DNA from: Perkinsus marinus ATCC 50983
Taxonomy: Eukaryota; Perkinsozoa; Perkinsida; Perkinsidae
Reading direction: 5' to 3'
Assembly (NCBI RefSeq): GCF_000006405.1
Contig: NW_003214849.1
Coordinates: 60,040 to 124,039 of the forward strand
DNA: 64,000 nt
Positions 1 to 64,000 of this stretch are shown here, one piece after another. The notes under the pieces were generated by a model. The model saw only the letters and a list, made by a program, of their open reading frames with translations, was not told where the DNA came from and ran no database searches. The position numbers and the translations under genes are program-made. Each line of letters begins with the position of its first letter. Positions within the stretch are counted from its first letter, which is position 1.

Positions 1-3000
1 GCCGACAGTTATTAGCTGTCAGTGGAGGGATCACACCGGTTTGGCCAGTGCACGATGAAGCTTAGAAGTATTTTCATATTCCTCGCAGGATACATGAACT
101 ATGCTCTTGCGAATGGTGTGTGCGGCCATGATTCTTTGTGTAACTCAAGTCATACCACAGCAGACTGCATTACTCGTCATTTCAACAACGACAACGACAA
201 CCATAACATGTCTCATTATTCTCAAGTCACTTCTCGATCACAATAGCTTATTCTTGACAAGCTTCATTCAGACTCCTCGCCGTCATCGCTTTCTTCGGAT
301 TCGGGTAGGGATTCTGATTCGGGTTCGGGTAGGGCAGCCGCCACGTTCTGGCCTAGATTGTAAAGCTGAGGTAAGAAGCACTGAAATTGGCGGAATGAAC
401 ACCTGCTAGCGTTTACCGTGGAATCAGCACACAGCTCTGTGATCAACCAATGTGCAGCTGTGGGCTCCTCTAAGTCACCTAAGCTCGTCTTCGCGTAAAG
501 TGGACTATTCGGTTTGCGCTTGAGCGCGGCGCCAGCTAGACCGAAGTAAAGCTTCGTTAGTGCAAGCTTCATAACGTTCTTTGGCTTGAATATCCTGGAC
601 CGATGTCTCAGACGCGAGTGGTCCAGAGATCCGACTTCTATTTGATATTTCCCCAACTCTTCCTCCCCTTGCCAGTAAGGGAAAGCTAAATTGAAGTGCC
701 TGAACGGTCGATCTATGCCATCGGCTCGCTTCTTGACTCGCTTTCCTCGAGCTCATAAGCAAAGCCAACGGACGCAGCATCTCCCCAATAGGAGTGCGGC
801 ACTCCACACGAGTATTCAGTGGAACATGACAAAACTCCCGCCACTTACGTTATTTTTTGCCTGGGGATGATCTTTCGGGCAAGGTGGTGGAATACCTCGC
901 CATTCCTGAACAGTACATTAGCTCTGACACAACTCCCGATGTAACCGATAACCTCACTCATTTTTCGCTAAGCATCTGAGCTCAGACAAGGCAAGTACAC
1001 CATCGGTTTTTCTCTCTCCGGCTGATTTCGAAGGTACCATGCCGAAGATGGCATAGAGTCCAGATGACGATATTTTGTAATCTTCATGCGGGCCTTCAGG
1101 GCCTTCGTCAGCGGGCCCTTGAACCTACATTAGCCTCATGCTTGCAGCAGCCTCTAGAAGGTCTTCCCTACCGTCAAGTCGCGCGGGATACCCGTGAACC
1201 ACGATCCAAGTTGTCCCGCAATTTCCGACGCTTTCTGAATGAGAATTCATTGACCGAGCCGAGGCGCGAATTGAGATAAACTCGTCTTCAAGAGTCTTAC
1301 GGAAATTTTCTTCCCGCCGTTGCTGACCTTCACTGCGCCATTTGCGGGGACGGGAAGTATGCCCGGCACCAGCGAAGGCCTCGGATGGGCTATGCTCAAA
1401 GCCTGAACCATAAGCGAGACTTCATCGCGATGGATTCCAGGGTGAGCTCATGAGGATTGAGATAGCTGACAAGTTTTCTTACGTTACTAATGTCCTCTTG
1501 TGTGATGGGTGCAGTAGCGAGTCCACCATGCAGGACGAGGGCACAAGTCGCAGCACGAATCGCATAATTGACATTCATCATGATTTTATGACTAATACAA
1601 CTGACTGGATTTCCAGTTCACCCGAACAGAAGCTAAGTGGTATTATCACTTGAGTGAAATGATTTGGAAAGGTTTGCGTCTCGTCTGAGGAGACTGGAAG
1701 AAGGTGATTGCTCGAAAGGGCGAATCACAGCGATTCAATCGCTCGGGGCGATCGATCCTGACATCCTGAGCGGCGTTATGCAAGCCCCTACTATACTGCT
1801 CGAACTCCTTAATACATGATCGTTGGTAACGATTCGTTATTCATGATCTGTTGAGCTGAATGATTCAGTAAACCTGGAGGAGGCTATGTTGGAAACACCC
1901 AATGGAAGTAACAAGTGTCGGCGTCATGTCTCCTCTGAGGAGACTCCTCGTCGTGACGAGCCCGCGATTGCAAATCAGGACACGCTCGAAGCGTGTCGAT
2001 TCCGAGTAGGCTCGTGATGAGACTGAAAACGCCTTGGCAGGAGTTAGTTCTAGATTAAGAACCCATGGGTTTCCTCGGCTGCATATTATACTGAGTGTCC
2101 ATCACAATTTTCTGCGTTTTCTTTACCGCTAATTGCGACAGTGTTGAAGTATATGTTCGCTTCCCTCAGCTAAGCTTTGGAATCTCCTCACTAATTCGAG
2201 GAGTTCATACACGAAGCCTGGTAGAAGTTCCCGGAAACTAACAAGATTCTCCCCAACAATTTTCACCAACACATAGTTGACCATGTGCATATTCCCACTC
2301 TGATTTGCGGAATTGCTGATTTGCTGGTGAGAGTTCTGATGTAAGCTCTCCACTCAAGTGCTAGGTCTTTTGCTTTACCGGTATTATGGGAGTAGACTGA
2401 TAGGTAGAATTTCAGGAGTTTAATTATCGAGTTAATGAGATGACAACTAACATGGATATTCGTATTACTGAGTGATAGTAGGTTGGACTGTACGACAATG
2501 AACGGGACATAGCGAATTGTGATCGGAAAAACACCCGTGTTAGCAATCAACGTTTTTCAATCGACGGATAGTGACAACGTTGACAAGTAACAACGTTAAC
2601 AGTTGACACTGTCAACAGTTCGATCAAGATAATACAATCTCGAAAAGAGATCTAGTTTGTTAGGATTAGATAACTCAACAAGAGTTATTAACAAGTGGTT
2701 CTTAACTTAGGATCAATACAGTAATCATAAAGTATACGCTAGGCTAGCAAAGGGGACAAGTATCACAAGAATCTAAAATTACAGGAGACACTTGTGTACA
2801 ATATTTCCTCACATAGTTCTTCCGGGCGTTGACGCGCATAAGTGATATTGTATTAGAAGCGTCTCATAATGCTCAACGCAGTAGAGGAGACGCTGAACGG
2901 AATGCGACTAAGGAAAAACTATATATACTCAATTGGAGTACAGTTCGATTTGGTTCCGGGTTCGATCCACGGCGCGAGCATTTTCTGCAATATACCGTGC

Positions 3001-3200
3001 GCGTGCGTGCATTTTCATAAAAGGCATATCTCTCTAAGTCAAGATTGAGATCATCTCGAAATTTAACATTCTTTAGTTGAAATCTAATAGCAATAAGAAA
3101 CTGGGCTTAGCGGAGCGAAGCTACTTAAGATTAATATTAAATAGTGACTTCCCGAAAAGTGTTCGATGATGTCCAAATGTAGTGGAACGTAATCTGTACT
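1..3200. other. No confident gene; degraded sequence
   Basis: I find no gene here that I can support. A minus-strand open stretch at 264-656 ends in an acidic Glu/Ser/Asp tail, but it has no recognisable domain and no clear start. A T-arm-like GGGTTCGATCC sits near 2960 and an 8-1-8 palindrome (GTCTCCTC-T-GAGGAGAC) near 1925. The stretch looks like decayed mobile DNA. Confidence 0.5.
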
Positions 3201-3224
3201 CAATGGTGTTTTCCAAAGCTCAAC

Positions 3225-3755
3225 AGTGTAGAGAAATATGCACATGGTCAGCAACATATGTTGGTGATGATAATATGAAAATTGTGAGGAAACTTCGGGA
3301 ATTGATTCCAATACATTTCTACCTGCATTCGTAGGTATACTTAGTTTCAGGGAAACTCCTGAGCTCAGCTGAGGAGAGGGAGTATATATTTCTAAATATT
3401 ATTATCGAAATATTATTTCGCCGCTTTCCTCAGCTGTAGGGCTTCATATACGAATTTTCAGGTAAAACGCTCAAAAACGAACAAAAGCTCCCAAAACTCC
3501 CACCGAATTTTCATATTGTCATCACCAACACATGTGATTGATGACAATGTGCATATTTTTCCACATTGTTCGTCGCATAACTGCAACATAGAAAATGCAG
3601 GGCGACTTTTTGTAATTTTAGATATTATAAAAAGCCGTATATTTACTATTGTTGAAGTATGAATATATGCACGAATTCAGGTAGGACTAATGAAAATTTC
3701 TTCCAAAATTTCCTCTTAGAATTTCCGTATTGTCATCACCAACACATGCAGTTCG
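3225..3755. mobile_element. hAT-like MITE-B, three truncated copies
   Basis: A reverse copy (about 3225-3395) is followed by two forward, shortened copies (about 3410-3570 and 3645-3755). MITE-B is recognised by TTTCCTCAGCTGAGCTCAGG at one end and CACCAACACATGTAGTTGAC near the other. Confidence 0.75.
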
Positions 3756-3835
3756 CTACCATCTGTTTCACAGTTGATGTTATCTCGTACATGTCGCGCG
3801 TGGTACCATTCGAGTCGCTATGTTATTGACAATTG
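3755..3835 (+). pseudogene. Partial duplicate of the XPNPEP 5' end
   Basis: This segment repeats the sequence around the aminopeptidase start at 3885-3990 (CTACCATCTGTTTCACAG, then TTGATGTTATCTCGTAC, then ATGTCGCGCGTGGTACCA). It lacks 46 nt that lie between the last two blocks in the real gene, so the mitochondrial-leader codons are lost. The reading frame ends soon afterwards. It lies between MITE-B remnants and the gene. Confidence 0.8.
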
Positions 3836-3889
3836 TGGAATAAATACGAGAATGTGAATATTTCACGCACGATTATATACAAGCTCACT

Positions 3890-3908
3890 ACCATCTGTTT
3901 CACAGTTG
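3890..3908 (+). promoter_or_regulatory. Possible 3' (trans-)splice acceptor before the XPNPEP start
   Basis: The pyrimidine-rich tract CCATCTGTTTCACAG ends in AG only 3 nt before ATG 3909. In lineages with spliced-leader trans-splicing (dinoflagellates and Perkinsus are known cases) such a site would accept the leader. It could also be an ordinary acceptor of a 5'UTR intron. There is no transcript evidence. Confidence 0.3.
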
Positions 3909-6900
3909 ATGTTATCTCGTACGCTTTTACGGTCCTTTTCCGTAGCGTCATATAATCGTGTTATAAACATGTCGCGCGTGGTACCACTCGAGACTCTGTC
4001 GGAGAGACTCATAAAATTCCGTAAAGTGATGGAGGAGAAGCAATTCGGTGCTTATATAGTTCGCCACGATGACGCTCATCAGTCCGAGTAAGTCAACTTA
4101 TAATGATCGTTTGGAAATTTTGGGAAATTTTATTGAATTTTACGCAAATTCGTAAGTAAATTTTCACGATATAGTGAGAAAACTCCTGATCTCAAAAAGT
4201 TGTTGAGAGTGTGGTATGAATTTTCAGATACATCGCTGCTTGTGACGAACGCGTAGCATACCTCTCTGGTTTTGACGGTTCTGCAGGGACATGTGTTGTT
4301 ACTCCGACACAAGCTCTTCTGTGGACCGATGGCAGATATTTTTTACAAGCTCAAAATCAATTCGGAAAGGAGTGGTATCTGATGAAAGACCGTGAACCTA
4401 ACATTCCCACAGTGAAAGATTGGCTGCTTAGTAAGAACAGCATATGGAATCTACGATGTTAGTAGTACTAACATGAGAGCTTCGATACGATCGTGATATA
4501 ATGGAGTTTCACGACCCGTTTTACGCGAAGTGGCGTAAAACTCGGTGAAAACCCCAATATGCAGTAGTCGTGAAATATATTTTTCACTAGTGCTTTTCAT
4601 ATCACTAGGGTGGTGAAACTCCGTTATAAATCTTGTATCAGTGCATATCACTATACTCAATATATCAATATAGTAGAGTTTCTTGACCCTAGTGATATGT
4701 TTCACGACTACTGCATATCACCGCGAATATCGCGAGTTTTTCACCGAGTTTTACGCCACTCCAACACACCGTGTAAAACTCCATTATAGTACTCCCTTGG
4801 AACTCGCATTTGTTTTATGTGAATTTCATCTGATTAACGTTGTGAAAGAACCACTTCTACATATCTACATTTTCGAGATGGTTTTCCATATTGTCACCAA
4901 CACATGTAGTTGAACATGTTTATACTTTCTTACACTGTAGTAGTTTATGATAATTTTCAACTATACAGTATTTATGCATATCTACATTTTCGAGGTGGTT
5001 TTCCATATTGTCACCAACACATGTAGTTGACCATGTTTATACTTTCTTACACTGTAGTAGTTTATGATAATTTTCAACTATACAGTATTTATGCATATCT
5101 ACATTTCCAGATGGCTGAGTTCTTGAGACTAGTGATAATTGCATATGGAACATCTTATATTAGTAGTATAACAACAGTTTGGAATTTGTAATCGTCTGAG
5201 ATATTGAATCTCCTATCCGCATTCAGTGTGGGGGGAAATATGCATACGGTCAACCACATGTGTTGGTGCTGCCAAAAATGTTCGCTTTCCTCAGCTGAGC
5301 TCCAAATTTTCCTCACTAATCATAGAATTTTATATACAAATTAGGAGAATGTATAAGATTAGTGTACAGACACTAACAAGGATTTTCCAAATTTTCCTCA
5401 GAGTTTTCATATTGCCACCAACACATGTGGTTGATCATGCGCAAATTTTACCACACTGGCATGTGTTGGTGATGACAATATGAAAATTCTGAAAAAAAGT
5501 TATTAGTTTTCACCCTCATTTTCATGTATAATTAGCTTTGGAAACTCCAGAGCTCAACTGAGGAAAGCGAAAATATATTTCTCCGACGATTACTTTTTCC
5601 TTTTTTTCAGAAAATGCAAAGGACGTGACTGTCGGTGTCGACCCAGCGGTTACCTCAGTGGCGAGCTATATGGATTACACGAAAAGTGGTTTGAAAATCG
5701 CAATGGAAGAGCAGAATTTGGTGGATGCAATCTGGGATGATGATAAAGAGTACCCTAGACCTAAGCCTGGCAGTGATCCGGTAATAAGGAGTTTTACGAC
5801 CCGTTTTACGTGAAGTGGTGTAATAATACTCGATGAAAAATGCGATATTCGCGGTGATATGCAGTAGTCGTAAAATATGTTTTTCACCAGTGTTTTTCAT
5901 ATCACTAGGGTGGTGAACTCCATTATAAACATTATTTTTCCCATTGTTATCAAACTCTAGAAAACGTTATTTCTCAAAGCTGGTGTCACTCTGTAGATGA
6001 AAACAATTTGATTCGTTCGCCTTGGAAGATTTCATTTCAAACGTAGGTGCTGTTCCTCGATGAGAAATATTCTGGAGAGAGTACACTATCGAAGTTAACA
6101 CGAGTTCGAGAGGCTATGAAAAAACAGAATTGTAATGCGATGTTGGCGTCGTCTCTGGATGTCATCGCATGGACTACTAATCTTCGAGGAAGTGATATAG
6201 AGTAAGGCTGGGGGAAAGTACGGTATTCATGAGTTGATCTAGCCCAGACGTTTGGGTGTTGGGCGACTATGAGAAAGGTCGTGGGATCAAATCTATGTTA
6301 GAGTGTTATATTATTAGTAGTGGTGACAGTCACCGAGAGAAAGAAATTGCTGTAGTGATTGATGGGATTGTAATTTACAAAATGACGATTATTGAATTTT
6401 ATCGAAAGACTAATACAATGTACGTTCGCGGCGACCCAAGGTGTCCTCGTGCGAATGCACATCTCTCGTGGCACGTTGGGGGGAGCAACGAGGTCGTGAC
6501 CTAAGTACTCCGACGTTGGTCCCTCCATAAGATCTTACATCCGTATGTTTGCTGCAAGGTTAACAACTGGTATTAGGTGATATAACATTAGAACCTAACA
6601 TAATAATCGTTGTATATACGCCTTATATGTATTACGTAATAGGAGTATCCTCTAGCGTCTTGTCGTCGTCGTTGTTGTTAGTACTGATATGTTTTATGTG
6701 AACCCGTACCTCTGTGTGAAGTCACAGCTACCGTACTCGCACTCCTGTAGTGGTGTAGATGAATATGTGTATATTCATGAATATATTTTGCGAATGAGAA
6801 TAAAGATTCACTAAAATCTATATTCGCTCGATATAGTTATTACTGATGTTTACTTCTTGCAGAATTGATATTAGAGAGCTCATATGCTAGTCCATAGGAA

Positions 6901-9797
6901 ACAAATTTCTTTTTCACATGAGCGAACTCATGTAATGGAATTTCTTTAGTTTAGTTTTACATTATGTTAGGTACAATCCCCTATTCATGTCGTATTTGGT
7001 TATACTACAAGACTCTTGTTTGCTTTTTGTGAATTCTTGTCGCTTCACAAAGGATGCTACTGATGCTATGCAAAAAGCTGGGGTGCAATGTCGGCCTTAT
7101 GAAGAAGTAATGTGAAAAAATTTTGTGGCGCGTGACAGATTATTTTCGTCAGGTTTTTTCCTGGCTGAAATCCAACTGTTCATCAATCGGAAAAGTGTGG
7201 CTGGACCCCAACGCCTGCAATATGGCAGTTTACAGTGCGCTGGGTTCGGAGGCTGCTAAGTATGAGAACAGACTCCCTATGGTGTTGTGGAAAGCGATTA
7301 AAAATGAAGTGGAATGTGAAGGCGCGAGAGAGGCTCATCGAGAAGACGGTTTAGCTAAGACTAGATATATGTAATATGGTGGAGCGTAATACTACTCTGT
7401 TAAATGTAGTGGTTGTGATATATATATTTCTCACTAGTGTTTTTCATATATTGTTGAATAAATAGGAAATTCTATATCATAGCATTTAGTAATTGTTATG
7501 TTTTGTTGGAGTTTCACCCGTTTTACGTGAAGTGGTGAAAAACCCGATATGAAGTGAAATTAAAATACTTGGCGAATCACTTCATATCACGTGATATACA
7601 TACCACTTGTTTTACTAGTGTTTTTCATATCACTAGGGGGGTGAAGCTCGAGTGATGGAAAATATGCACATGTGTTGGTAAAATTTGTGAAAATTCTGAA
7701 CGTTGGTTTCTGTACTTTTTTTTCCGGATTTTATATGTAGAGCAGTGTTGGAGTAGGAATATATGCTAGCTTTCCTCAGCTGCTGAGCTCAGGAGTTTCC
7801 TATACAGTGTTGGAGTAGGAATATATGTTCGCTTTCTTCAGCTGAGCTCAGGAGTTTCCTATACAGTGTTGGAGTAGGAATATATGTTCGCTTTCTTCAG
7901 CTGAGCTCAGGAGTTTCCTATACAGTGTTGGAGTAGGAATATATGTTCGCTTTCTTCAGCTGAGCTCAGGAGTTTCCTATACAGTGTTGGAGTAGGAATA
8001 TATGTTCGCTTTCCTCAGCTGAGCTCAGGAGTTTCCTATACAGTGTTGGAGTAGGAATATATGTTCGCTTTCTTCAGCTGAGCTCAGGAGTTTCCTATAC
8101 AGTGTTGGAGTAGGAATATATGTTCGCTTTCTTCAGCTGAGCTCAGGAGTTTCCAAAGCTAACTATAAGAGTGTACAGAAACTTTGTAGAATTTCGTCAG
8201 AATTTTCAACACATGCAGTCAACTTTGAGTAATATCAACATGATAACAATATGAATCGATTGACACCAACGTTTTAGAAGCGTTACGTAGTCTATAGTCG
8301 TACTAGTCTCAAATTGAAGAACTCAGCCGTCTCGAAAATCTACATATGCATTCATACTGTATAATTGAAAACTATCATAAACTACTACAGTGTAAGGAAG
8401 TATAAACATGGTCAACTACATGTGTTGGTGACAATATGGAAAACCATCTCGAAAATGTAGATATGTATACATACTGTATAGTTGAAAATTATCATAAACT
8501 ACTACAATGTAAGAAAATATACGTGTTGGTGACAATATGGAAAACCACCTCGAAAATGTAGATATGCATAAGTGGTTCTTTCACACTGTAGGTATTGGCT
8601 GGAGCACCAGCTCGCTGATCTTAAGAGGAGTGATCTCGACGAAGTTGATGTTGCTGATAAATTGGAAGAATTTAGGAAAAAAAGTCCAAATTTTCGCGGG
8701 CTTAGTTTTACAAGTACTATATGTGTGGGCGTTGAGGAATTGCAAGATAGCAAGATTTTCACATTTTTCAGCGATTTCTTCGTTTGGAGCGAATGCTGCG
8801 GTTATTCATTATAGTCCTACGAAGGGAAGTGCGAGATCTGCTAGTGATAAGGAAATGTGAGTTGGAAAATGTTTGCGCATGCGTGCAGTCTTGGAGTAGG
8901 AATATATGTTTGCTGCATTTGAGAGTTTTTTCAGTAAATGTTGGTTAAGACTTTGCCGAAAATTTCGGCTTAGTTCGGGAAATTCCGCATTGATTGTAGA
9001 AGTTTATATATGAATTCGGGTAGAAGTGTACAGAAATTAATAATAATTTTCGAAATTGTCACCAACATATGTAGCTGATGATGTACAGATTTTCATATTT
9101 TTGTGCATGCGTGCAGTGCTGGAGTAGGAATATATGTTAGCTTTCCTCAGCTGAGCTCAGGAGTTTCCTATACAGTGTTGGAGTAGGAATATATGTTAGC
9201 TTTCATCAGCTGAGCTCAGGAGTTTCCTATACAGTGTTGGAGTAGGAATATATGTTAGCTTTCCTCACCTGAGCTCAGGAGTTTCCTATACAGTGTTGGA
9301 GTAGGAATATATGTTCGCTTTCATCAGCTGAGCTCAGGGGTTTCCTATACAGTGTTGGAGTAGGAATATATGTTCGCTTTCATCAGCTGAGCTCAGGAGT
9401 TTCCGAAGCTAATTATAAGAGTTATAGTAGACACGTAAGAATTTCCCAAAATTTTAATACTATCACCAACACATGTAGTTGATCATGTATAAATTTTCCT
9501 ATGTTTGTGTCTGCGTGCAAGTGTGAAATTTTTGTGTCTGCGTGCAAATATGATTTTTTTATCAAGGTATCTGGTGGATTCTGGAGGACAGTATTGGCAA
9601 GGCACGACTGATGTAACTCGTACCGTGCATTTGGGTACTCCTACTGCTGCTGAGAAGGATGCATATACTCGAGTTTTGAGGGGGCACATAGCGTTAGCAA
9701 AGCAGAAGTTCCCGGTGGGGACAGTTGGTCAGGCTTTGGACGCATTAGCTCGGCAATATCTCTGGCAAGGAGGAATGGACTTTCGACATGGAACAGG

Positions 9798-9835
<38 letters not shown>

Positions 9836-11728
9836 TGATGATGATTTTAAAATGGTAGTAGTTGATTTTATTAAGAATTTGGATAAAATGTGTATAAGTT
9901 TACCAAAAATTTCAAACTAGAGTAGATGATGAGTTTCAATCGTAGTAGTTTGTGATGATTTTGAAATGGTAATAGTTAAATTGGTTTTATTAGAAATTTA
10001 GATAAAATGGGTATAATTTTATCAGAAATTTCAGACTAGAGTAGATGATGATTTTCAATCATAGCAGTTTGTGATGGTCGGCAGTGTTGGAATATATGTT
10101 CGCTCTCCTCAGCTGAGGTTGGGAACTTTCTCGTTATTTATAAAAGTTGCTGTATGAATTCGGGTAGAAGTGTTGAGACTTTTTCGCACAATTTTCGTAT
10201 TGTCATCACCAACACATGTAGTGACCATGTGCATATTTTTCGATAGCAAAATATACGTACGGTTTGGAGTTGAAATATATAAAAACTAATACGAATTTCT
10301 TCCAAAATTTCCTCTCTCGATACTTGTCAGGTCACGGTGTTGGAGCCTATCTCTGCGTTCACGAAGGGCCTCACAATATCGGACCTCCTGGTCGTCCAGG
10401 GTACTCTATAATGGGATGAAGATTTTCCTACTTACTGCTGTTTCACCACCCTAGTGATATTAAAAACATAGTGCATATTTTAGTTGGCGAAAAACGCATG
10501 TGAGCAGTGAATAACGCGTAAAACATGTGGTATGTGTTTTACGTGATACGGGGTGGTTTGCTGAGTATCGCGTTTTTCACCACTTCACGTAAAACGGGTG
10601 AAACAGCCTTGTGTATTTAGTATTCCGGAGCCGTTGAAGCCTGGCATGATAATCAGCAACGAGCCTGGATACTATAAGGATGGGGAGTTTGGTATTCGCA
10701 TAGAGAGTCTGATGCTTGTCCGAGGTAGGTGGTAGGTCGCGGGTTCGATCCCTGCACCTGTCGTTTTTTCCGGAATATATTCCTCGTTAAATATAGGAGT
10801 TAGGCAGAAATGTAGAAAAATGAATAAATTTTCCTATTTATTAGTAAATAAAAAAGTTAACCGTTTTTCCACATAGTCTTTTCCCAGAATATATGTTCAC
10901 TTTCTTCAGCTGAGCTCNNNNNNNNNNNNNNNNNNNNNNNNNNNNNNNNNNNNNNNNNNNNNNNNNNNNNNNNNNNNNNNNNNNNNNNNNNNNNNNNNNN
11001 NNNNNNNNNNNNNNNNNACATTTGCTGGAAATGGAGACGCTAACTTTGGTGCCGATTCAGAAGAAACTGATCAACTCTGAGGATATGAACGCCGATGAAA
11101 TAGAGTGGTTGAATGAGTATCACGCACGAGTTTTTGCCAATGCTGAACCACATGTAAGTGGAAATGTGAGATAATTATTAGTTTACATTTGTATTATGAA
11201 ATTGGTAGAAGGATGGTAGGTATTCGATTATATGCTGATACTTGAAGAAGCTCTGTAGCAGCGAATATATTTTCTCTGGTTTTCGAGTTATTATAGTAGC
11301 CTTATTTTATGTCTTGTGAGGTTGTAGTAGCGAGATTATGTGTTTGGGATACTTACCAATACAGTGGCATATCACTATTTTCACAGTGTGTCACTATTTC
11401 CAATATACTAATACAGTAGCATATCACTATTTTCACAGTGTATCACTATTTTCAATATACCAATACAGTAGCATATCACTATTTTCACAGTGTATCACTA
11501 TTTCCAATATACTAATACAGTGGCATATCACTATTTTCACGATATATCACTATTTCCAATATACCAATACAACAGGTGTACAGTTCTCTTTGTCAGATCA
11601 AAGATGAAGCCGAGTTGGCATGGCTGAGGGATGCCTGTGCTCCACTGGTGGAGACGACTTCTCCTCGAAAGCGTAGAGGATCTTCGAGCCGTGCTGAGAG
11701 TATTGATAAGAGACAAAAGAATGATTGA
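3909..11728 (+). CDS. XPNPEP1: X-Pro aminopeptidase (aminopeptidase P, M24B), 13 exons
   Basis: It removes an N-terminal residue that precedes proline, as a dinuclear-metal M24 peptidase. Exons: 3909-4087, 4228-4430, 5611-5780, 6047-6201, 6971-7106, 7153-7370, 8592-8713, 8772-8856, 9567-9796, 10331-10400, 10621-10724, about 11018-11153 (start lost in an N gap) and 11597-11728. Phases agree at all junctions outside the gap. Recognisable blocks in order: [58 protein letters not shown], then the metal site [26 protein letters not shown] and METLTLVP (Asp, Asp, His, Glu, Glu). Residues 1-20 are rich in Ser, Leu and Arg and resemble a mitochondrial leader. Met21 at ATG 3969 would give a cytosolic form, so dual targeting is possible. 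A small exon between 10724 and 11018 is probably missing from the assembly. The Lys/Arg/Ser-rich tail is not typical of the human protein. Confidence 0.95.
4494..4792. mobile_element. MITE-A, two copies in XPNPEP intron 2
   Basis: A forward copy (4494-4627) carries GGAGTTTCACGACCCG at one end and GTGGTGAAACTCC at the other, flanked by TA dinucleotides (TA-TAAT-GGAG and CTCC-GTTA-TA). A reverse copy (4676-4792) follows. The subterminal inverted TIRs and TA duplication suggest a Tc1/mariner/pogo-type non-autonomous element. Confidence 0.8.
4853..5112 (+). repeat. Repeat C, two tandem copies (about 125 bp)
   Basis: Two near-identical units run from ATATCTACATTTTCGAG through TTACACTGTAGTAG to ACAGTATTTATGC, in intron 2 of XPNPEP. 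The same unit occurs in opposite orientation in intron 6 (8330-8575). Confidence 0.8.
5225..5580. mobile_element. MITE-B copies in XPNPEP intron 2
   Basis: A 3' terminus in reverse (CAGTGTGGGGGGAAATATGC at 5227), a forward truncated copy (about 5280-5463) and another reverse copy (about 5456-5580) are nested. The last ends shortly before the T-rich tract and acceptor TTTTTTTCAG at 5610. Confidence 0.7.
5781..5935 (+). mobile_element. MITE-A at the 5' splice site of XPNPEP intron 3
   Basis: Exon 3 ends at ...GATCCG and the intron opens GTAATAAGGAGTTTTACGAC, so the element starts within the splice donor. The other end reads GGTGGTGAACTCC followed by ATTATA, consistent with a TA duplication. 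Confidence 0.75.
7508..7655 (+). mobile_element. MITE-A in XPNPEP intron 6
   Basis: TIRs TTGGAGTTTCACCCG and GGGGGTGAAGCTCGAG bound an internally rearranged copy that contains an extra ATCACTTCATATCACG segment. Confidence 0.7.
7743..8225 (+). mobile_element. MITE-B with its 5' end amplified in a seven-copy 59-bp array
   Basis: A 59-bp unit beginning CAGTGTTGGAGTAGGAATAT starts at 7743, 7805, 7864, 7923, 7982, 8041 and 8100 (the first is 62 bp). The rest of the element follows, running to ACACATGCAGTCAAC. Six of the seven units carry the locus-specific variant ATGTTCGCTTT. Confidence 0.85.
8216..8345 (+). repeat. Repeat D, copy 1
   Basis: CAACTTTGAGTAATATCAAC to GTACTAGTCTCAAATTG is shared almost base for base with 53390-53515, which lies in an intron of the CFAP100-like gene. 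Confidence 0.8.
8330..8575 (-). repeat. Repeat C, inverted copies in XPNPEP intron 6
   Basis: Two units are the reverse complement of those at 4853-5112 (for example GTTGGTGACAATATGGAAAA followed by CCTCGAAAATGTAGATATGC). The second unit is shortened. Confidence 0.8.
8887..9500 (+). mobile_element. MITE-B copy plus MITE-B with a five-copy 59-bp array
   Basis: A degenerate copy (8887-9105) is followed by a second element at 9114-9500. The 5' 59-bp end of the second is repeated at 9114, 9173, 9232, 9291 and 9350. It lies in XPNPEP intron 8, whose acceptor ATCAAG is at 9561-9566. Confidence 0.8.
9797..9835 (+). repeat. (GTA)n microsatellite at a splice donor
   Basis: About twelve GTA units start directly at the GTGAGTAGTAG donor of XPNPEP intron 9. 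Confidence 0.9.
10083..10240 (+). mobile_element. MITE-B, truncated, XPNPEP intron 9
   Basis: It starts CAGTGTTGGAATATATGTTC and runs to CACCAACACATGTAGTGACC and CATATTTTTCG. The canonical CACACTG terminus is absent. Confidence 0.7.
10425..10607 (+). mobile_element. MITE-A filling XPNPEP intron 10
   Basis: TIRs GCTGTTTCACCACCC and ACGGGTGAAACAGC bracket nearly the whole 220-nt intron (10401-10620). The TIR variant GCTGTTTC replaces the usual GGAGTTTC. Confidence 0.75.
10725..10775 (+). pseudogene. tRNA 3'-half-like sequence at the XPNPEP intron 11 donor
   Basis: The intron opens GTAGGTGGTAGGTC and continues CGCGGGTTCGATCCCTGC, a T-stem and loop with the B-box core GGTTCGATCC, then GTCGTTTTTT, like a Pol III terminator. 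No 5' tRNA half is visible because the exon lies upstream. Confidence 0.6.
10868..10917 (+). mobile_element. MITE-B fragment running into the gap
   Basis: AGAATATATGTTCACTTTCT then TCAGCTGAGCTC matches the MITE-B 5' end and is cut by the Ns. Confidence 0.6.
10918..11017. other. Assembly gap (100 N)
   Basis: One hundred Ns, probably of arbitrary length, next to a MITE-B copy. A short XPNPEP exon between the LMLVR and LTLVP blocks is likely hidden here. Confidence 1.
11362..11570 (+). repeat. 52-bp tandem repeat, four copies
   Basis: Units start at 11362, 11414, 11466 and 11518 (CAGTAGCATATCACTATTTT, then CACAGTGTATCACTATTTCC). They are in the last XPNPEP intron. Confidence 0.9.
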
Positions 11729-13250
11729 AGTTTTCATTTCGTGATTATTTTCTTGGATTTCGTAATTACTGGTTCTGAGTTGATCGTTAAGTGGGATGGT
11801 ATGAACTGAGATGTCCAATTGGTCACTGTGAGAAGATTGGCTTTGAAGTAGGAACTCGGGCCGAATACTCGGGCAATCATCTCGGAATACCCTCCTTTCC
11901 GAGCGGTGCACTTGACAGAGATGTACTCGGATCGGGGACTCAGAACGGTGGGCACTGAACGGGCTCCTGGTGTGATATACTTGAGAGTGTTCCACATGGA
12001 AGAAACTCATCCGAATATATAACGTGTTCAACTAGAGAGGGAGATAATTCAACAGTTAGGATGAAGAAGATCGCGACAAGAAGCTGTGAAAAGTCTGATA
12101 ATAATTATTATTATTATCAAAGTATCCCATCTCGAGCCTTGATAGTTCCCTACTATCAAACGCTGGAAAGACGACGAGAGAAAATCGCCAAGAGCAGCTG
12201 ACCTGCTGGACTAGAGAAACGAGTTCTCATTCAAAAGGAGGTCGATTCTTGGTGTATTTTCCAAGCAAGGAACTGCGTCGTGTAATCCTACATGTGTTTG
12301 TCTTTGGCAAGTCGTCTTTGATTCTCAATATGAACGATTTAATCGTGATCAAACATGGGGTGAAAAGTGTGCATTACCTTTCGAACTCCAGGGAAATCAG
12401 AAGTGATTATTGGGATTGGTCAGATGAGGTGGTTGTTGCCCAGTGCTCCTAGACGTGAGTGAAATATATAAGATTGAAACTTCTGACCTCTCATCTCGGT
12501 GTGTCAGTGTTGGAGGTCCAACGCTGACAACACGGCTTAGACAATTTCGATGCACATTCCTCATTCTCGGTCGTGAGCAACGAGGGTTGGAGCTGACGCG
12601 ATGTTTGATGTGTACGCATGGTTGTCCATTCGTAATCTCAATACTGGGAGGCGCACGAGCATGTCAATGCTAAGCACTTGGGGTTCTTGTTATGAGAGTC
12701 CTGGAAGCCCTTTATAACTCATTCTCCCCGAATGGCAATGTTGCATTGTTGTCTTGATGAGATGAACCCCTCACAAGAGGTGGAATATATTAACATCTTT
12801 CCTCACTAGTGAGGTCTGCTGAGCGGACGATGGTTCGCATGTTGAACTGAACATGCGGAGGTATCGAGATATTCTGCTCGACGTTCTAGTGTCAATGACT
12901 TCGATGCAGATTCCTGTTTGTGTTTAGCCGATTTGGCGAGCATGATCCGCCCTTCCCATATCGAGTCTATCCTTCACCCTAGGTCAGTGTCGACACTCCA
13001 CAGACCCTTCTCGAAAGGGCAACTGTTCCCGATGCTCAACGAGAAGGAATTCTCAGAAACCTCCGATTAAAGTAGATGTCCAATGGGTACACAATCTTTC
13101 ATGGAATGTTCGCTCAGCTTCAGAGATGTCACTCTCCTTCATTTCTCGTTCTCTCAACTTCGTCAATATCAACCCGTAGAAGGACACTGGGGGATGCGGC
13201 GTCCGATCTGAAACTCAGAATAACCGAGAATATATCTGTCTGTTGCCAAC
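11729..13250. other. Intergenic, no supported gene
   Basis: Only short broken reading frames are seen. Small hairpins occur around 12100-12165. I cannot assign a function to any stretch. Confidence 0.5.
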
Positions 13251-13254
13251 CAAC

Positions 13255-13470
13255 ATGTGAAAATATGCATATGGTCAACTACATGTGTCGGTGACAAAAT
13301 GCAAATTTCGAGAAAATTTCAGATGTAACACAGGCTTCGGAATTGTCATAGTATGTGTTTCATTGTAAACACTTCCGTACGAATTCGTATATAAACTCCT
13401 ATAATAACTTTGGGAACTCCTAAGCTCAGGTGAGGAAAGCGAACATATATTCCTCCAACGAATGAATCGT
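13255..13470 (-). mobile_element. MITE-B, reverse orientation
   Basis: GTGAAAATATGCATATGGTC at the left end and GCGAACATATATTCCTCCAA at the right end. It lies downstream of the last visible exon of the unknown minus-strand gene. Confidence 0.75.
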
Positions 13471-13592
13471 AGTCGTCTACGAGAATCTACTACGAGCAAA
13501 CTACATCTTACCCTCACCCCGTATTCCTTCACTGACAATTCGCCGCAGCCGATTGACTCGCCGTCGACGGGCTGGAGGCTGAGGCACCTACG

Positions 13593-15235
13593 TCATGTGA
13601 GATAACTACCGGGACAGTTTACTTCACTCACATCATCTCCTGAACGCTCCCGAACAGGGCCAGCAGATGCGCTCTCTTCAGCTTCGGTATCCTCCTCAAT
13701 GTTCGACTGGACAAAGCCATCTGACATCTCGCCGGGTGGTGTCACGTGGGAGGATTCGGTGCTGTCGGCGGACTCCCCAACGGCGGGCATGACCGGCACA
13801 AGGTCTGAGAGACAGGAGACTTGTGCGACCAAAATCATCGCTGGAATGGTCTAGTTGGTTATGACGACTGCCTAACACGCAGTAGGTCCCGAGTTCGATT
13901 CTCGGTTCCAGTATTTATCACTTGTTGGTTCTTCTTCCACATCATCATCATCTTGCCGAGTTTCACGACGTGTATCGACCTCGAATAAACAAAACGATTA
14001 ATGCGAACCACCAAGCCAACGACTTGTAACGAGCACACGAATCGCATAAGACATAACTACTCGCGGGACCGCACAAAAGCGAGCTTCCTACTAATGAGCT
14101 CCCCTGCGAGTCACGTCGCCGCCGACTCTCAGCCTCTTCCGCCGTACAGAACGCCCAACCGAGGTGCTGATCGGTAATGACCAGTTCGTAGATGTGAACC
14201 AGCGCTTTCATAACTAGACATTTCCCATCGAAGCACGCCAATACTGCTCTCGAGTTTCAACCAGCAAAGCCGAGGGCTTTCCAAAACAATTTCAATTAAC
14301 GAGTCTAGTTCTGTCGTGAAAGTTTTTAAGGGAGGTTTTGCTTTTTCCACTCCGGAGTGGCAACTCGAGCAAGCATGGAATGTGAATTAACCAGTGATGC
14401 ATATCGGCGTATCGACTCAACACGTGAGAAGGGCGTCTTGAAATCCATGGCGCTAAGATCGTCTCCCCTCAGTCACAGCGGAGCGAAGTTTTTCACGATG
14501 TGCATCAGTGACCACACCTGGATAGTTGCTGCGGTGTTTTGAGCTTCTAATCAGCAAATGAACTGTCAATTTTCAGTCACAATCAGCCGATACAACACGT
14601 GAGGAGGGCGACTTCCCGTCCCACTAGGCCGTTTCATACCGCCCTACTGCTAGGCGGCGAGTTAGATATCTTTTTCAGTTCTATGATCATATTGCTTAGT
14701 ATCAATCGCGACTCCACATATTCCACGCAGATGAGTATTCCAGGACGCGCTCAGGTTTCCCATATACCCTACCACGCCGCATGTACTGCACATCGCCATC
14801 ATCCACAGATACGGTGGAAACCAACTAAGACGAAAAATCAATATTTTTCCAGCGATAAATTTACCTGAATTCCCCCTCGGGCGAACTGGCGACTCTAATA
14901 CCGCCATGTGGGAGTTCCGCAGGCCTCGCGCGACACACGTCAAAGCGATACTCATGAGGGTTCGTAGCGCTGAAGTTAACGAATCGAACTTCATGCCAGG
15001 TTGGAAGAATATGCACATGTGGAAATTTATACGTAATCAGCTTTATGAAGTTGACAGAAATCAACAAGAATTGCCCGAAATTCCCACATTATCACCAACA
15101 CATGTAGATGACCATGTGCACATTTTGTGCCCCCGACAGCCAAAGGCGTCTCACCTGTAGCACCAGGCCGAGTCCTCCAGCACGTCAAGTTCATATGAAT
15201 ATACAACTTCCTTATAAATACTTTCATACCTGATC
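13593..15235 (-). CDS. Unrecognised multi-exon gene (partial model)
   Basis: Several minus-strand stretches look coding and are joined by good splice signals. One runs from about 15230 to 15155 (YESIYKEVVYSYELDVLEDS) with donor GTGAGACG. A second covers about 15030-14865 and contains TWHEVRFVNFSATNPHEYRF, with donor GTAAATTT. A 40-nt intron then leads to a third, 14824-14662 (WFPPYLWMMAMCSTCG). Further open stretches at 14241-13963 and 13838-13593 include an acidic Ser/Glu-rich segment and one hydrophobic helix (LAWWFALIVLF). The second stretch has a beta-sandwich feel (alternating hydrophobics, Asn/Pro turns), but I do not recognise the family. The start, end and several junctions are not resolved, and two different genes could be mixed here. 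Confidence 0.35.
13840..13912 (+). tRNA. tRNA-Val (anticodon AAC)
   Basis: A full cloverleaf can be drawn. The acceptor stem is GCTGGAA/TTCCAGT (first pair G-U). The D-arm contains TAGTTGGTTAT. The anticodon stem is ACTGC/GCAGT with loop CTAACAC (anticodon AAC). The variable loop is AGGTC, and the T-arm is CCGAG-TTCGATT-CTCGG. Length 73 nt. No strong T-run follows directly. The same GTAGGTCCC-TTCGA arrangement recurs at an intron donor at 18530. Confidence 0.9.
15005..15128 (-). mobile_element. MITE-B-like fragment
   Basis: ATATGCACATGTGGAAATTT on the left and CACCAACACATGTAGATGAC followed by CATGTGCACATTTTG on the right look like two 3' ends in opposite orientation. It overlaps the second coding-like stretch of the unknown gene. 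Confidence 0.5.
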
Positions 15236-15400
15236 AGTAGGAATATATGTTCGCTCAGGAGTTTCCTCACTAATTGTGAAAGTTTACATACAAATTCGGC
15301 TAGAAATATACAGAAATCATTGAGAATTTCTTCCCAGAATTTTCATATCTTCATCACCAACACATGCAGTTGATTGCAATATACATATTTTCCCCCAACA
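15228..15400 (+). mobile_element. MITE-B, truncated
   Basis: AGTAGGAATATATGTTCGCT to TTTTCCCCCAACATCG. The internal part is intact, but the CAGTGTTGG start is reduced to CAGTAGG. Confidence 0.7.
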
Positions 15401-15640
15401 TCGTTGAGGTTTGCTTACTTCTTTATATACGAAAATGATCGATTTATTGTAATATGTGGCAACTCAACATTCACCTCAGCCTTGTGGGAATTTTAACCCA
15501 AAACACTACTTCGTGAAAAAAAATATTTTTTTTCCAATTTACCATTTTCACATACACAGAAAAATTGAGTATATATATTAATCAAGATTCACTATACTAC
15601 AGGGTGGTGAAAAATAAAGAGAAATTTCGCGGGGTGTAAC

Positions 15641-15771
15641 TATGGAGTTTTCAACCCGTTTTACGCGAAGTGGCGTAATAATACTCGGTGAAAAAGGCGC
15701 GACATTTGCGGTGATATGCAGTCGTCGTGAAATATGTTTTTCATATCACTAGGGTGGTGAGAGTCCAATAA
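15641..15771 (+). mobile_element. MITE-A
   Basis: ATGGAGTTTTCAACCCGTTT to GGGTGGTGAGAGTCC. Internal motif GTGATATGCAGTCGTCGTG. Confidence 0.75.
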
Positions 15772-16074
15772 ACTACTTCTACCTTTCCCGAATAATCTGC
15801 TCTTTTCCAACGACAGGCATTTGACAAAATTGACACACGAGATACCTAATTGAGATTATTCCTTCATAAAAATTTCATGAAAATTACTACCACTGACGAC
15901 ACTCTTTTTCGACCTCCTGCTTCGCTCCGCCTTTTTCCATATATTCAAATTGTTGTTCGGTCATGGAGTGGATGAATATATGAACTAACGAAAATAAAAA
16001 GGTAAATTTTAACGCTGAGAATTCACTGATCGCAGTTATCATATTCATTCGTCATAAGGTTGTGCAGTGTCGGA

Positions 16075-16680
16075 GTAGGAATATATGTTCGCTTCCCTCA
16101 CCTGAGCTCAGGAGCTTCCAAAACTAATTATAGAAGTTTATATAGGAATTTCGGTAGAAGTGAACATACACTTCTACCCAAATAAGAATGAGAAGAGGGG
16201 AATCTGCACTGTCTACATTACACAATCGAGCTGTGCTCACACTAGCTTCGCATCATCACTGCATTCTCTCGGCTACTTTTCACTTTTCATCTGCTCTAGC
16301 TCATTTACCATGAGCCCAATCTACTTATGTTGTGTTCTACAACTACGCCTACTTTAACGAGATAGTGCAGCAGTCCATAAGAATTTCCTCCCAGAATTTT
16401 CATATTGTCGTTGACAAGTGTAGCTGACCATTTGCATATTTTCGCCCATACTATGATGAAACTAACCAGTGCCGTCAGTGTTGGAATAGGAATATGTTAG
16501 CTTTCCTCACCTGAGCTCAGAAATTGTAAGAGTTTATATATACATTCGGGTAGAAATGTTTATAAACCAATGAAATTTCCCAAAATTTCCCGAAATTCCT
16601 CAAAATTTTCTAAAATTTCCTAAAAATTTCCCACACAATTTTCATAATGTCACCGACAGATGCAGTAGTTGACCATGTGA
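16075..16680 (+). mobile_element. Two MITE-B copies
   Basis: The first (16075-16450) carries a roughly 190-bp unrelated insertion (about 16175-16370) in its middle. The second (16478-16680) has an AAAATTTCC-rich expansion. Confidence 0.7.
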
Positions 16681-16780
16681 TGCAAACTGCTCATGAAAGA
16701 TTCGAAATCCGTTTCTCCATTTTGAGAAGTCAGTGATGTAATAATAAACACGAAAAAGAAAATAAAAATAACAACAGTGA

Positions 16781-17245
16781 AGTTTCACCACCCTAGTGAT
16801 ATGTAAAACACTAGTGAAAAATATATTTCACGACTACTGCATATTACCGCGAATATCGCGTTTTTCATGGAATATCACGCCACTTAACGTAAAACGGGTC
16901 GTGAAACTCCACCGTAATATCAACCAATTATGTATACGTATCGTCAATCAGTGCAACATTTTGTATATGGAGTATAACAAAATTATAGTATTAGAGTTTC
17001 ACCACCCTAGTGATATGAAAAACATATTTCACATTCTACTTCGTTGGTGAATAACGCGTAAAACACGTGGTATGTATTTCACGTGATATGGGGTGATTCG
17101 CCAAGTGTTTTCAATTCACTTCATATCGCGTTTTTCACATACAGTGGGGTGGCGTAAAACTCGGTGAAGAACGCGATATTCGCGGTGATATGCAGTAGTC
17201 GTGAAATGTGTTTTTCATATCACTAGGGGGTGAAACTCCAATATT
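16781..17245. mobile_element. MITE-A cluster
   Basis: A reverse copy (16781-16912, TGAAGTTTCACCACCC to ACGGGTCGTGAAACTCC) and a composite of two half-elements (16984-17245) that contains AATAACGCGTAAAACACG. Confidence 0.75.
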
Positions 17246-17500
17246 ACGCCACCTAAGCTTTTATCAATCGGAATTTTAAGACAAAATTTCTCTCCATCAA
17301 TTTCAACCCCAAAACTCAACAATGGCGATTCCCAGGGTGAAACAATTTTCCGAAAATTTTGCTAAAGCTCGACGTTACAGCGGAAAAAAAGGGAAAAATT
17401 TCACATTTTTTACGTGCTACTCGGATTTTTCCGTTTTTTATTTCCGAATACTCACACAGTAGCTGCATATAGGTGTACCAGTGAAAATGACTGAGCCAAG
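17246..17500. other. Intergenic, no supported gene
   Basis: A-rich sequence. A 24-codon minus-strand open stretch ending near 17280 could be coding, but no splice partners were found. Confidence 0.4.
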
Positions 17501-17506
17501 CAGTGT

Positions 17507-17665
17507 TGTAATATATATGTAATCGCTTTCCTCAGCTGGACTAGGAGTTCCTCATTAAGGAGTTCATATACGAACTAGGGTAGAAATGTACAGAAAACCA
17601 ACAAGAATTTTGCAAAATTTCCTCACCAACATATGTGGTCGGCTATTTGCGAATTTTCCCACATC
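17507..17665 (+). mobile_element. MITE-B
   Basis: CAGTGTTGTAATATATATGT to CACCAACATATGTGGTCGGC and TTTTCCCACATC. Confidence 0.7.
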
Positions 17666-17704
17666 TTTCTGGGAAGCGCAAAATCATGCAAAATTGTAAC
17701 AATT

Positions 17705-17880
17705 GAGTTTCACGACCCGTTTTACGTGATGTGGTGAAAAACGCGATATTATTCGCGGTGGTATGCAGTAGTCGTGAAATGTATTTTTCACTAGTGTTTT
17801 TCACCCTAGTGATATGAAAAACATCGCGTTCTTCACGGAGTTTTACGCCACTTAACATCAAACGCGTCGTAAAACTCTAT
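17705..17880. mobile_element. MITE-A overlapping the 3' end of a coding exon
   Basis: TTGAGTTTCACGACCCG to CGCGTCGTAAAACTCTATTG. The right TIR contributes the last codons and the TGA stop of the minus-strand membrane protein gene. Confidence 0.75.
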
Positions 17881-19257
17881 TGTTGTCGTGACTAGTGTAT
17901 GAATAACACTCTGAAATCATTCCAGCATTCGTTTGCCTTATTCTCGCGTGGTTACGCACAGCCACTTCAACGGACTCCCCCTACATGTTGAGTTCAACGA
18001 GAGTGATCTTAGTGAATAGTTGGTGAATGGTTGGTATTCACCAACTATTCACCACTTAGTAAATGGTTGATTATATACATTAGATTACAACACTTCTTAC
18101 CATGATAGACATAATAGCAACTGCGATATGCAGGCCTATTGTCGCGATACACGTTGGAGAAACTCCACCACAGAGAACGGAGTTAGGCATACCAGGAAGC
18201 TTTACGGCTTCATACGAAACGTATCTTGCAATAGCGACGATACGCAAAGAGTTGTGAAATATGTCCTTGCTAGTGTTTTTCATATCATTCGTTTCACGTG
18301 AAGTGGCGTAATAATACTCTGTGAAAAAACCCGATATTCGCGGTGATATTCGCAGTAGTCGTGATATCACTAGGGTGGTGAAACTCAATTGTAAAAATAA
18401 AAATTTGAGATAAATTATCCCAAAATTTCATGCAATGCATATATGAGCTCATTGAATTCTGACTAACAGTTGTTTTGTAAATTTTCGATCGGAGAAAATA
18501 CCCTCGCTGGGATTCGAACCCGGGACCTACTCTTCACCAACCACCCACATAAGCGTCCACATTGCTCCCAACACTGGCTGGAAAAAGAGGCTCATTACAC
18601 TACCGATATGAACATAGCCTAAGATCTTCATCAACTGTGGCACAGTAGCAATTCCACACAACTTCATAGCACTCTGAAAAAATAATTTCGTGGCGAGTGA
18701 CAAAATTTTTACCTTCATGAAATCGGTCTTGGCAAAATGGGCATATAACGCGGGGAGGTACGTCTGAAGATCCATCGGGGCTACTTTGTACGCACACCCA
18801 AGATTCAAGATTCCTACACCTGATAACAGTGGACTTTCACCTTAGTGATATGTGGAATATATTTCACGACTACTGCATATCACCGCGAATATCGCGTTTT
18901 TCACAGAGTATTATTACGCCACTTCACGTAAAACGGGTTGTGGAACTCCAGAGCTGGAGGAATATATATTTGATTTCCTCAGCTGAGCTCAGGAATTTTC
19001 TCACTTACATGGAAATTCGGGTAGAAGTGTACAAAAACCAAAAACAGTTTACCAAAAACTTTATACGAATTCAGATAGGACTGTACAGAAACCAATAAGA
19101 ATTCACCAGAAAATTTCCTCACATTTTTTTCTATATTGTCACCGAAGATCCACGTCGCACGCGAAGATTCAAAGCAGGTACGATTATTACCAAGAAAAAT
19201 CAACAGTAGTCCAAAATAGCATCCAGCCGTGAATAGCTGCAGTGCGAACTTGATCAT
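17858..19257 (-). CDS. Multipass membrane protein, possibly DoxX-like, five exons
   Basis: Exons (minus): 19257-19191, 18819-18713, 18673-18531, 18225-18102 and 17980-17858. All phases fit, giving 187 aa. A hydrophobic N-terminus (FALQLFTAGCYFGLLLIFLG) is followed by helices around LMKILGYVHIGSVMSLFFQP, VLGAMWTLMWVV and PTCIATIGLHIAVAIMSIM, so about four membrane spans are likely. Length and topology resemble DoxX/TMEM35-type proteins, but I see no diagnostic motif, so function is open. Intron 2 is only 39 nt. Intron 3 opens GTAGGTCCCGGGTTCGAATC, a tRNA-like T-arm. The last codons (RVLRRV) and the stop come from a MITE-A end, so the tail may be a recent replacement. The upstream TTTTTTTTATAG at 19271 could accept a spliced leader. 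Confidence 0.75.
18012..18053. repeat. Inverted repeat, 16-bp arms, 9-nt loop
   Basis: GTGAATAGTTGGTGAA and TTCACCAACTATTCAC are perfect complements, in intron 4 of the membrane protein gene. Confidence 0.9.
18246..18392 (-). mobile_element. MITE-A, internally rearranged
   Basis: The central GTCCTTGCTAGTGTTTTTCA and GTTTCACGTGAAGTGGCGT blocks are joined out of the usual order, ending GGGTGGTGAAACTC. Confidence 0.65.
18490..18530 (-). pseudogene. tRNA 3'-half-like sequence at an intron donor
   Basis: On the minus strand exon 3 of the membrane protein ends ...GAAGA and the intron begins GTAGGTCCCGGGTTCGAATC then CCAGCGAGGGT and ATTTTCTCC. Compare GTAGGTCCCGAGTTCGATTC in the intact tRNA-Val at 13883. 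The match covers variable loop, T-stem and T-loop. Confidence 0.7.
18834..19150. mobile_element. MITE-A next to MITE-B
   Basis: Reverse MITE-A (18834-18950, CACCTTAGTGATATG to ACGGGTTGTGGAACTCC), directly followed by a MITE-B (18955-19150), in intron 1 of the membrane protein gene. Confidence 0.75.
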
Positions 19258-19323
19258 TATCGAGGAAATCCTATAAAAAAAATTTGTATTATATTCCAAC
19301 TATGGGGGCAGGTGGAGACACAA

Positions 19324-19910
19324 TAGAGTTTCACCGCCCTAGTGATGATATGAAAAATACTAGTGAAAAAATTATACTAAACGACTGCTGCGAAAATCGT
19401 GGAGTATTATGCTACACCACGTAAAGCGGATGGGACTCCAATGAACGTATGTTCCTGTTGATAAAAAAAAGACACTAAGTGATATTTCAAGTAAAATATT
19501 TTTACAAGAAAAATTGGGCGAATTTGGGTATGAATGTACGAAAAATAGTAAGAATTTATCAAAATTTCCGAGGAATTTCCGTACGAATTCGGGTAAAAGT
19601 GTCCAGAAAATAGTAAATTTTTTTCAAAATTTCCCAATACCCTCATGGGTCAACCATTTACTTTGATACCTACGAGATATTATACCATAATATTTGTATA
19701 TTTTATAGTAAAAATATATAATATATTTTAATACATCTACCTGGTAGGAAATATGATGATGGAGTTTCACCCGTTTGACGTGAAGTGGCGTAATACTTCG
19801 TGTTGTTATATTTCCGCGAAAACCGATGATACGATTGTTTTCCGCAAAGTGAATCGTGAAATATGTTTTCCATTAGTGTTTTTCATATCACTTGGGTGGA
19901 AATCCGTTGA
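19324..19910. mobile_element. Two diverged MITE-A copies with repeat debris between them
   Basis: 19324-19440 (AGAGTTTCACCGCCC to GGATGGGACTCC) and 19758-19910 (GATGGAGTTTCACCCG, with ACCGATGATACGATTG internally). The latter variant recurs at 59870-60032. Confidence 0.65.
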
Positions 19911-22325
19911 TACTAGTTGAATACCCGCGTTGCGAATACATTGCGTTGTAGACGTGAGCATCAGACTATACAAATTCGCTTTACGAATACGGCAGGTAAT
20001 GGACTCTATTCAATGGAGTTTTCGAAGAGGAATCGTGAAACGCATATGGGGCTGAAAGTATAACTGAAAAGCACATCACACATTAGCTGAGCAGACTCGT
20101 GTCTCCTTCGGTGCGACATGTCTACATAAGTAATTTCTGACGCCATTATTCCGTACTATTAGATACATAATATATCTTTGTAAACAGATATACTGTACAT
20201 CGGTTTCGTTCAATACTCAAATTACAAAAATAAGTGATGTATGTCATAGGGCTACTTTTTTAGACAACTCAACATCTTCTAAGTAGTGGAAACTTGAGCA
20301 GTGTGCAGTGAATCGTACAAGATAGTTTCCGGTGGCAGAGACCACCCGCGCTCGGCCTAGACCCTCGCGGGGCCCTTCCCGCTCGGGTGAAAATTTGTGA
20401 GGTATCCCGCACAGAGTACAAGGAAACTCACAATCGACTTTGAAATGCTGGGGGCTCACTCTTCGACCAACAAGATGAGATAGCATCACCCGAAGCAGCT
20501 TCGGCGAAGCTAAAGGAGGATCTTGCCTTCGAAAAGGAATGAACATATCTTCGGCCACGGTGATGCTATTAATGGTATCATCATCATCTTCACGTGACCC
20601 TACGATACAAGGAAACTCACAATCGACTTTGAAATGCTGAGGGCTCACCCAGGGTTGTTCAAATCGCGAAAGAATTGGGCCAAATTCTTTCCTCGAAATT
20701 TCCGTTGAAATTTCCTGAAATTTCCGGAAATTTGGCACAATATGTATCGTTTCGCTCCGCGCTGCGCGCGGTGTTCTACAGGTGCGTTGGCCGCCAAGTT
20801 GGCGGCGCGGAAAACGCGCCCCTGGGTAGGTTAAGGATGGCGTTTACGGTTCTATAAACCACTGCACTAAGAACCGACGCCCGCTGCATCGAGACCTTCC
20901 ACAATCGGCTGACAGTGGCACCGTTATGTCTGGGTATGAGCAATGAGAGCGTGCCCAGCGTCTAGACAGAGTGAGTGTAACTCTAATTTTTTTCTGCAAG
21001 AGTCACCTAGTGAGTCATCACCCAGTACTGCACTGACTCTCGTACAAAACGGTGATACCATAACCAGGTATCGTACAAGATGGCCTAGTGCAGATGTATA
21101 CGGATACGTCATTCAGAGCTTAAGACCTATGGCCCACAGGTCACGCGCCCATACCGGTCAATGCACGCATACCCATAGGCTCTGGGTATGCGTGCATTCA
21201 TGCGTGCCACCACCCTGGTGGAAAAGAGAAATGAGGAGAGACCATGGAATTCGAAAAACTCAGAGAACCATAGAACTGGAAAACTCGGAAAGTTTCCGAC
21301 GGACACGTGTTCCGTAGGCAGTTTGCACCGCGACAGTGTAATATCCTGGCAAAAAAAGAGCACATCAACAATTTTCCGACACTCCCAGAGCGAGCGATCG
21401 ACTGCCGGTGGCAATCTGCCACACCATCACACGTTAATCAGCAACTTTCAGGATAACGGTGGGAAGGCCGTTCCGAAATCATCCACACTTGCGTGAAACG
21501 CCCTTTTTCGATACTAGTGGGCCACTAGCAGTGATCCTCTATTGCCACTTCTTCCTGTAGCAACATTGAATGTTGCATCAATACCTCACGAGTTGTCTTG
21601 CGTCGTGCTTTGCAATGCGCATAAGCATTCGAGGAGTGGGTCGTTTGTGGCTTCCGTACGTTCCCTCTTCGGACTCGCGCGTGGATTGGCGAAGAATGGA
21701 AAACTGGCGGAGCCGCGGATCGAACCCACGACCTCGCCCGAAATTTCCGGAAATTTCGACCACTTCTATTTTTCCCGAAATTTCGGGAAATTTCCGCTTG
21801 AAAGAATTTTTTCTTTCGAGCCCGAACAGCCGCTCACCCTTCGACCAACAAGATGAGATAGCATCACCCGAAGCTAAAGGAGGATCTTGACTTCGAAAGG
21901 GATTGAACACATCTTCGGGCACGGTGATGTTATTAATGGTAGAATCGATGTCCATGACGAGATAAAGAAAGTAAGTGTCAGAAAGCTGAATAGGAATACA
22001 GCTGAGCGACCTTGCAATGATCAGTTAGACTATCGACGAAACTCTCTGATGCCACAGGTGACTAAGGCATCCACTCGCTTAAGGCTAGTGCACCCGTCCC
22101 ACGCACAGTTTGCGCACAGTTTGCGCACAGCCGCAGCTTAACGAACACATTAATGGTTTATTCGCACTGAGCTGATAGTATCCGGTCAGAGTGGATATAT
22201 CCATATACGGTTAATACAGATGAGGGACTCTCTACTCGGAAAGAGTCAATTTAGTAATTATTCTGATTCCTATCGAAGATCCTGTCTTGTGCGATTCATG
22301 TGAATAGCAAGATTCATTGTGCGCG
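19911..22325. other. Accessory region without a supported gene
   Basis: A block around 20455-20575 (CTTCGACCAACAAGATGAGA, ATAGCATCACCCGAAG) recurs as a direct repeat at 21838-21950. Both copies are flanked by AAATTTCCGGAAATTT-like palindromes. A T-arm-like GGGTTCGATCCGCGGC lies on the minus strand at 21717. It probably represents fragments of a mobile element. Confidence 0.5.
20455..20575 (+). repeat. Direct repeat, copy 1 (copy 2 at 21838-21950)
   Basis: The two copies share GATGAGATAGCATCACCCGA, TAAAGGAGGATCTTG and the end CACGGTGATG. Copy 1 has a 12-nt internal insertion (AGCTTCGGCGA). Confidence 0.8.
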
Positions 22326-22326
22326 G

Positions 22327-22470
22327 CTGTTCGGGCCGAACGTATGTAGCTTTCGGGCCCAACGTATGTAGCCCAAAAAAAGGCAACTTATTGAGAATAT
22401 CGCGGGCCTTTTTTGTATTCTGACTACGTTAGACATCTCTCCTGGCTTGGCCGTGCATGGCCAAGCAAGC
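22327..22470 (+). repeat. GGGCC/ACGTATGTA repeat, arm of an inverted pair
   Basis: TCGGGCCGAACGTATGTAGC, then TTTCGGGCCCAACGTATGTA, then CCCAAAAAAAGGC, and further on TTGGCCGTGCATGGCCAAGC. The same parts occur in inverse orientation at 39488-39685. They may be terminal repeats of one element type. Confidence 0.7.
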
Positions 22471-22742
22471 TATCACTCCCACATCAAGTTCGACGGTCAG
22501 CGCGTGCAATACTCCACAATTTCATGCAGTTTGCACGAAAAAATGATGTCGTGAATGATATTCATTATGAATAATTCATACAATGCCACACTCAGAAGGA
22601 AGTTGTTGAAAGCAGCAGTTGGTACGTAGTGGGTGTTGACTTATTTTGAATAAGTCGTGGAATGTTGTTGTTGTTCAACAACAAGTGTAAACAGATGTAG
22701 CAACAACAGGTCCACGATGGAAGAACACCTTCGATACTCCTA

Positions 22743-23354
22743 CTACAACGTAGGATAGTTGAAGATAGCCTTGAGATTATGTTCGGAGTTGAGCAGTACC
22801 CGGTACTCGGAGGAGCACTCGCTGGTCTTACTGTAGAACTCGTTGGCAACGAGTTCTACACTAAGACACTGGTGCATAGTACTACTGCACCGGGTGCGGC
22901 GCACCCCTAGCTCTTCTGCCGCCTCCCGAACACGTTCATATCCTGCACTATGTTTTGGCAGTATTTCGTCATGCAAGCGGGTCCTAATATCAATGAGTTT
23001 GAGGACGTCCGCGTGACAGAGTTCCAACCGATGAGCGACGTCCCAACCATGGTTAAGTTGTGACGACTTGCTCACAGACCTTGTGACACAGGGAGGTGCT
23101 ATTCCGATGATATCTGCGAACCTGTCACCACCAAAACGCAAATTCAAGTATTCTCCGTCCGTAGAGAGGCTGACACAAAACCCTTTAATGAACTCGGTAC
23201 CGATACCAATAGCTATGATCGTTTCATAGAGTAGATTAGCTAACCCGGCACCAGTTTTAATGATAGCTGGGGGTGCACCAATCAAGTAGTGTTGTATGCG
23301 CCCGCGGACCAGGGTATAAATCGACGCTGGTTGCAAGGTCCTGCGGGACACAGT
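22743..23354 (-). pseudogene. hAT-superfamily-like transposase fragment
   Basis: A 200-codon open stretch without a start ATG. It contains STDGEYLNLRFGG, then WDVAHRLELCHADVLKL and later YERVREAAEELGVRR. These resemble the catalytic-region blocks of ZNF862/DUF4371-type hAT transposases (an Asp-Gly block, then VAHRLEL, then a helical LAEEL block before the RW motif). The expected upstream and downstream parts are missing and a 14-1-14 palindrome interrupts the 3' part, so it is a relic. It could be the kind of enzyme that once moved MITE-B. The assignment rests on motif memory only. Confidence 0.5.
22832..22860. repeat. Perfect palindrome 14-1-14
   Basis: TGTAGAACTCGTTG, centre G, CAACGAGTTCTACA. 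It lies inside the transposase relic. Confidence 0.95.
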
Positions 23355-23359
23355 CACTT

Positions 23360-24300
23360 TATCTGTAGCGGCCCCAAAGGGACTGGCAGAAAATAAGGTT
23401 CCCTCGCCGCACTCCTCAATTGGCCAGGCTTCCCTCAGGAAAGGACCAGCTGACTCCCAACTCCCGTGCTGCTGGACCTGCTCTCGGTGATGAAGTGATG
23501 GCAGTCTTCAATATGTGTCACTCTTCTACGAGATTATTCTGCGAGCAAGGATTCGGCGTATTGCAATCGTGGCTCCGTTGTTTGCATAGTGAGTTACGGG
23601 TTTCGATCGTGACCAGGCACCGAGGATCATAACCAAATGCGTCACACTGCACAACACAGCTCGCCGTCGTCACTGGAGATCATTTCGGGAGGAAGATTAC
23701 GTGGACCCCGATATACGCAGAACACTTCGGCAGGAGAAAGATAATGATGGACTTCAATTTTGTGCTGAAGATCGCTACCTGGCCTAAATAGTGTGATAGA
23801 AATAAAAGCGGTTAAAATTTATCCGTTTATTATTGGGCGTACGCTAAGTATATCGCGCAGGAGAATGCTTCGCTCCGCTTGCCAATGCCGTAATTTCCTG
23901 TCACGACTTGAGTCAGCGCGTCATGTGCGAGATTCCTAACGTGAGTGTTAAATATCCCACTCCCGGTCGCGTGGGCCTGGTAGGGCGGCTCGGTACGAGC
24001 CGACCCTAGAAGTATCGGTAAGAGAAAGACACTCAGAGACACAGCGTCTGAGTGACACAGTGTCACTGACACTCAGTGAGTGTGCCGACAACAGTGCGTG
24101 TCTGCACCTTCTTCGGTACCCTCTCCCGGGATTATAATCCCTCTCTTTTCTCGGCTATTCAACGCCGTCCGCCGGCAGGCACGGGGGGATCCGCTCGCCT
24201 CACGGTTTCATTACCGCAGTATGAATAACTAGCGAAGCGATGCAACCATCCGTATTTAATTTAGGTTAACAAGTTAACCTTTATTGATGACTTTCCATGG
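23360..24300. other. Intergenic, no supported gene
   Basis: Short open stretches only. An 8-1-8 palindrome AGTGACAC-A-GTGTCACT lies at about 24050. The CNNM gene begins just downstream. Confidence 0.5.
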
Positions 24301-24372
24301 TGAACTGTACTCAGAGTATGGGAAGGTGTGACACGATGGGCGATCGGATAGAGTTGTGTATTGTTCTCATCA

Positions 24373-27300
24373 ATGACTCGCCTTCCCCTCTTAATCTTCA
24401 TTCCTCTTATCCTAACCGTAGTTTCTGCAGCCCCGACCGAGGCTGACTGGCAGACTGTTACGGCAAAGTTCAACCCCACGACTAACGAGATAGTCTACAA
24501 CAACATCAGTTTCGAAGGACCCAAAATTCTGGATCATTCGCACTATGTATTCAACACTATCATGACCGTTATATGCGTGGTATTAATAATCAATAGCGCT
24601 CTCCCATACCACACCTCGATCACATCCTGTCAGATCTGTGCAGCGCTGGCGTCTGGTCTCACTATGGGGTTGGTCTCACTAGATGACTTTGATCTGAGGA
24701 TACTGATGGAGTCGAGCGAAGAAGACGTTCCTGACCCAGCCGATAAGGCTGAGATGAGGAAGGAGAAGCGAGCTGCTGTTAGATTGTAATATAATCATTG
24801 GAGTCTCACGTGAAGTGGCGTGATATTCGCGGTGATATACAGTAGTTGTGAAATGTATTTTTTCACTAGTGTTTTTCATATCACTAGGGTGGTGAAACTG
24901 CATGAATTTGTCGTGAAGGGAATATATATCCGCTTCCCTCAGCTGAGCTCAGGAGTTTCCAAAACTAATTATAGATTTCGGGTAGAAATGTATTGATATC
25001 AACAAGAATTTCCCAAAATTTCCTCTCAAAATTTTCATATTGTCATCATCACCACCAACACATGTAGTTCCGAAACTGCACTTTCGCGTGTTAGACATCC
25101 CCTAATTTCGCGTCACCACCTCCTACTGGTGACTCTATTACTGGTGAACTCACTAGCCAACGAAGCGTTGCCTCTGTTCCTAGATCAAATAGTGCCTTCT
25201 TATATGGCGGTGTTGGTCTCAGTCACGCTGGTAATACCGGGAGGATCTTGCACGCGTGCGTTAAATATTGACGGTGCGTTTATCGTCTCTCCCTTCCTAC
25301 AGCAGAGAAACACTTCCTTTCTACTGGTATATAGTTTTTTATTCGACGCTCATTTATCAGAGTTGTTCCATAGTAAAAATTTTTAATTTTGCAATGAAAA
25401 TAAACTATGTAGTGTAAGAAAATATGCAGTGATTTTCGGTGCCGATTNNNNNNNNNNNNNNNNNNNNNNNNNNNNNNNNNNNNNNNNNNNNNNNNNNNNN
25501 NNNNNNNNNNNNNNNNNNNNNNNNNNNNNNNNNNNNNNNNNNNNNNNCCCCCCCCCCCCCTTCCCCTCCAGAATCTTCGCTGTGCGATTTTGAGTATCTT
25601 TGCCAGGTGTTAGTATTTGGCGAAATAATACCGTCCGCGGTGTTTACTGGACCAAATCAGTTATCTATAGGGGCAGCGTTGGCCCCTTTAGTGAAGTAAT
25701 GCGGGAAAAACGCCGGTCGTGGGAATCGAACGTGAGGTCCTTGAGAGGGAATACACATCGCTATAGAAATGGGTGAGGTCCTCTTGGTCGTAGTTAGTAT
25801 ATGAGAATGAGATTTTCGTAGAAATGTCGCTACCAGGATTCGAACCAGGTTCCTAATGGTTATCTTCTACCCGGTTGCCGGCCCAGTTGCATGGTGCCTC
25901 GATAAGACTCTAGGAGAGGAGCACAAAGGGCGGTATAACAAAGCGGAATTTAAGGCTTTGCTGAATCTACATCAGTATGATGAGGTGAGGAGGAGGTGTC
26001 GGGTTCGAACCCCGGTGAGGATATTTTGAAGTGTATTATTTTCTATGCATGTTCTCCAGTTGGTACTGTTCCGCAGATTTTAAATGTATTTTTCGTATCT
26101 CAGACCGGCGATGTTGATATAGAAACAGGAGTGAGCGGTCAGTCCACACCGTTGAATACTCACACGACAGCAGGAGGAGATGGTCTAACAGGGAGAGGCG
26201 AAGTCCATCATCATGTAATGCCAAAGGGCGTGGGTTCGATCCTAGGCGGCTGAATTTGTAATGGCCGCAACAGCGAGAGTTTCTTCTCCCTTGGTCCCGT
26301 GGAGTGAAGTATACGGAGTAAGGAGAAAATATTCTTTATCACTCCTTCTACACGCGTCGAACATGAAGTTCGTATTGTCTTTTTTGGATGTTCGTTTTGA
26401 GCGTGTGTCAAACTTGAATATTTAGTTGTCAATCTTGAAAGTAAAATTATAATTTTTGTGTGTTTACTATTCAAATTTGACGATACTGAACGGTTACGCT
26501 GGTCATCGAGGAGCTCTGATATTTTTGGGTACAGAAGTGCCTATTTAGTGATCAAAGTGATATAGTGTGACGATCGATGCTGCTCATTCGGAAATGTTGT
26601 TTTAGGGGGTTTATAGATGCATGTAGGGTAAACAGTTTGTGAAAATATGCACATGGTGAACTACGTATGATTGGTGGGTATTAATAAAATGCTAGTTGGT
26701 GCAAAGTTTTAACTAACATAACATAAATCTGGGTTGCTAATCACACAGCGCTCAAACACCTATTGGTCGTTTGAGGTTTTTGGAAAAAAATATGAAAATT
26801 TTGAGGAAATTTTCGGGAAATTCTCGTTGTTTTTTTTTTCTGAACACGCGTACCGTAATTAATGTGTTAACTAGCGTGGTTAATTTCGAGTCTGGCTGGG
26901 AAAAGTGATTATATATTTTTATCCAACACTCCTCGTAGAGGATTTCACCACCATCATAAAATTAGTGTTTGTTGATAACGACCTCTTTTGTGTGCAGGTC
27001 CAACTACATTCCCGTGGAGGTATTACTAAGGAGGAGCTCCGGATGATGCAAGGCGCATTGGAACTACATCGCCTCAAAGTAAAAGATGTGATGACGCCGT
27101 TGGATCAGGTAGTAGTAGTTCGTATGAAACGATGATATGTTTGTTATGTGATATTCCACATTATCCTTTTTTTTGGAGGACTGTACGTACAAGTCGCCGA
27201 ATATGAGTATAAACTCAATGAGCCCATTGTGGCTTAACTCTACTGGAATCGATCAAGATGGCGCGCGCTTTTTTGAATCTAGGTTGCGATGTATTCGGCT

Positions 27301-28106
27301 GATCAAGCTCTGGATGCCAAGACATTACAGGACATAGTGGAGAAAGGCCATTCTCGATTGCCGATTTACCAGGGTTATCCACACAATGTAAAAATGCCCG
27401 CCGTGGGGATGGAACCGTGGACCTCCCGAATGAGAGAATTGACAGGTGCATGGTATGCTGCTTGTCAAACGGTTGATCACTTTGAATCCGGGAGATGCAG
27501 TTCGAATAGGAAACACCGATTTATTAGAGCCTATGGTAGGTTATATTGACGGGGGCGGAGCGAAGCGATTCATGTTTGTCAGATTTGTGATATGGAGACC
27601 ACCTTGCTGGATATGCTTTATGAATTTTCAACTGGCAGGAGTCATCTAGCAGTAGCGACTGACGATCCGGAGAGGGTGAGTGGATGTTGCGCATGCGTGC
27701 AAGGGAATAATCGTACCATATTTCCTACACTTCATGGCATATGTTAGGTCATCGAGGCCATTCATGGGGAGAAGCAGATTCCATGCAACATTCACATGGC
27801 AGGGATCATCACGCTTGAAGACGTCATTGAAAGGTTGATAAAACACGATATTCAAGGTAGAACGTTTTTGGGTGGGCGAAAAAATCCGAACGCCAGAACG
27901 TTTTTCGGCTGGTGAAAAAATCCGGACACGGGAAATTTTTCATTCTTTTCAAGGCCAGAGTATGAGAACGATTAAGTGGGGATTTTTGGGCCGTCAGGAA
28001 TATATGAATATGCGTTTTTACTCTGTCAGATGAAAGCGATATATCGGTAACGCTGCAACCCGTATTGCATCTTCCTTCCTCAACTGGAGGAAAGATCAAA
28101 ATGTAG
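24373..28106 (+). CDS. CNNM/DUF21-CBS metal (Mg2+) transporter, 11 exons
   Basis: A membrane Mg2+/divalent-metal transporter or its regulator. Exons: 24373-24785, 25068-25230, 25607-25695, 25849-25984, 26104-26214, 26998-27108, 27283-27387, 27446-27535, 27583-27675, 27748-27856 and 28030-28106. Phases agree throughout, giving 498 aa. Order: signal peptide (LPLLIFIPLILTVVSAAP), helix, DUF21 blocks ASGLTMGLVSLDDFDLRIL, HHLLLVTLLLVNSLANEALP and VFGEIIPSAVF, then NKAEFKALLNLHQYDE, the linker QGALELHRLKVKDVMTPLDQ, CBS1 (HSRLPIYQGYPHNVHGMLLV), CBS2 (GRSHLAVATDDPER) and AGIITLEDVIERLI. The TAG at 28104 is the simplest end. A donor GTAACG at 28047 would instead join, in phase, to an exon at 28639-28787 and a longer Ser/Thr-rich tail. 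Introns 3, 4, 5 and 7 carry tRNA-like sequence; intron 1 is bounded by MITE-A and MITE-B; an N gap lies in intron 2. Confidence 0.93.
24797..25067. mobile_element. MITE-A and MITE-B making up CNNM intron 1
   Basis: The intron starts GTAATATAATCATTGGAGTC, so MITE-A (24797-24902) begins about ten bases after the donor. MITE-B (24917-25067) ends early, and its internal ACCAACACATGTAG provides the AG acceptor of exon 2. Confidence 0.75.
25448..25547. other. Assembly gap (100 N)
   Basis: One hundred Ns in CNNM intron 2, followed by a run of 13 C. Confidence 1.
25696..25848 (-). pseudogene. CNNM intron 3 bounded by two antisense tRNA-like 3' halves
   Basis: The intron opens GTAATGCGGGAAAAACGCCG and continues GTCGTGGGAATCGAACGTGA, i.e. 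on the minus strand CACGTTCGATTCCCACGAC then CGGCGTTTTT. It closes GCTACCAGGATTCGAACCAG, on the minus strand CTGGTTCGAATCCTGGTAGC. Each has a B-box-like GTTCGAWTCC. Confidence 0.6.
25985..26030 (+). pseudogene. tRNA 3'-half-like donor of CNNM intron 4
   Basis: GTGAGGAGGAGGTGTCGGGT, then TCGAACCCCGG and ATATTTTG. The T-stem CGGG/CCCG can pair. Confidence 0.6.
26215..26258 (+). pseudogene. tRNA 3'-half-like donor of CNNM intron 5
   Basis: GTAATGCCAAAGGGCGTGGG, then TTCGATCCTAGGCGGC. B-box core GGTTCGATCC lies 18 nt after the donor. Confidence 0.6.
27388..27445 (-). pseudogene. 58-nt CNNM intron 7 consisting of an antisense tRNA-like 3' half
   Basis: On the minus strand the intron reads ...CATTCGGGAGGTCCACGGTT then CCATCCCCACGGCGGGCATT and TTTAC. 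That is an AGGTC-type variable loop, T-arm GGTTCCATCC and a T5 run. The T-run complement lies directly at the 5' splice site (GTAAAAATG). Confidence 0.6.
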
Positions 28107-28565
28107 TATTCTATCTCTGCCTCATTCGAGCACAGTTCGCGTGAAATGTGGTCTGTATGAATTATTCGAAGCTCTAGATAACAATAGGGAGAAATTCCCC
28201 ATTGTGCGTGGTCGGACTGTATTACCTTCCTTATGGTTGGTTGTTATTAAACTATTCATCATCATCGTTAGTGTGTCTTCACTCTGCCTATAGCCTGCCA
28301 TATAGTATATACCGATATAGCAATATGTCATACAGTGTGGAAGTGGATGATTTGTCTTAGTCCCGCCTCCCCACATGGACGTAGCATTAAGATTAGCGCA
28401 CCAACGGGTGTGTTGTCGATCAAGCATCAGCCGCCTAATAGCGTCGGGAGTAAGCTTGAATACATGGGACAATAGAGAGAGTTGTGGTATTAGGGTCAGC
28501 TTCGGTAAAGTCTAGTCATGCACCGACATCACAAGCAGGCAGGGAATCACCATCGCTCAGGGTGA

Positions 28566-28787
28566 GTAGTTGGTTAGGATTCACGTCCGTCACGCGGAAG
28601 GTCCTTGGTTCGATCCTTGGTTGGGTCTTTTTTTTCAGACGCCTTTGCTGAAGGATACGTCTTCTACGACGGGAGTAATGCCGGTGATCACTGAGACGTC
28701 TCCGATGTCTGCTCACTCTACGACTTCATCGAAAAGTGAGTTGGATCTGGCAATAAGCAATCTCACCCATCTTGCATTCCCTCCAAG
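28566..28787 (+). other. tRNA-Asp-like sequence joined to a possible downstream CNNM exon
   Basis: GGTGAGTAGTTGGTTAGGAT, CACGTCCGTCACGCGG, AAGGTCCTTGGTTCGATCC and GGTTGGGTC resemble tRNA-Asp(GTC) with a decayed anticodon stem. The following T8 tract and CAG form the acceptor of an open exon 28639-28787 (Ser/Thr-rich, ending NLTHLAFPPR), followed by donor GTAAGAAAG. That exon is in phase with an alternative donor of the CNNM gene at 28047. Confidence 0.5.
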
Positions 28788-28939
28788 GTAAGAAAGACAA
28801 CCCTGCATCAGCTGGTTCAACAGTACCGTCAAAGTCGCATACTCCCTCTTCTGAACAGGAGCTGACAGGGAAGAAAGATGCCAATAATACCACGGGTGAG
28901 CGAAGCTTCTCTCGTTAATAGTGTGGCGAGCATGTTGGG

Positions 28940-29105
28940 CAGTGTTGGAATATATGTTTGCTTTCCTCAGCTGAGCTTAGGTTTTGTTTCCTCACTAGTA
29001 TAGGAATTCGGGTAGAAGTGTACAGAAAACAATGAGAAACGCCAAAACTTCCTCAAGATTTTCATACTATCACCAACACATGTAACTGACCATGTGTATA
29101 TCATT
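28940..29105 (+). mobile_element. MITE-B
   Basis: CAGTGTTGGAATATATGTTT to CACCAACACATGTAACTGAC and CATGTGTATATC. The terminal CACACTG is lost. Confidence 0.75.
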
Positions 29106-29585
29106 GACATTATAGGATTAGCCGAATAGCGTTTAGGAATCTATTTGTGAGTTATTTTCGTGTTGGTAGACTGTGAAAGCGGAGGGGAGACGGGGAGGAG
29201 CCCTCTGCGAAAGCGTGGAAAATCACTGAGTGAGAGTTGTGATTAAATTTTTGAGAAAAGTGGCGAATTTTTTGTGTAGGTGAAAACGACTTGGCGAAAA
29301 AAGGGGAATGTAAAATGTCAAACGAAAGATGGGATTGACTGTAGAGTTACTTAATATATCGTTTGTCGCCTCTCCCGAATACACTGGGCGAGTTTTTAAT
29401 CTTTTTTCGGGGTTGAGTTTATTCCAGTCACCTACTGGGATGCTCATTATTCGGAGGAGGGAGTCTTGTGTTGAATAAGTTTATTGAAGAGGATAGAATA
29501 AAGCATCGTAACTTAAGGATTCGACCAGTCGGTGGAGTCCGTCGACATTGAGTGGTTTCTCAATCTTATGTTCGGCTCGAACTTC

Positions 29586-29616
29586 AGCCTTCTCCCGAAC
29601 AGTTCGGGAGAAGGCT
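29586..29616. repeat. Perfect palindrome 15-1-15
   Basis: AGCCTTCTCCCGAAC, centre A, GTTCGGGAGAAGGCT. Confidence 0.95.
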
Positions 29617-30537
29617 AAAGTGCTAATCGATTTTACTCTTGGAAAGAACTCGAGCAATAATAATAACTTCGATGACCTCAACAAACGACATTCCGTAGGG
29701 GTCTATGCGATGGAGTGATCTTTTATTCGGTTATTTGAAACCTTTCGCGCAAGCAAGATGAGTTGATGCACGCCGACGCAGTAGTACTACTGTACGTTAG
29801 TACGGGTTACTCCATTCATACCATTCCTATATTGCAGTAATACGGAATAATATAGCATAGCATTCCTAAAGTGCAAATTGAAGAAAGTCCGTTCCTGGAT
29901 TGATTGATACACCATTAGATAGGCGAGTTCATTGATGACTTTAGCTGCCGGAAAATCGTTCGGATTGCAGAGAGAAATTTATGTGAGAATTAACGTGCGG
30001 CCGGGACAAAAAAATCAAAAACCATATTTTCTAGTAGAAAGTTGTTCCAAGAAATTTATACCATTCGAAAGCTTTACAAATTCCTTATCTGATGAGCTCC
30101 TTCCTCTCCCTATGGTTTAGATCAGCTCTGGACAACTTTTTCGACTGTATATTTGTGTGATACCAGAACAGTTTGCCGTCACTGAGACACTCTTTCGAGT
30201 GAATATTTCGTGTAGAAACTTCTACGGCATTAGCCCAGTCACTCACTACCACTAACAACAAACAACTGTATTTGGTGAAACCAAGCAAAGTAAAAGGAGA
30301 CGCTATCTACACTATCAACCCAGCGGCAACAGTCTCGCCTCTGTCACGCAAGACGATTCTTGACAAACTCGTAGCTTTGGCGCGTGAACCTTTGTGACCT
30401 GAGCTCAGATCACTGATGAAGATATTGTGTACACCGTACTGTCTTACCTATAGGATCCGTGCAAAGCGGATGCTGTACGGTAAGTTCGACGGTACAACCA
30501 TCGCCTTTAGTCAAACAATTCACCATTAATCAATGGT

Positions 30538-30890
30538 GTGGGGAAAAATATGCACATGGCGCTCTACATGTGTTGGTGATGACAATATGAAAATTCTGGG
30601 AGGAAGTTATTGGTAATCCTTATTGGTTCTTATAGAGTTGACAATGTTCACTTCCACCCGGACCCATGAACTTATATGTAGTTGAGAAAACTCCCAAGCT
30701 CAGCCGAGCACTGCCACTAACGGTCGTACTGTTATGATAACTACCGTATCATTGGAGTTTCTTGGCTCTAGTGATATGAAAAAAACACTAGTGAAGAATA
30801 TATTTCACGACTACTGCATATCACCGCGAATATCGCGCCTTTTTCACCGAGTTTTACGCCACTTCACGTAAAACGGGTTATAAAACTCCA
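30538..30890 (-). mobile_element. MITE-B then MITE-A, both reverse
   Basis: MITE-B 30538-30715 (GGTGTGGGGAAAAATATGCA ... CTCAGCCGAGC). MITE-A 30751-30890 (ATTGGAGTTTCTTGGC ... ACGGGTTATAAAACTCC), flanked by ATCATT and ATCAAT. Confidence 0.75.
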
Positions 30891-31200
30891 TCAATCCGGC
30901 TTTTTAGAAAATTAGCAACGAATTCGTTTTGTCACAGCATAGACTAAATACTAGACCCTGATTCTTGTAGTAATGCTACAAACATGAACTTTATACCTTA
31001 CTCAAACAGAATAGCATACACACCATAAATAAACAAATATTCTAGTAATAACTTAACTACAGTAAAATCATATAAATATGTTCAACGACAACACTATCAT
31101 ACTTGAGCAACGATATCACACTATTTAATCGTAAGGATATGATGCGCAGCTTACGTACTCCTTATAAGAAGTTGTTACTACACTAATACAAACTATACTA

Positions 31201-31225
31201 CAGTAGAGTACAATGTACTCTACTG
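31201..31225. repeat. Perfect palindrome 12-1-12
   Basis: CAGTAGAGTACA, centre A, TGTACTCTACTG. Confidence 0.95.
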
Positions 31226-31439
31226 CACTGGCACGCACGCGCATTTCCGTGCGTGACTTTGGATCCCCGGTAGCGACAGGGAACCCTGTTGGTGGCACAT
31301 ATTCTGCCTGTATTCGAAAAATTCGCAAAATAGGAAGTCACTCACCTCGGATATGGGTACGCTATAGGGGCTACGCTGAGCAGTCCAAAATTTTCAGAAA
31401 CATACGCTGTTGCGTACCCTCGCGTACCCCATTGTCCGC

Positions 31440-32253
31440 CACTGCGGTAGAAGTGTCCAAAAACCAAGGAGAACTTACTGAAATTTTTTTCAGAATTTTC
31501 ATTTTGTCACAAACACATGTAGTTGACCATGTGCATATTTTTCCACACACTGGACAAGAGCGCCTCAACGATGGGAGGGATATTCATCCACAGCAAAAGT
31601 ACCAGTGTTGGAGTAGGAATATATATTCGCCTTCCTCAGCTGAGCTCAGGAGTTTCCTATACAGTGTTGGAGTAGGAATATATGTTAGCTTTCCTCAGCT
31701 GAGCTCAGGAGTTTCCTATACAGTGTTGGAGTAGGAATATATGTTAGCTTTTCTCAGCTGAGCTCAGGAGTTTCCTATACAGTGTTGGAGTAGGAATATA
31801 TGTTAGCTTTCCTCAGCTGAGCTCAGGAGTTTCCTATACAGTGTTGGAGTAGGAATATATGTTAGCTTTCCTCAGCTGAGCTCAGGAGTTTCCTATACAG
31901 TGTTGGAGTAGGAATATATGTTAGCTTTCCTCACCTGAGCTCAGGAGTTTCCTATACAGTGTTGGAGTAGGAATATATGTTAGCTTTCCTCAGCTGAGCT
32001 CAGGAGTTTCCTATACAGTGTTGGAGTAGGAATATATGTTAGCTTTCCTCAGCTGAGCTCAGGAGTTTCCTATACAGTGTTGGAGTAGGAATATATGTTA
32101 GCTTTCCTCAGCTGAGCTCAGAAGTTTCTAAAGGCAATTATGAAATTCGGGTAGAAATGTACAGAAATCAATGATAATTCCCCCAAATTTCTTCAAAATT
32201 TTTATATTATCACCAACACATGTAGTTGACCATGTGTATATTTCCCCCCACAC
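31440..32253. mobile_element. MITE-B pair, one with a nine-copy 59-bp array and an 8-bp target duplication
   Basis: A reverse MITE-B (about 31445-31560) is followed at 31603-32253 by a forward element. The forward element's 5' 59 bp is repeated at 31603 + 59k (nine units to about 32133), with the locus variant ATGTTAGCTTT in the units after the first. Flanks AAAAGTAC (31595-31602) and AATAGTAC (32254-32261) match in 7 of 8 positions, an 8-bp duplication as expected for hAT elements. Confidence 0.85.
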
Positions 32254-32356
32254 AATAGTACCAGTTTTCATCCCAGTAGTCGTTTGCGTAATAATCATCA
32301 TAGTAGCCGTGCTGCTCCTCATCGTAGTCAATGTTCTTCACCCTTCGATGAGCCAT
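32254..32356 (-). CDS. Possible first exon of an acidic Tyr/Asp-rich protein
   Basis: Minus-strand ATG at 32356 opens MAHRRVKNIDYDEEQHGYYD and continues with an Asp/Tyr/Trp-rich run to ENWYY. The start resembles the N-terminus of HBS1-type ribosome-rescue GTPases (a basic start followed by an acidic Tyr/Asp stretch). No GTPase domain is visible downstream, so the assignment is weak. The open stretch stops at the MITE-B boundary, whose first bases GTGTGG could act as splice donor. It may be the remnant of a gene broken by the insertion. Confidence 0.3.
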
Positions 32357-32511
32357 TGCGCAAGGAGTGGTATTAAATTAGTGAAAAAATATTAATAATC
32401 GCTTTCAAATGAAGACGTGATATGTATCCAGCTCGTTAGATGGGACAGACTTTACATTCTTCACGGAATGTGCCCAACAGAGGCACCCGGAGAGAACACA
32501 CATCTTATCGA

Positions 32512-32580
32512 TAATGTGGTTTAGTGGTATGATTCACATTTCGGCCACCCAAGGTCGTAGGTTCGATCTTAGGTTAGTCT
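32512..32580 (+). pseudogene. tRNA-Pro-like sequence (CGG), degraded
   Basis: TGTGGTTTAGTGGTATGATT (A-box-like), a TTCGG anticodon region, then AAGGTCGTAGGTTCGATCTT. Anticodon and acceptor stems no longer pair, and no T-run follows. Confidence 0.5.
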
Positions 32581-33150
32581 ACAACTACATTGAGGGACGT
32601 AAGTATTCCACGCCGTGTTCAATAGACCTCTTCTGAGCTACCAGGCTGTTTTCATTTCGCATCTAAAACCCCACCCAAGTGCCCCTTTCGCCGAGTCCCA
32701 GTACTCTGAAAAGCAACCTTGCCGAACTCGGAAGACAATAATATGTTCATTTCCGAACTGAACATTCCTCGAGACTCCATGTGGTTGGGGAAGCATTTTC
32801 TTTTGTAGAGGTATGACGAATCAAACACCAGCTATAATGTCCCGCTTGCGTAGCGAACAAGTTATGAAAATATGGATAAACTTTTCACGTCGAGGCCCAG
32901 ATCGCATTTGAATTTGTTGAACCAAGTCTCAACTACTTCGCATATTCATTTCAATGATCATCTTCCCAAAACACTGAATGTAAATTCAACACCATAGTGT
33001 TATGAAACGTTCGTAATATTGCGTGTGTTGCATAACTAGTGCTTACAAAACCAGTATAGAATCACTACTACGTAGCAACAACGACAATACAGAACTGTCA
33101 ATCTGAACTAAGTCCAGTATAGACTTTCAAGTTCGGACTTCATTCGTCTG
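32580..33150. other. Intergenic, no supported gene
   Basis: No coding signal that I can support. Confidence 0.5.
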
Positions 33151-33154
33151 TATA

Positions 33155-33292
33155 TTGGAGTTTCACGACCCGTTTTACGCGAAGTGGCGTATTACTCGGA
33201 GAAAAACGCGATATTCGCGGTGATATGCAGTAGTCGTGAAATATGTTTTTCACTAGTGTTTTTCATATCACTAGGGTGGTGAAACTCCATTA
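33155..33292 (+). mobile_element. MITE-A, well preserved
   Basis: TTGGAGTTTCACGACCCG, CGCGATATTCGCGGTGATAT, GCAGTAGTCGTGAAATATG, ATCACTAGGGTGGTGAAACT then CC. This is one of the cleanest copies and a good reference for the family. Confidence 0.85.
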
Positions 33293-33322
33293 AATGAATA
33301 CAATCGTCCATTTCGCTTAATG

Positions 33323-34549
33323 TCAAGCTCCTGTCGAGCAAGTACCAGTGAGACAGAGCAAGCATGCAGTGTTGTTTCCGAACACCATAAGAGACGACAA
33401 AGCTACTGCTAAGTACGAACTAGATGTAGACAGAAGTCGAGACACCGCACGTGCTCGCTTTGATGCTATCAATAAGATGCCTATAACCGCACCAGGAGTG
33501 TTACTAGCCAAGACTATGACCAGGACGGACGCAGCGCAAGCCACGTTAATATTCGCGATGATGTAATGTGGTGCGGCAACGATAACAGCAACAATGAGTA
33601 TCTTGAGAACGTCGACTCCACCCTTGTGAGCTCGGTCACTGTTTTCATCAACCAGAAGTGATGCGCTGGGAGACAGTCTTGAGTAGAAATAGTCTTCAAC
33701 CCAATACTGCAGTTTTTCATCACGACCATCGAAAAAATACGCATCAGCATTATCATAATCGATAAGTTGCGTTTCGTGGCTTCCATCATTCCTGTCCACT
33801 ACAAGTAGTTGTCTTCGACAAAGCGGAACGTCTTCTTGCAAGTCCAACGGGTTACAATACCCGCTAGCGTTGCGAATCAGCCGCACTTCGCGCCGGGAAT
33901 GGTGACACCCTGAGTGGTGATACGCTCGCATGTCACCAAGATAACCATAGGAAAGAGCTCCCAGTGAAACAGTATTTGTGGTAGTAGTAGTGGTCAACAA
34001 CAAAGGTAGAGATCTGTCACTTGCCGTCTCAACGAGCCACTCAGGCACATAGTCATGCTGAATCAACGGTAAGTCAATTTCGGTTATCCATTCTGGTAGC
34101 AAATGAAATGGCGTGTAAGCCGTGACTAGCACTGAAGCATGGCAGCTCTCACCGATAAAAACAGTAATACGACCACGCCTGGGGTCGACCTCAGACGCTT
34201 GAATGAACCGGACTCGGGCGAAATCGGCATCCCCATCGACAGAAGCCGCGACTCGTTTAAAGTCAGCGACGATCTCCTCGCTATCAACACCATCTTGGGC
34301 AGCAACTGTGGCAGATTTGAACACTCTGTTGAGCTCGCAATGAGTCGTGTAGTTCAACGGGTTATTGCTGTGCAGCACAACTGTGATTCGAGGAAGCCCA
34401 GAAGTCTTTTCTGAGCTCCATTTCACAACTTCTAGTAGGAGCTGCTCTGATGAGAATACTAGTAGATTATCCGACGCGGTCGAACCTAAGCCGCAGAGCA
34501 ATGTGAGTATTGCAACATGCCATATAAGAGAATGGAAAATAATAGACAT
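33323..34549 (-). CDS. Single-exon membrane/secretory-pathway protein, unknown family
   Basis: The first good ATG is at 34549, and MSIIFHSLIWHVAILTLLCG leads a signal-peptide-like segment ending near STAS. About 280 residues of luminal or extracellular type follow (few Lys, an NYT glycosylation sequon, several Cys). Then come hydrophobic segments LKILIVAVIVAAPHYIIANI, NVACAASVLVIVLASNTPG and a C-terminal SYLAVALSSLMVFGNNTACL. That suggests two to three membrane spans at the C-terminus. Total length is 408 aa without introns, unlike the neighbouring genes. I do not recognise a domain. A long antisense open stretch at 34139-34414 is a shadow. Confidence 0.7.
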   Translation of the reverse strand: MSIIFHSLIWHVAILTLLCGLGSTASDNLLVFSSEQLLLEVVKWSSEKTSGLPRITVVLHSNNPLNYTTHCELNRVFKSATVAAQDGVDSEEIVADFKRVAASVDGDADFARVRFIQASEVDPRRGRITVFIGESCHASVLVTAYTPFHLLPEWITEIDLPLIQHDYVPEWLVETASDRSLPLLLTTTTTTNTVSLGALSYGYLGDMRAYHHSGCHHSRREVRLIRNASGYCNPLDLQEDVPLCRRQLLVVDRNDGSHETQLIDYDNADAYFFDGRDEKLQYWVEDYFYSRLSPSASLLVDENSDRAHKGGVDVLKILIVAVIVAAPHYIIANINVACAASVLVIVLASNTPGAVIGILLIASKRARAVSRLLSTSSSYLAVALSSLMVFGNNTACLLCLTGTCSTGA

Positions 34550-34603
34550 ATCGAACTGAATGGTGTTGAGATCACTGCATATGTAACCAGGGGATTCTCG
34601 CAA

Positions 34604-36000
34604 TCACCTTACTCGTATTCTTCTACGACTAGTCAGTATCAATTTGACATGCAAATGTAGGAAATGTGTGTCATTTTCCGAGATTGTTGAAAGCCGATCT
34701 GAAACTACATCGCAGAAGCAATATGAGCGTATGAAGTGATATGAATAACCTTTAAATCATTCAATTATCATTGCTGCCTTCGAGTTGTGTTTGCGTGCAA
34801 ATCCGTACGCGTACGTTCAAACACGCCATCATCTTATTCTTCCACCTTGAAGTGTGACTGATTGCGTAATGGTTAGTGTCCAGGCATAGCATTCGATAGG
34901 TATCAGGTGCGATACTTTCTCGTAACACTTTTATCGTTGAATCTAGCCTATATATCCCTACATAGCTCAATTCTGCGTAGTTTTACAAGTTACAAACAAC
35001 TACGGGGTGACCAGGGTTACTGCTAGGAGCTGTAAACTATACGTCTGTGAAGATACGGTGCCCTCTTCCGTACGCCTGATCGAGTAACCTATTACCGCAA
35101 GAATACAATTGCAGTCTAGAACTATAGGCGCTCTCGTTGTTTCAAGTCTCCAACACATACTTCTAAGGCGTAAGATTTTACGTCTGACAACAAGTCTGGG
35201 GGATGCATGCAAGAGTATGCCTATTGATTTCCCGTGAAACGTGGGGCTCCCAAGTGGAATAAGATAGCAAAAAAACGAAATTGTGCTGAGAAATTACGAA
35301 GGGCGAACCTTATTTTCCATCACCCTGTAAAAACCTACTACGCGATTTCATGAATTTTTTCCGTGAAGTGATCAATTTACCACCATCGGATTGTGAAGGA
35401 TGAAATCTCTTTTGGATTTGAAGTGGGGGCAGTTGCTTTTCAATTCAGGTCGCGACTACGGCGGTGTAGTTATAGACTAGTGTCTTCTCGGTATTAGTGG
35501 CGACTTCAAGGAATATAGTTCGCGCAATCTAGTGCAGAAATTATTCTCCTCCAGTCGGTGGCCTATTTAAACAATATAATATTGTTCGATTCAAACACCA
35601 AATTTGTATAGGAATTCTTCAAACAGTTTGAAGAATTCCTATACAAATTTTCAGGTTGAGATGAGCAGTAGTTAAGAAGTTGGGCCTACCACAGGAAATT
35701 GAGTCTTTAGATTGCGCGTATAATACGCGGCGTATTGTACCTTAGAATAGTGGAGAGTTCAGCGTGAGGCTGCGCACCGGCCTTCCAAGAGATGACTGTG
35801 GAAATGGAATAGTTTCATGATTTCATGATTTACATGAAAACATATCCAAGATCGAATTTCAATCATTCATATATTCATTCAACATTTCCGCATATATTTC
35901 AATCATTGAAATATAAGCTTCGTCTTATCAGTTCAGCTCAGTAGTTTCCCTCTCACTCAGCGGGAAGATAACCTATATGGTTATAGTTACACTTTATTAA
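34604..36000. other. Intergenic with a long perfect palindrome
   Basis: No supported gene. The 51-nt palindrome at 35600 is the main structure. The stretch before 36001 (TATATGGTTATAGTTACAC) may hold the promoter of the small Cys-rich gene, but no defined element can be named. Confidence 0.5.
35600..35650. repeat. Perfect palindrome 25-1-25
   Basis: Left arm AAATTTGTATAGGAATTCTT then CAAAC, centre A, and the exact complement to 35650. Every one of the 25 pairs was checked. Confidence 0.97.
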
Positions 36001-36171
36001 ATGAGGCTATGGTATCTGATCTTGTTGGTCTCCCTCTTCGAGGAGTTCACTGCGATGCTGCGTGATGACGACTGTTGTCATGGCAAGAAACTGCCGTGCC
36101 CTTGCTGCCATTATGACACATGTTGCATTGATGATATATGCACTTGCAGCAAAGTGTGTGGTCGTGACTGA
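36001..36171 (+). CDS. Small Cys-rich secreted peptide (56 aa)
   Basis: ATG 36001 to TGA 36171. A hydrophobic leader MRLWYLILLVSLFEEFTAM is followed by a compact domain with ten cysteines in about 29 residues, in the pattern CC-x6-C-x-CC-x4-CC-x4-C-x-C-x3-C. The density and CC doublets suggest a disulphide-knotted or metal-binding secreted mini-protein. I do not recognise the family, and a role (defence, signalling, metal binding, virulence) cannot be read from sequence. A second, differently spaced Cys-rich peptide lies at 37871-38050 on the other strand. The ORF is short, so chance is possible, but a leader plus ten cysteines makes that unlikely. Confidence 0.6.
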   Translation: MRLWYLILLVSLFEEFTAMLRDDDCCHGKKLPCPCCHYDTCCIDDICTCSKVCGRD

Positions 36172-36788
36172 GGAAAGTTGTATACAATATGATGTCTAAT
36201 TTCATGACCGTAATTTTTTCCATTCGATCATGCCCTGGACGAGGCCGAATCATTTAGTCAACCGTTTCAAGTTGAGTACGAGAAGCGTTGACCACAGTCA
36301 ATTGAAACGGTCCTTAATTACGAGCAATACATGATACAACAATCACGTTCTTCTGCTCTAATGCTGCGGCCATCGACTTCGTCTCTTTATTCCTTTACTC
36401 CTCTTAGCCTTCATCCCTCAGCGAGTGTTTAGAACGGCTCGATCCCGCCTTAAGTTGACCACAGTCAAGCGCGGAGAGTGTCGGTTTTTTCATGTTTTCT
36501 CTCGGTTACGATAAGTCTACCAATTTCGTGGCGAGTGACGATTGATACGTACAGATTTTAGTACGTAAGGTGACAGCCGTCTGGGGTACAAGCACACAGC
36601 GCTAATGCAAGTTTGGGAAATGTCAGTCTTGAGACGGAGAATGTTTGGAAGGATTCTGGGTTTGCTGCGAGCTCCAATGCATGCACATTCCTTTTCTAAG
36701 AACAATTGATGGTCAAAGCTTCAACCATAAAAGGCAAACTAAGGTCAAAGGCAAATTAAGGTCATCACACGTTGTTTAAAGGACCACG

Positions 36789-36815
36789 TACAGCAGAGGA
36801 ATTTCCTCTGCTGTA
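36789..36815. repeat. Perfect palindrome 13-1-13
   Basis: TACAGCAGAGGAA, centre T, TTCCTCTGCTGTA. The next hairpin starts one base later. Confidence 0.95.
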
Positions 36816-36816
36816 T

Positions 36817-36859
36817 GTCATTCACAATCACTTCCTCTAAGGAAGTGATTGTGAGTGAC
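36817..36859. repeat. Hairpin, 19-bp arms, one mismatch, 5-nt loop
   Basis: GTCATTCACAATCACTTCC, loop TCTAA, GGAAGTGATTGTGAGTGAC. Confidence 0.95.
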
Positions 36860-37870
36860 GGTGTGGGAAAGTATGCATATGGCTAAGTTGACCATGTCAA
36901 CTACATGTGTTGGTGATAACTGTGAAAATTCCGAGGAAATCTCATTGGTAGCGTTGCACTTACACCTGGATTCATATACGAACTCGACCAGTCCTATTCT
37001 TCTGTATGAAATCTTTTGTGTTCATCTGTCCCCTACTGTGCTATGTTTTACAACATTTCCGGGTCAAATCGATATTTTTGCAAAATTTTTATAATTCACC
37101 CACTTCTTTTGAAAAATGCCTTTTCTCAGCTTTTAACCGATTGGTTTTAATAAACTACCCAAAATTCTATTGAAATAGCTGATCTTTTTAAAAACTTAAC
37201 GACTTTAATAAACGACGTTAGTTTTAAGGACAGAAGTGATCGCAGCGTGACAATCACGCCGTGACTACCTCCTGGAGTACTACTCCATACACAACATCAC
37301 GCGTGCTACGCATGCACACACTCATAATGAGTGACTCATTAACAGGACATTAGCACGAAAGATACGTTTTGATCATTTGAATGGTTTCACTAGAGTTTTA
37401 GTGAAACCCCGCATTAACATAACATCTGAACTCAGTATTCGACCATAATGCAGCTGTCATACTGGAGCACAGAATCAACACACAGCCGACGATGGTTCAA
37501 GAGGGGAGGAATAGCCTCCAGATGATTGGAACAAAGGATACGTCCGGAAAGACCGTATTCAGAGTGTAGCGTCTTGGGGCTCAAGTATGGTCCTTCCCAG
37601 TGACAACTCAGGATCATTTGAGGGTTCGGAGTCATTCATTAGGTAATGAGGGTGATAATATCTGATACCGATATCATATGAATCAATAAGTTCGACCAAA
37701 AAGAATAATGGGCAATTCGTGAGGCTTCCAAAGCACAAGCAATGAGCAATGGGGCACACACACATAGCCTGACCGATTGTGTTCGGGTGATGACGACTCA
37801 CGCAGTCGCACGCACGTGAGAGCAACTTCAGCACAGAGAGCTTCCCAAGAGCGGAACGCTGTAAGAGATA

Positions 37871-38050
37871 TCAACGGGGGCCTTTACAGGAACAGTCGCA
37901 ATTCCAGTATGTGACTGTGCATAGGCACGCGGGTGGACAGGACTTCTCGCAAAAATCCGGTGAACACGCCCCCGAGAAACCGCGCGAGATGTCAACCGGA
38001 GCACCTTGGCATAGTGCTGCGATAATGAGTAGCATATAGCCGTTGCGCAT
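37871..38050 (-). CDS. Small Cys-rich secreted peptide (59 aa)
   Basis: ATG 38050 (minus), TGA at 37871. Signal-like leader MRNGYMLLIIAALCQGAP, then a mature part with eight cysteines spaced C-x4-C-x3-C-x3-C-x-C-x6-C-x-C-x-C, ending in a basic SCKGPR tail. It has no clear sequence match to the 36001 peptide, but it shares the size, leader and high Cys content. Eight cysteines in 27 residues suggest a knottin-like or metallothionein-like fold. Family and function are unknown. Confidence 0.55.
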   Translation of the reverse strand: MRNGYMLLIIAALCQGAPVDISRGFSGACSPDFCEKSCPPACLCTVTYWNCDCSCKGPR

Positions 38051-39480
38051 TGATAGTGAGGGAAAATACACTGTTCACAACATTAACAAAACACACGTGT
38101 GCGCCAGGAGACGCGTGACGCGACTGCCACTAGTAGTCAATCACAATCTTGTCTCGTTGTCGCGGTATCAGTTGATGAACTCAAAGAACAACACAACAAG
38201 GGAGCTCGAGCTAGAGCAGCTAATACTACGACCCTAGGACAATAACAATAAGCGCACTACCTGCACTTGAGTTCTGTACGGACGTCACGCTATGCTCAGC
38301 ACATGGAAGGCGAAGGTTTGATAACCCTTGCCGCATACCCGGTGTGCCAGTGACAGAGTGCCACTTGTCTACTGGTCACTTGTCTCTTGTGCTTAGTAGG
38401 CATCATTGACCAGCTCCGAACGACGAATCTCAAGGTTGGATCAAATCGAGATCAGGCGATATTGATCAGAGTCGAATGGCCATAACACAAGTCGGGGGGA
38501 GTTGTGAAGATCCCTGTCTTAACCTATTCGGTGGGATAGGTTATAAGCTATGCACATACGTGCAATAGCGTACGACGGGTAGAAGCAGTAAGAGTTTCCC
38601 TATAACAAGGGTGACCTGTAATGGCGAGTGTTACTGATCAAGTCTTGACTGAAACACTTGGGAGGATGCTCAGGAAAAACGTAGCTTCTCCGCGGTTGAA
38701 ACCGTGCCAGAGAGTTGTCTTCCGGCGAAGCCTGGTTTGGGACAGCGATTGACGCAATCGCTGCCGGCACAAGGGACAACCGGAGTCCTTCAAGCTGGAA
38801 GAGGCACTGCATGATGCAGAGTGGACGGGACACCCAACCAACCCTCTGCCGGCCATGACTTCGTTCCGGAAGCTGAAGTCGCGCATGTGCGCTGGCGACG
38901 TGCTCCTCTCGCTCGGCTAACCCGATTTTAACATCCATCATTCTACGGAGACGCAGGCGATGGTCTTCCGAGAAGTAACGGACTACGTTTGTGACCGTCT
39001 ATGAAAGTTGTCACGATGCCGCCCTGCGTAGGCGCCTTGGGCACTACTTGTCTGAGTCATTCTCCAACCAGGTCGTGATGAATGTCCCTCACGAGTATCT
39101 GTCCGACTCGGACAGAGCGACCCCGGCTGCCGGGGCCCGGCACGGTGGAGATTCTCCACTGGAGAATAACAAGTATCGAATCGTGTCGAGAAATTTCGTA
39201 AATACTCCGTATCGTGTTGGGTTATATTTCCACCTTTCGGAATATATCGTATCGTGCAGAGGTCGGAAAAAGCTGCTTCGATATATCTCGATCTCGTCTC
39301 GATGTATGTTCCGCCGCGGAGCTTCCGCGTCACTAATTCTCGACCGTAGGATCTCGGAGGATTTTCCCATCATCTCGATCTCATTCTCGATTCTCGAACC
39401 GGGCGAGCGCGCCGAACTCGAAGCGGAATATTGCACGCGCTGAGAATCGAACCTGCGTTGTGCGACTGGCAAAGAGCCCT
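38051..39480. other. Accessory region, decayed element
   Basis: Broken open stretches on both strands. An 8-1-8 palindrome ATTCTCCA-C-TGGAGAAT lies at about 39155, and a minus-strand T-arm-like GGTTCGATTCTCAGCG at about 39437. From 38621 (+) MASVTDQVLTETLGRMLRKN opens but is soon interrupted; this may be the start of a gag-like frame. Confidence 0.4.
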
Positions 39481-39487
39481 AACTTGG

Positions 39488-39685
39488 TTGGCCATGCACG
39501 GCCAAGGCAGGCTAAATGAGTAATGTTATTGGGGTGTAAAATCGGGCCGGAGGCCCGCGATATACTCTAAAAATAGCAAGTTACATAGACAAGTACATAG
39601 TCTAAAAATAACAAGTACATATTAGCCTTTTTTTGGGCTACATACGTTGGGCCCGAAAGTTACATACGTTCGGCCCGGTGGGCAA
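39488..39685 (-). repeat. GGGCC/ACGTATGTA repeat, second arm of the inverted pair
   Basis: TTGGCCATGCACGGCCAAGG near the left, and TTTTTTTGGGCTACATACGT with TACATACGTTCGGCCCGG at the right. It is the inverse of 22327-22470, about 17 kb away. Confidence 0.7.
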
Positions 39686-39769
39686 ATTCCCAAAACATAT
39701 GAAAGTGTTTTCACTATCCGGGTTGAGTTTGCTCGTAATTCGTCTCTCCTTCTGATCTCAATCTGTTAA

Positions 39770-40177
39770 ATGACTTCGACGAGCGGCTCTCCACGAATCG
39801 AGTCGTCGTCAAGCTCCATTGAAGACCCTGCTGTGGTGACTGATCATGCTAGGGATGGTCCTAAGAGCCCGGTTGCAAAAAAGAGAAGGTTCTCATTCGC
39901 TGACTGGAAGCAAGACAGGCCCCAAGGGGGTAAAAAATTATATGCAGCAAGGTTCGCGCCTGTGTTGGAGGACAGAAAGAATACCCGATCCGACATCTGG
40001 AAAACGCCTGGAACCGATTTCGGAAGGATCTGCCGCATTGGCGAGCACAAACGCCTTCCTGACTTCGCAGTTCGATCTCCATTGTTGAGAAAACCTCTCG
40101 ATCTCGTCTCGATTCGAGATCGAGACGAGATCGAGATTCTCGGGTCTCGATTCCGACCTCTGGATGGACTGTTTTAA
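39770..40177 (+). CDS. Unknown ORF in retroelement-like surroundings
   Basis: ATG 39770 opens MTSTSGSPRIESSSSSIEDP, then a basic KKRRFSFADWKQDR segment. The last third lies over the GAGATCGAGACGAGATCGAG palindrome, so the C-terminus may be junk. There is no recognised domain. Position upstream of a reverse-transcriptase relic would suit a gag-like or decayed protein. Confidence 0.3.
   Translation: MTSTSGSPRIESSSSSIEDPAVVTDHARDGPKSPVAKKRRFSFADWKQDRPQGGKKLYAARFAPVLEDRKNTRSDIWKTPGTDFGRICRIGEHKRLPDFAVRSPLLRKPLDLVSIRDRDEIEILGSRFRPLDGLF
40097..40135. repeat. Inverted repeat, 17-bp arms, 5-nt loop
   Basis: CTCGATCTCGTCTCGAT, loop TCGAG, ATCGAGACGAGATCGAG. Confidence 0.95.
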
Positions 40178-40200
40178 ACAGTAGTACTGTTTAAAACAGT
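40168..40200. repeat. Perfect palindrome 16-1-16
   Basis: ACTGTTTTAAACAGTA, centre G, TACTGTTTAAAACAGT. Confidence 0.97.
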
Positions 40201-41439
40201 TCATATCGTACTCTTACAGTACGTTGGCGACGGCATCTTTTGGCTCAGCAGCATCGATGACGGACAGCAGGTAGAACCTTTCGTGCAATTCCTGCGTCGG
40301 CTTATCATACCCTTAAACACATGCGGTCATTTGGTACGAGGGCTAGCAAGTCGGCTGGTGCCAACCATGCAAAGGAGTGGGTTGGCAACAGTCGAAGCCG
40401 AAACTGCTGCGGTGTGGGCCACACCGTGTGGCAAGGGGTCGCCGAGGTGTTCCGCCGAGGCTGTACTAACGAGTTCGTCAGAGTCGCGTACGAAGCCTAG
40501 TCGAAGAACATGGCATTACTGTCTGCATCGCATGACCTAGGGGTATGCCGCCTGGTAAGAGGTATGAGAGGTATCTCACGTAGTTGCGGTTGGGGAAAAT
40601 CGATTCGAAATTTGAATGGCGTGCGGCTTTGCGAGCGCTAAGGAAACATCACGTCACGTCGCGTGATGTATGTCGCCGTGCTGCGGATTTAGCTGGAGAT
40701 TGAGAAGGTGTATAACTAACTGCGACTTATGTCACACGATTCGTGTGCGGGGTCGACCGTGAGGGTGTACCGTATCGATTAGTAGCTGTTGAGTTACTCA
40801 ACTTGAGTAGCATATGCCAGTGGGATGATGCTACTGCAACTTATGCTACCATGATTCCGATCCGGGGGTGTTGTTCGTTGTTCAGTTTATCGTTGGGAAC
40901 TCCTAGTAGCATTCGTGTTAGCAGCTCTTACTGTTGCAGATGGTGCGAAGGTTGTGAACAACATGAAACGGATATCTATTGATGATATCGTCGATGATGA
41001 GGACGAGGTCGAAGCGGTGCAACGTATGGGAACCGAAAACTGTGTGGTCATTGCGATGTAAGCAGACCGGCTTCGCCGATGCGTACCATATCCACGTACA
41101 TTGCTGTATGCTATGGTGGACCATTCCCGTAGCACTACGTGTGTAGGTTGTTGTCTGTGAAGAAGAGCAAATTGGTGAGCATCCAAGAATTCATGGGGAG
41201 TGCAAACAGTGCTGGAGGCACACGCAGGGGTCGGACTGAAAAAACCTATGAACGATGTCTCCTTTTCGGGTAGTGCTCTGAGCCGTGTCAGGCTTTGTCG
41301 TATTTCTGCTCTGAGAATACGATACTTTTCAGTGATATCGGTTCAGCTCGATGTTTTATGATACTGGCACAGAAATACCAGACACGGCATTTGCTTCCGC
41401 TACACAGTAAAGTAATGACTCACCAAAGTAACGTCTATT

Positions 41440-42600
41440 GAATCTGTGCCATTCTTTTCAGGTCCGAGTTGGAGATTTTGCCGCTGTCTGCGAACCTCGT
41501 TTCCCTGATAGAGAGTTTCTCTGTGGAACAGCAACCCCAGTTTTCGTTACGGACACGAGGCTCATGCGAGTACGAGCTTCTCCGTTACCGGTGGCCATCA
41601 GAGAAGTACGACACGTTTGCTATACCTGACTTGCAGTTCGCGTGGGTTATAGGTACCCGATAACTCAAGTTTTGCTCACTTTTGTGTGAGTGGAAAGATC
41701 GAATTATCGAACGTTTCATGGCCATTATGTTGCGGTATTACACGAAATCAAGAAGATGGAGGCTCAAACGGGTGAAGAGTGAGGAATGTTCTGTCTTGAT
41801 TAATCCGGAGCGTTTAGAAACTTCCCCGTTCGCCCCGACGAGTCTCGTTTCCTTTCTATCATTTGCGAGCGCCCTGACGGGAAACCGCTAGCAGTGTCCC
41901 ACCGTCGATATCCATTTGGTCTGCGATCGACTCCCTTTTGGTGGAGCCCATATGGAGGAAGCCGTTTGAGAATTTATCGCTGACTGACCAGGGATTACTG
42001 CTCAGCTCAGATCATTCATGTGGATGATCTGACCATATTTGCTCCTCGCCGATTGTTGAGTTTGCTGGACGGGATTCACTCCCTCTTGGCACTGCTGAGT
42101 TGGCAGTAACGCTCGGATTTCCCTTGAGTTCCCCGAAGATGCTGATAAGGAATTTTGTTGATCTATGCGAGCTGTCGAGCTAGTTTGGACTACTATTCAG
42201 AAATTCTGAATCAGAATTCTTATTCTCAGTTATTACTAAGTACAGTCATGAGTCCTCATCCATCAGCGTCTGTAGGTGTCCCGGATCTGAAAGCCTCTAT
42301 CATACTAAAAGATATAGAAGGAGTGTTGGACTCAGGAATCTGCACACTAAGAACCGCTCGGAAATGCAAGAAGGCTATACCGCGATGCTATAGCTCTGCT
42401 CCGAGGATCTCGCTCCTACTACGGCAGTTTGCTCGATTTCTATCCGATTTGTCAGTGCCAGGCTGGCACTGCCAGCATCTTATCGCGTAGAACATGTTTC
42501 AGGAGAGTGCAATACGGCTGCTGACATTTTGAGTCGTAACTTTCATTCGGAATCCGAGTTTCGGATGAGATTCCACTATCCTGGAAGAGTCAAGATATCT
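41440..42600 (+). pseudogene. Retrotransposon pol relic (reverse transcriptase to RNase H)
   Basis: Fragments in three frames line up with the order of a retroelement polymerase. Around 41845-41945 RFLSIICERPDGKPL and HRRYPFGLRSTPFW match the palm region before the active site. Around 42010-42040 HVDDLTIFAP matches the xxDD catalytic motif. Around 42485-42535 YRVEHVSGECNTAADILSR matches the end of RNase H (HVxGxxNxxAD-LSR), typical of Ty3/gypsy-like elements. Stops and frameshifts separate the parts, so it is dead. A 9-1-9 palindrome at 42453 sits just before the RNase H block. Terminal repeats were not found. Confidence 0.7.
42453..42471. repeat. Perfect palindrome 9-1-9 within the pol relic
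   Basis: CAGTGCCAG, centre G, CTGGCACTG. Confidence 0.9.
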
Positions 42601-42883
42601 GCAAGTATTTGGAGATACTCGACCCATCATCATAGTCACTCCCTCTCTCGCGCAACTATGTTGAGTAAGCGTCTGGTCATCAGACATCTTTGTGTTGCCA
42701 TCCCCATTACCCTCGCTTCACATAGTTTTAAACTACTACAGCATCTCCAGATCAAATAAATTTTTTACCGACAAATTTAATTTTTCACCCATTTGGTTAA
42801 TGTTTTACCTTTCGAGTTCACATCGTCATCGTCATATTATTAAATCATAATACATTTATTCAGAGCTCAAATTTATTATATAA

Positions 42884-43507
42884 ATGGCCGATCATATTAA
42901 CGGCAGCAGAAACAGCGCTGGAACTCTGGTTGTATTGGACTTACCTTGCGAGTCCTATATTAAAGCTGATGATCAACGAGGAATGCCTCCATCTTCATCT
43001 TTACAGCCACTATCGCCTCTTCGTGCTTCTTCCACATCAACTACCACCACTGGAGTAGATGAGGAACCTCCACTATTTGCAAGAACAACAACAAAGCCGA
43101 GTCCCGCTTACGACAACCTCAACCAAACGCTCCAGTACTTGACTAGTGTTCTAACCTCGGATACTCCGAATAACAACAACAACAGTCAACAGCGAGGGTT
43201 GACCAATATGATGGGAGGATTTTCCAACGACCTGTCAGTGTCACCATTCGTGCGACAGGCCAATGATCATGATGAAGCGTTCCCAGTGTTGACTGGGCCT
43301 AGTGAACCCCATCCTACTTGGGTTTCCCCTTTTTTCAGTACTAACGGTCTACCACCAACGCAACCTACGGTCGTAACGCCATCGGCTGCTTCTAGTGATG
43401 TTAATAGAGTTACTGTGCCTGATCAAGCGGGGTGCTTAGGAGGTTTATTGGAGGATTTAGCGAGACTTAATAGTTCGCCAGTGGTTGAAACGTTCACAAA
43501 ATGGTGA
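42884..43507 (+). CDS. Unknown low-complexity protein (207 aa)
   Basis: ATG 42884, TGA 43505. Ser/Thr/Pro-rich with an Asn run (NNNNNSQQ) and few charged residues. A region around YDNLNQTLQYLTSVL could be helical, and the C-terminal GCLGGLLEDLARLNSSPVVE is amphipathic. There is no signal peptide and no recognised domain. It resembles disordered regulatory proteins. The following bases run into an assembly gap, so a downstream exon cannot be excluded, although the TGA is clear. Confidence 0.6.
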   Translation: MADHINGSRNSAGTLVVLDLPCESYIKADDQRGMPPSSSLQPLSPLRASSTSTTTTGVDEEPPLFARTTTKPSPAYDNLNQTLQYLTSVLTSDTPNNNNNSQQRGLTNMMGGFSNDLSVSPFVRQANDHDEAFPVLTGPSEPHPTWVSPFFSTNGLPPTQPTVVTPSAASSDVNRVTVPDQAGCLGGLLEDLARLNSSPVVETFTKW

Positions 43508-43547
43508 CGATGAATTCCACTCGTAAGAAGGAGTATTTGGCTCCTCC

Positions 43548-43647
43548 NNNNNNNNNNNNNNNNNNNNNNNNNNNNNNNNNNNNNNNNNNNNNNNNNNNNN
43601 NNNNNNNNNNNNNNNNNNNNNNNNNNNNNNNNNNNNNNNNNNNNNNN
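43548..43647. other. Assembly gap (100 N)
   Basis: One hundred Ns between the unknown ORF and the SDR gene. Confidence 1.
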
Positions 43648-44113
43648 TCGAGGCTATTGTATTAATATCCGTACTATGCCATTTGCAACGATCCCTTTTT
43701 TCTCGAGGTCAACTGTGCTCAGCAAGCGTTGCCGAGCACAGTAATGTTTATAGTTGACTAGCTGCAACTACCTTTATATAAGATGAATATAACCACAAGT
43801 TCTGTGCTCATCAATTAACGCATTAGTTTGGGGGAGGTGATGCTCTTGGGTAATTATTGTGATTTGACATTTGTGAATATTTACGCCTCGAATTTCCCAA
43901 ATAACAGGAAGAACTTGTTCGCGTTTATATTCCAGTCGGAGTACGCGCATGTTAGCGTGGAGCGTGGAGGATCTTATCGCTAGGATGACATGTTCGCTCT
44001 AGAGCCTTGCAAATTCAACAGTAGGCTTACTGAACTTTGCTATTGGAGGTCTATTACTCCCTTGCCGAGCTTATTACGTGCTTCAAGGAAAAGAGTATAG
44101 TACGGTTCCGAGC
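43648..44113 (+). other. Intergenic with a possible LINE endonuclease scrap
   Basis: The open stretch LTFVNIYASNFPNNRKNLFA (about 43860-43925) recalls the APE endonuclease of non-LTR elements (VNVYAPN). It is too short to be sure. A hairpin CTGTGCTC/GAGCACAG lies at 43712-43740. Confidence 0.25.
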
Positions 44114-46832
44114 ATGACTTCATGTTCACGTCTAACCTCACCGAATCTAACAGGGAGAGTGGCCTTAGTGACAGGGTCCAGTAGAGGGATTGGCAGAGAG
44201 TGCGCTTTAGCACTGGCGAGGTAAGCATGTTATCATGGGGCCAACAGTCGCCCCAAGAAGTGAGAGCGTTGCTGCTCTGTGGAGTAGTGCGTTGATCGCT
44301 TTTGGAAACATCTGGGTTCCTTCGGAAACTATCCTTATATGGCTGAATATTGAATGGGCTCCTGAGCCCCGATGCAGCGTTGGACCTATCCTTCAGATGT
44401 GGAGCCAAGGTCGTTGTTGCTGCAAAAACTGTGGAACCGACGCCTACTCTGCCTGGTGAGTAGGGCCCTTGAATGGTAGTCGTGACGGACGGTGCGAGAA
44501 ACGCTACTCCTCGGGCAATTCAGTTGAGACTGTTTATTTGCGTTCAATTGTGAAGAATTCCTTTTTCATGTCTGAAATTTCCAGGATTGGTATACAGACA
44601 ACAGTTCAGTACTCTGCCAGGAAGCTCTCCCGGAAATGATGTCCTGGTCAGCGTAATTGATTCCCATTAACATAAGATCGTCCGCCCTATTCGTAATATA
44701 GATATTCTATTTGGAGCCCATCGCCGGAGTGTTTATTACACTCGCTATTATGCCGCACTCGCGTTAACCCAAATTTTTGACTAGCATCCTTGATTGTGCA
44801 CGGGAACTATTAGTCCGTAGGCATAGTGGCCCCTATATGTTATAGTCCTCCGTGGGCATAGTGGCCCCTATATGTTATAGTCCTCCGTGGGCATAGTGGC
44901 CCCTATATGTTATAGTCCTCCGTGGGCATAGTGGCCCCTATATGTTATAGTCCTCCGTGGGCATAGTGGCCCCTATATGTTATAGTCCTCCGTAGGCATA
45001 GTGGCCCCTATATGTTATAGTCCTCCGTGGGCATAGTGGCCCCTATATGTTATAGTCCTCCTTCTCCCCTTTCATAGTAGTTGTCCTCCCCCCTGTCTTG
45101 CGCGTCATTGCTTTCCATCGTAGTATTGGTAGTGGCGGTGGTGGTTGTAGGAGGTTTGAATGGTACTAATATTCTCCTTTGGGCTTACGACCTTCTCTAG
45201 GATTAACACACACATTGACCGAGTTCATGCATGGGGGGTGTCATAAGACTCTTACTACTCAAGGTACAATATATACTGTTGCTCGGGAGATCGAGGAAGC
45301 TGGGGGAGTCGCTTTGCCGCTTCAACTAGATCTAAGGGATGCTGAGTCCTGCGAGAAGTGTGTGGCTGCCGTCATTGCCAAGTTCGGACGGATAGATATT
45401 CTCATTAACAACGCCAGTGCGATGTGGTGGCATTCTATGGAACAGACTCCCATAAAGAAGTAGTAGGCGGATAATGATACTTGTTCAAGAGTCACTGTCG
45501 TGCTTTTTCGACTTGTGTATCCAACCGATGGAGAGAATGTTTGCCAAAATCTCGGTCTGGGAACCTAGTCTCAGAAAGACTTAGCTTCCTAGAGATCTCG
45601 CCCACTTTCTTGATTTTGTTACAAATTCTTGATATCTCTACATGTATGGACACGTTCAAACTGAATTCTGTCGCCATTGGCTTCACCTCGGACGATTGTA
45701 GTCTACTTTTGAGGCTGCAATTTGTAGCCTCTATAGTGCACATTTCTCGTAGGTTTGATCTGATAACTTCGATCAACAGTAGAGGAAGCTTCATAATGAC
45801 TAAGCTATGTCTACCACATATGAAAAAGAACAACTATGGTAGAGTCATCAACATGTCCCCTCCTATCAGCACTCACTTTATGAGGTCAGTAAAGGGATGG
45901 GTGTCGGAATGGTATGAAGGGAGGTCTATTGTTATGTGGAATTGCTCCCAGCGGATGGGCTCGCCAGCGCGATGGTGCTCTCGGAGATTGGAACTCGCCC
46001 TGTGATTTTCCTGATCTCAAGTTACCGTGGTTTGACGGCATATAACATAAGCAAGTTCGGTATGACAATGTCGGCTATGGGAGCAGCCGCAGAGGGACAG
46101 GGACATAATGTCACAGGTAAGATGCAACACGGGGCTCGTCTAGTTAGCCGTATCATTATCATCATCTTCAAGCGCGGTTGATTTCTGGGCTGTACTCCAT
46201 CGACTGTATTTATGATGGTTTTTGTCATTGTGCACATACGAAAGAAATCTTCATGCCATCCTACGGAACATTTTAATCGAGTCGTCAGACGCGAGAGGTT
46301 ATGTTTATATGCTCTGAAGTTCCAAACCAAAATCGACGCAGACGAACCCAAGGGCGATAGTCAGTACAATAGTGATCAAGGTTTCACTCGTTGTGGCGAA
46401 TCCCCGTATCTTCCTTTTTGGAAGCTCGCAAATTATCCCGGTTGTTTGATAGGGAACTGTCTGTGGCCTGCAACGGTCGTGGAGTCGCAAGCCGCAACAA
46501 ATTTTGAATTGGGAAGTAAAGACGATTGGAGGAAATCCACCATTCTAGCGGATTGCGTGAGTCCAATCATTGAAATTTTCATCTATCTTCCGATCACGTA
46601 CGCGAGCGGGTTTCGAGTTCTCACAGCAGTATGCCTTCTCGCCCATCTTGATTCCCTCCGAAGCTCGGAATCCCAATAACTCTAGGTACTCTGCATCGTC
46701 AATGATCCCGAACTTACAGGGGAAATGCTGATCGACGATGAGTATTTGAGGAGCTCCAGAGTTGGTCTTACGCAGGAGGACCTTGTGATCTATCGGAAGA
46801 ACCCTGCTGTTGAGCCTGTAAGATCGATTTAG
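44114..46832 (+). CDS. HSDL2: Short-chain dehydrogenase, HSDL2 type, seven exons
   Basis: An NAD(P)-dependent oxidoreductase of the HSDL2 branch (peroxisomal or mitochondrial in animals, linked to fatty-acid metabolism). Exons: 44114-44220, 44397-44455, 45264-45459, 45753-45884, 46022-46116, 46453-46556 and 46686-46832; every phase fits; 279 aa. Features: RVALVTGSSRGIGRECALAL (cofactor TGxxxGIG), VVVAAKTVEPTPTLPGTIYT (the AAKTxxPxPxLPGTI signature of HSDL2), ILINNASA, VINMSPP with the catalytic Ser, YNISKFG (YxxxK), NCLWPATVVE, and C-terminal DPELTGEMLIDDEYLRS and DLVIYRKNPAVEPV. The C-terminal SCP2 lipid-binding domain of the animal protein is absent, as in bacterial and fungal relatives. 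The SKL-type peroxisomal signal is not present (ends VRSI). Intron 2 carries a 35-bp tandem array. Confidence 0.93.
44816..45060 (+). repeat. 35-bp tandem repeat, seven copies
   Basis: The unit CGTGGGCATAGTGGCCCCTA then TATGTTATAGTCCTC starts at 44816 and every 35 bp to 45026. Only CGTAGG/CGTGGG varies. It is in SDR intron 2. Confidence 0.97.
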
Positions 46833-47320
46833 TCGTTCAATCAATTCCACATCCTCACTGCAGCGAAGACATCTGGCCGAGGCAGCCCAGAAAGGCAAGA
46901 GTTTCGGCGAACGTGTTAGCCGAGGTGACATCCGTCAAGTTGCAGTTGATAAGATGAGATCCATGATATAGCCAAGCCGTTCGCGTTAAGACAGTTTTTA
47001 TTTCCTCTATACATTATGCATTATAGATCCGGGCTATAATACTATCATACCCTACTCGTCACTCTGATGTATCGTTCAAGGTTTATATATATAACATCCT
47101 CATTCAATCTTTTTCTCGAGGTCCTCCACTGGTTGCGTTGTCGTTCGACAATCATCGTGCGGGAGTCTCTTGAATTCGACGTTCAGTTTCCCACCATGAT
47201 GGTAGATGAAAGACGAATATGGTAGTATCATCCCCAGATGCTCGAGAGTCACACACTGCGAAACGCGAGGGGAAAGTACTTGCACTTACCACCGAAACAA
47301 GCATCCCATAAAAACAAGAG
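46833..47320. other. Intergenic, no supported gene
   Basis: No supported coding. The strand convergence between the SDR (+) and the tRNA/PAM18 side (-) suggests shared 3' regions. Confidence 0.5.
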
Positions 47321-47325
47321 CAAAA

Positions 47326-47397
47326 GCCTTCTGCCGGAGTTGAACCGACGACCTCCCGCTTACTAAGCGGGTGCTCTACCAACTAAGCTAAGAAGGC
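47326..47397 (-). tRNA. tRNA-Thr (anticodon AGT)
   Basis: The minus strand folds into a full 72-nt cloverleaf. The acceptor is GCCTTCT/AGAAGGC. The D-arm GCTTAGTTGGTAGAGC has a good A-box. The anticodon stem is CCCGC/GCGGG with loop TTAGTAA (anticodon AGT). The variable loop is AGGTC, and the T-arm is GTCGG-TTCAACT-CCGGC with B-box GGTTCAACTCC. TTTT follows immediately at 47325-47322, and another T-run comes after TTTTGCTCTTG, as for a Pol III terminator. Confidence 0.96.
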
Positions 47398-47531
47398 TTA
47401 CATTAATTCAAAATCCGTTCTGGGCCAGAAAATTCCTTACAACGAATTCGATTGGTGATACATCAGTGATGTAACATCACCATGAATGTGACCTCTTCCA
47501 GATCGTACAAGTCCGTCCACCCCGAGTCGAG

Positions 47532-47789
47532 TCAACCAGAACTCTCGTGATGAATTGACAATAACCCAAAGTCGTATCTATGATTCAGTGAAGGGTGGTG
47601 TTTCGGTTGAATAGTAGCATAAAAACAACAGAAGCAAACAAACAATCCGGTTACAGCCACTCTATAAAACTCGAGCAATTCATCGTCGTTTTCCGAGCAA
47701 TACCTGATAAGACGGTTAATCAGTACAATTGAAAAGAGGCCCCAACGAATGTACTGCAGTAGACGACTTAGCCGTAAACAAAGAGACAT
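47532..47789 (-). CDS. Possible small membrane protein downstream of PAM18
   Basis: ATG 47789 follows the PAM18 stop codon without a gap (TTTTGAATG). The 85-codon frame has hydrophobic helices (YIRWGLFSIVLINRLI and VAVTGLFVCFCCFYATI) separated by an acidic YCSENDDELLEFY. It could be a small protein, a read-through part of PAM18, or chance. No family is recognised. Confidence 0.25.
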   Translation of the reverse strand: MSLCLRLSRLLQYIRWGLFSIVLINRLIRYCSENDDELLEFYRVAVTGLFVCFCCFYATIQPKHHPSLNHRYDFGLLSIHHESSG

Positions 47790-49819
47790 TCAAAACGCTG
47801 AGATGATCATAGGAGATTTTACATCCTTTGCTTCATTAATCTTGGAAGCTATGTAAGTACTTCCACCTCGATCGGGATGGTTGGAAAGCAATAGTTGTCG
47901 GTGATGCTGAGTAAGAAGACAAAAAAGTAGACGTCTCTTTGAAGAGGCGACTTACCTTTTGAATATTATCTCTGCTGAGCTGAGTCTGCCCCAAATTGAG
48001 AATCTTGCGGGCTTCCGACTATACAAGAAAAGAGGAAAATTCATAGAATGGTGGTCAGTATTCACTCGCGTTAGAGCGACCGAGACAGTGTTGTAATTAA
48101 TAAAATATCATGTAAATGTCGCGGAATCTAAACGACTCAAACTACCCATTACGCTCGATAAAGGCTTATCGATATGGAAAGTATATGCATGAGAGTTCAA
48201 ATATGAGCTTCGCAATAGAATGTTCTGTAGTCATTGGCATACTACTTGTGATAACTCAATGGATTATACGTCGGCGAATACTTGTGAGAGTACTTCGAAT
48301 TGGATAAGAATTCGTGATAGAGCTCTCCAACACAATATGCTTATCTACGATTTACCGGACCGTCGCAGGAATGTCACGAAACGACTTAAAAAGAGCTGAC
48401 GAGAATTTTCTTTTACTACCAACAGAGGAATTCCAACGGGAAATTCATCCCAAATCGAAGGGAAATATTAATTGATAAATATTGGATTATTTGACTCATC
48501 GATCACTAGTGAATATTTACATCATATTCACTTAGCATCGTCATAGCAGATGTATACTGCAACATGCTAAGAAGCAGGCCTCTACGAGAGCGATATTTTC
48601 CAAGGCGGAAAAAAGGAGCACGTTATCGTCTACTACTACCAATAAACTTTATCACATATTTGATGGTTCACCCCTGTAGTTGACAATGCACATATTTTCC
48701 CCACCGAAGAAATACTATATACTTATTAAGATTGTAGTTTCACCAGTGATGTGAAAAACACATTTCACATTTCACTTCGCGTAAAACGCGTGAAACTCCA
48801 TGATATTACTCGTGACATAGTTTGTTCGAATCCTTCAAGCCCCCTCATGTTAGATAATTGAAACAACCTCGATATCCTCGGCATGCTCATACCAGCTGCA
48901 CTGGCGAATCGTATACCTGTTAGGATCAACTATCGAAATGACGTCAACCCAGAGTTTGATAACAACAATAGGGAAAACAGTGTTGGAATATATGTTCGGT
49001 TTCCTCAGCTGCTGAGCTCAGGAGTTTCCTCACCAATAATAGGAGTTCGCATACGGATTCACGTAAAATTGTAGAGAAACCAATAAGAATTCCCTCAAGT
49101 TTCCTCAGAATTTCCATATCGGCACCTACACATGTAGTTGACCATTTGCATATTTTTCCGCACTGGGGAGAAAATAATGTTACTAATGTGATTATAACAT
49201 TTACATGGGAAACTGTTCGAAATTATACGGAAAATTCAAAATGAACACTATACATTTCTGGACGATTACCTGTATGGAAACAGGACGCTACGATAATCGA
49301 TTTTACATTAATTGTATCAGATAAAATATGCAATACTATTTGTACTAGTAAATTCGGGTACTTTATCACTTTAGTTAGAGTGTTACTCGCATATTACAAT
49401 AGTACAAATATACCTTCGCTTTCCTCAACTGTTTTCTCACTAATTATGGAGATTCACATATGAATTCGAGTAGAAGTGTTCGGAAACCAAGAAGGACTTC
49501 CAAAAATTTCCTCCCAGAATTTTCATATTGTCATCATCACCAACACATGTAGTTGACAACCATATGCATATTTTCCTAAACTGTGCAGATGCGAACGAAT
49601 TAATTATAATTTTAATTAACTACTAATTCGAATGCATTTTACGGATAAAAACTCCATCGTTTTCAAAATGCGTTCGGCAAAAATTTTTCGGCATTTTTTT
49701 CCTTTTTCCGCAAAATTTTTCCATAATCTCATACCACACCTCCAGAGTATCTCCCAGTGCATATTACCTTGTCGTACGGCCAATGCTCCAACTCCTACTC
49801 CGAATAATAAGGGTAGCAT
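47790..49819 (-). CDS. PAM18: PAM18/TIM14 (DNAJC19) mitochondrial import co-chaperone
   Basis: The J-protein of the TIM23 motor that stimulates mtHsp70 at the inner membrane. The last two exons are certain: 48018-47956 ([20 protein letters not shown]) and 47906-47790 ([20 protein letters not shown], then SKINEAKDV). The HPD motif and the RGGSxYxxxKINEAKD end are diagnostic of TIM14. The first exon is probably 49819-49768, [17 protein letters not shown], a short membrane anchor with donor GTAATATG. The exon with the typical GGFExxM linker between 49767 and 48019 was not located; this 1.7-kb intron region carries two MITE-B copies and a MITE-A. The tail KSPMIISAF is a little longer than usual. 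Confidence 0.85.
48116..48307 (+). CDS. Possible 63-aa single-span membrane protein
   Basis: ATG 48116. A polar N-terminus is followed by [20 protein letters not shown] and a basic tail [12 protein letters not shown] (positive-inside). It lies antisense within the PAM18 intron region. It could be chance. Confidence 0.2.
   Translation: MSRNLNDSNYPLRSIKAYRYGKYMHESSNMSFAIECSVVIGILLVITQWIIRRRILVRVLRIG
48738..49585. mobile_element. MITE-A remnant and two MITE-B copies in the PAM18 intron region
   Basis: MITE-A with deleted centre 48738-48801. MITE-B 48979-49176 (CAGTGTTGGAATATATGTTC ... TTTTTCCGCACTG), flanked by AGGGAAAA and GGGAGAAA. A second MITE-B lies at about 49420-49585. Confidence 0.7.
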
Positions 49820-49824
49820 TATAT

Positions 49825-50618
49825 TTCGCGAGGAATATAAATCGATTACTGCGGCGCGCGCGACTCGTAGAAAGGCTGTTCTACGTACCACACTGGAATA
49901 CGAGACAGCCTTGTGGATAGCTTCGAAAAATTCAATAGGTTGCTTGAGCCCGCGCTATTTGCAACATCTAGGCTTTATTACAGAGGGCCTCAGTATATCT
50001 GTGTAGGATAGGACTGTGCTCACATAATGGTTCCCGAACGTAATCGATTATCTGGGCGAGCGCTATTTGTAACACGTAATTGGTATCTTGAGTAACGGTT
50101 ACTCTTGTAGTGGAGAATGAGGAAATGTATATTCCTTTTATTTAATCGTAAGCGCATTGTGTTGTCCTAGTAGTGGTGGTGAATCTGTATTACTCGCCTA
50201 GTGTAATTTATGGGTATTGAATGTATTCGTATTCTGATTACATCCCTTCATGTAGTAGTACTTATGCATAGATTTTCACAAAGCATTTGTTCATACATCG
50301 TTATCGATAGTTCTTACTAGGTAACAGAGGGTCTCGTCTCACCATCACAATTTCTCAGATTAACCTTAGACTGTGTATACAGATGAAAACCTCTTCCTAG
50401 ATAGTCCACACTATATCTAGGAGATGTCTGAGTAAATCTGAACATGAGCATTGCAAGTGTACTGCATTCAAGGGTCGGTGAATCTTAGCGCACAGGGAAG
50501 ATTTATATAATATCAGTTGTGATTGTTTGTTCTCTTTTTATTGCTATTGCTACAGCGGTGTAGCTACTGAGTGTACGTTAGCAGGGTATAGGTAGTAGTA
50601 ATAGTGAATTTGCAAAGG
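49825..50618. other. Intergenic between divergent genes PAM18 (-) and the MGCSSS gene (+)
   Basis: About 800 bp with no coding signal. Both promoters must lie here, but no defined element is visible. Confidence 0.5.
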
Positions 50619-51529
50619 ATGGGTTGCAGTTCGTCAATACCAGAAGTGGCGGAGGAGGGAATGTACAGTGTGAAGGTTAGCGGAGCGAAGCGAGTTGAAT
50701 GTAACGAATTGTATGAAGTTAATAAATGTGATCATTCGACAACAGAAGAACAGTCGAGTGAGGAAGGGGAAGGTGATAATGACGGAGAGGTTGCGGGTTC
50801 GATTTTATCGTGTGGTATTTTATAAGATATGAACGTTTTAAAGAGGGATATTTCTTCCGGATGAGATTCCGTTGCTTTAATCGTCTGCTGAGTAGATGAT
50901 CTGCGTGAGTAGTATTCAACTGTGTTGATATTTCAGGAGCCGTGGTTACGAATCCGGCACAGGTTCCAAACCTGGTGGGAGCATCTCCCACCTCGGTTAT
51001 TAAAGAATGTCCTCCCAAGAGGGGACATGGCAGTAGGGGCATTGATGTAGAAGATAGAATGTGGGTTAGATGTGGATCTGCTACGAGTAATAAGTTACTA
51101 CTATCGCCGGTAAGGCACCTGTTATAACTAATAACAGATCGCTTCTTGTTGGTGATTTTTATCACACAACGATTTTGGAGTGTATTTTATTACTCATTTC
51201 TCCACTACGTTTTTGTGATATTTTTTCCGTCAGATTATTGCCCTCCACCTCCACCGCTTCCCATGAGGCAATCCTTCTCGTCGTCTCCACTCTGTACCAT
51301 ACTCGAGGACTCTCCTTTATCAAGTCGACAAATGCACTACTACTATGCATCTAGGAGTACGGGTGAATTAATGGGCGCGCGGTCATCGTCACGATCTGTG
51401 GAATTGAGGAGATCATGCAGTGGGGGGTTGCCTCATCATCATGAGAGGCGAAGACGAGATCACCATCGAGCACCTCCGCGATATCGTTACTGTGCGGAAA
51501 GGGTAAATCCAGCGGTTAAGGTGGCGTAA
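50619..51529 (+). CDS. Predicted N-myristoylated/palmitoylated protein, three exons, unknown family
   Basis: Exons 50619-50772, 50937-51086 and 51234-51529; phases fit (1 and 1); 199 aa. It begins MGCSSSIPEVAEEG. Gly2 followed by Cys3 and Ser residues is a strong myristoylation plus palmitoylation signal, so membrane attachment is likely. The middle is acidic (TEEQSSEEGEG), then VIKECPPKRGHGSRG. The last exon is Pro-rich (DYCPPPPPLPMRQ), Ser-rich and Arg/His-rich (HHHERRRRDHHR). There is no enzymatic domain. MGCxxS proteins of alveolates often bind the pellicle or flagellar membrane (general knowledge, not shown here). Intron 1 contains GGTTGCGGGTTCGATTTTAT, a tRNA-like T-arm. Confidence 0.7.
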
Positions 51530-52735
51530 AATTTCTACAGTTGCGGAATAATTTACACAGTTGTTTATATTCATTTGCTACTGGTCTTACCATCTTTCTC
51601 AGTGGAAAAGTTTTTCACGATTTGTATCAGAAACCGATTCGAGTTGGCTGAAGGCTGACCGTTCATTGCACTAGTCAAAGATGCTATGTTGTGCATGCGT
51701 GCAAGTTTGCTAGGACAGTGAGCATTGTTTCTGTGTATTGTTTTGTAATAGTACTATTATTCACTACCTATCTGTTTAGAGCTACGCGATGTATGTTGCT
51801 AGAGATCTTGAAATCTTAAGCAGTCTCGCATTTCCTCAACGCCAACCACCTGGGGCGTTATTTTAGTTGTTCCTTGCTATTGCTGGTGCTACTGTTGTGG
51901 CTGATATCGTCTCATTCAAACGAGATGTATCGTACTACTGCCTTATTGCGTTAGTGGGTTGATTGGCGGTTCGGTAAACGACGTGCCCGGGTTCGACCCC
52001 GGCATATGCCATTTTTAAGATGGTGGCAACTCGAGGGATTGGCGTGACAACTTGTCACTGACAAGTACGTACATCGAATCAGAGAGGCTTCATGTTCTCC
52101 GTCAGATTATGCATCTCATATAGCCTAGTGGTATTATTCTTGTTGGCATTACGGAAGGTCCATGGTTCTAATATCGGGAGGGGTATCGTTGATATGATTC
52201 TCCTCACGGTATTGTAACCTTCTTTCCAGACTCAAGCCGATATGATATCCTATTCAGCTGGGCTAACCCACCCGCTATACGTTGATATCATTTACACACT
52301 TTACTGCCAACAATCGCTTCTGAATGCACCCTTTAAATTTTATCTTCTTGTTTCGAGTTGGGTTATGCAGCATTGGAAAGTTTTGTACTGCCAACTCGAA
52401 TCTCTCTCAATGGGTTTGAGTTTTTACTGAAAACCTATTATGTTGTCCACTAACAACAACAATTAGAGGAACTCGATGTTCCATTGCGATTCATTCTCAT
52501 CCATAGCAAGACGCCCAAAACATGAAACTAACACAACTCGATAATTATCAGAGTTAACTCCAACCACACTTCATGTATAACGCGAACAATGCCTCGACTA
52601 GCGCCTGACAGAAAGGGAACGGCAACCGATGAAATCAGTCTACAATATCAATTTGAATACATGTGTCTGAATCCAACGCAAAAACTCTTACTATGACTAA
52701 ACATCCTCTTCCCTCACTCACCGCTCTCATGAATA
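51530..52735. other. Intergenic with two tRNA-like relics
   Basis: 51940-52015: ...GACGTGCCCGGGTTCGACCC then CGGCATATGCCATTTTTA, a T-arm plus a T5 run. 52115-52185: TAGCCTAGTGGTATTATTCT (A-box-like) and AAGGTCCATGGTTCTAATAT (B-box-like). Neither folds into a full cloverleaf. An 8-1-8 palindrome ACTTGTCA-C-TGACAAGT lies at about 52047. No gene was found. Confidence 0.55.
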
Positions 52736-55700
52736 TCACTGTCGTTCCTCCCGGATTTCATATTCAGCAGCATCGATTCCCAACAACTACAACTTGAGAC
52801 ATCAAATAAAGCTCCTTCAATACACTCACCTCAGTGTATTCCTTGAGAGCTTGCTTTCTGATCTCCTCAGCAGTTTGTCTTCGTTTTTGTGTAGCATCCG
52901 TGGGAACCGATCGAAACCTGAACGCTTTATGGTATTATCCAATTTATTTTCACTGTCACCTTATTGGTTTCGCGGGTTTGCTTTTCTCATCAGAAGGTTT
53001 CTCCATGCGTTCGTAAGCGGCCATCAACCTACGTTCGATTCTCTTCTTATGAGCTTGGGCTTTTTCTGAGCGCAACTTGTCTCGCCGTGCTTTCTCCACC
53101 TACGAACACTCAGCAATAGGTGGCCAGTGTTGGAGTAGGAATATATGTTCCTCAGCTGAGCTCAGGAGTTTTCTCACCTATTTATAGAAGTTTACATGCG
53201 GATTCGGGTAGGAGCGTACAGCAACCGTTAAGAACTTCCCACAATTTCCTCAGAATTTTCATATTGTCACCGACACACGAAGCCCCAACAACGCGTGTAA
53301 CAGCCCAATGAACTTCATTGGATGAAGCTCTACAGTTTGAACCAAACCGTCATGCAAAGTAATGTTTTCGACGCCAAACTGAGTTCGAAAGTCAACTTTG
53401 AGTAATATCAACATGATAACAATGTGAATCGATTGACACCAACTTTTCAGAAGCGTTCCGTAGTCTATAGTCGTACTAGTCTCAAATTGGAAAGAAAGCC
53501 ATCTCGAAAATCTACCTACGCATAACTGTTTGGTTCGCACTGTACAACTAAATATCTTTCGAACAGATAAGATGAGCCCCTTACCTGTTTTTCAAGGGCA
53601 TTAATGAGTGCTCCATCTCGGCGTTCAAATTCATCTAGTTCTCGGGCAACACTCTCTACTCTCAACTCCATTCCTTCGATCATTTCTAGTGTGTCCACGT
53701 AATGTGATTCACCCACTGTAGCTGAGTATAGCTGAATGACAACGTCATGTGGTGTCACACGTGGTGTCACCACATCGGTATTGTTATAACAACAGTTGTT
53801 ATGATACGTATAAATAATGTGGCATTTGATAGATCGAATTTAATCTCACTGCTTTCTGAGCTGCTCCATCTCCACCACATGCGTTATCCCCGAACTTTAT
53901 TTCGCCCGGAAATTCCAAATGTACAATCGTCAGAATTCTCTAACTTTCTCTCAGGTTATCAGAGTTTCTCTTCTTTACAGTTCATCACCAAAATGTTATC
54001 ATAGCCTCCCCTTGTTAGGTTGCCTTACCTCGAGTACTTTCTTTCTCATATGATTCAACTCCGCGTCAATCTCGTTGATGATAGATTCATCAGCCAGTGC
54101 AACACTCATCGTTTTGCACGCCTTTTCTTCGGCTGATACCAACTTCTCAACACTCTGAATTTCGCGCACAATTATGAAGTAAAATGTCGGTTATGATTTT
54201 ATTATAATATTATTAGTGAATTTCTGGTTGACATTTTTCTAAACCAATGTCGGAGGAATATATGTTCGCTTTCCTCAACTGAGCTCGGGGGTTTCCTCAC
54301 TATTTCTAGAAACAACTGTTACTAATTCGATCAAGTGAATAACGCGTAAAACATGTAATGTGTTTTCCATGTGATATGTAAAACTATCATCTCTGGAGTT
54401 TCACCCGTTTTACGTGAAGCGGCGTAATACTCCATGTGAAAAACACGATATTCGCGCTATGAAGTTAATTGAAACCACTTCCCGGACAAATCATCCCATT
54501 TCACGTGAAACGCTCTCAGAATTTCACGTGTTTTACGCGTTGCTCACAGCTTACATGCGTTTTTCGCGGAGTGAGAGCCGAAGCATGCTTTTTCACCAGT
54601 GTTTTTCATATCACGGGTGAAACTCCACTGTGTCATGTAGATGTCACCATCCAAACTGACTGACAGATATAGGTATATACCTACTTCTATTTGCTTCTTT
54701 AAACCGTTCTTCCTTTCCTCTGCAGCACTAACAGTATCATCGTATGTGCGTGTGAGCTCTCCAAGGATCTAAGACGCCTTCGTCATTATCCATCATTACT
54801 CCAAAGTTTCCTGTCTTTTGAGTTCAACCTCGCCAAGCGTTCTCAATTCACTTCATATCGCGTTTTTCACATGAAGTATTACGCCACTTTTCGTAAAACA
54901 GGTGAAACTCCAGTGTTCCTGCTGGTAACTTTCACATTGTAAATGACACTTTAGTAGAGTTTCATCCTCGGCCGGAGTCAGACCGACCAACTCCAGGCAA
55001 GATAGAAATCTCTATTACACAGAGAGAAAAAACATTTGGTAGAATTGACGCTGATAATAAGGTGCACCAGACAAATCACTTCACGTATTCTGCACGTTTT
55101 CCACGGCTCACATGCGTTCTGCGCGAAGTGAAATGTAAAATGTGTTTTTCACTATTGTTATTCATACCATGGATGAAACTCCACTGCTTTCAAAGCAATA
55201 TTCTACACTACTATGGTATATAATTCTGTTCTGAAGAAAACAGATGAGTACGTGAGTAAGATAAGCCTCGAAATGCCTACGTTATAATGTAGCCATAACG
55301 TAGCCCGTCGTTAACATGATACCAGGTGCTCACCTGATCTGACTCCGCTTCCAATTGAATAGCCAACAAGTTCTTATCCTCAAGCTCTGTAAGTACGTCC
55401 AGGAGCTGTTGCGGTTGAGTGAAATATCTAGACCAATGTAATAGTTTCTCGCGATAATCATACACGCTTTGTGGATTGGTCCTCACCCTGTAACTCCTCG
55501 GCTACGTTAGGAGAAGAGAAGCTACAGTTGAGATACAACCTTTCCCAGCGTGCTATTCCCCATGAGTTCAAGCACGCTAGAAAACGTTGGAAGTGTTCTT
55601 TCTTTCTTAGCTAGATTTTTCCTTCTCCACTCGATCATTTGCGAGTAATATATAAACTCCGCGATGGTTTATGTAGTGGTAGTTACAGAAAAACACAGGT

Positions 55701-58700
55701 TCATTTTATATTTTCCAGGGCGCGCGCGAAATGCAGCAGGGAAATATCGCTTACAGTTTAATATCATCATCGCAACTATCCGACTCTCCAATCTGCTCGA
55801 GCACCGTTCCATTAGAGGATTCCTTCAGCGGCCTTGTGCCTCGTTTACGTGTTGCCTACCGTAAATGCGATTTCTCTCAATGAAGTGCTGCATTGGGTAA
55901 GGCGAGCTTACGAACAGCTGATTCTCTACGAAGTGCTGGTCGAGAACCAGAGAAAGAGAGAACCGCATCAGCAGTCACTGAATGAGCTCATATAACGGTA
56001 TTTCCATGATACACAAAAAGCAGTTGCGTAATATGGAATTCATACGAATCAAAAAGTCTGCGACTGACTATCGAAATCGTGGCAAAATTTTACGATAATT
56101 TGATCCGATGAAACTAAAGCACAACTCGGCGTTATACAGTGGAGTTTCACCCGTTTTACGTGAAGTGGCGTAATACTCTGTGAAAACCCCCATGTTCGCA
56201 GTGATATGCAGTAGTCGTGGAATATATTTTTCACTAGTGTTCTTCATATCACTAGGGTGAAACTCCATTGTGTGAAAATTTGATATGCAAATGTATTTTC
56301 TCTCCCGGGTTTGATGATAGTGGACAACTTGTCGCTATCACAGTCTCGAAAGGTTTCCTTCATCACATCACATGTTCATAGCAATCCTTACATTTCTTAC
56401 GCGATATAGTTTCAGATCGATTTTTATCAATCTCGGAAAATTACACACATTTGCATATCAACTTGACACGCACTGTGCTAGTATTGGATTTCCACCAGCG
56501 TTTGCTCATTCCACAGTTTCACCAATTGTCTCACTCTCTCATTCCTAGCGGCCTTTTCCTCCATCTTTTCCAACAGCCATTCTTTCGGGGTTACCTCCTC
56601 CAGAAATTTCCGATATCTACCATTTGTAACTCTACTAATACATCATATAAGCCTATATTAACTATAACAAGTATGTCATATAATGGAGTTTCACCCGTGA
56701 TATGCACTTGGTGTTGAACGCCACTTACGAGTGAAACTCCAATATACGCACCATATGCGAAATGTATTTTCACTAGTGTTTTCATATCATGGGTGAAACT
56801 TCAATGTGTTGGCTGTGGTTGAACTTGCCACGTTATTCTACTTTGGATACATGTTTCTTGTCAAGACCAGACCAATGATTGGGTCATAAGGAGCGTGCCA
56901 TTTTTCCAAGCAAATCACGGAAATTTTGATTTCTCCTCCAACAAGGACAGTTTCCCTCTGAAATTGGAGCCATGCATAGCCATTCACATAACGCATACTT
57001 TATCAAGAGAAATTGATAATACTCATGAACCTTTCATAGATATTTAGGGAAGCGCTATTTTCACCGCTCATAGCCGTGCCCGAAGGTTTCTCAAGCTGAG
57101 AAAACTGCACGCTCCTCACATATACGTATCGAGTTAACGGAATAGACTCAGAAGTCCTGAGTCCAGAAGTTCCGAGTCAGAACAAAGGGCCTCTCTTTTG
57201 AGCAATTCTTGCGATAGATTAGTATGCTCACTTGCAATGACCAGAAATCTTGTTTGGTAATATGGATGTAAGCTGATACCATCCTTACTGTGTAACGTTG
57301 CTATGAGAAGTGTTTTCACTGTGTAGTGGTAAATATCTTAGGGACAGAATTGTCTCCAATGAAAAGGTAGGAAAAGGCAGTTTATCTACCTTTTTAAAAA
57401 AATGTTGTAATTGTTTTCAAAATTTTCCTTGATCCTGATCTTTTCCCTTGATTTTTTCCATTTTTTTCATTTTTCACCTCTTGAATAAAACAGATACTTA
57501 CCGCAAGCATCTTCTATACAAACTTATGCTATCTAATAGATATCAAAAGAGGGGCAATGACCCTCAACATAATGAATAGACTTTTTATCATCAAGCCTCC
57601 CTTATGGTTTACTCGTCCAGCTCTTGCTGCAATTCACGAAGTGTCGATGTCTCCCTTTCCAGCACCAACAAGTCTTTCCTTAGAGATCTCAACTGTCAAT
57701 TCCAAAGTGATAATAAATCATGTTTCAGCGTTGGGGGAATTACTTTGTTGATTTTCTCATCCTTCATTTCACTCACGGCATCACATTTTGCCACTGCATC
57801 GCGAGCCTTGGAGACATACTCCTTCATATTAGCATCAAAGTTGGCTATGTTGCTTTCGGTGATCATCTCAGATTTCTCCAACACTTCTTCCTGTTAAATA
57901 TACATACCATAATCTCCGCAAATTCCGAGGGGTGTCTTTGTAACAAATTCAGGATTTGATATTGGTCAATGATGAATTGCAATTTCTATCATTGACCGAT
58001 GGAATTTAAATCAACTCGGGCAGAACTGAACCCTAGGGTGCAGTGAGCGCTTTCTGGACTTCACTTTTTCCCGTGCTTCTCGATTCAATCTGTTTATTTC
58101 CTTGTTTTTCATCTCAGTTGCCATTCTACGACGTAGGATGTTCCTGAAAGGTGGTATGGTAATAAACCTATATTGTCGTGTGCACTCTAATTGTGTAATT
58201 GTATCTTTTCATCATCAGCTACATAGCGAGCTAGAAGCCCTCCAGCTCGCTATGTAGCTGAAGATAGAAAGGTCCTCTAGTAGAGAATCGCTTATTGGGT
58301 GGAAGTCAAGAATATGTGTTGTTACATTTTCTTATGCCCACTACCTTGTTTTTCACCAGTAACACAGAAACCAACCCTGATGAATTGTTAGTGACAATAT
58401 GAAATTTACGGTAAGTACGGTAAAATATATACATGACCAACTACGTGTGTTAGTGATAGTATGGAAATTTTGGGAGATTTTTGTTGGTTTCTCAACTGCC
58501 TGAATTCGTAAGTGAACTCTTATAATCACTAAACAAACTCCTGAGCTGAGCTGAGGATATCAAACATATATCGCTGAGAAAATACCCACTTTCTATTTTC
58601 CAAGAACGTATGGCAGCTTTCTTTCAAATACCAGGGACTCCGTTTTTCCACGATCACCCCAGAGTAAGTCGTCTCCTTCTGTTTCAAGCCTCCATCTTTC

Positions 58701-60381
58701 AGTGCTAGAGGTTCGCTGTGTTCTATCCTTACACGTTGTATGACATCATGATTCTGAATTATGATGTTGAAGGGATCACCTCATAAACAGTTGGCTTTAC
58801 TTTGTGTGAATTTTCCGGAATAATTGCCATCTGTTTTACGTCAGGTGGCGTAAAACTCGGTGAAAAACGCGATATTCGCGGTGGTATGCAGTAGTCGTGA
58901 AATATATTTTTCACTAGTGTTTTACATATCACTAGGGTGAAACTCCATTATATATCTCAAATACTACAATGCACAGATATTCAAAAGGTTGATCGTATAG
59001 TCGTGATGACAACAAAATTAGGTGATGCCTCATGGCATTCTATGTAACAACAATCTCGCGCTACGCTACGGCATACAAGCGACGATAGGTAAATCGGAGT
59101 CATTCACATCACCAGTTTTCCTAAAACCACTCTCACACAAGTCCAGGAAGAACCTACCTTTTTCGTGTCTGTTTTCGGAGTGTATGATCTCCCTGATGTT
59201 TTCGGTTGTGTTAGGAAGATTCCTGTCGGCCGACTCACTCTGGCAGCTATCGAGCTTACAGTAGGTCTCCGTTCAACCTACTGCAACTCATGTAAGATAC
59301 AGTGGAGTTTCACCCGTTTTACGTGGCGTTAAACTCGGTAAAAAACGCGAAATTCACGATATGCAGTAGTCGTGAAATATGTTTTTTTCAAATCACTAGG
59401 GTTAAACTCCAGTGTTGGAGTAGGAATATACGTTCGCTTTCCTCAGCTGAGCTCCTCACTAACTAATGGAATTTATATGCGCTAGAGCAGAAGTGTTCAT
59501 AAAAGAAAGAGAATTTCCCAAGAATTCTGAAAAATTTTCATATTGTCACCAATACAGAGTTTACCATGTGCATATTTCCCTCACACACTGTCAACATCAG
59601 AAATATGCAGAAAAACTGCGAGATCAGGAAAACCACCTGAGATTTTCTCACGAGGTTGAAATCAACTACAACAGGGAAATAATGGAGTTTCTCCCTAGTG
59701 ATATGAAAAAAACCAGTGCAAAATGCATTTCACGACTACTGCATATTATCGCGAATATCGCATTTTTCACATGGAGTTTCACGCCACTTCACGTAAAACG
59801 GGTAAAACTCCATTAATCCTATATTAACTACTGATAATACGTTATGAACATAATAATTGGGAGTTAATAATGGTGTTTCACCTGAATTTAACGAGAAGTG
59901 GCGTAATACTCCGTGTTATTATAGGACGTATATGTTTCCGCGAACACCGATAACACAAACGTTTTCCGCGAAGTGACTTGTGAAATATGTTTTTCACTAG
60001 TGTTTTATCTTCACTAGGGTTAAACACCAATCCAGTGCTAGAATATATCTCCGCTTTTCTCAGCTGACTCTAGAAATTTCCTCACTGCATAATTTATAGA
60101 AGTTTACATACCAATTCGTGTAAAAGTGTATAGGAACCAATGAAAATTTCCTAAAATTTCCCTCAGAATTTCCACAAATTTCACCTACACATGTAATTGA
60201 GCATGCCAATCAATTAGAACACTCCTCAAAAGTCTAATAATACGATAACGAATATACACCGACCCACTGGTAGTTGCTTCCGTTGCTGAGCCACAGCCTC
60301 CTCACGTTCTCGCCGGCGCTCCCCATAACGTCGAATCGATGAGTCCGAACTTGGTAGTTTGTAGGGATTGCATCTATGCAT
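52736..60381 (-). CDS. CFAP100: CFAP100/CCDC37-like axonemal protein, 15 exons, complete
   Basis: A coiled-coil component of the modifier-of-inner-arms complex that regulates inner dynein arms in motile cilia (Chlamydomonas MIA1/FAP100). Exons (minus): 60381-60268, 59277-59158, 58753-58590, 58143-58065, 57890-57744, 57692-57613, 56631-56496, 55855-55755, 55487-55334, 54768-54685, 54154-54029, 53731-53585, 53099-52960, 52917-52830 and 52786-52736. All 14 junctions agree in phase; 576 aa, near the animal length. Signatures: N-terminal NPYKLPSSDSSIRRYGERRR, LRRRMATEMKNKEINRL, RYRKFLEEVTPKEWLLE, YFTQPQQLLDVLTELEDKNL and ESHYVDTLEMIEGMELRVES, with C-terminal PIRFRSVPTD. Long helices rich in Glu, Lys and Arg form coiled coils. 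Introns range from 42 nt to over 900 nt and carry many MITEs. It implies a flagellated stage. Confidence 0.92.
53125..53280 (+). mobile_element. MITE-B in a CFAP100 intron
   Basis: CAGTGTTGGAGTAGGAATAT to TATTGTCACCGACACACG. The 3' end is lost. Confidence 0.7.
53390..53515 (+). repeat. Repeat D, copy 2
   Basis: It pairs with 8216-8345 (CAACTTTGAGTAATATCAAC, ATCGATTGACACCAAC, AGTCTATAGTCGTACTAGTC). In both places it is followed by CTCGAAAATCTAC, the edge of repeat C. Confidence 0.8.
54248..55185. mobile_element. MITE-B fragment and three MITE-A variants in CFAP100 introns
   Basis: MITE-B end 54248-54310. A long MITE-A 54395-54628 carries an inserted AGTTAATTGAAACCACTTCC segment. Half-copies lie at 54845-54915 and about 55070-55185. 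Confidence 0.65.
56139..56267 (+). mobile_element. MITE-A with TACAGTGGAG terminus
   Basis: ATACAGTGGAGTTTCACCCG to GGGTGAAACTCCATTGTG. The CAGTGGAG start after TA is what one expects of a Tc1/mariner/pogo-type TIR. Confidence 0.8.
56685..56802 (+). mobile_element. MITE-A, short internal variant
   Basis: ATGGAGTTTCACCCGTGATA then GTGAAACTCC mid-element and GGGTGAAACTTC at the end. It looks like two half-elements back to back. Confidence 0.65.
58215..58261. repeat. Inverted repeat, 18-bp perfect arms, 11-nt loop
   Basis: TCAGCTACATAGCGAGCT and AGCTCGCTATGTAGCTGA, in a CFAP100 intron. Confidence 0.95.
58400..58580 (-). mobile_element. MITE-B, reverse, in a CFAP100 intron
   Basis: AATATATACATGACCAACTA ... 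GAGCTGAGCTGAGGATATCA, just downstream of exon 3. Confidence 0.65.
58826..58949 (+). mobile_element. MITE-A in CFAP100 intron 2
   Basis: CATCTGTTTTACGTCAGGTG (diverged TIR) to ATCACTAGGGTGAAACTCCA. Confidence 0.7.
59309..60200. mobile_element. Five MITE copies filling CFAP100 intron 1
   Basis: MITE-A 59309-59412 (ACAGTGGAGTTTCACCCG) abuts MITE-B 59411-59587. MITE-A (reverse) lies at 59682-59812, a diverged MITE-A at 59870-60032 and a MITE-B at 60037-60200. The piece between 59587 and 59682 is unique sequence. Confidence 0.75.
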
Positions 60382-60897
60382 CAAATAAATGTAATTCCCA
60401 GCTCACTCCAGAACAATACTGCTATGGTGATGATATGGTCAAGAGGATCTTATCCTTCTATTTCTAAACATCGAATTCATCTGCCATGGTGTAGCCTACA
60501 CCGTGTAGATTTGAGCAGAGTTGCAACGGTTGAGATGATTGAACACATCTATTTCTTCACGTCATACCCTCATATTAATTCTCTGTATATTATCGCTTCG
60601 CTTCGCTATAGCTGATCGCTTGTTCATAGCGATTATACGTTTCTTTGATACGCGATGGAGGATCCTCTAATATTTCCACGCGATACGTTACAGTAGGCGA
60701 TATGTGAAAAGGATAGTAAAAAGTGTTCCTCATAGTAGAAACTCCACTACTGACATTTTCATCAATACACGATTAATTCCGTTGTCAATCGTGTGATATT
60801 TACAACACTAAGTCCATACTCCTCGCTGAGGTGGGATCGAACTGGGAACCTCAACATTACTGGGCTATAAGCTCACTTGAACGCCATTCAATTCAGT

Positions 60898-60936
60898 ACA
60901 ACAACAACAACAACATATACAACAACAACAACATAT

Positions 60937-60985
<49 letters not shown>
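60898..60985 (+). repeat. (AAC)n microsatellite, interrupted
   Basis: About 28 AAC units in three blocks, interrupted twice by ATATAC. Confidence 0.97.
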
Positions 60986-61339
60986 CGGCAAGAGTTATAA
61001 CTTAACAACGAGCACCATACGAGCACCTTACTCTGAGTCGTTGGATGCTGAGCTCTCGGGGCTCGCGATGGAGCTTCTTGCCGCCATTGAAACAATGAAC
61101 GATGTCTACTCGGATTCACTAAATTGAGTCCTACGTCTACAACTATGCAGAATCCTATATATTGGAGTTTCACCCGTGATATGGAAAGAACACTAGCGGA
61201 AAACAAAAAAAATCTTCCAGAGGTTTGTAAGCAACATTTTGACTCTGGGCAAGTCCAATCCTATAAGGTGAGAGAACCCAACAGAGAGGGTTGAGGGAAT
61301 ATGAAAGCCTTGAATAAGCTTGATCGGCGGTGTGGCGGG

Positions 61340-61527
61340 CAGTGCGGGAAAATATGCACATGGTCAACTACATGTGTAGGTGCCGATATGGAAATTCTTA
61401 GGAAACTTGAGGGAATTCTTATTGATTTCTCTACAATTTTACGTGAATCCGTATACGAACTCCTATTATTGGTGAGAAAACTCCTGAGCTCAGCAGCTGA
61501 GGAAACCGAACATATATTCTAACACTC
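61340..61527 (-). mobile_element. MITE-B, complete, with an 8-bp target duplication
   Basis: It starts CAGTGCGGGAAAATATGCAC and ends CATATATTCTAACACTC. Flanks GTGGCGGG (61332-61339) and GTAGCGGG (61528-61535) agree in 7 of 8 bases. At 188 bp it is the most complete single copy and the best reference for the family. Confidence 0.88.
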
Positions 61528-62394
61528 GTAGCGGGTGCAATGATCTCAAAGATACAGAAGTGGGATCAAATCATTATATCGTGATTGGAAAATATACACA
61601 GTGTGCTGAACGGCAGGAGGCCGCACCAACGGATCACCCAGGAAGAGCGACGGACAATGAGGAAGCGAAGTCCTTAGCCCGCATCTTCCCGGGCGGGAGG
61701 CTGTGGGGAACTCGCCAACTGCACATGCGTGCTGGTTTCCCCGGACCATCGGTAAACACCTGTACCGTCTGATATTTCACGACCACTGCAAAGCCACTAC
61801 ACTATTCAAGTGAGGGACTGAAACCCAACCTCCTCATATATCTGTTTATGTTATGTTCACTATGCAAGACCGAACGATGCACCGTTCACTCCTACAGTAT
61901 TAGCACCGCCTCAGTGCATAACTTACCATTTTTTGGTGGGACGGCGTAACGGACCAAACTCTAACCAAGACTGAGAGGTCTTAAACTGATACTGCCTCTA
62001 TACAAATGACAATGAACTTATCGTACGCAAGTACATAGCTACTCGGAGGCGCTCGACGCCATTCATCGTCCCATGATGCACTCATCACATCTTCCTACAA
62101 CAATCAGACCACCAACAAGTGAGCTCCTCAGAGCCTTGGTTATGACAGTTGAAGCCTCACCACACTCAAATGAAGAGTCTAGGTGTTATACTTAGTTACT
62201 GTCTCGCCTCATGATTCGGAAATGCCAACCTCTATCGGCTGTAGCATTGCTCTCCTTTATTATTACTCATGATCATAATACTCCTCACTTTCCAACAGAT
62301 ACTAAACTTATATGTTGTCATCTCAATACCAGTAGGAAACGATCGACATCCACTTATCATCCTCAGATGCAATTGCACAATTCTCATCTCAAAC

Positions 62395-62600
62395 TCACAT
62401 AAGTCTTGCTCGCCATTGTGTATGAGTACCGGTCACGACTAACACCGCTTCACTTCAGTGCATGATAACTCACATAAGTCTTGCGAGGCCATTATATACG
62501 AGTAACGGTCACGACTAACACCGCTTCACTTCAGTGCATGATAGCTCACATAAGTCTTGCGAGGCCATTGCATACGAGTAACGGTCACGCTTAGTGCATT
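62395..62600 (+). repeat. 75/76-bp tandem repeat, nearly three copies
   Basis: Units start at 62395, 62470 and 62546 (TCACATAAGTCTTGCGAGGC ... CTTCACTTCAGTGCATGATA). The third is shortened. Confidence 0.92.
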
Positions 62601-62779
62601 ATAACTCATTACTATATCGAAGCCGTATTAAAGTATCCGTCCAAAACTCCACTTAGTAAGCGTGGGACGAAATTACATTTACGAAATCGCGTAAGAACGT
62701 AATACGCCCCTTACCGGTATCACAATTGTCTCCGCTCCGCTCATACTCTGATGATGTAATTATCCACACTGCACTCACC

Positions 62780-63035
62780 CTAGCGATATAAAAAACTCGT
62801 GAGTGAAGCACATATTTCACATTTTACTCCACGGAAAACAATTGGAAACATATACGTCTTATAATTTTCATGGAGTATTACACCACTACACGTTAAACGG
62901 GTCGTGAAGCTCTAATATATTCATATTTTCATTGCCGGAAAACAATCGTATCATCGGTGTTCGCGTAAACATATACGTCTTATAGTTTACGTGGAGTATT
63001 ACACCACTTCACGTGAAACAGATGAAACTTCATTT
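62780..63035 (-). mobile_element. Two diverged MITE-A copies
   Basis: 62780-62915 and about 62935-63035 share GGAAACATATACGTCTTAT and end GGGTCGTGAAGCTC or AGATGAAACTTC. Confidence 0.6.
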
Positions 63036-63339
63036 CGCACCGTTAGTTAGAAAAACAACACATTATGTATCCTCCAGAAGCTCCTATCACCCTCAAATCA
63101 CTATCAAAAGTGCACTCTCTCCTCACTTCATCACTACTGAACTATATGCACATGCTCAACTACATGTGAAGTTACACGACTAAGCCTGTGTCTGCGTCCA
63201 CAATAGGGCGAGCGACATCAGAATCACCACGCACGAGAAAACGAGCTCTTCCAGAGCGTGGACCCACGACACAAGTAACTACCTATCTAGTTCTATAAGG
63301 GGAGAAAAACGAAACTAAACCGGTGTATCACAAACTGAT

Positions 63340-64000
63340 GGTCGGCATGCATTCACCTCTACCTAAATTCGAGTATAAACTCTCACAATTAGTCAGCAAA
63401 CTCCCGAGCCCAGTAGCTGAGAGAAGCGAACATATATTTCAGCACAACAAACCGCAAGTCCACATCAAAAAAGCTACACAACAAGCTTATGAGCTAAGAC
63501 CGATGAGGAAAGATAAACCTCTGTTCATCATCCTGTGATGAAATTGCACAATTTCTGTCCCCAATCAATTCTATCTTGACAAACCGCTTATTAAATCACA
63601 CAACAAGAGTAAGCATTGAATGCTTATGAGACAGGACCGACACAGTAAAAGCAAACTACGTCTAAAGGGACACAGCCACCAGACGTAGTTAACTACAAAC
63701 TAACAGTAGTAGTAGTATCATCATCAGAAGTCCTTTGCCCAGTCCATGTTCACACAATCATCCGACATTTCCTGAACAATCTCATTAGTGTGGGGAAAAT
63801 TGAGAAAATTTTGTGAAAATTTTTGGAAATTATATTTTTTTTCCAACCACTTCTACCCGAATTAGCATGGGAACTCCGAAGCTCAGCTGACGAAAGCAAA
63901 CATATATTCCTCTAACACTGTTACTCACATACGTTGACCGGAGTTTCACCCACGATACGAAAAACAAATTTCATAAACCACTACATATCGCGATTTTCGC
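63340..64000. mobile_element. MITE-B fragment, MITE-B (reverse) and the start of a MITE-A at the window edge
   Basis: 63355-63445 (CCGAGCCCAGTAGCTGAGAG, then GCGAACATATATTTC), 63788-63920 (GTGTGGGGAAAATTG ... CATATATTCCTCTAACACTG) and 63939-64000 (CGGAGTTTCACCCACG, cut by the window end). No gene in this stretch. Confidence 0.65.

What the first reader, a model, noticed from the sequence alone, without database searches (positions are those of the whole stretch)
18490..18531. 5' splice sites made from tRNA 3' halves recur in several genes
Seven introns in four genes carry tRNA-like T-arms at their boundaries. With confirmed phases, five open in sense orientation: XPNPEP intron 11 (10725), CNNM introns 4 and 5 (25985, 26215), the membrane-protein intron 3 (18530, minus strand) and MGCSSS intron 1 (50773). 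In these the B-box GGTTCGA lies 10-23 nt after the donor. The donor at 18530 reads GTAGGTCCCGGGTTCGAATC; the intact tRNA-Val at 13883 reads GTAGGTCCCGAGTTCGATTC, so the GT is the junction of the anticodon stem and variable loop. CNNM introns 3 and 7 carry the antisense form. This suggests that tRNA-derived elements (or insertion of tRNA fragments) create introns, an introner-like process that I have not seen described for tRNA halves.
Basis: partly seen in the sequence, partly recalled or inferred. Interest (0 to 1): 0.88.

Follow-up and report, generated by a model that had tools for sequence, protein, structure and literature searches.

The report
tRNA-end pieces inside short introns
In what is very probably the oyster parasite Perkinsus marinus, a number of short introns contain a roughly 35-letter stretch that looks like the tail end of a tRNA gene, in either direction and beside the splice sites; it may be a new route by which introns arise or a reused control site, but neither has been shown.

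Summary
The window is very probably Perkinsus marinus. Protein relatives support the donors at 18530, 25985 and 26215 and an unreported element-intron at 28562-28638. GGTTCGATCCC occurs 924 times in the 54-Mb genome against 5 for the reversed pattern; GGTTCGAATCC 433 against 11, part of them tRNA genes. Aligning 130 non-tRNA hits gives one 35-nt unit, AGGTCCCRGGTTCGAWYCCYGGNNNCGRCATTTTT: tRNA positions 44-73 plus the Pol III T-run, nothing conserved upstream. It lies in spliceosomal introns in both orientations and nearly fills homology-supported introns of 46-62 nt in Brr2 (two), cystathionine synthase, GTP cyclohydrolase and cullin genes. Donors are about 3-fold enriched at fixed distances. 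It is not a conserved folded T-arm: stem positions do not covary; the A box is mostly absent. In one paralogue pair donor-to-B-box is kept while the rest of the intron diverged; a second pair is mixed. Best reading: introner-like mini-introns of tRNA-3'-end origin with a B-box core under constraint. Intron creation and any bound protein are inferred. MGCSSS intron 1 is not supported.

The parts
18225..18530 (-). intron of a small membrane-protein gene; donor GTAGGTCC lies inside the element
   Evidence: P. olseni P0121 continues across the junction
18494..18528 (-). tRNA-3'-end element, sense; its GTTCGA begins 11 nt after the donor
   Evidence: motif score 30.3
25696..25848 (+). CNNM intron with two antisense elements, one at each splice site
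   Evidence: P0001 and P0002; both ends still align with the paralogue on C299 (coordinates)
25706..25740 (-). antisense element next to the donor
   Evidence: score 16.3
25820..25854 (-). antisense element; GATTCGAACCAG| gives the acceptor, its first bases fall in the exon
   Evidence: (score 24.4)
25985..26103 (+). CNNM intron with sense element at 25994-26028
   Evidence: P0001
26215..26997 (+). CNNM intron with sense element at 26225-26259
   Evidence: P0001; paralogue alignment ends at the last base of GTTCGA
27388..27445 (+). 58-nt CNNM intron, antisense element (27390-27424, core GTTCCA); donor GTAAAAATG is the T-run read backwards
   Evidence: (score 26.4)
28562..28638 (+). 77-nt CNNM intron that by eye is a nearly whole tRNA-like sequence from the D-arm to the T-run, ending TTTTTTTTCAG
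   Evidence: P0001; not called a tRNA by ARAGORN or Rfam
10725..10768 (+). XPNPEP donor and sense element; acceptor not determined
   Evidence: (score 28.1)
13840..13913 (+). tRNA-Val gene for comparison
   Evidence: ARAGORN, Rfam
50773..50803 (+). MGCSSS intron 1: GGGTTCGATTTT, not supported as an element
   Evidence: lacks C61-C62; not in the list

Best explanation
P. marinus (very probably) carries several thousand dispersed ~35-bp pieces that resemble tRNA gene 3' ends (positions 44-73 plus the Pol III terminator). A good part of them form part or nearly all of short GT-AG introns, in either orientation. In sense orientation the donor lies about 10-25 nt before the B box and the T-run can serve as pyrimidine tract before the AG. 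In antisense orientation the reversed T-run can itself give a GTAAAA-type donor (27388). They most likely spread as small copied units that made introns on insertion (introner-like), and the B-box core was afterwards kept by selection, perhaps because a B-box-binding factor such as TFIIIC still uses it. Shown: the motif, its abundance, its place in homology-supported introns, both orientations, the near-invariance of its core. Inferred: the genome-wide number, spread by copying, intron creation, selection as the cause, the bound factor.
For: 924 GGTTCGATCCC against 5 reversed. Consensus confined to tRNA 44-73 plus T-run at tRNA spacing, no flank conservation, n 130. Similar pairs exceed a column-shuffled null inside the unit (19 or more of 25 columns: 40 pairs against 3.98, null maximum 11) but not in flanks 30-43 or 79-92, n 125. 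Homology-supported element-introns of 46-62 nt (Brr2 53 and 52, CBS antisense 49, GCH1 62, cullin 46): a 35-nt insert into an existing intron would leave only about 11-27 nt before it, below the 39-nt minimum reported for P. marinus (PMC3101222, passages). GT[AG]AG at -26..-12: 11 against 3.49 expected, P 1e-3; antisense CT[CT]AC at +18..+40: 17 against 5.60, P 8e-5; the same patterns on the wrong sides give 2 and 2, n 125. Core kept: TTTGA form 17 against 924; paralogues L130/L131 differ at 1 of 31 nt from donor to TTCGAT but at 17 of the next 29, and at 12 of 63 in the exon before (11 synonymous codons, 1 not).
Against: T-stem pairs do not covary (z -0.1, 0.7, 0.0) and the 5' and 3' halves are on average unlinked (mean z 0.02, 2.3% of cross pairs above 3), unexpected for direct copies of diverse working tRNAs. 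Among 15 loci fetched from 22 matches to one donor-spaced pattern, alike copies were gene duplicates. Elements in the CNNM paralogue appear older than that duplication, and there also whole introns without an element align, so conservation there is not special to the element. No target-site duplication was established. 9 of 14 CNNM introns show no element. Only 62 of 130 elements had an acceptable splice pair within 50/70 nt, so many may lie outside short introns. The open-frame splice test was weak (70 of 130 against 164 of 390 controls at 90 nt or more).
Confidence: 0.45

Rival explanations
1. Functional B-box sites (like extra-TFIIIC sites) that evolved or were kept in introns because introns are the non-coding room inside genes; they did not create the introns.
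For: C56 nearly invariant while flanks are loose; independent halves and no stem covariation fit a binding motif; donor-to-core conserved in L130/L131; both orientations.
Against: The T-run and AGGTC sit at exact tRNA spacing, which a bare B-box site would not need; similar-pair excess suggests copying; the conserved block in L130/L131 includes the donor-side spacer, not only the B box; in the CNNM paralogue whole introns without an element also align. I lowered this from 0.33 to 0.30 when I rechecked.
Confidence: 0.3
2. Ordinary tRNA-derived SINEs or tRNA pseudogenes that happened to land in pre-existing introns.
For: Some loci carry longer repeats around the B box (L090/L105/L108/L121; L009/L026); some hits have an A box (7 of 130 at score 8 or more, control 0; 14 against 2 at score 6 or more); window 28562-28638 looks by eye nearly like a full tRNA.
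Against: No shared tail or flank over the set; homology-supported introns of 46-53 nt are too short to have existed without the insert.
Confidence: 0.15
3. Chance, or annotation error around real tRNA genes.
For: GGTTCGA alone is only about twofold over chance in the window (15 against 7.09); 26 of 156 hits lie in tRNA genes.
Against: Longer patterns are 39- to 185-fold over the reversed control; 0 of 20 loci that I picked match RF00005 even at E 5 (the one hit was a sub-threshold tmRNA match in L104).
Confidence: 0.02

Closest known systems
Introners / introner-like elements (PNAS 2022, PMC9860276: start of abstract in the search listing and passages; Amoebophrya, PMC7789003: passages)
   Same: introns in unrelated genes share one sequence unit that supplies or abuts splice sites
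   Different: unit is a 35-nt tRNA 3' end with independent halves; no inverted or direct terminal repeats established; canonical GT-AG; copies are not near-identical
tRNA-derived SINEs (recalled)
   Same: B box and tRNA-like spacing, dispersed copies
   Different: no A box in most of the set, no tail, only tRNA 44-73 plus terminator
Extra-TFIIIC (B-box-only) sites (PMC12409998 and others seen in the search listing only; detail recalled)
   Same: B box without tRNA gene, both orientations
   Different: in this genome inside introns and far more numerous; binding untested
Dada transposons targeting tRNA genes in P. marinus (PMC3706591, abstract and passages)
   Same: mobile DNA linked to tRNA genes in the same species
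   Different: putative target in the Perkinsus tRNA-Ile and -Tyr families is the A box (TAGCTC) and complete Dada elements are 4.7-11 kb; here the piece starts at position 44

Membership tests
Introner elements | same sequence unit in introns of several unrelated genes | tested here: met
   CNNM, membrane protein, Brr2, CBS, GCH1, cullin
Introner elements | unit coincides with the intron or its splice sites | tested here: met
   homology-supported 46-62-nt introns nearly filled; donor peaks in both orientations; but 68 of 130 elements had no acceptable splice pair nearby
Introner elements | highly similar copies from recent spread | tested here: not met
   alike copies among the 15 loci were duplicated genes; best pair 22 of 25 columns
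Introner elements | target-site duplication or terminal inverted repeats | tested here: inconclusive
   only read by eye from flanks; occasional short repeats, no consistent pattern
Introner elements | presence/absence of the intron between relatives | not testable with these tools
   no Perkinsus relative DNA held; the CNNM paralogue appears to share the introns
tRNA-derived SINE | A box upstream of B box | tested here: not met
   7 of 130 at score 8 or more; 16 of 26 real tRNAs, which partly made the matrix
tRNA-derived SINE | shared body or tail beyond the tRNA part | tested here: not met
   no flank conservation over the set; two small groups are exceptions
tRNA gene | matches the tRNA covariance model | tested here: not met
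   0 of 20 picked loci
Extra-TFIIIC site | B box GGTTCRANTCC without working tRNA | tested here: met
Extra-TFIIIC site | bound by TFIIIC without Pol III | not testable with these tools
   no binding data
Dada transposon | insertion at the tRNA target site (A box TAGCTC in Perkinsus tRNA-Ile and tRNA-Tyr families) | tested here: not met
   conserved unit starts at position 44; target from PMC3706591 passages

The most novel reading that the evidence does not exclude
Fragments of tRNA genes spread through P. marinus as introner-like units: insertion made new mini-introns because the Pol III terminator doubles as a pyrimidine tract (sense) or as a donor (antisense), and thousands of these pieces still act as B-box docking sites for the Pol III factor TFIIIC inside Pol II genes.
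Probability: 0.2. Interest if true: 0.92.

Novelty: new variant of a known kind. Interest (0 to 1): 0.72.

Why it matters
Sources of new spliceosomal introns are few and debated. A tRNA-end unit that brings its own splice signals would be a new source class, and constraint on a B box inside Pol II introns would link the two transcription systems. Both can be tested by comparing Perkinsus genomes and RNA-seq. In the listings of my searches of the open-access library I saw no title or abstract start reporting it; subscription papers are not covered and only four papers were opened.

Tried and rejected
RNA T-arm: rejected as the conserved feature, no covariation. Whole tRNA genes: rejected for the 130. 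CpG decay as the reason for the R51/Y63 mixture: considered, not supported, since the core CpG is not decayed. Self-trained gene finder: coding signal too weak, about 26 kb called coding in 263 kb; it gave the candidate boundaries of 25985-26103 but was not used for counts of introns; its splice and coding tables scored. Open-frame splice test not discriminating. Strict donor scores gave few sites. Near-identical GTGAG...GGTTCGA pairs turned out to be duplicated genes. Dada transposons considered and set aside. Rows dropped: 5 of 130 (window -26010, L018 +6378 and -6385, L056 -116, L019).

Sampling: searches list only 100 places each of 433 and 924. Of the list I took 20 stretches of up to 10 kb and 60 of about 600 bp, leaving out some tight clusters; of the list 40 stretches. 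So columns inside the 11-mers are fixed by selection, and the 263-kb scan is drawn partly from around chosen hits.

Full report
What was checked. The organism is very probably Perkinsus marinus: residues 1-24 of the protein Pmar_PMAR020330 match the window at 100% (19961-19890) and residues 25-82 match 18817-18605 apart from one unspliced 39-nt intron; its last 78 residues do not match this gene (taxonomy). The CNNM search listed no protein named P. marinus among its 120 best; the nearest named one was P. olseni, 87% over 52%. P. olseni P0121 fixes the junction at 18530/18225 (GEEYVS against GAEYVS). P. olseni P0001 fixes the CNNM introns 25985-26103, 26215-26997, 27388-27445 and 28562-28638, and with P0002 also 25696-25848. 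XPNPEP at 10725 is compatible with a spliced M24/M24_C product. MGCSSS at 50773 lacks half of the B box and does not appear in the scan.

Genome scale. GGTTCGAATCC occurs 433 times against 11 reversed and GGTTCGATCCC 924 against 5. I fetched part of the listed places (20 stretches of up to 10 kb, 100 of about 600 bp). With the window these gave 156 hits, 26 inside tRNA genes found by ARAGORN and 130 not. The 130 share only positions 44-73 of a tRNA plus a T-run; no position upstream of 44 passes the printed threshold. In 263 kb, leaving out the chosen sites and tRNA genes, 39 matches at 38 places (score 14 or more with TTCGA unscored) stand against 1 in reversed sequence, roughly one per 7 kb; the matrix was built partly from the same hits and the stretches were partly chosen around hits, so several thousand in the genome is an extrapolation.

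Place in introns. In element orientation GTAAG/GTGAG/GTAGG number 21 in the bin -20..-11 against about 3 per bin elsewhere, n 130. GTAGG at -11 can come from the element itself, so I repeated with GT[AG]AG only: 11 against 3.49 expected, and antisense CT[CT]AC 17 against 5.60, n 125; on the wrong sides both patterns give 2. Sixteen of 125 have a simple donor-and-AG pair around them in sense orientation, 43-64 nt long; most of these were not tested by homology. Under a combined score 62 of 130 had an acceptable splice pair in either orientation. Homology across the splice: Brr2, two consecutive introns of 53 and 52 nt, aligned to human Brr2 through both junctions; cystathionine beta-synthase, 49 nt, antisense; GTP cyclohydrolase I, 62 nt; cullin, 46 nt, PF00888 E 1.9e-13 (phmmer against PDB found nothing). 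Of the ten spliced frames sent, only the cullin gave a clear match across the junction. Window 28562-28638 is 77 nt and by eye almost a whole tRNA ending TTTTTTTTCAG. In CNNM 5 of 14 introns have the element, so it is common there but not needed for splicing.

What the motif is. Stem pairs 51-63, 50-64 and 49-65 pair no more than shuffled columns (65, 71, 64 of 130). Halves are on average unlinked while columns within halves are linked. Pairs of elements are more alike than a column-shuffled null within the unit, not in the flanks; differences in copy quality could add to this. C56 is close to invariant: the TTTGA form of GGTTCGATCCC occurs 17 times (control 1), the TTCAA form 139 (control 13), and 7 of the 100 listed TTCAA places lie inside tRNA genes listed. 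That is the tolerance expected of a B box (recalled), not of neutral CpG decay.

Conservation. In paralogues L130/L131 the last 63 exon bases differ at 12 (11 synonymous codons, 1 not), intron bases 1-31 at 1, bases 32-60 at 17 of 29. For the CNNM paralogue on C299 I have coordinates only. Two alignments run from exons into element-bearing intron ends and stop near the element (39 nt and 31 nt at the two ends of 25696-25848, 25 nt to the last base of GTTCGA in 26215-26997), although intron 25985-26103 is aligned through. At element-free ends alignments stop within 5 nt before exons 7 and 8 and inside exon 7. Against this, one alignment (82%, 618 against 615 nt) runs through the element intron 27388-27445 and also through two element-free introns and 42 nt into a third, and another (68%) runs through an element-free intron and 28562-28638. 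So this pair does not show that the element is specially conserved; L130/L131 does, as one case.

Interpretation. An intron of 46-53 nt in which 35 nt are the element is hard to explain by insertion into an existing intron: either insertion made the intron, or the motif arose in place under selection. Copy-like pairs and exact tRNA spacing favour the first; independent halves, lost stem pairing and core constraint favour the second or later constraint. I hold introner-like origin plus later B-box constraint as most likely at 0.45, with pure B-box function at 0.30 (lowered from 0.33 after rechecking).

Literature. Amoebophrya introners have inverted and direct repeats and non-canonical sites (PMC7789003, passages). 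PMC9860276 (passages) has no occurrence of Perkinsus or tRNA in its main text. P. marinus introns are GT-AG, 39-1622 nt, mostly under 100 (PMC3101222, passages). Dada elements target tRNA genes in P. marinus (PMC3706591, abstract and passages).

Noticed in passing
window 7664-8317, 8973-9567, 31462-32233: Three arrays of a 59-nt tandem repeat (family with GGAATATATGTTCGCTTTCCTCAGCTGAGCTC), plus single copies across the window.
   Followed up: no
window, e.g. 4501-4622, 5801-5922, 16778-16911, 18225-18530, 24819-24906, 30781-30878, 33156-33293, 56148-56269, 58828-58949: A second dispersed repeat family (TTTTTCACTAGTGTTTTTCATATCACTAGGGTGGTGAAACTCC / CACGACTACTGCATATCACCGCGAATATCGCG) in both orientations; one copy lies within the 18530 intron.
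   Followed up: no
window 44779-45096: Tandem repeat with 35-nt spacing, inner copies 98-99% alike.
   Followed up: no
G000 C299:93292-97674: CNNM paralogue, about 66-84% identical in its better protein pieces, with introns at the same places where alignable.
   Followed up: partly
L020 1-580: The gene with two consecutive element-introns encodes a Brr2-type helicase, itself a spliceosome part.
   Followed up: partly
L090, L105, L108, L121; L009, L026: Longer repeat families carry the B-box motif in their middle, possibly source elements.
   Followed up: partly
window 18667-18705: A 39-nt intron (GTAAAAATTTT...TTTTTTCAG) without element in the membrane-protein gene, inferred from P0121 and P0122.
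   Followed up: partly
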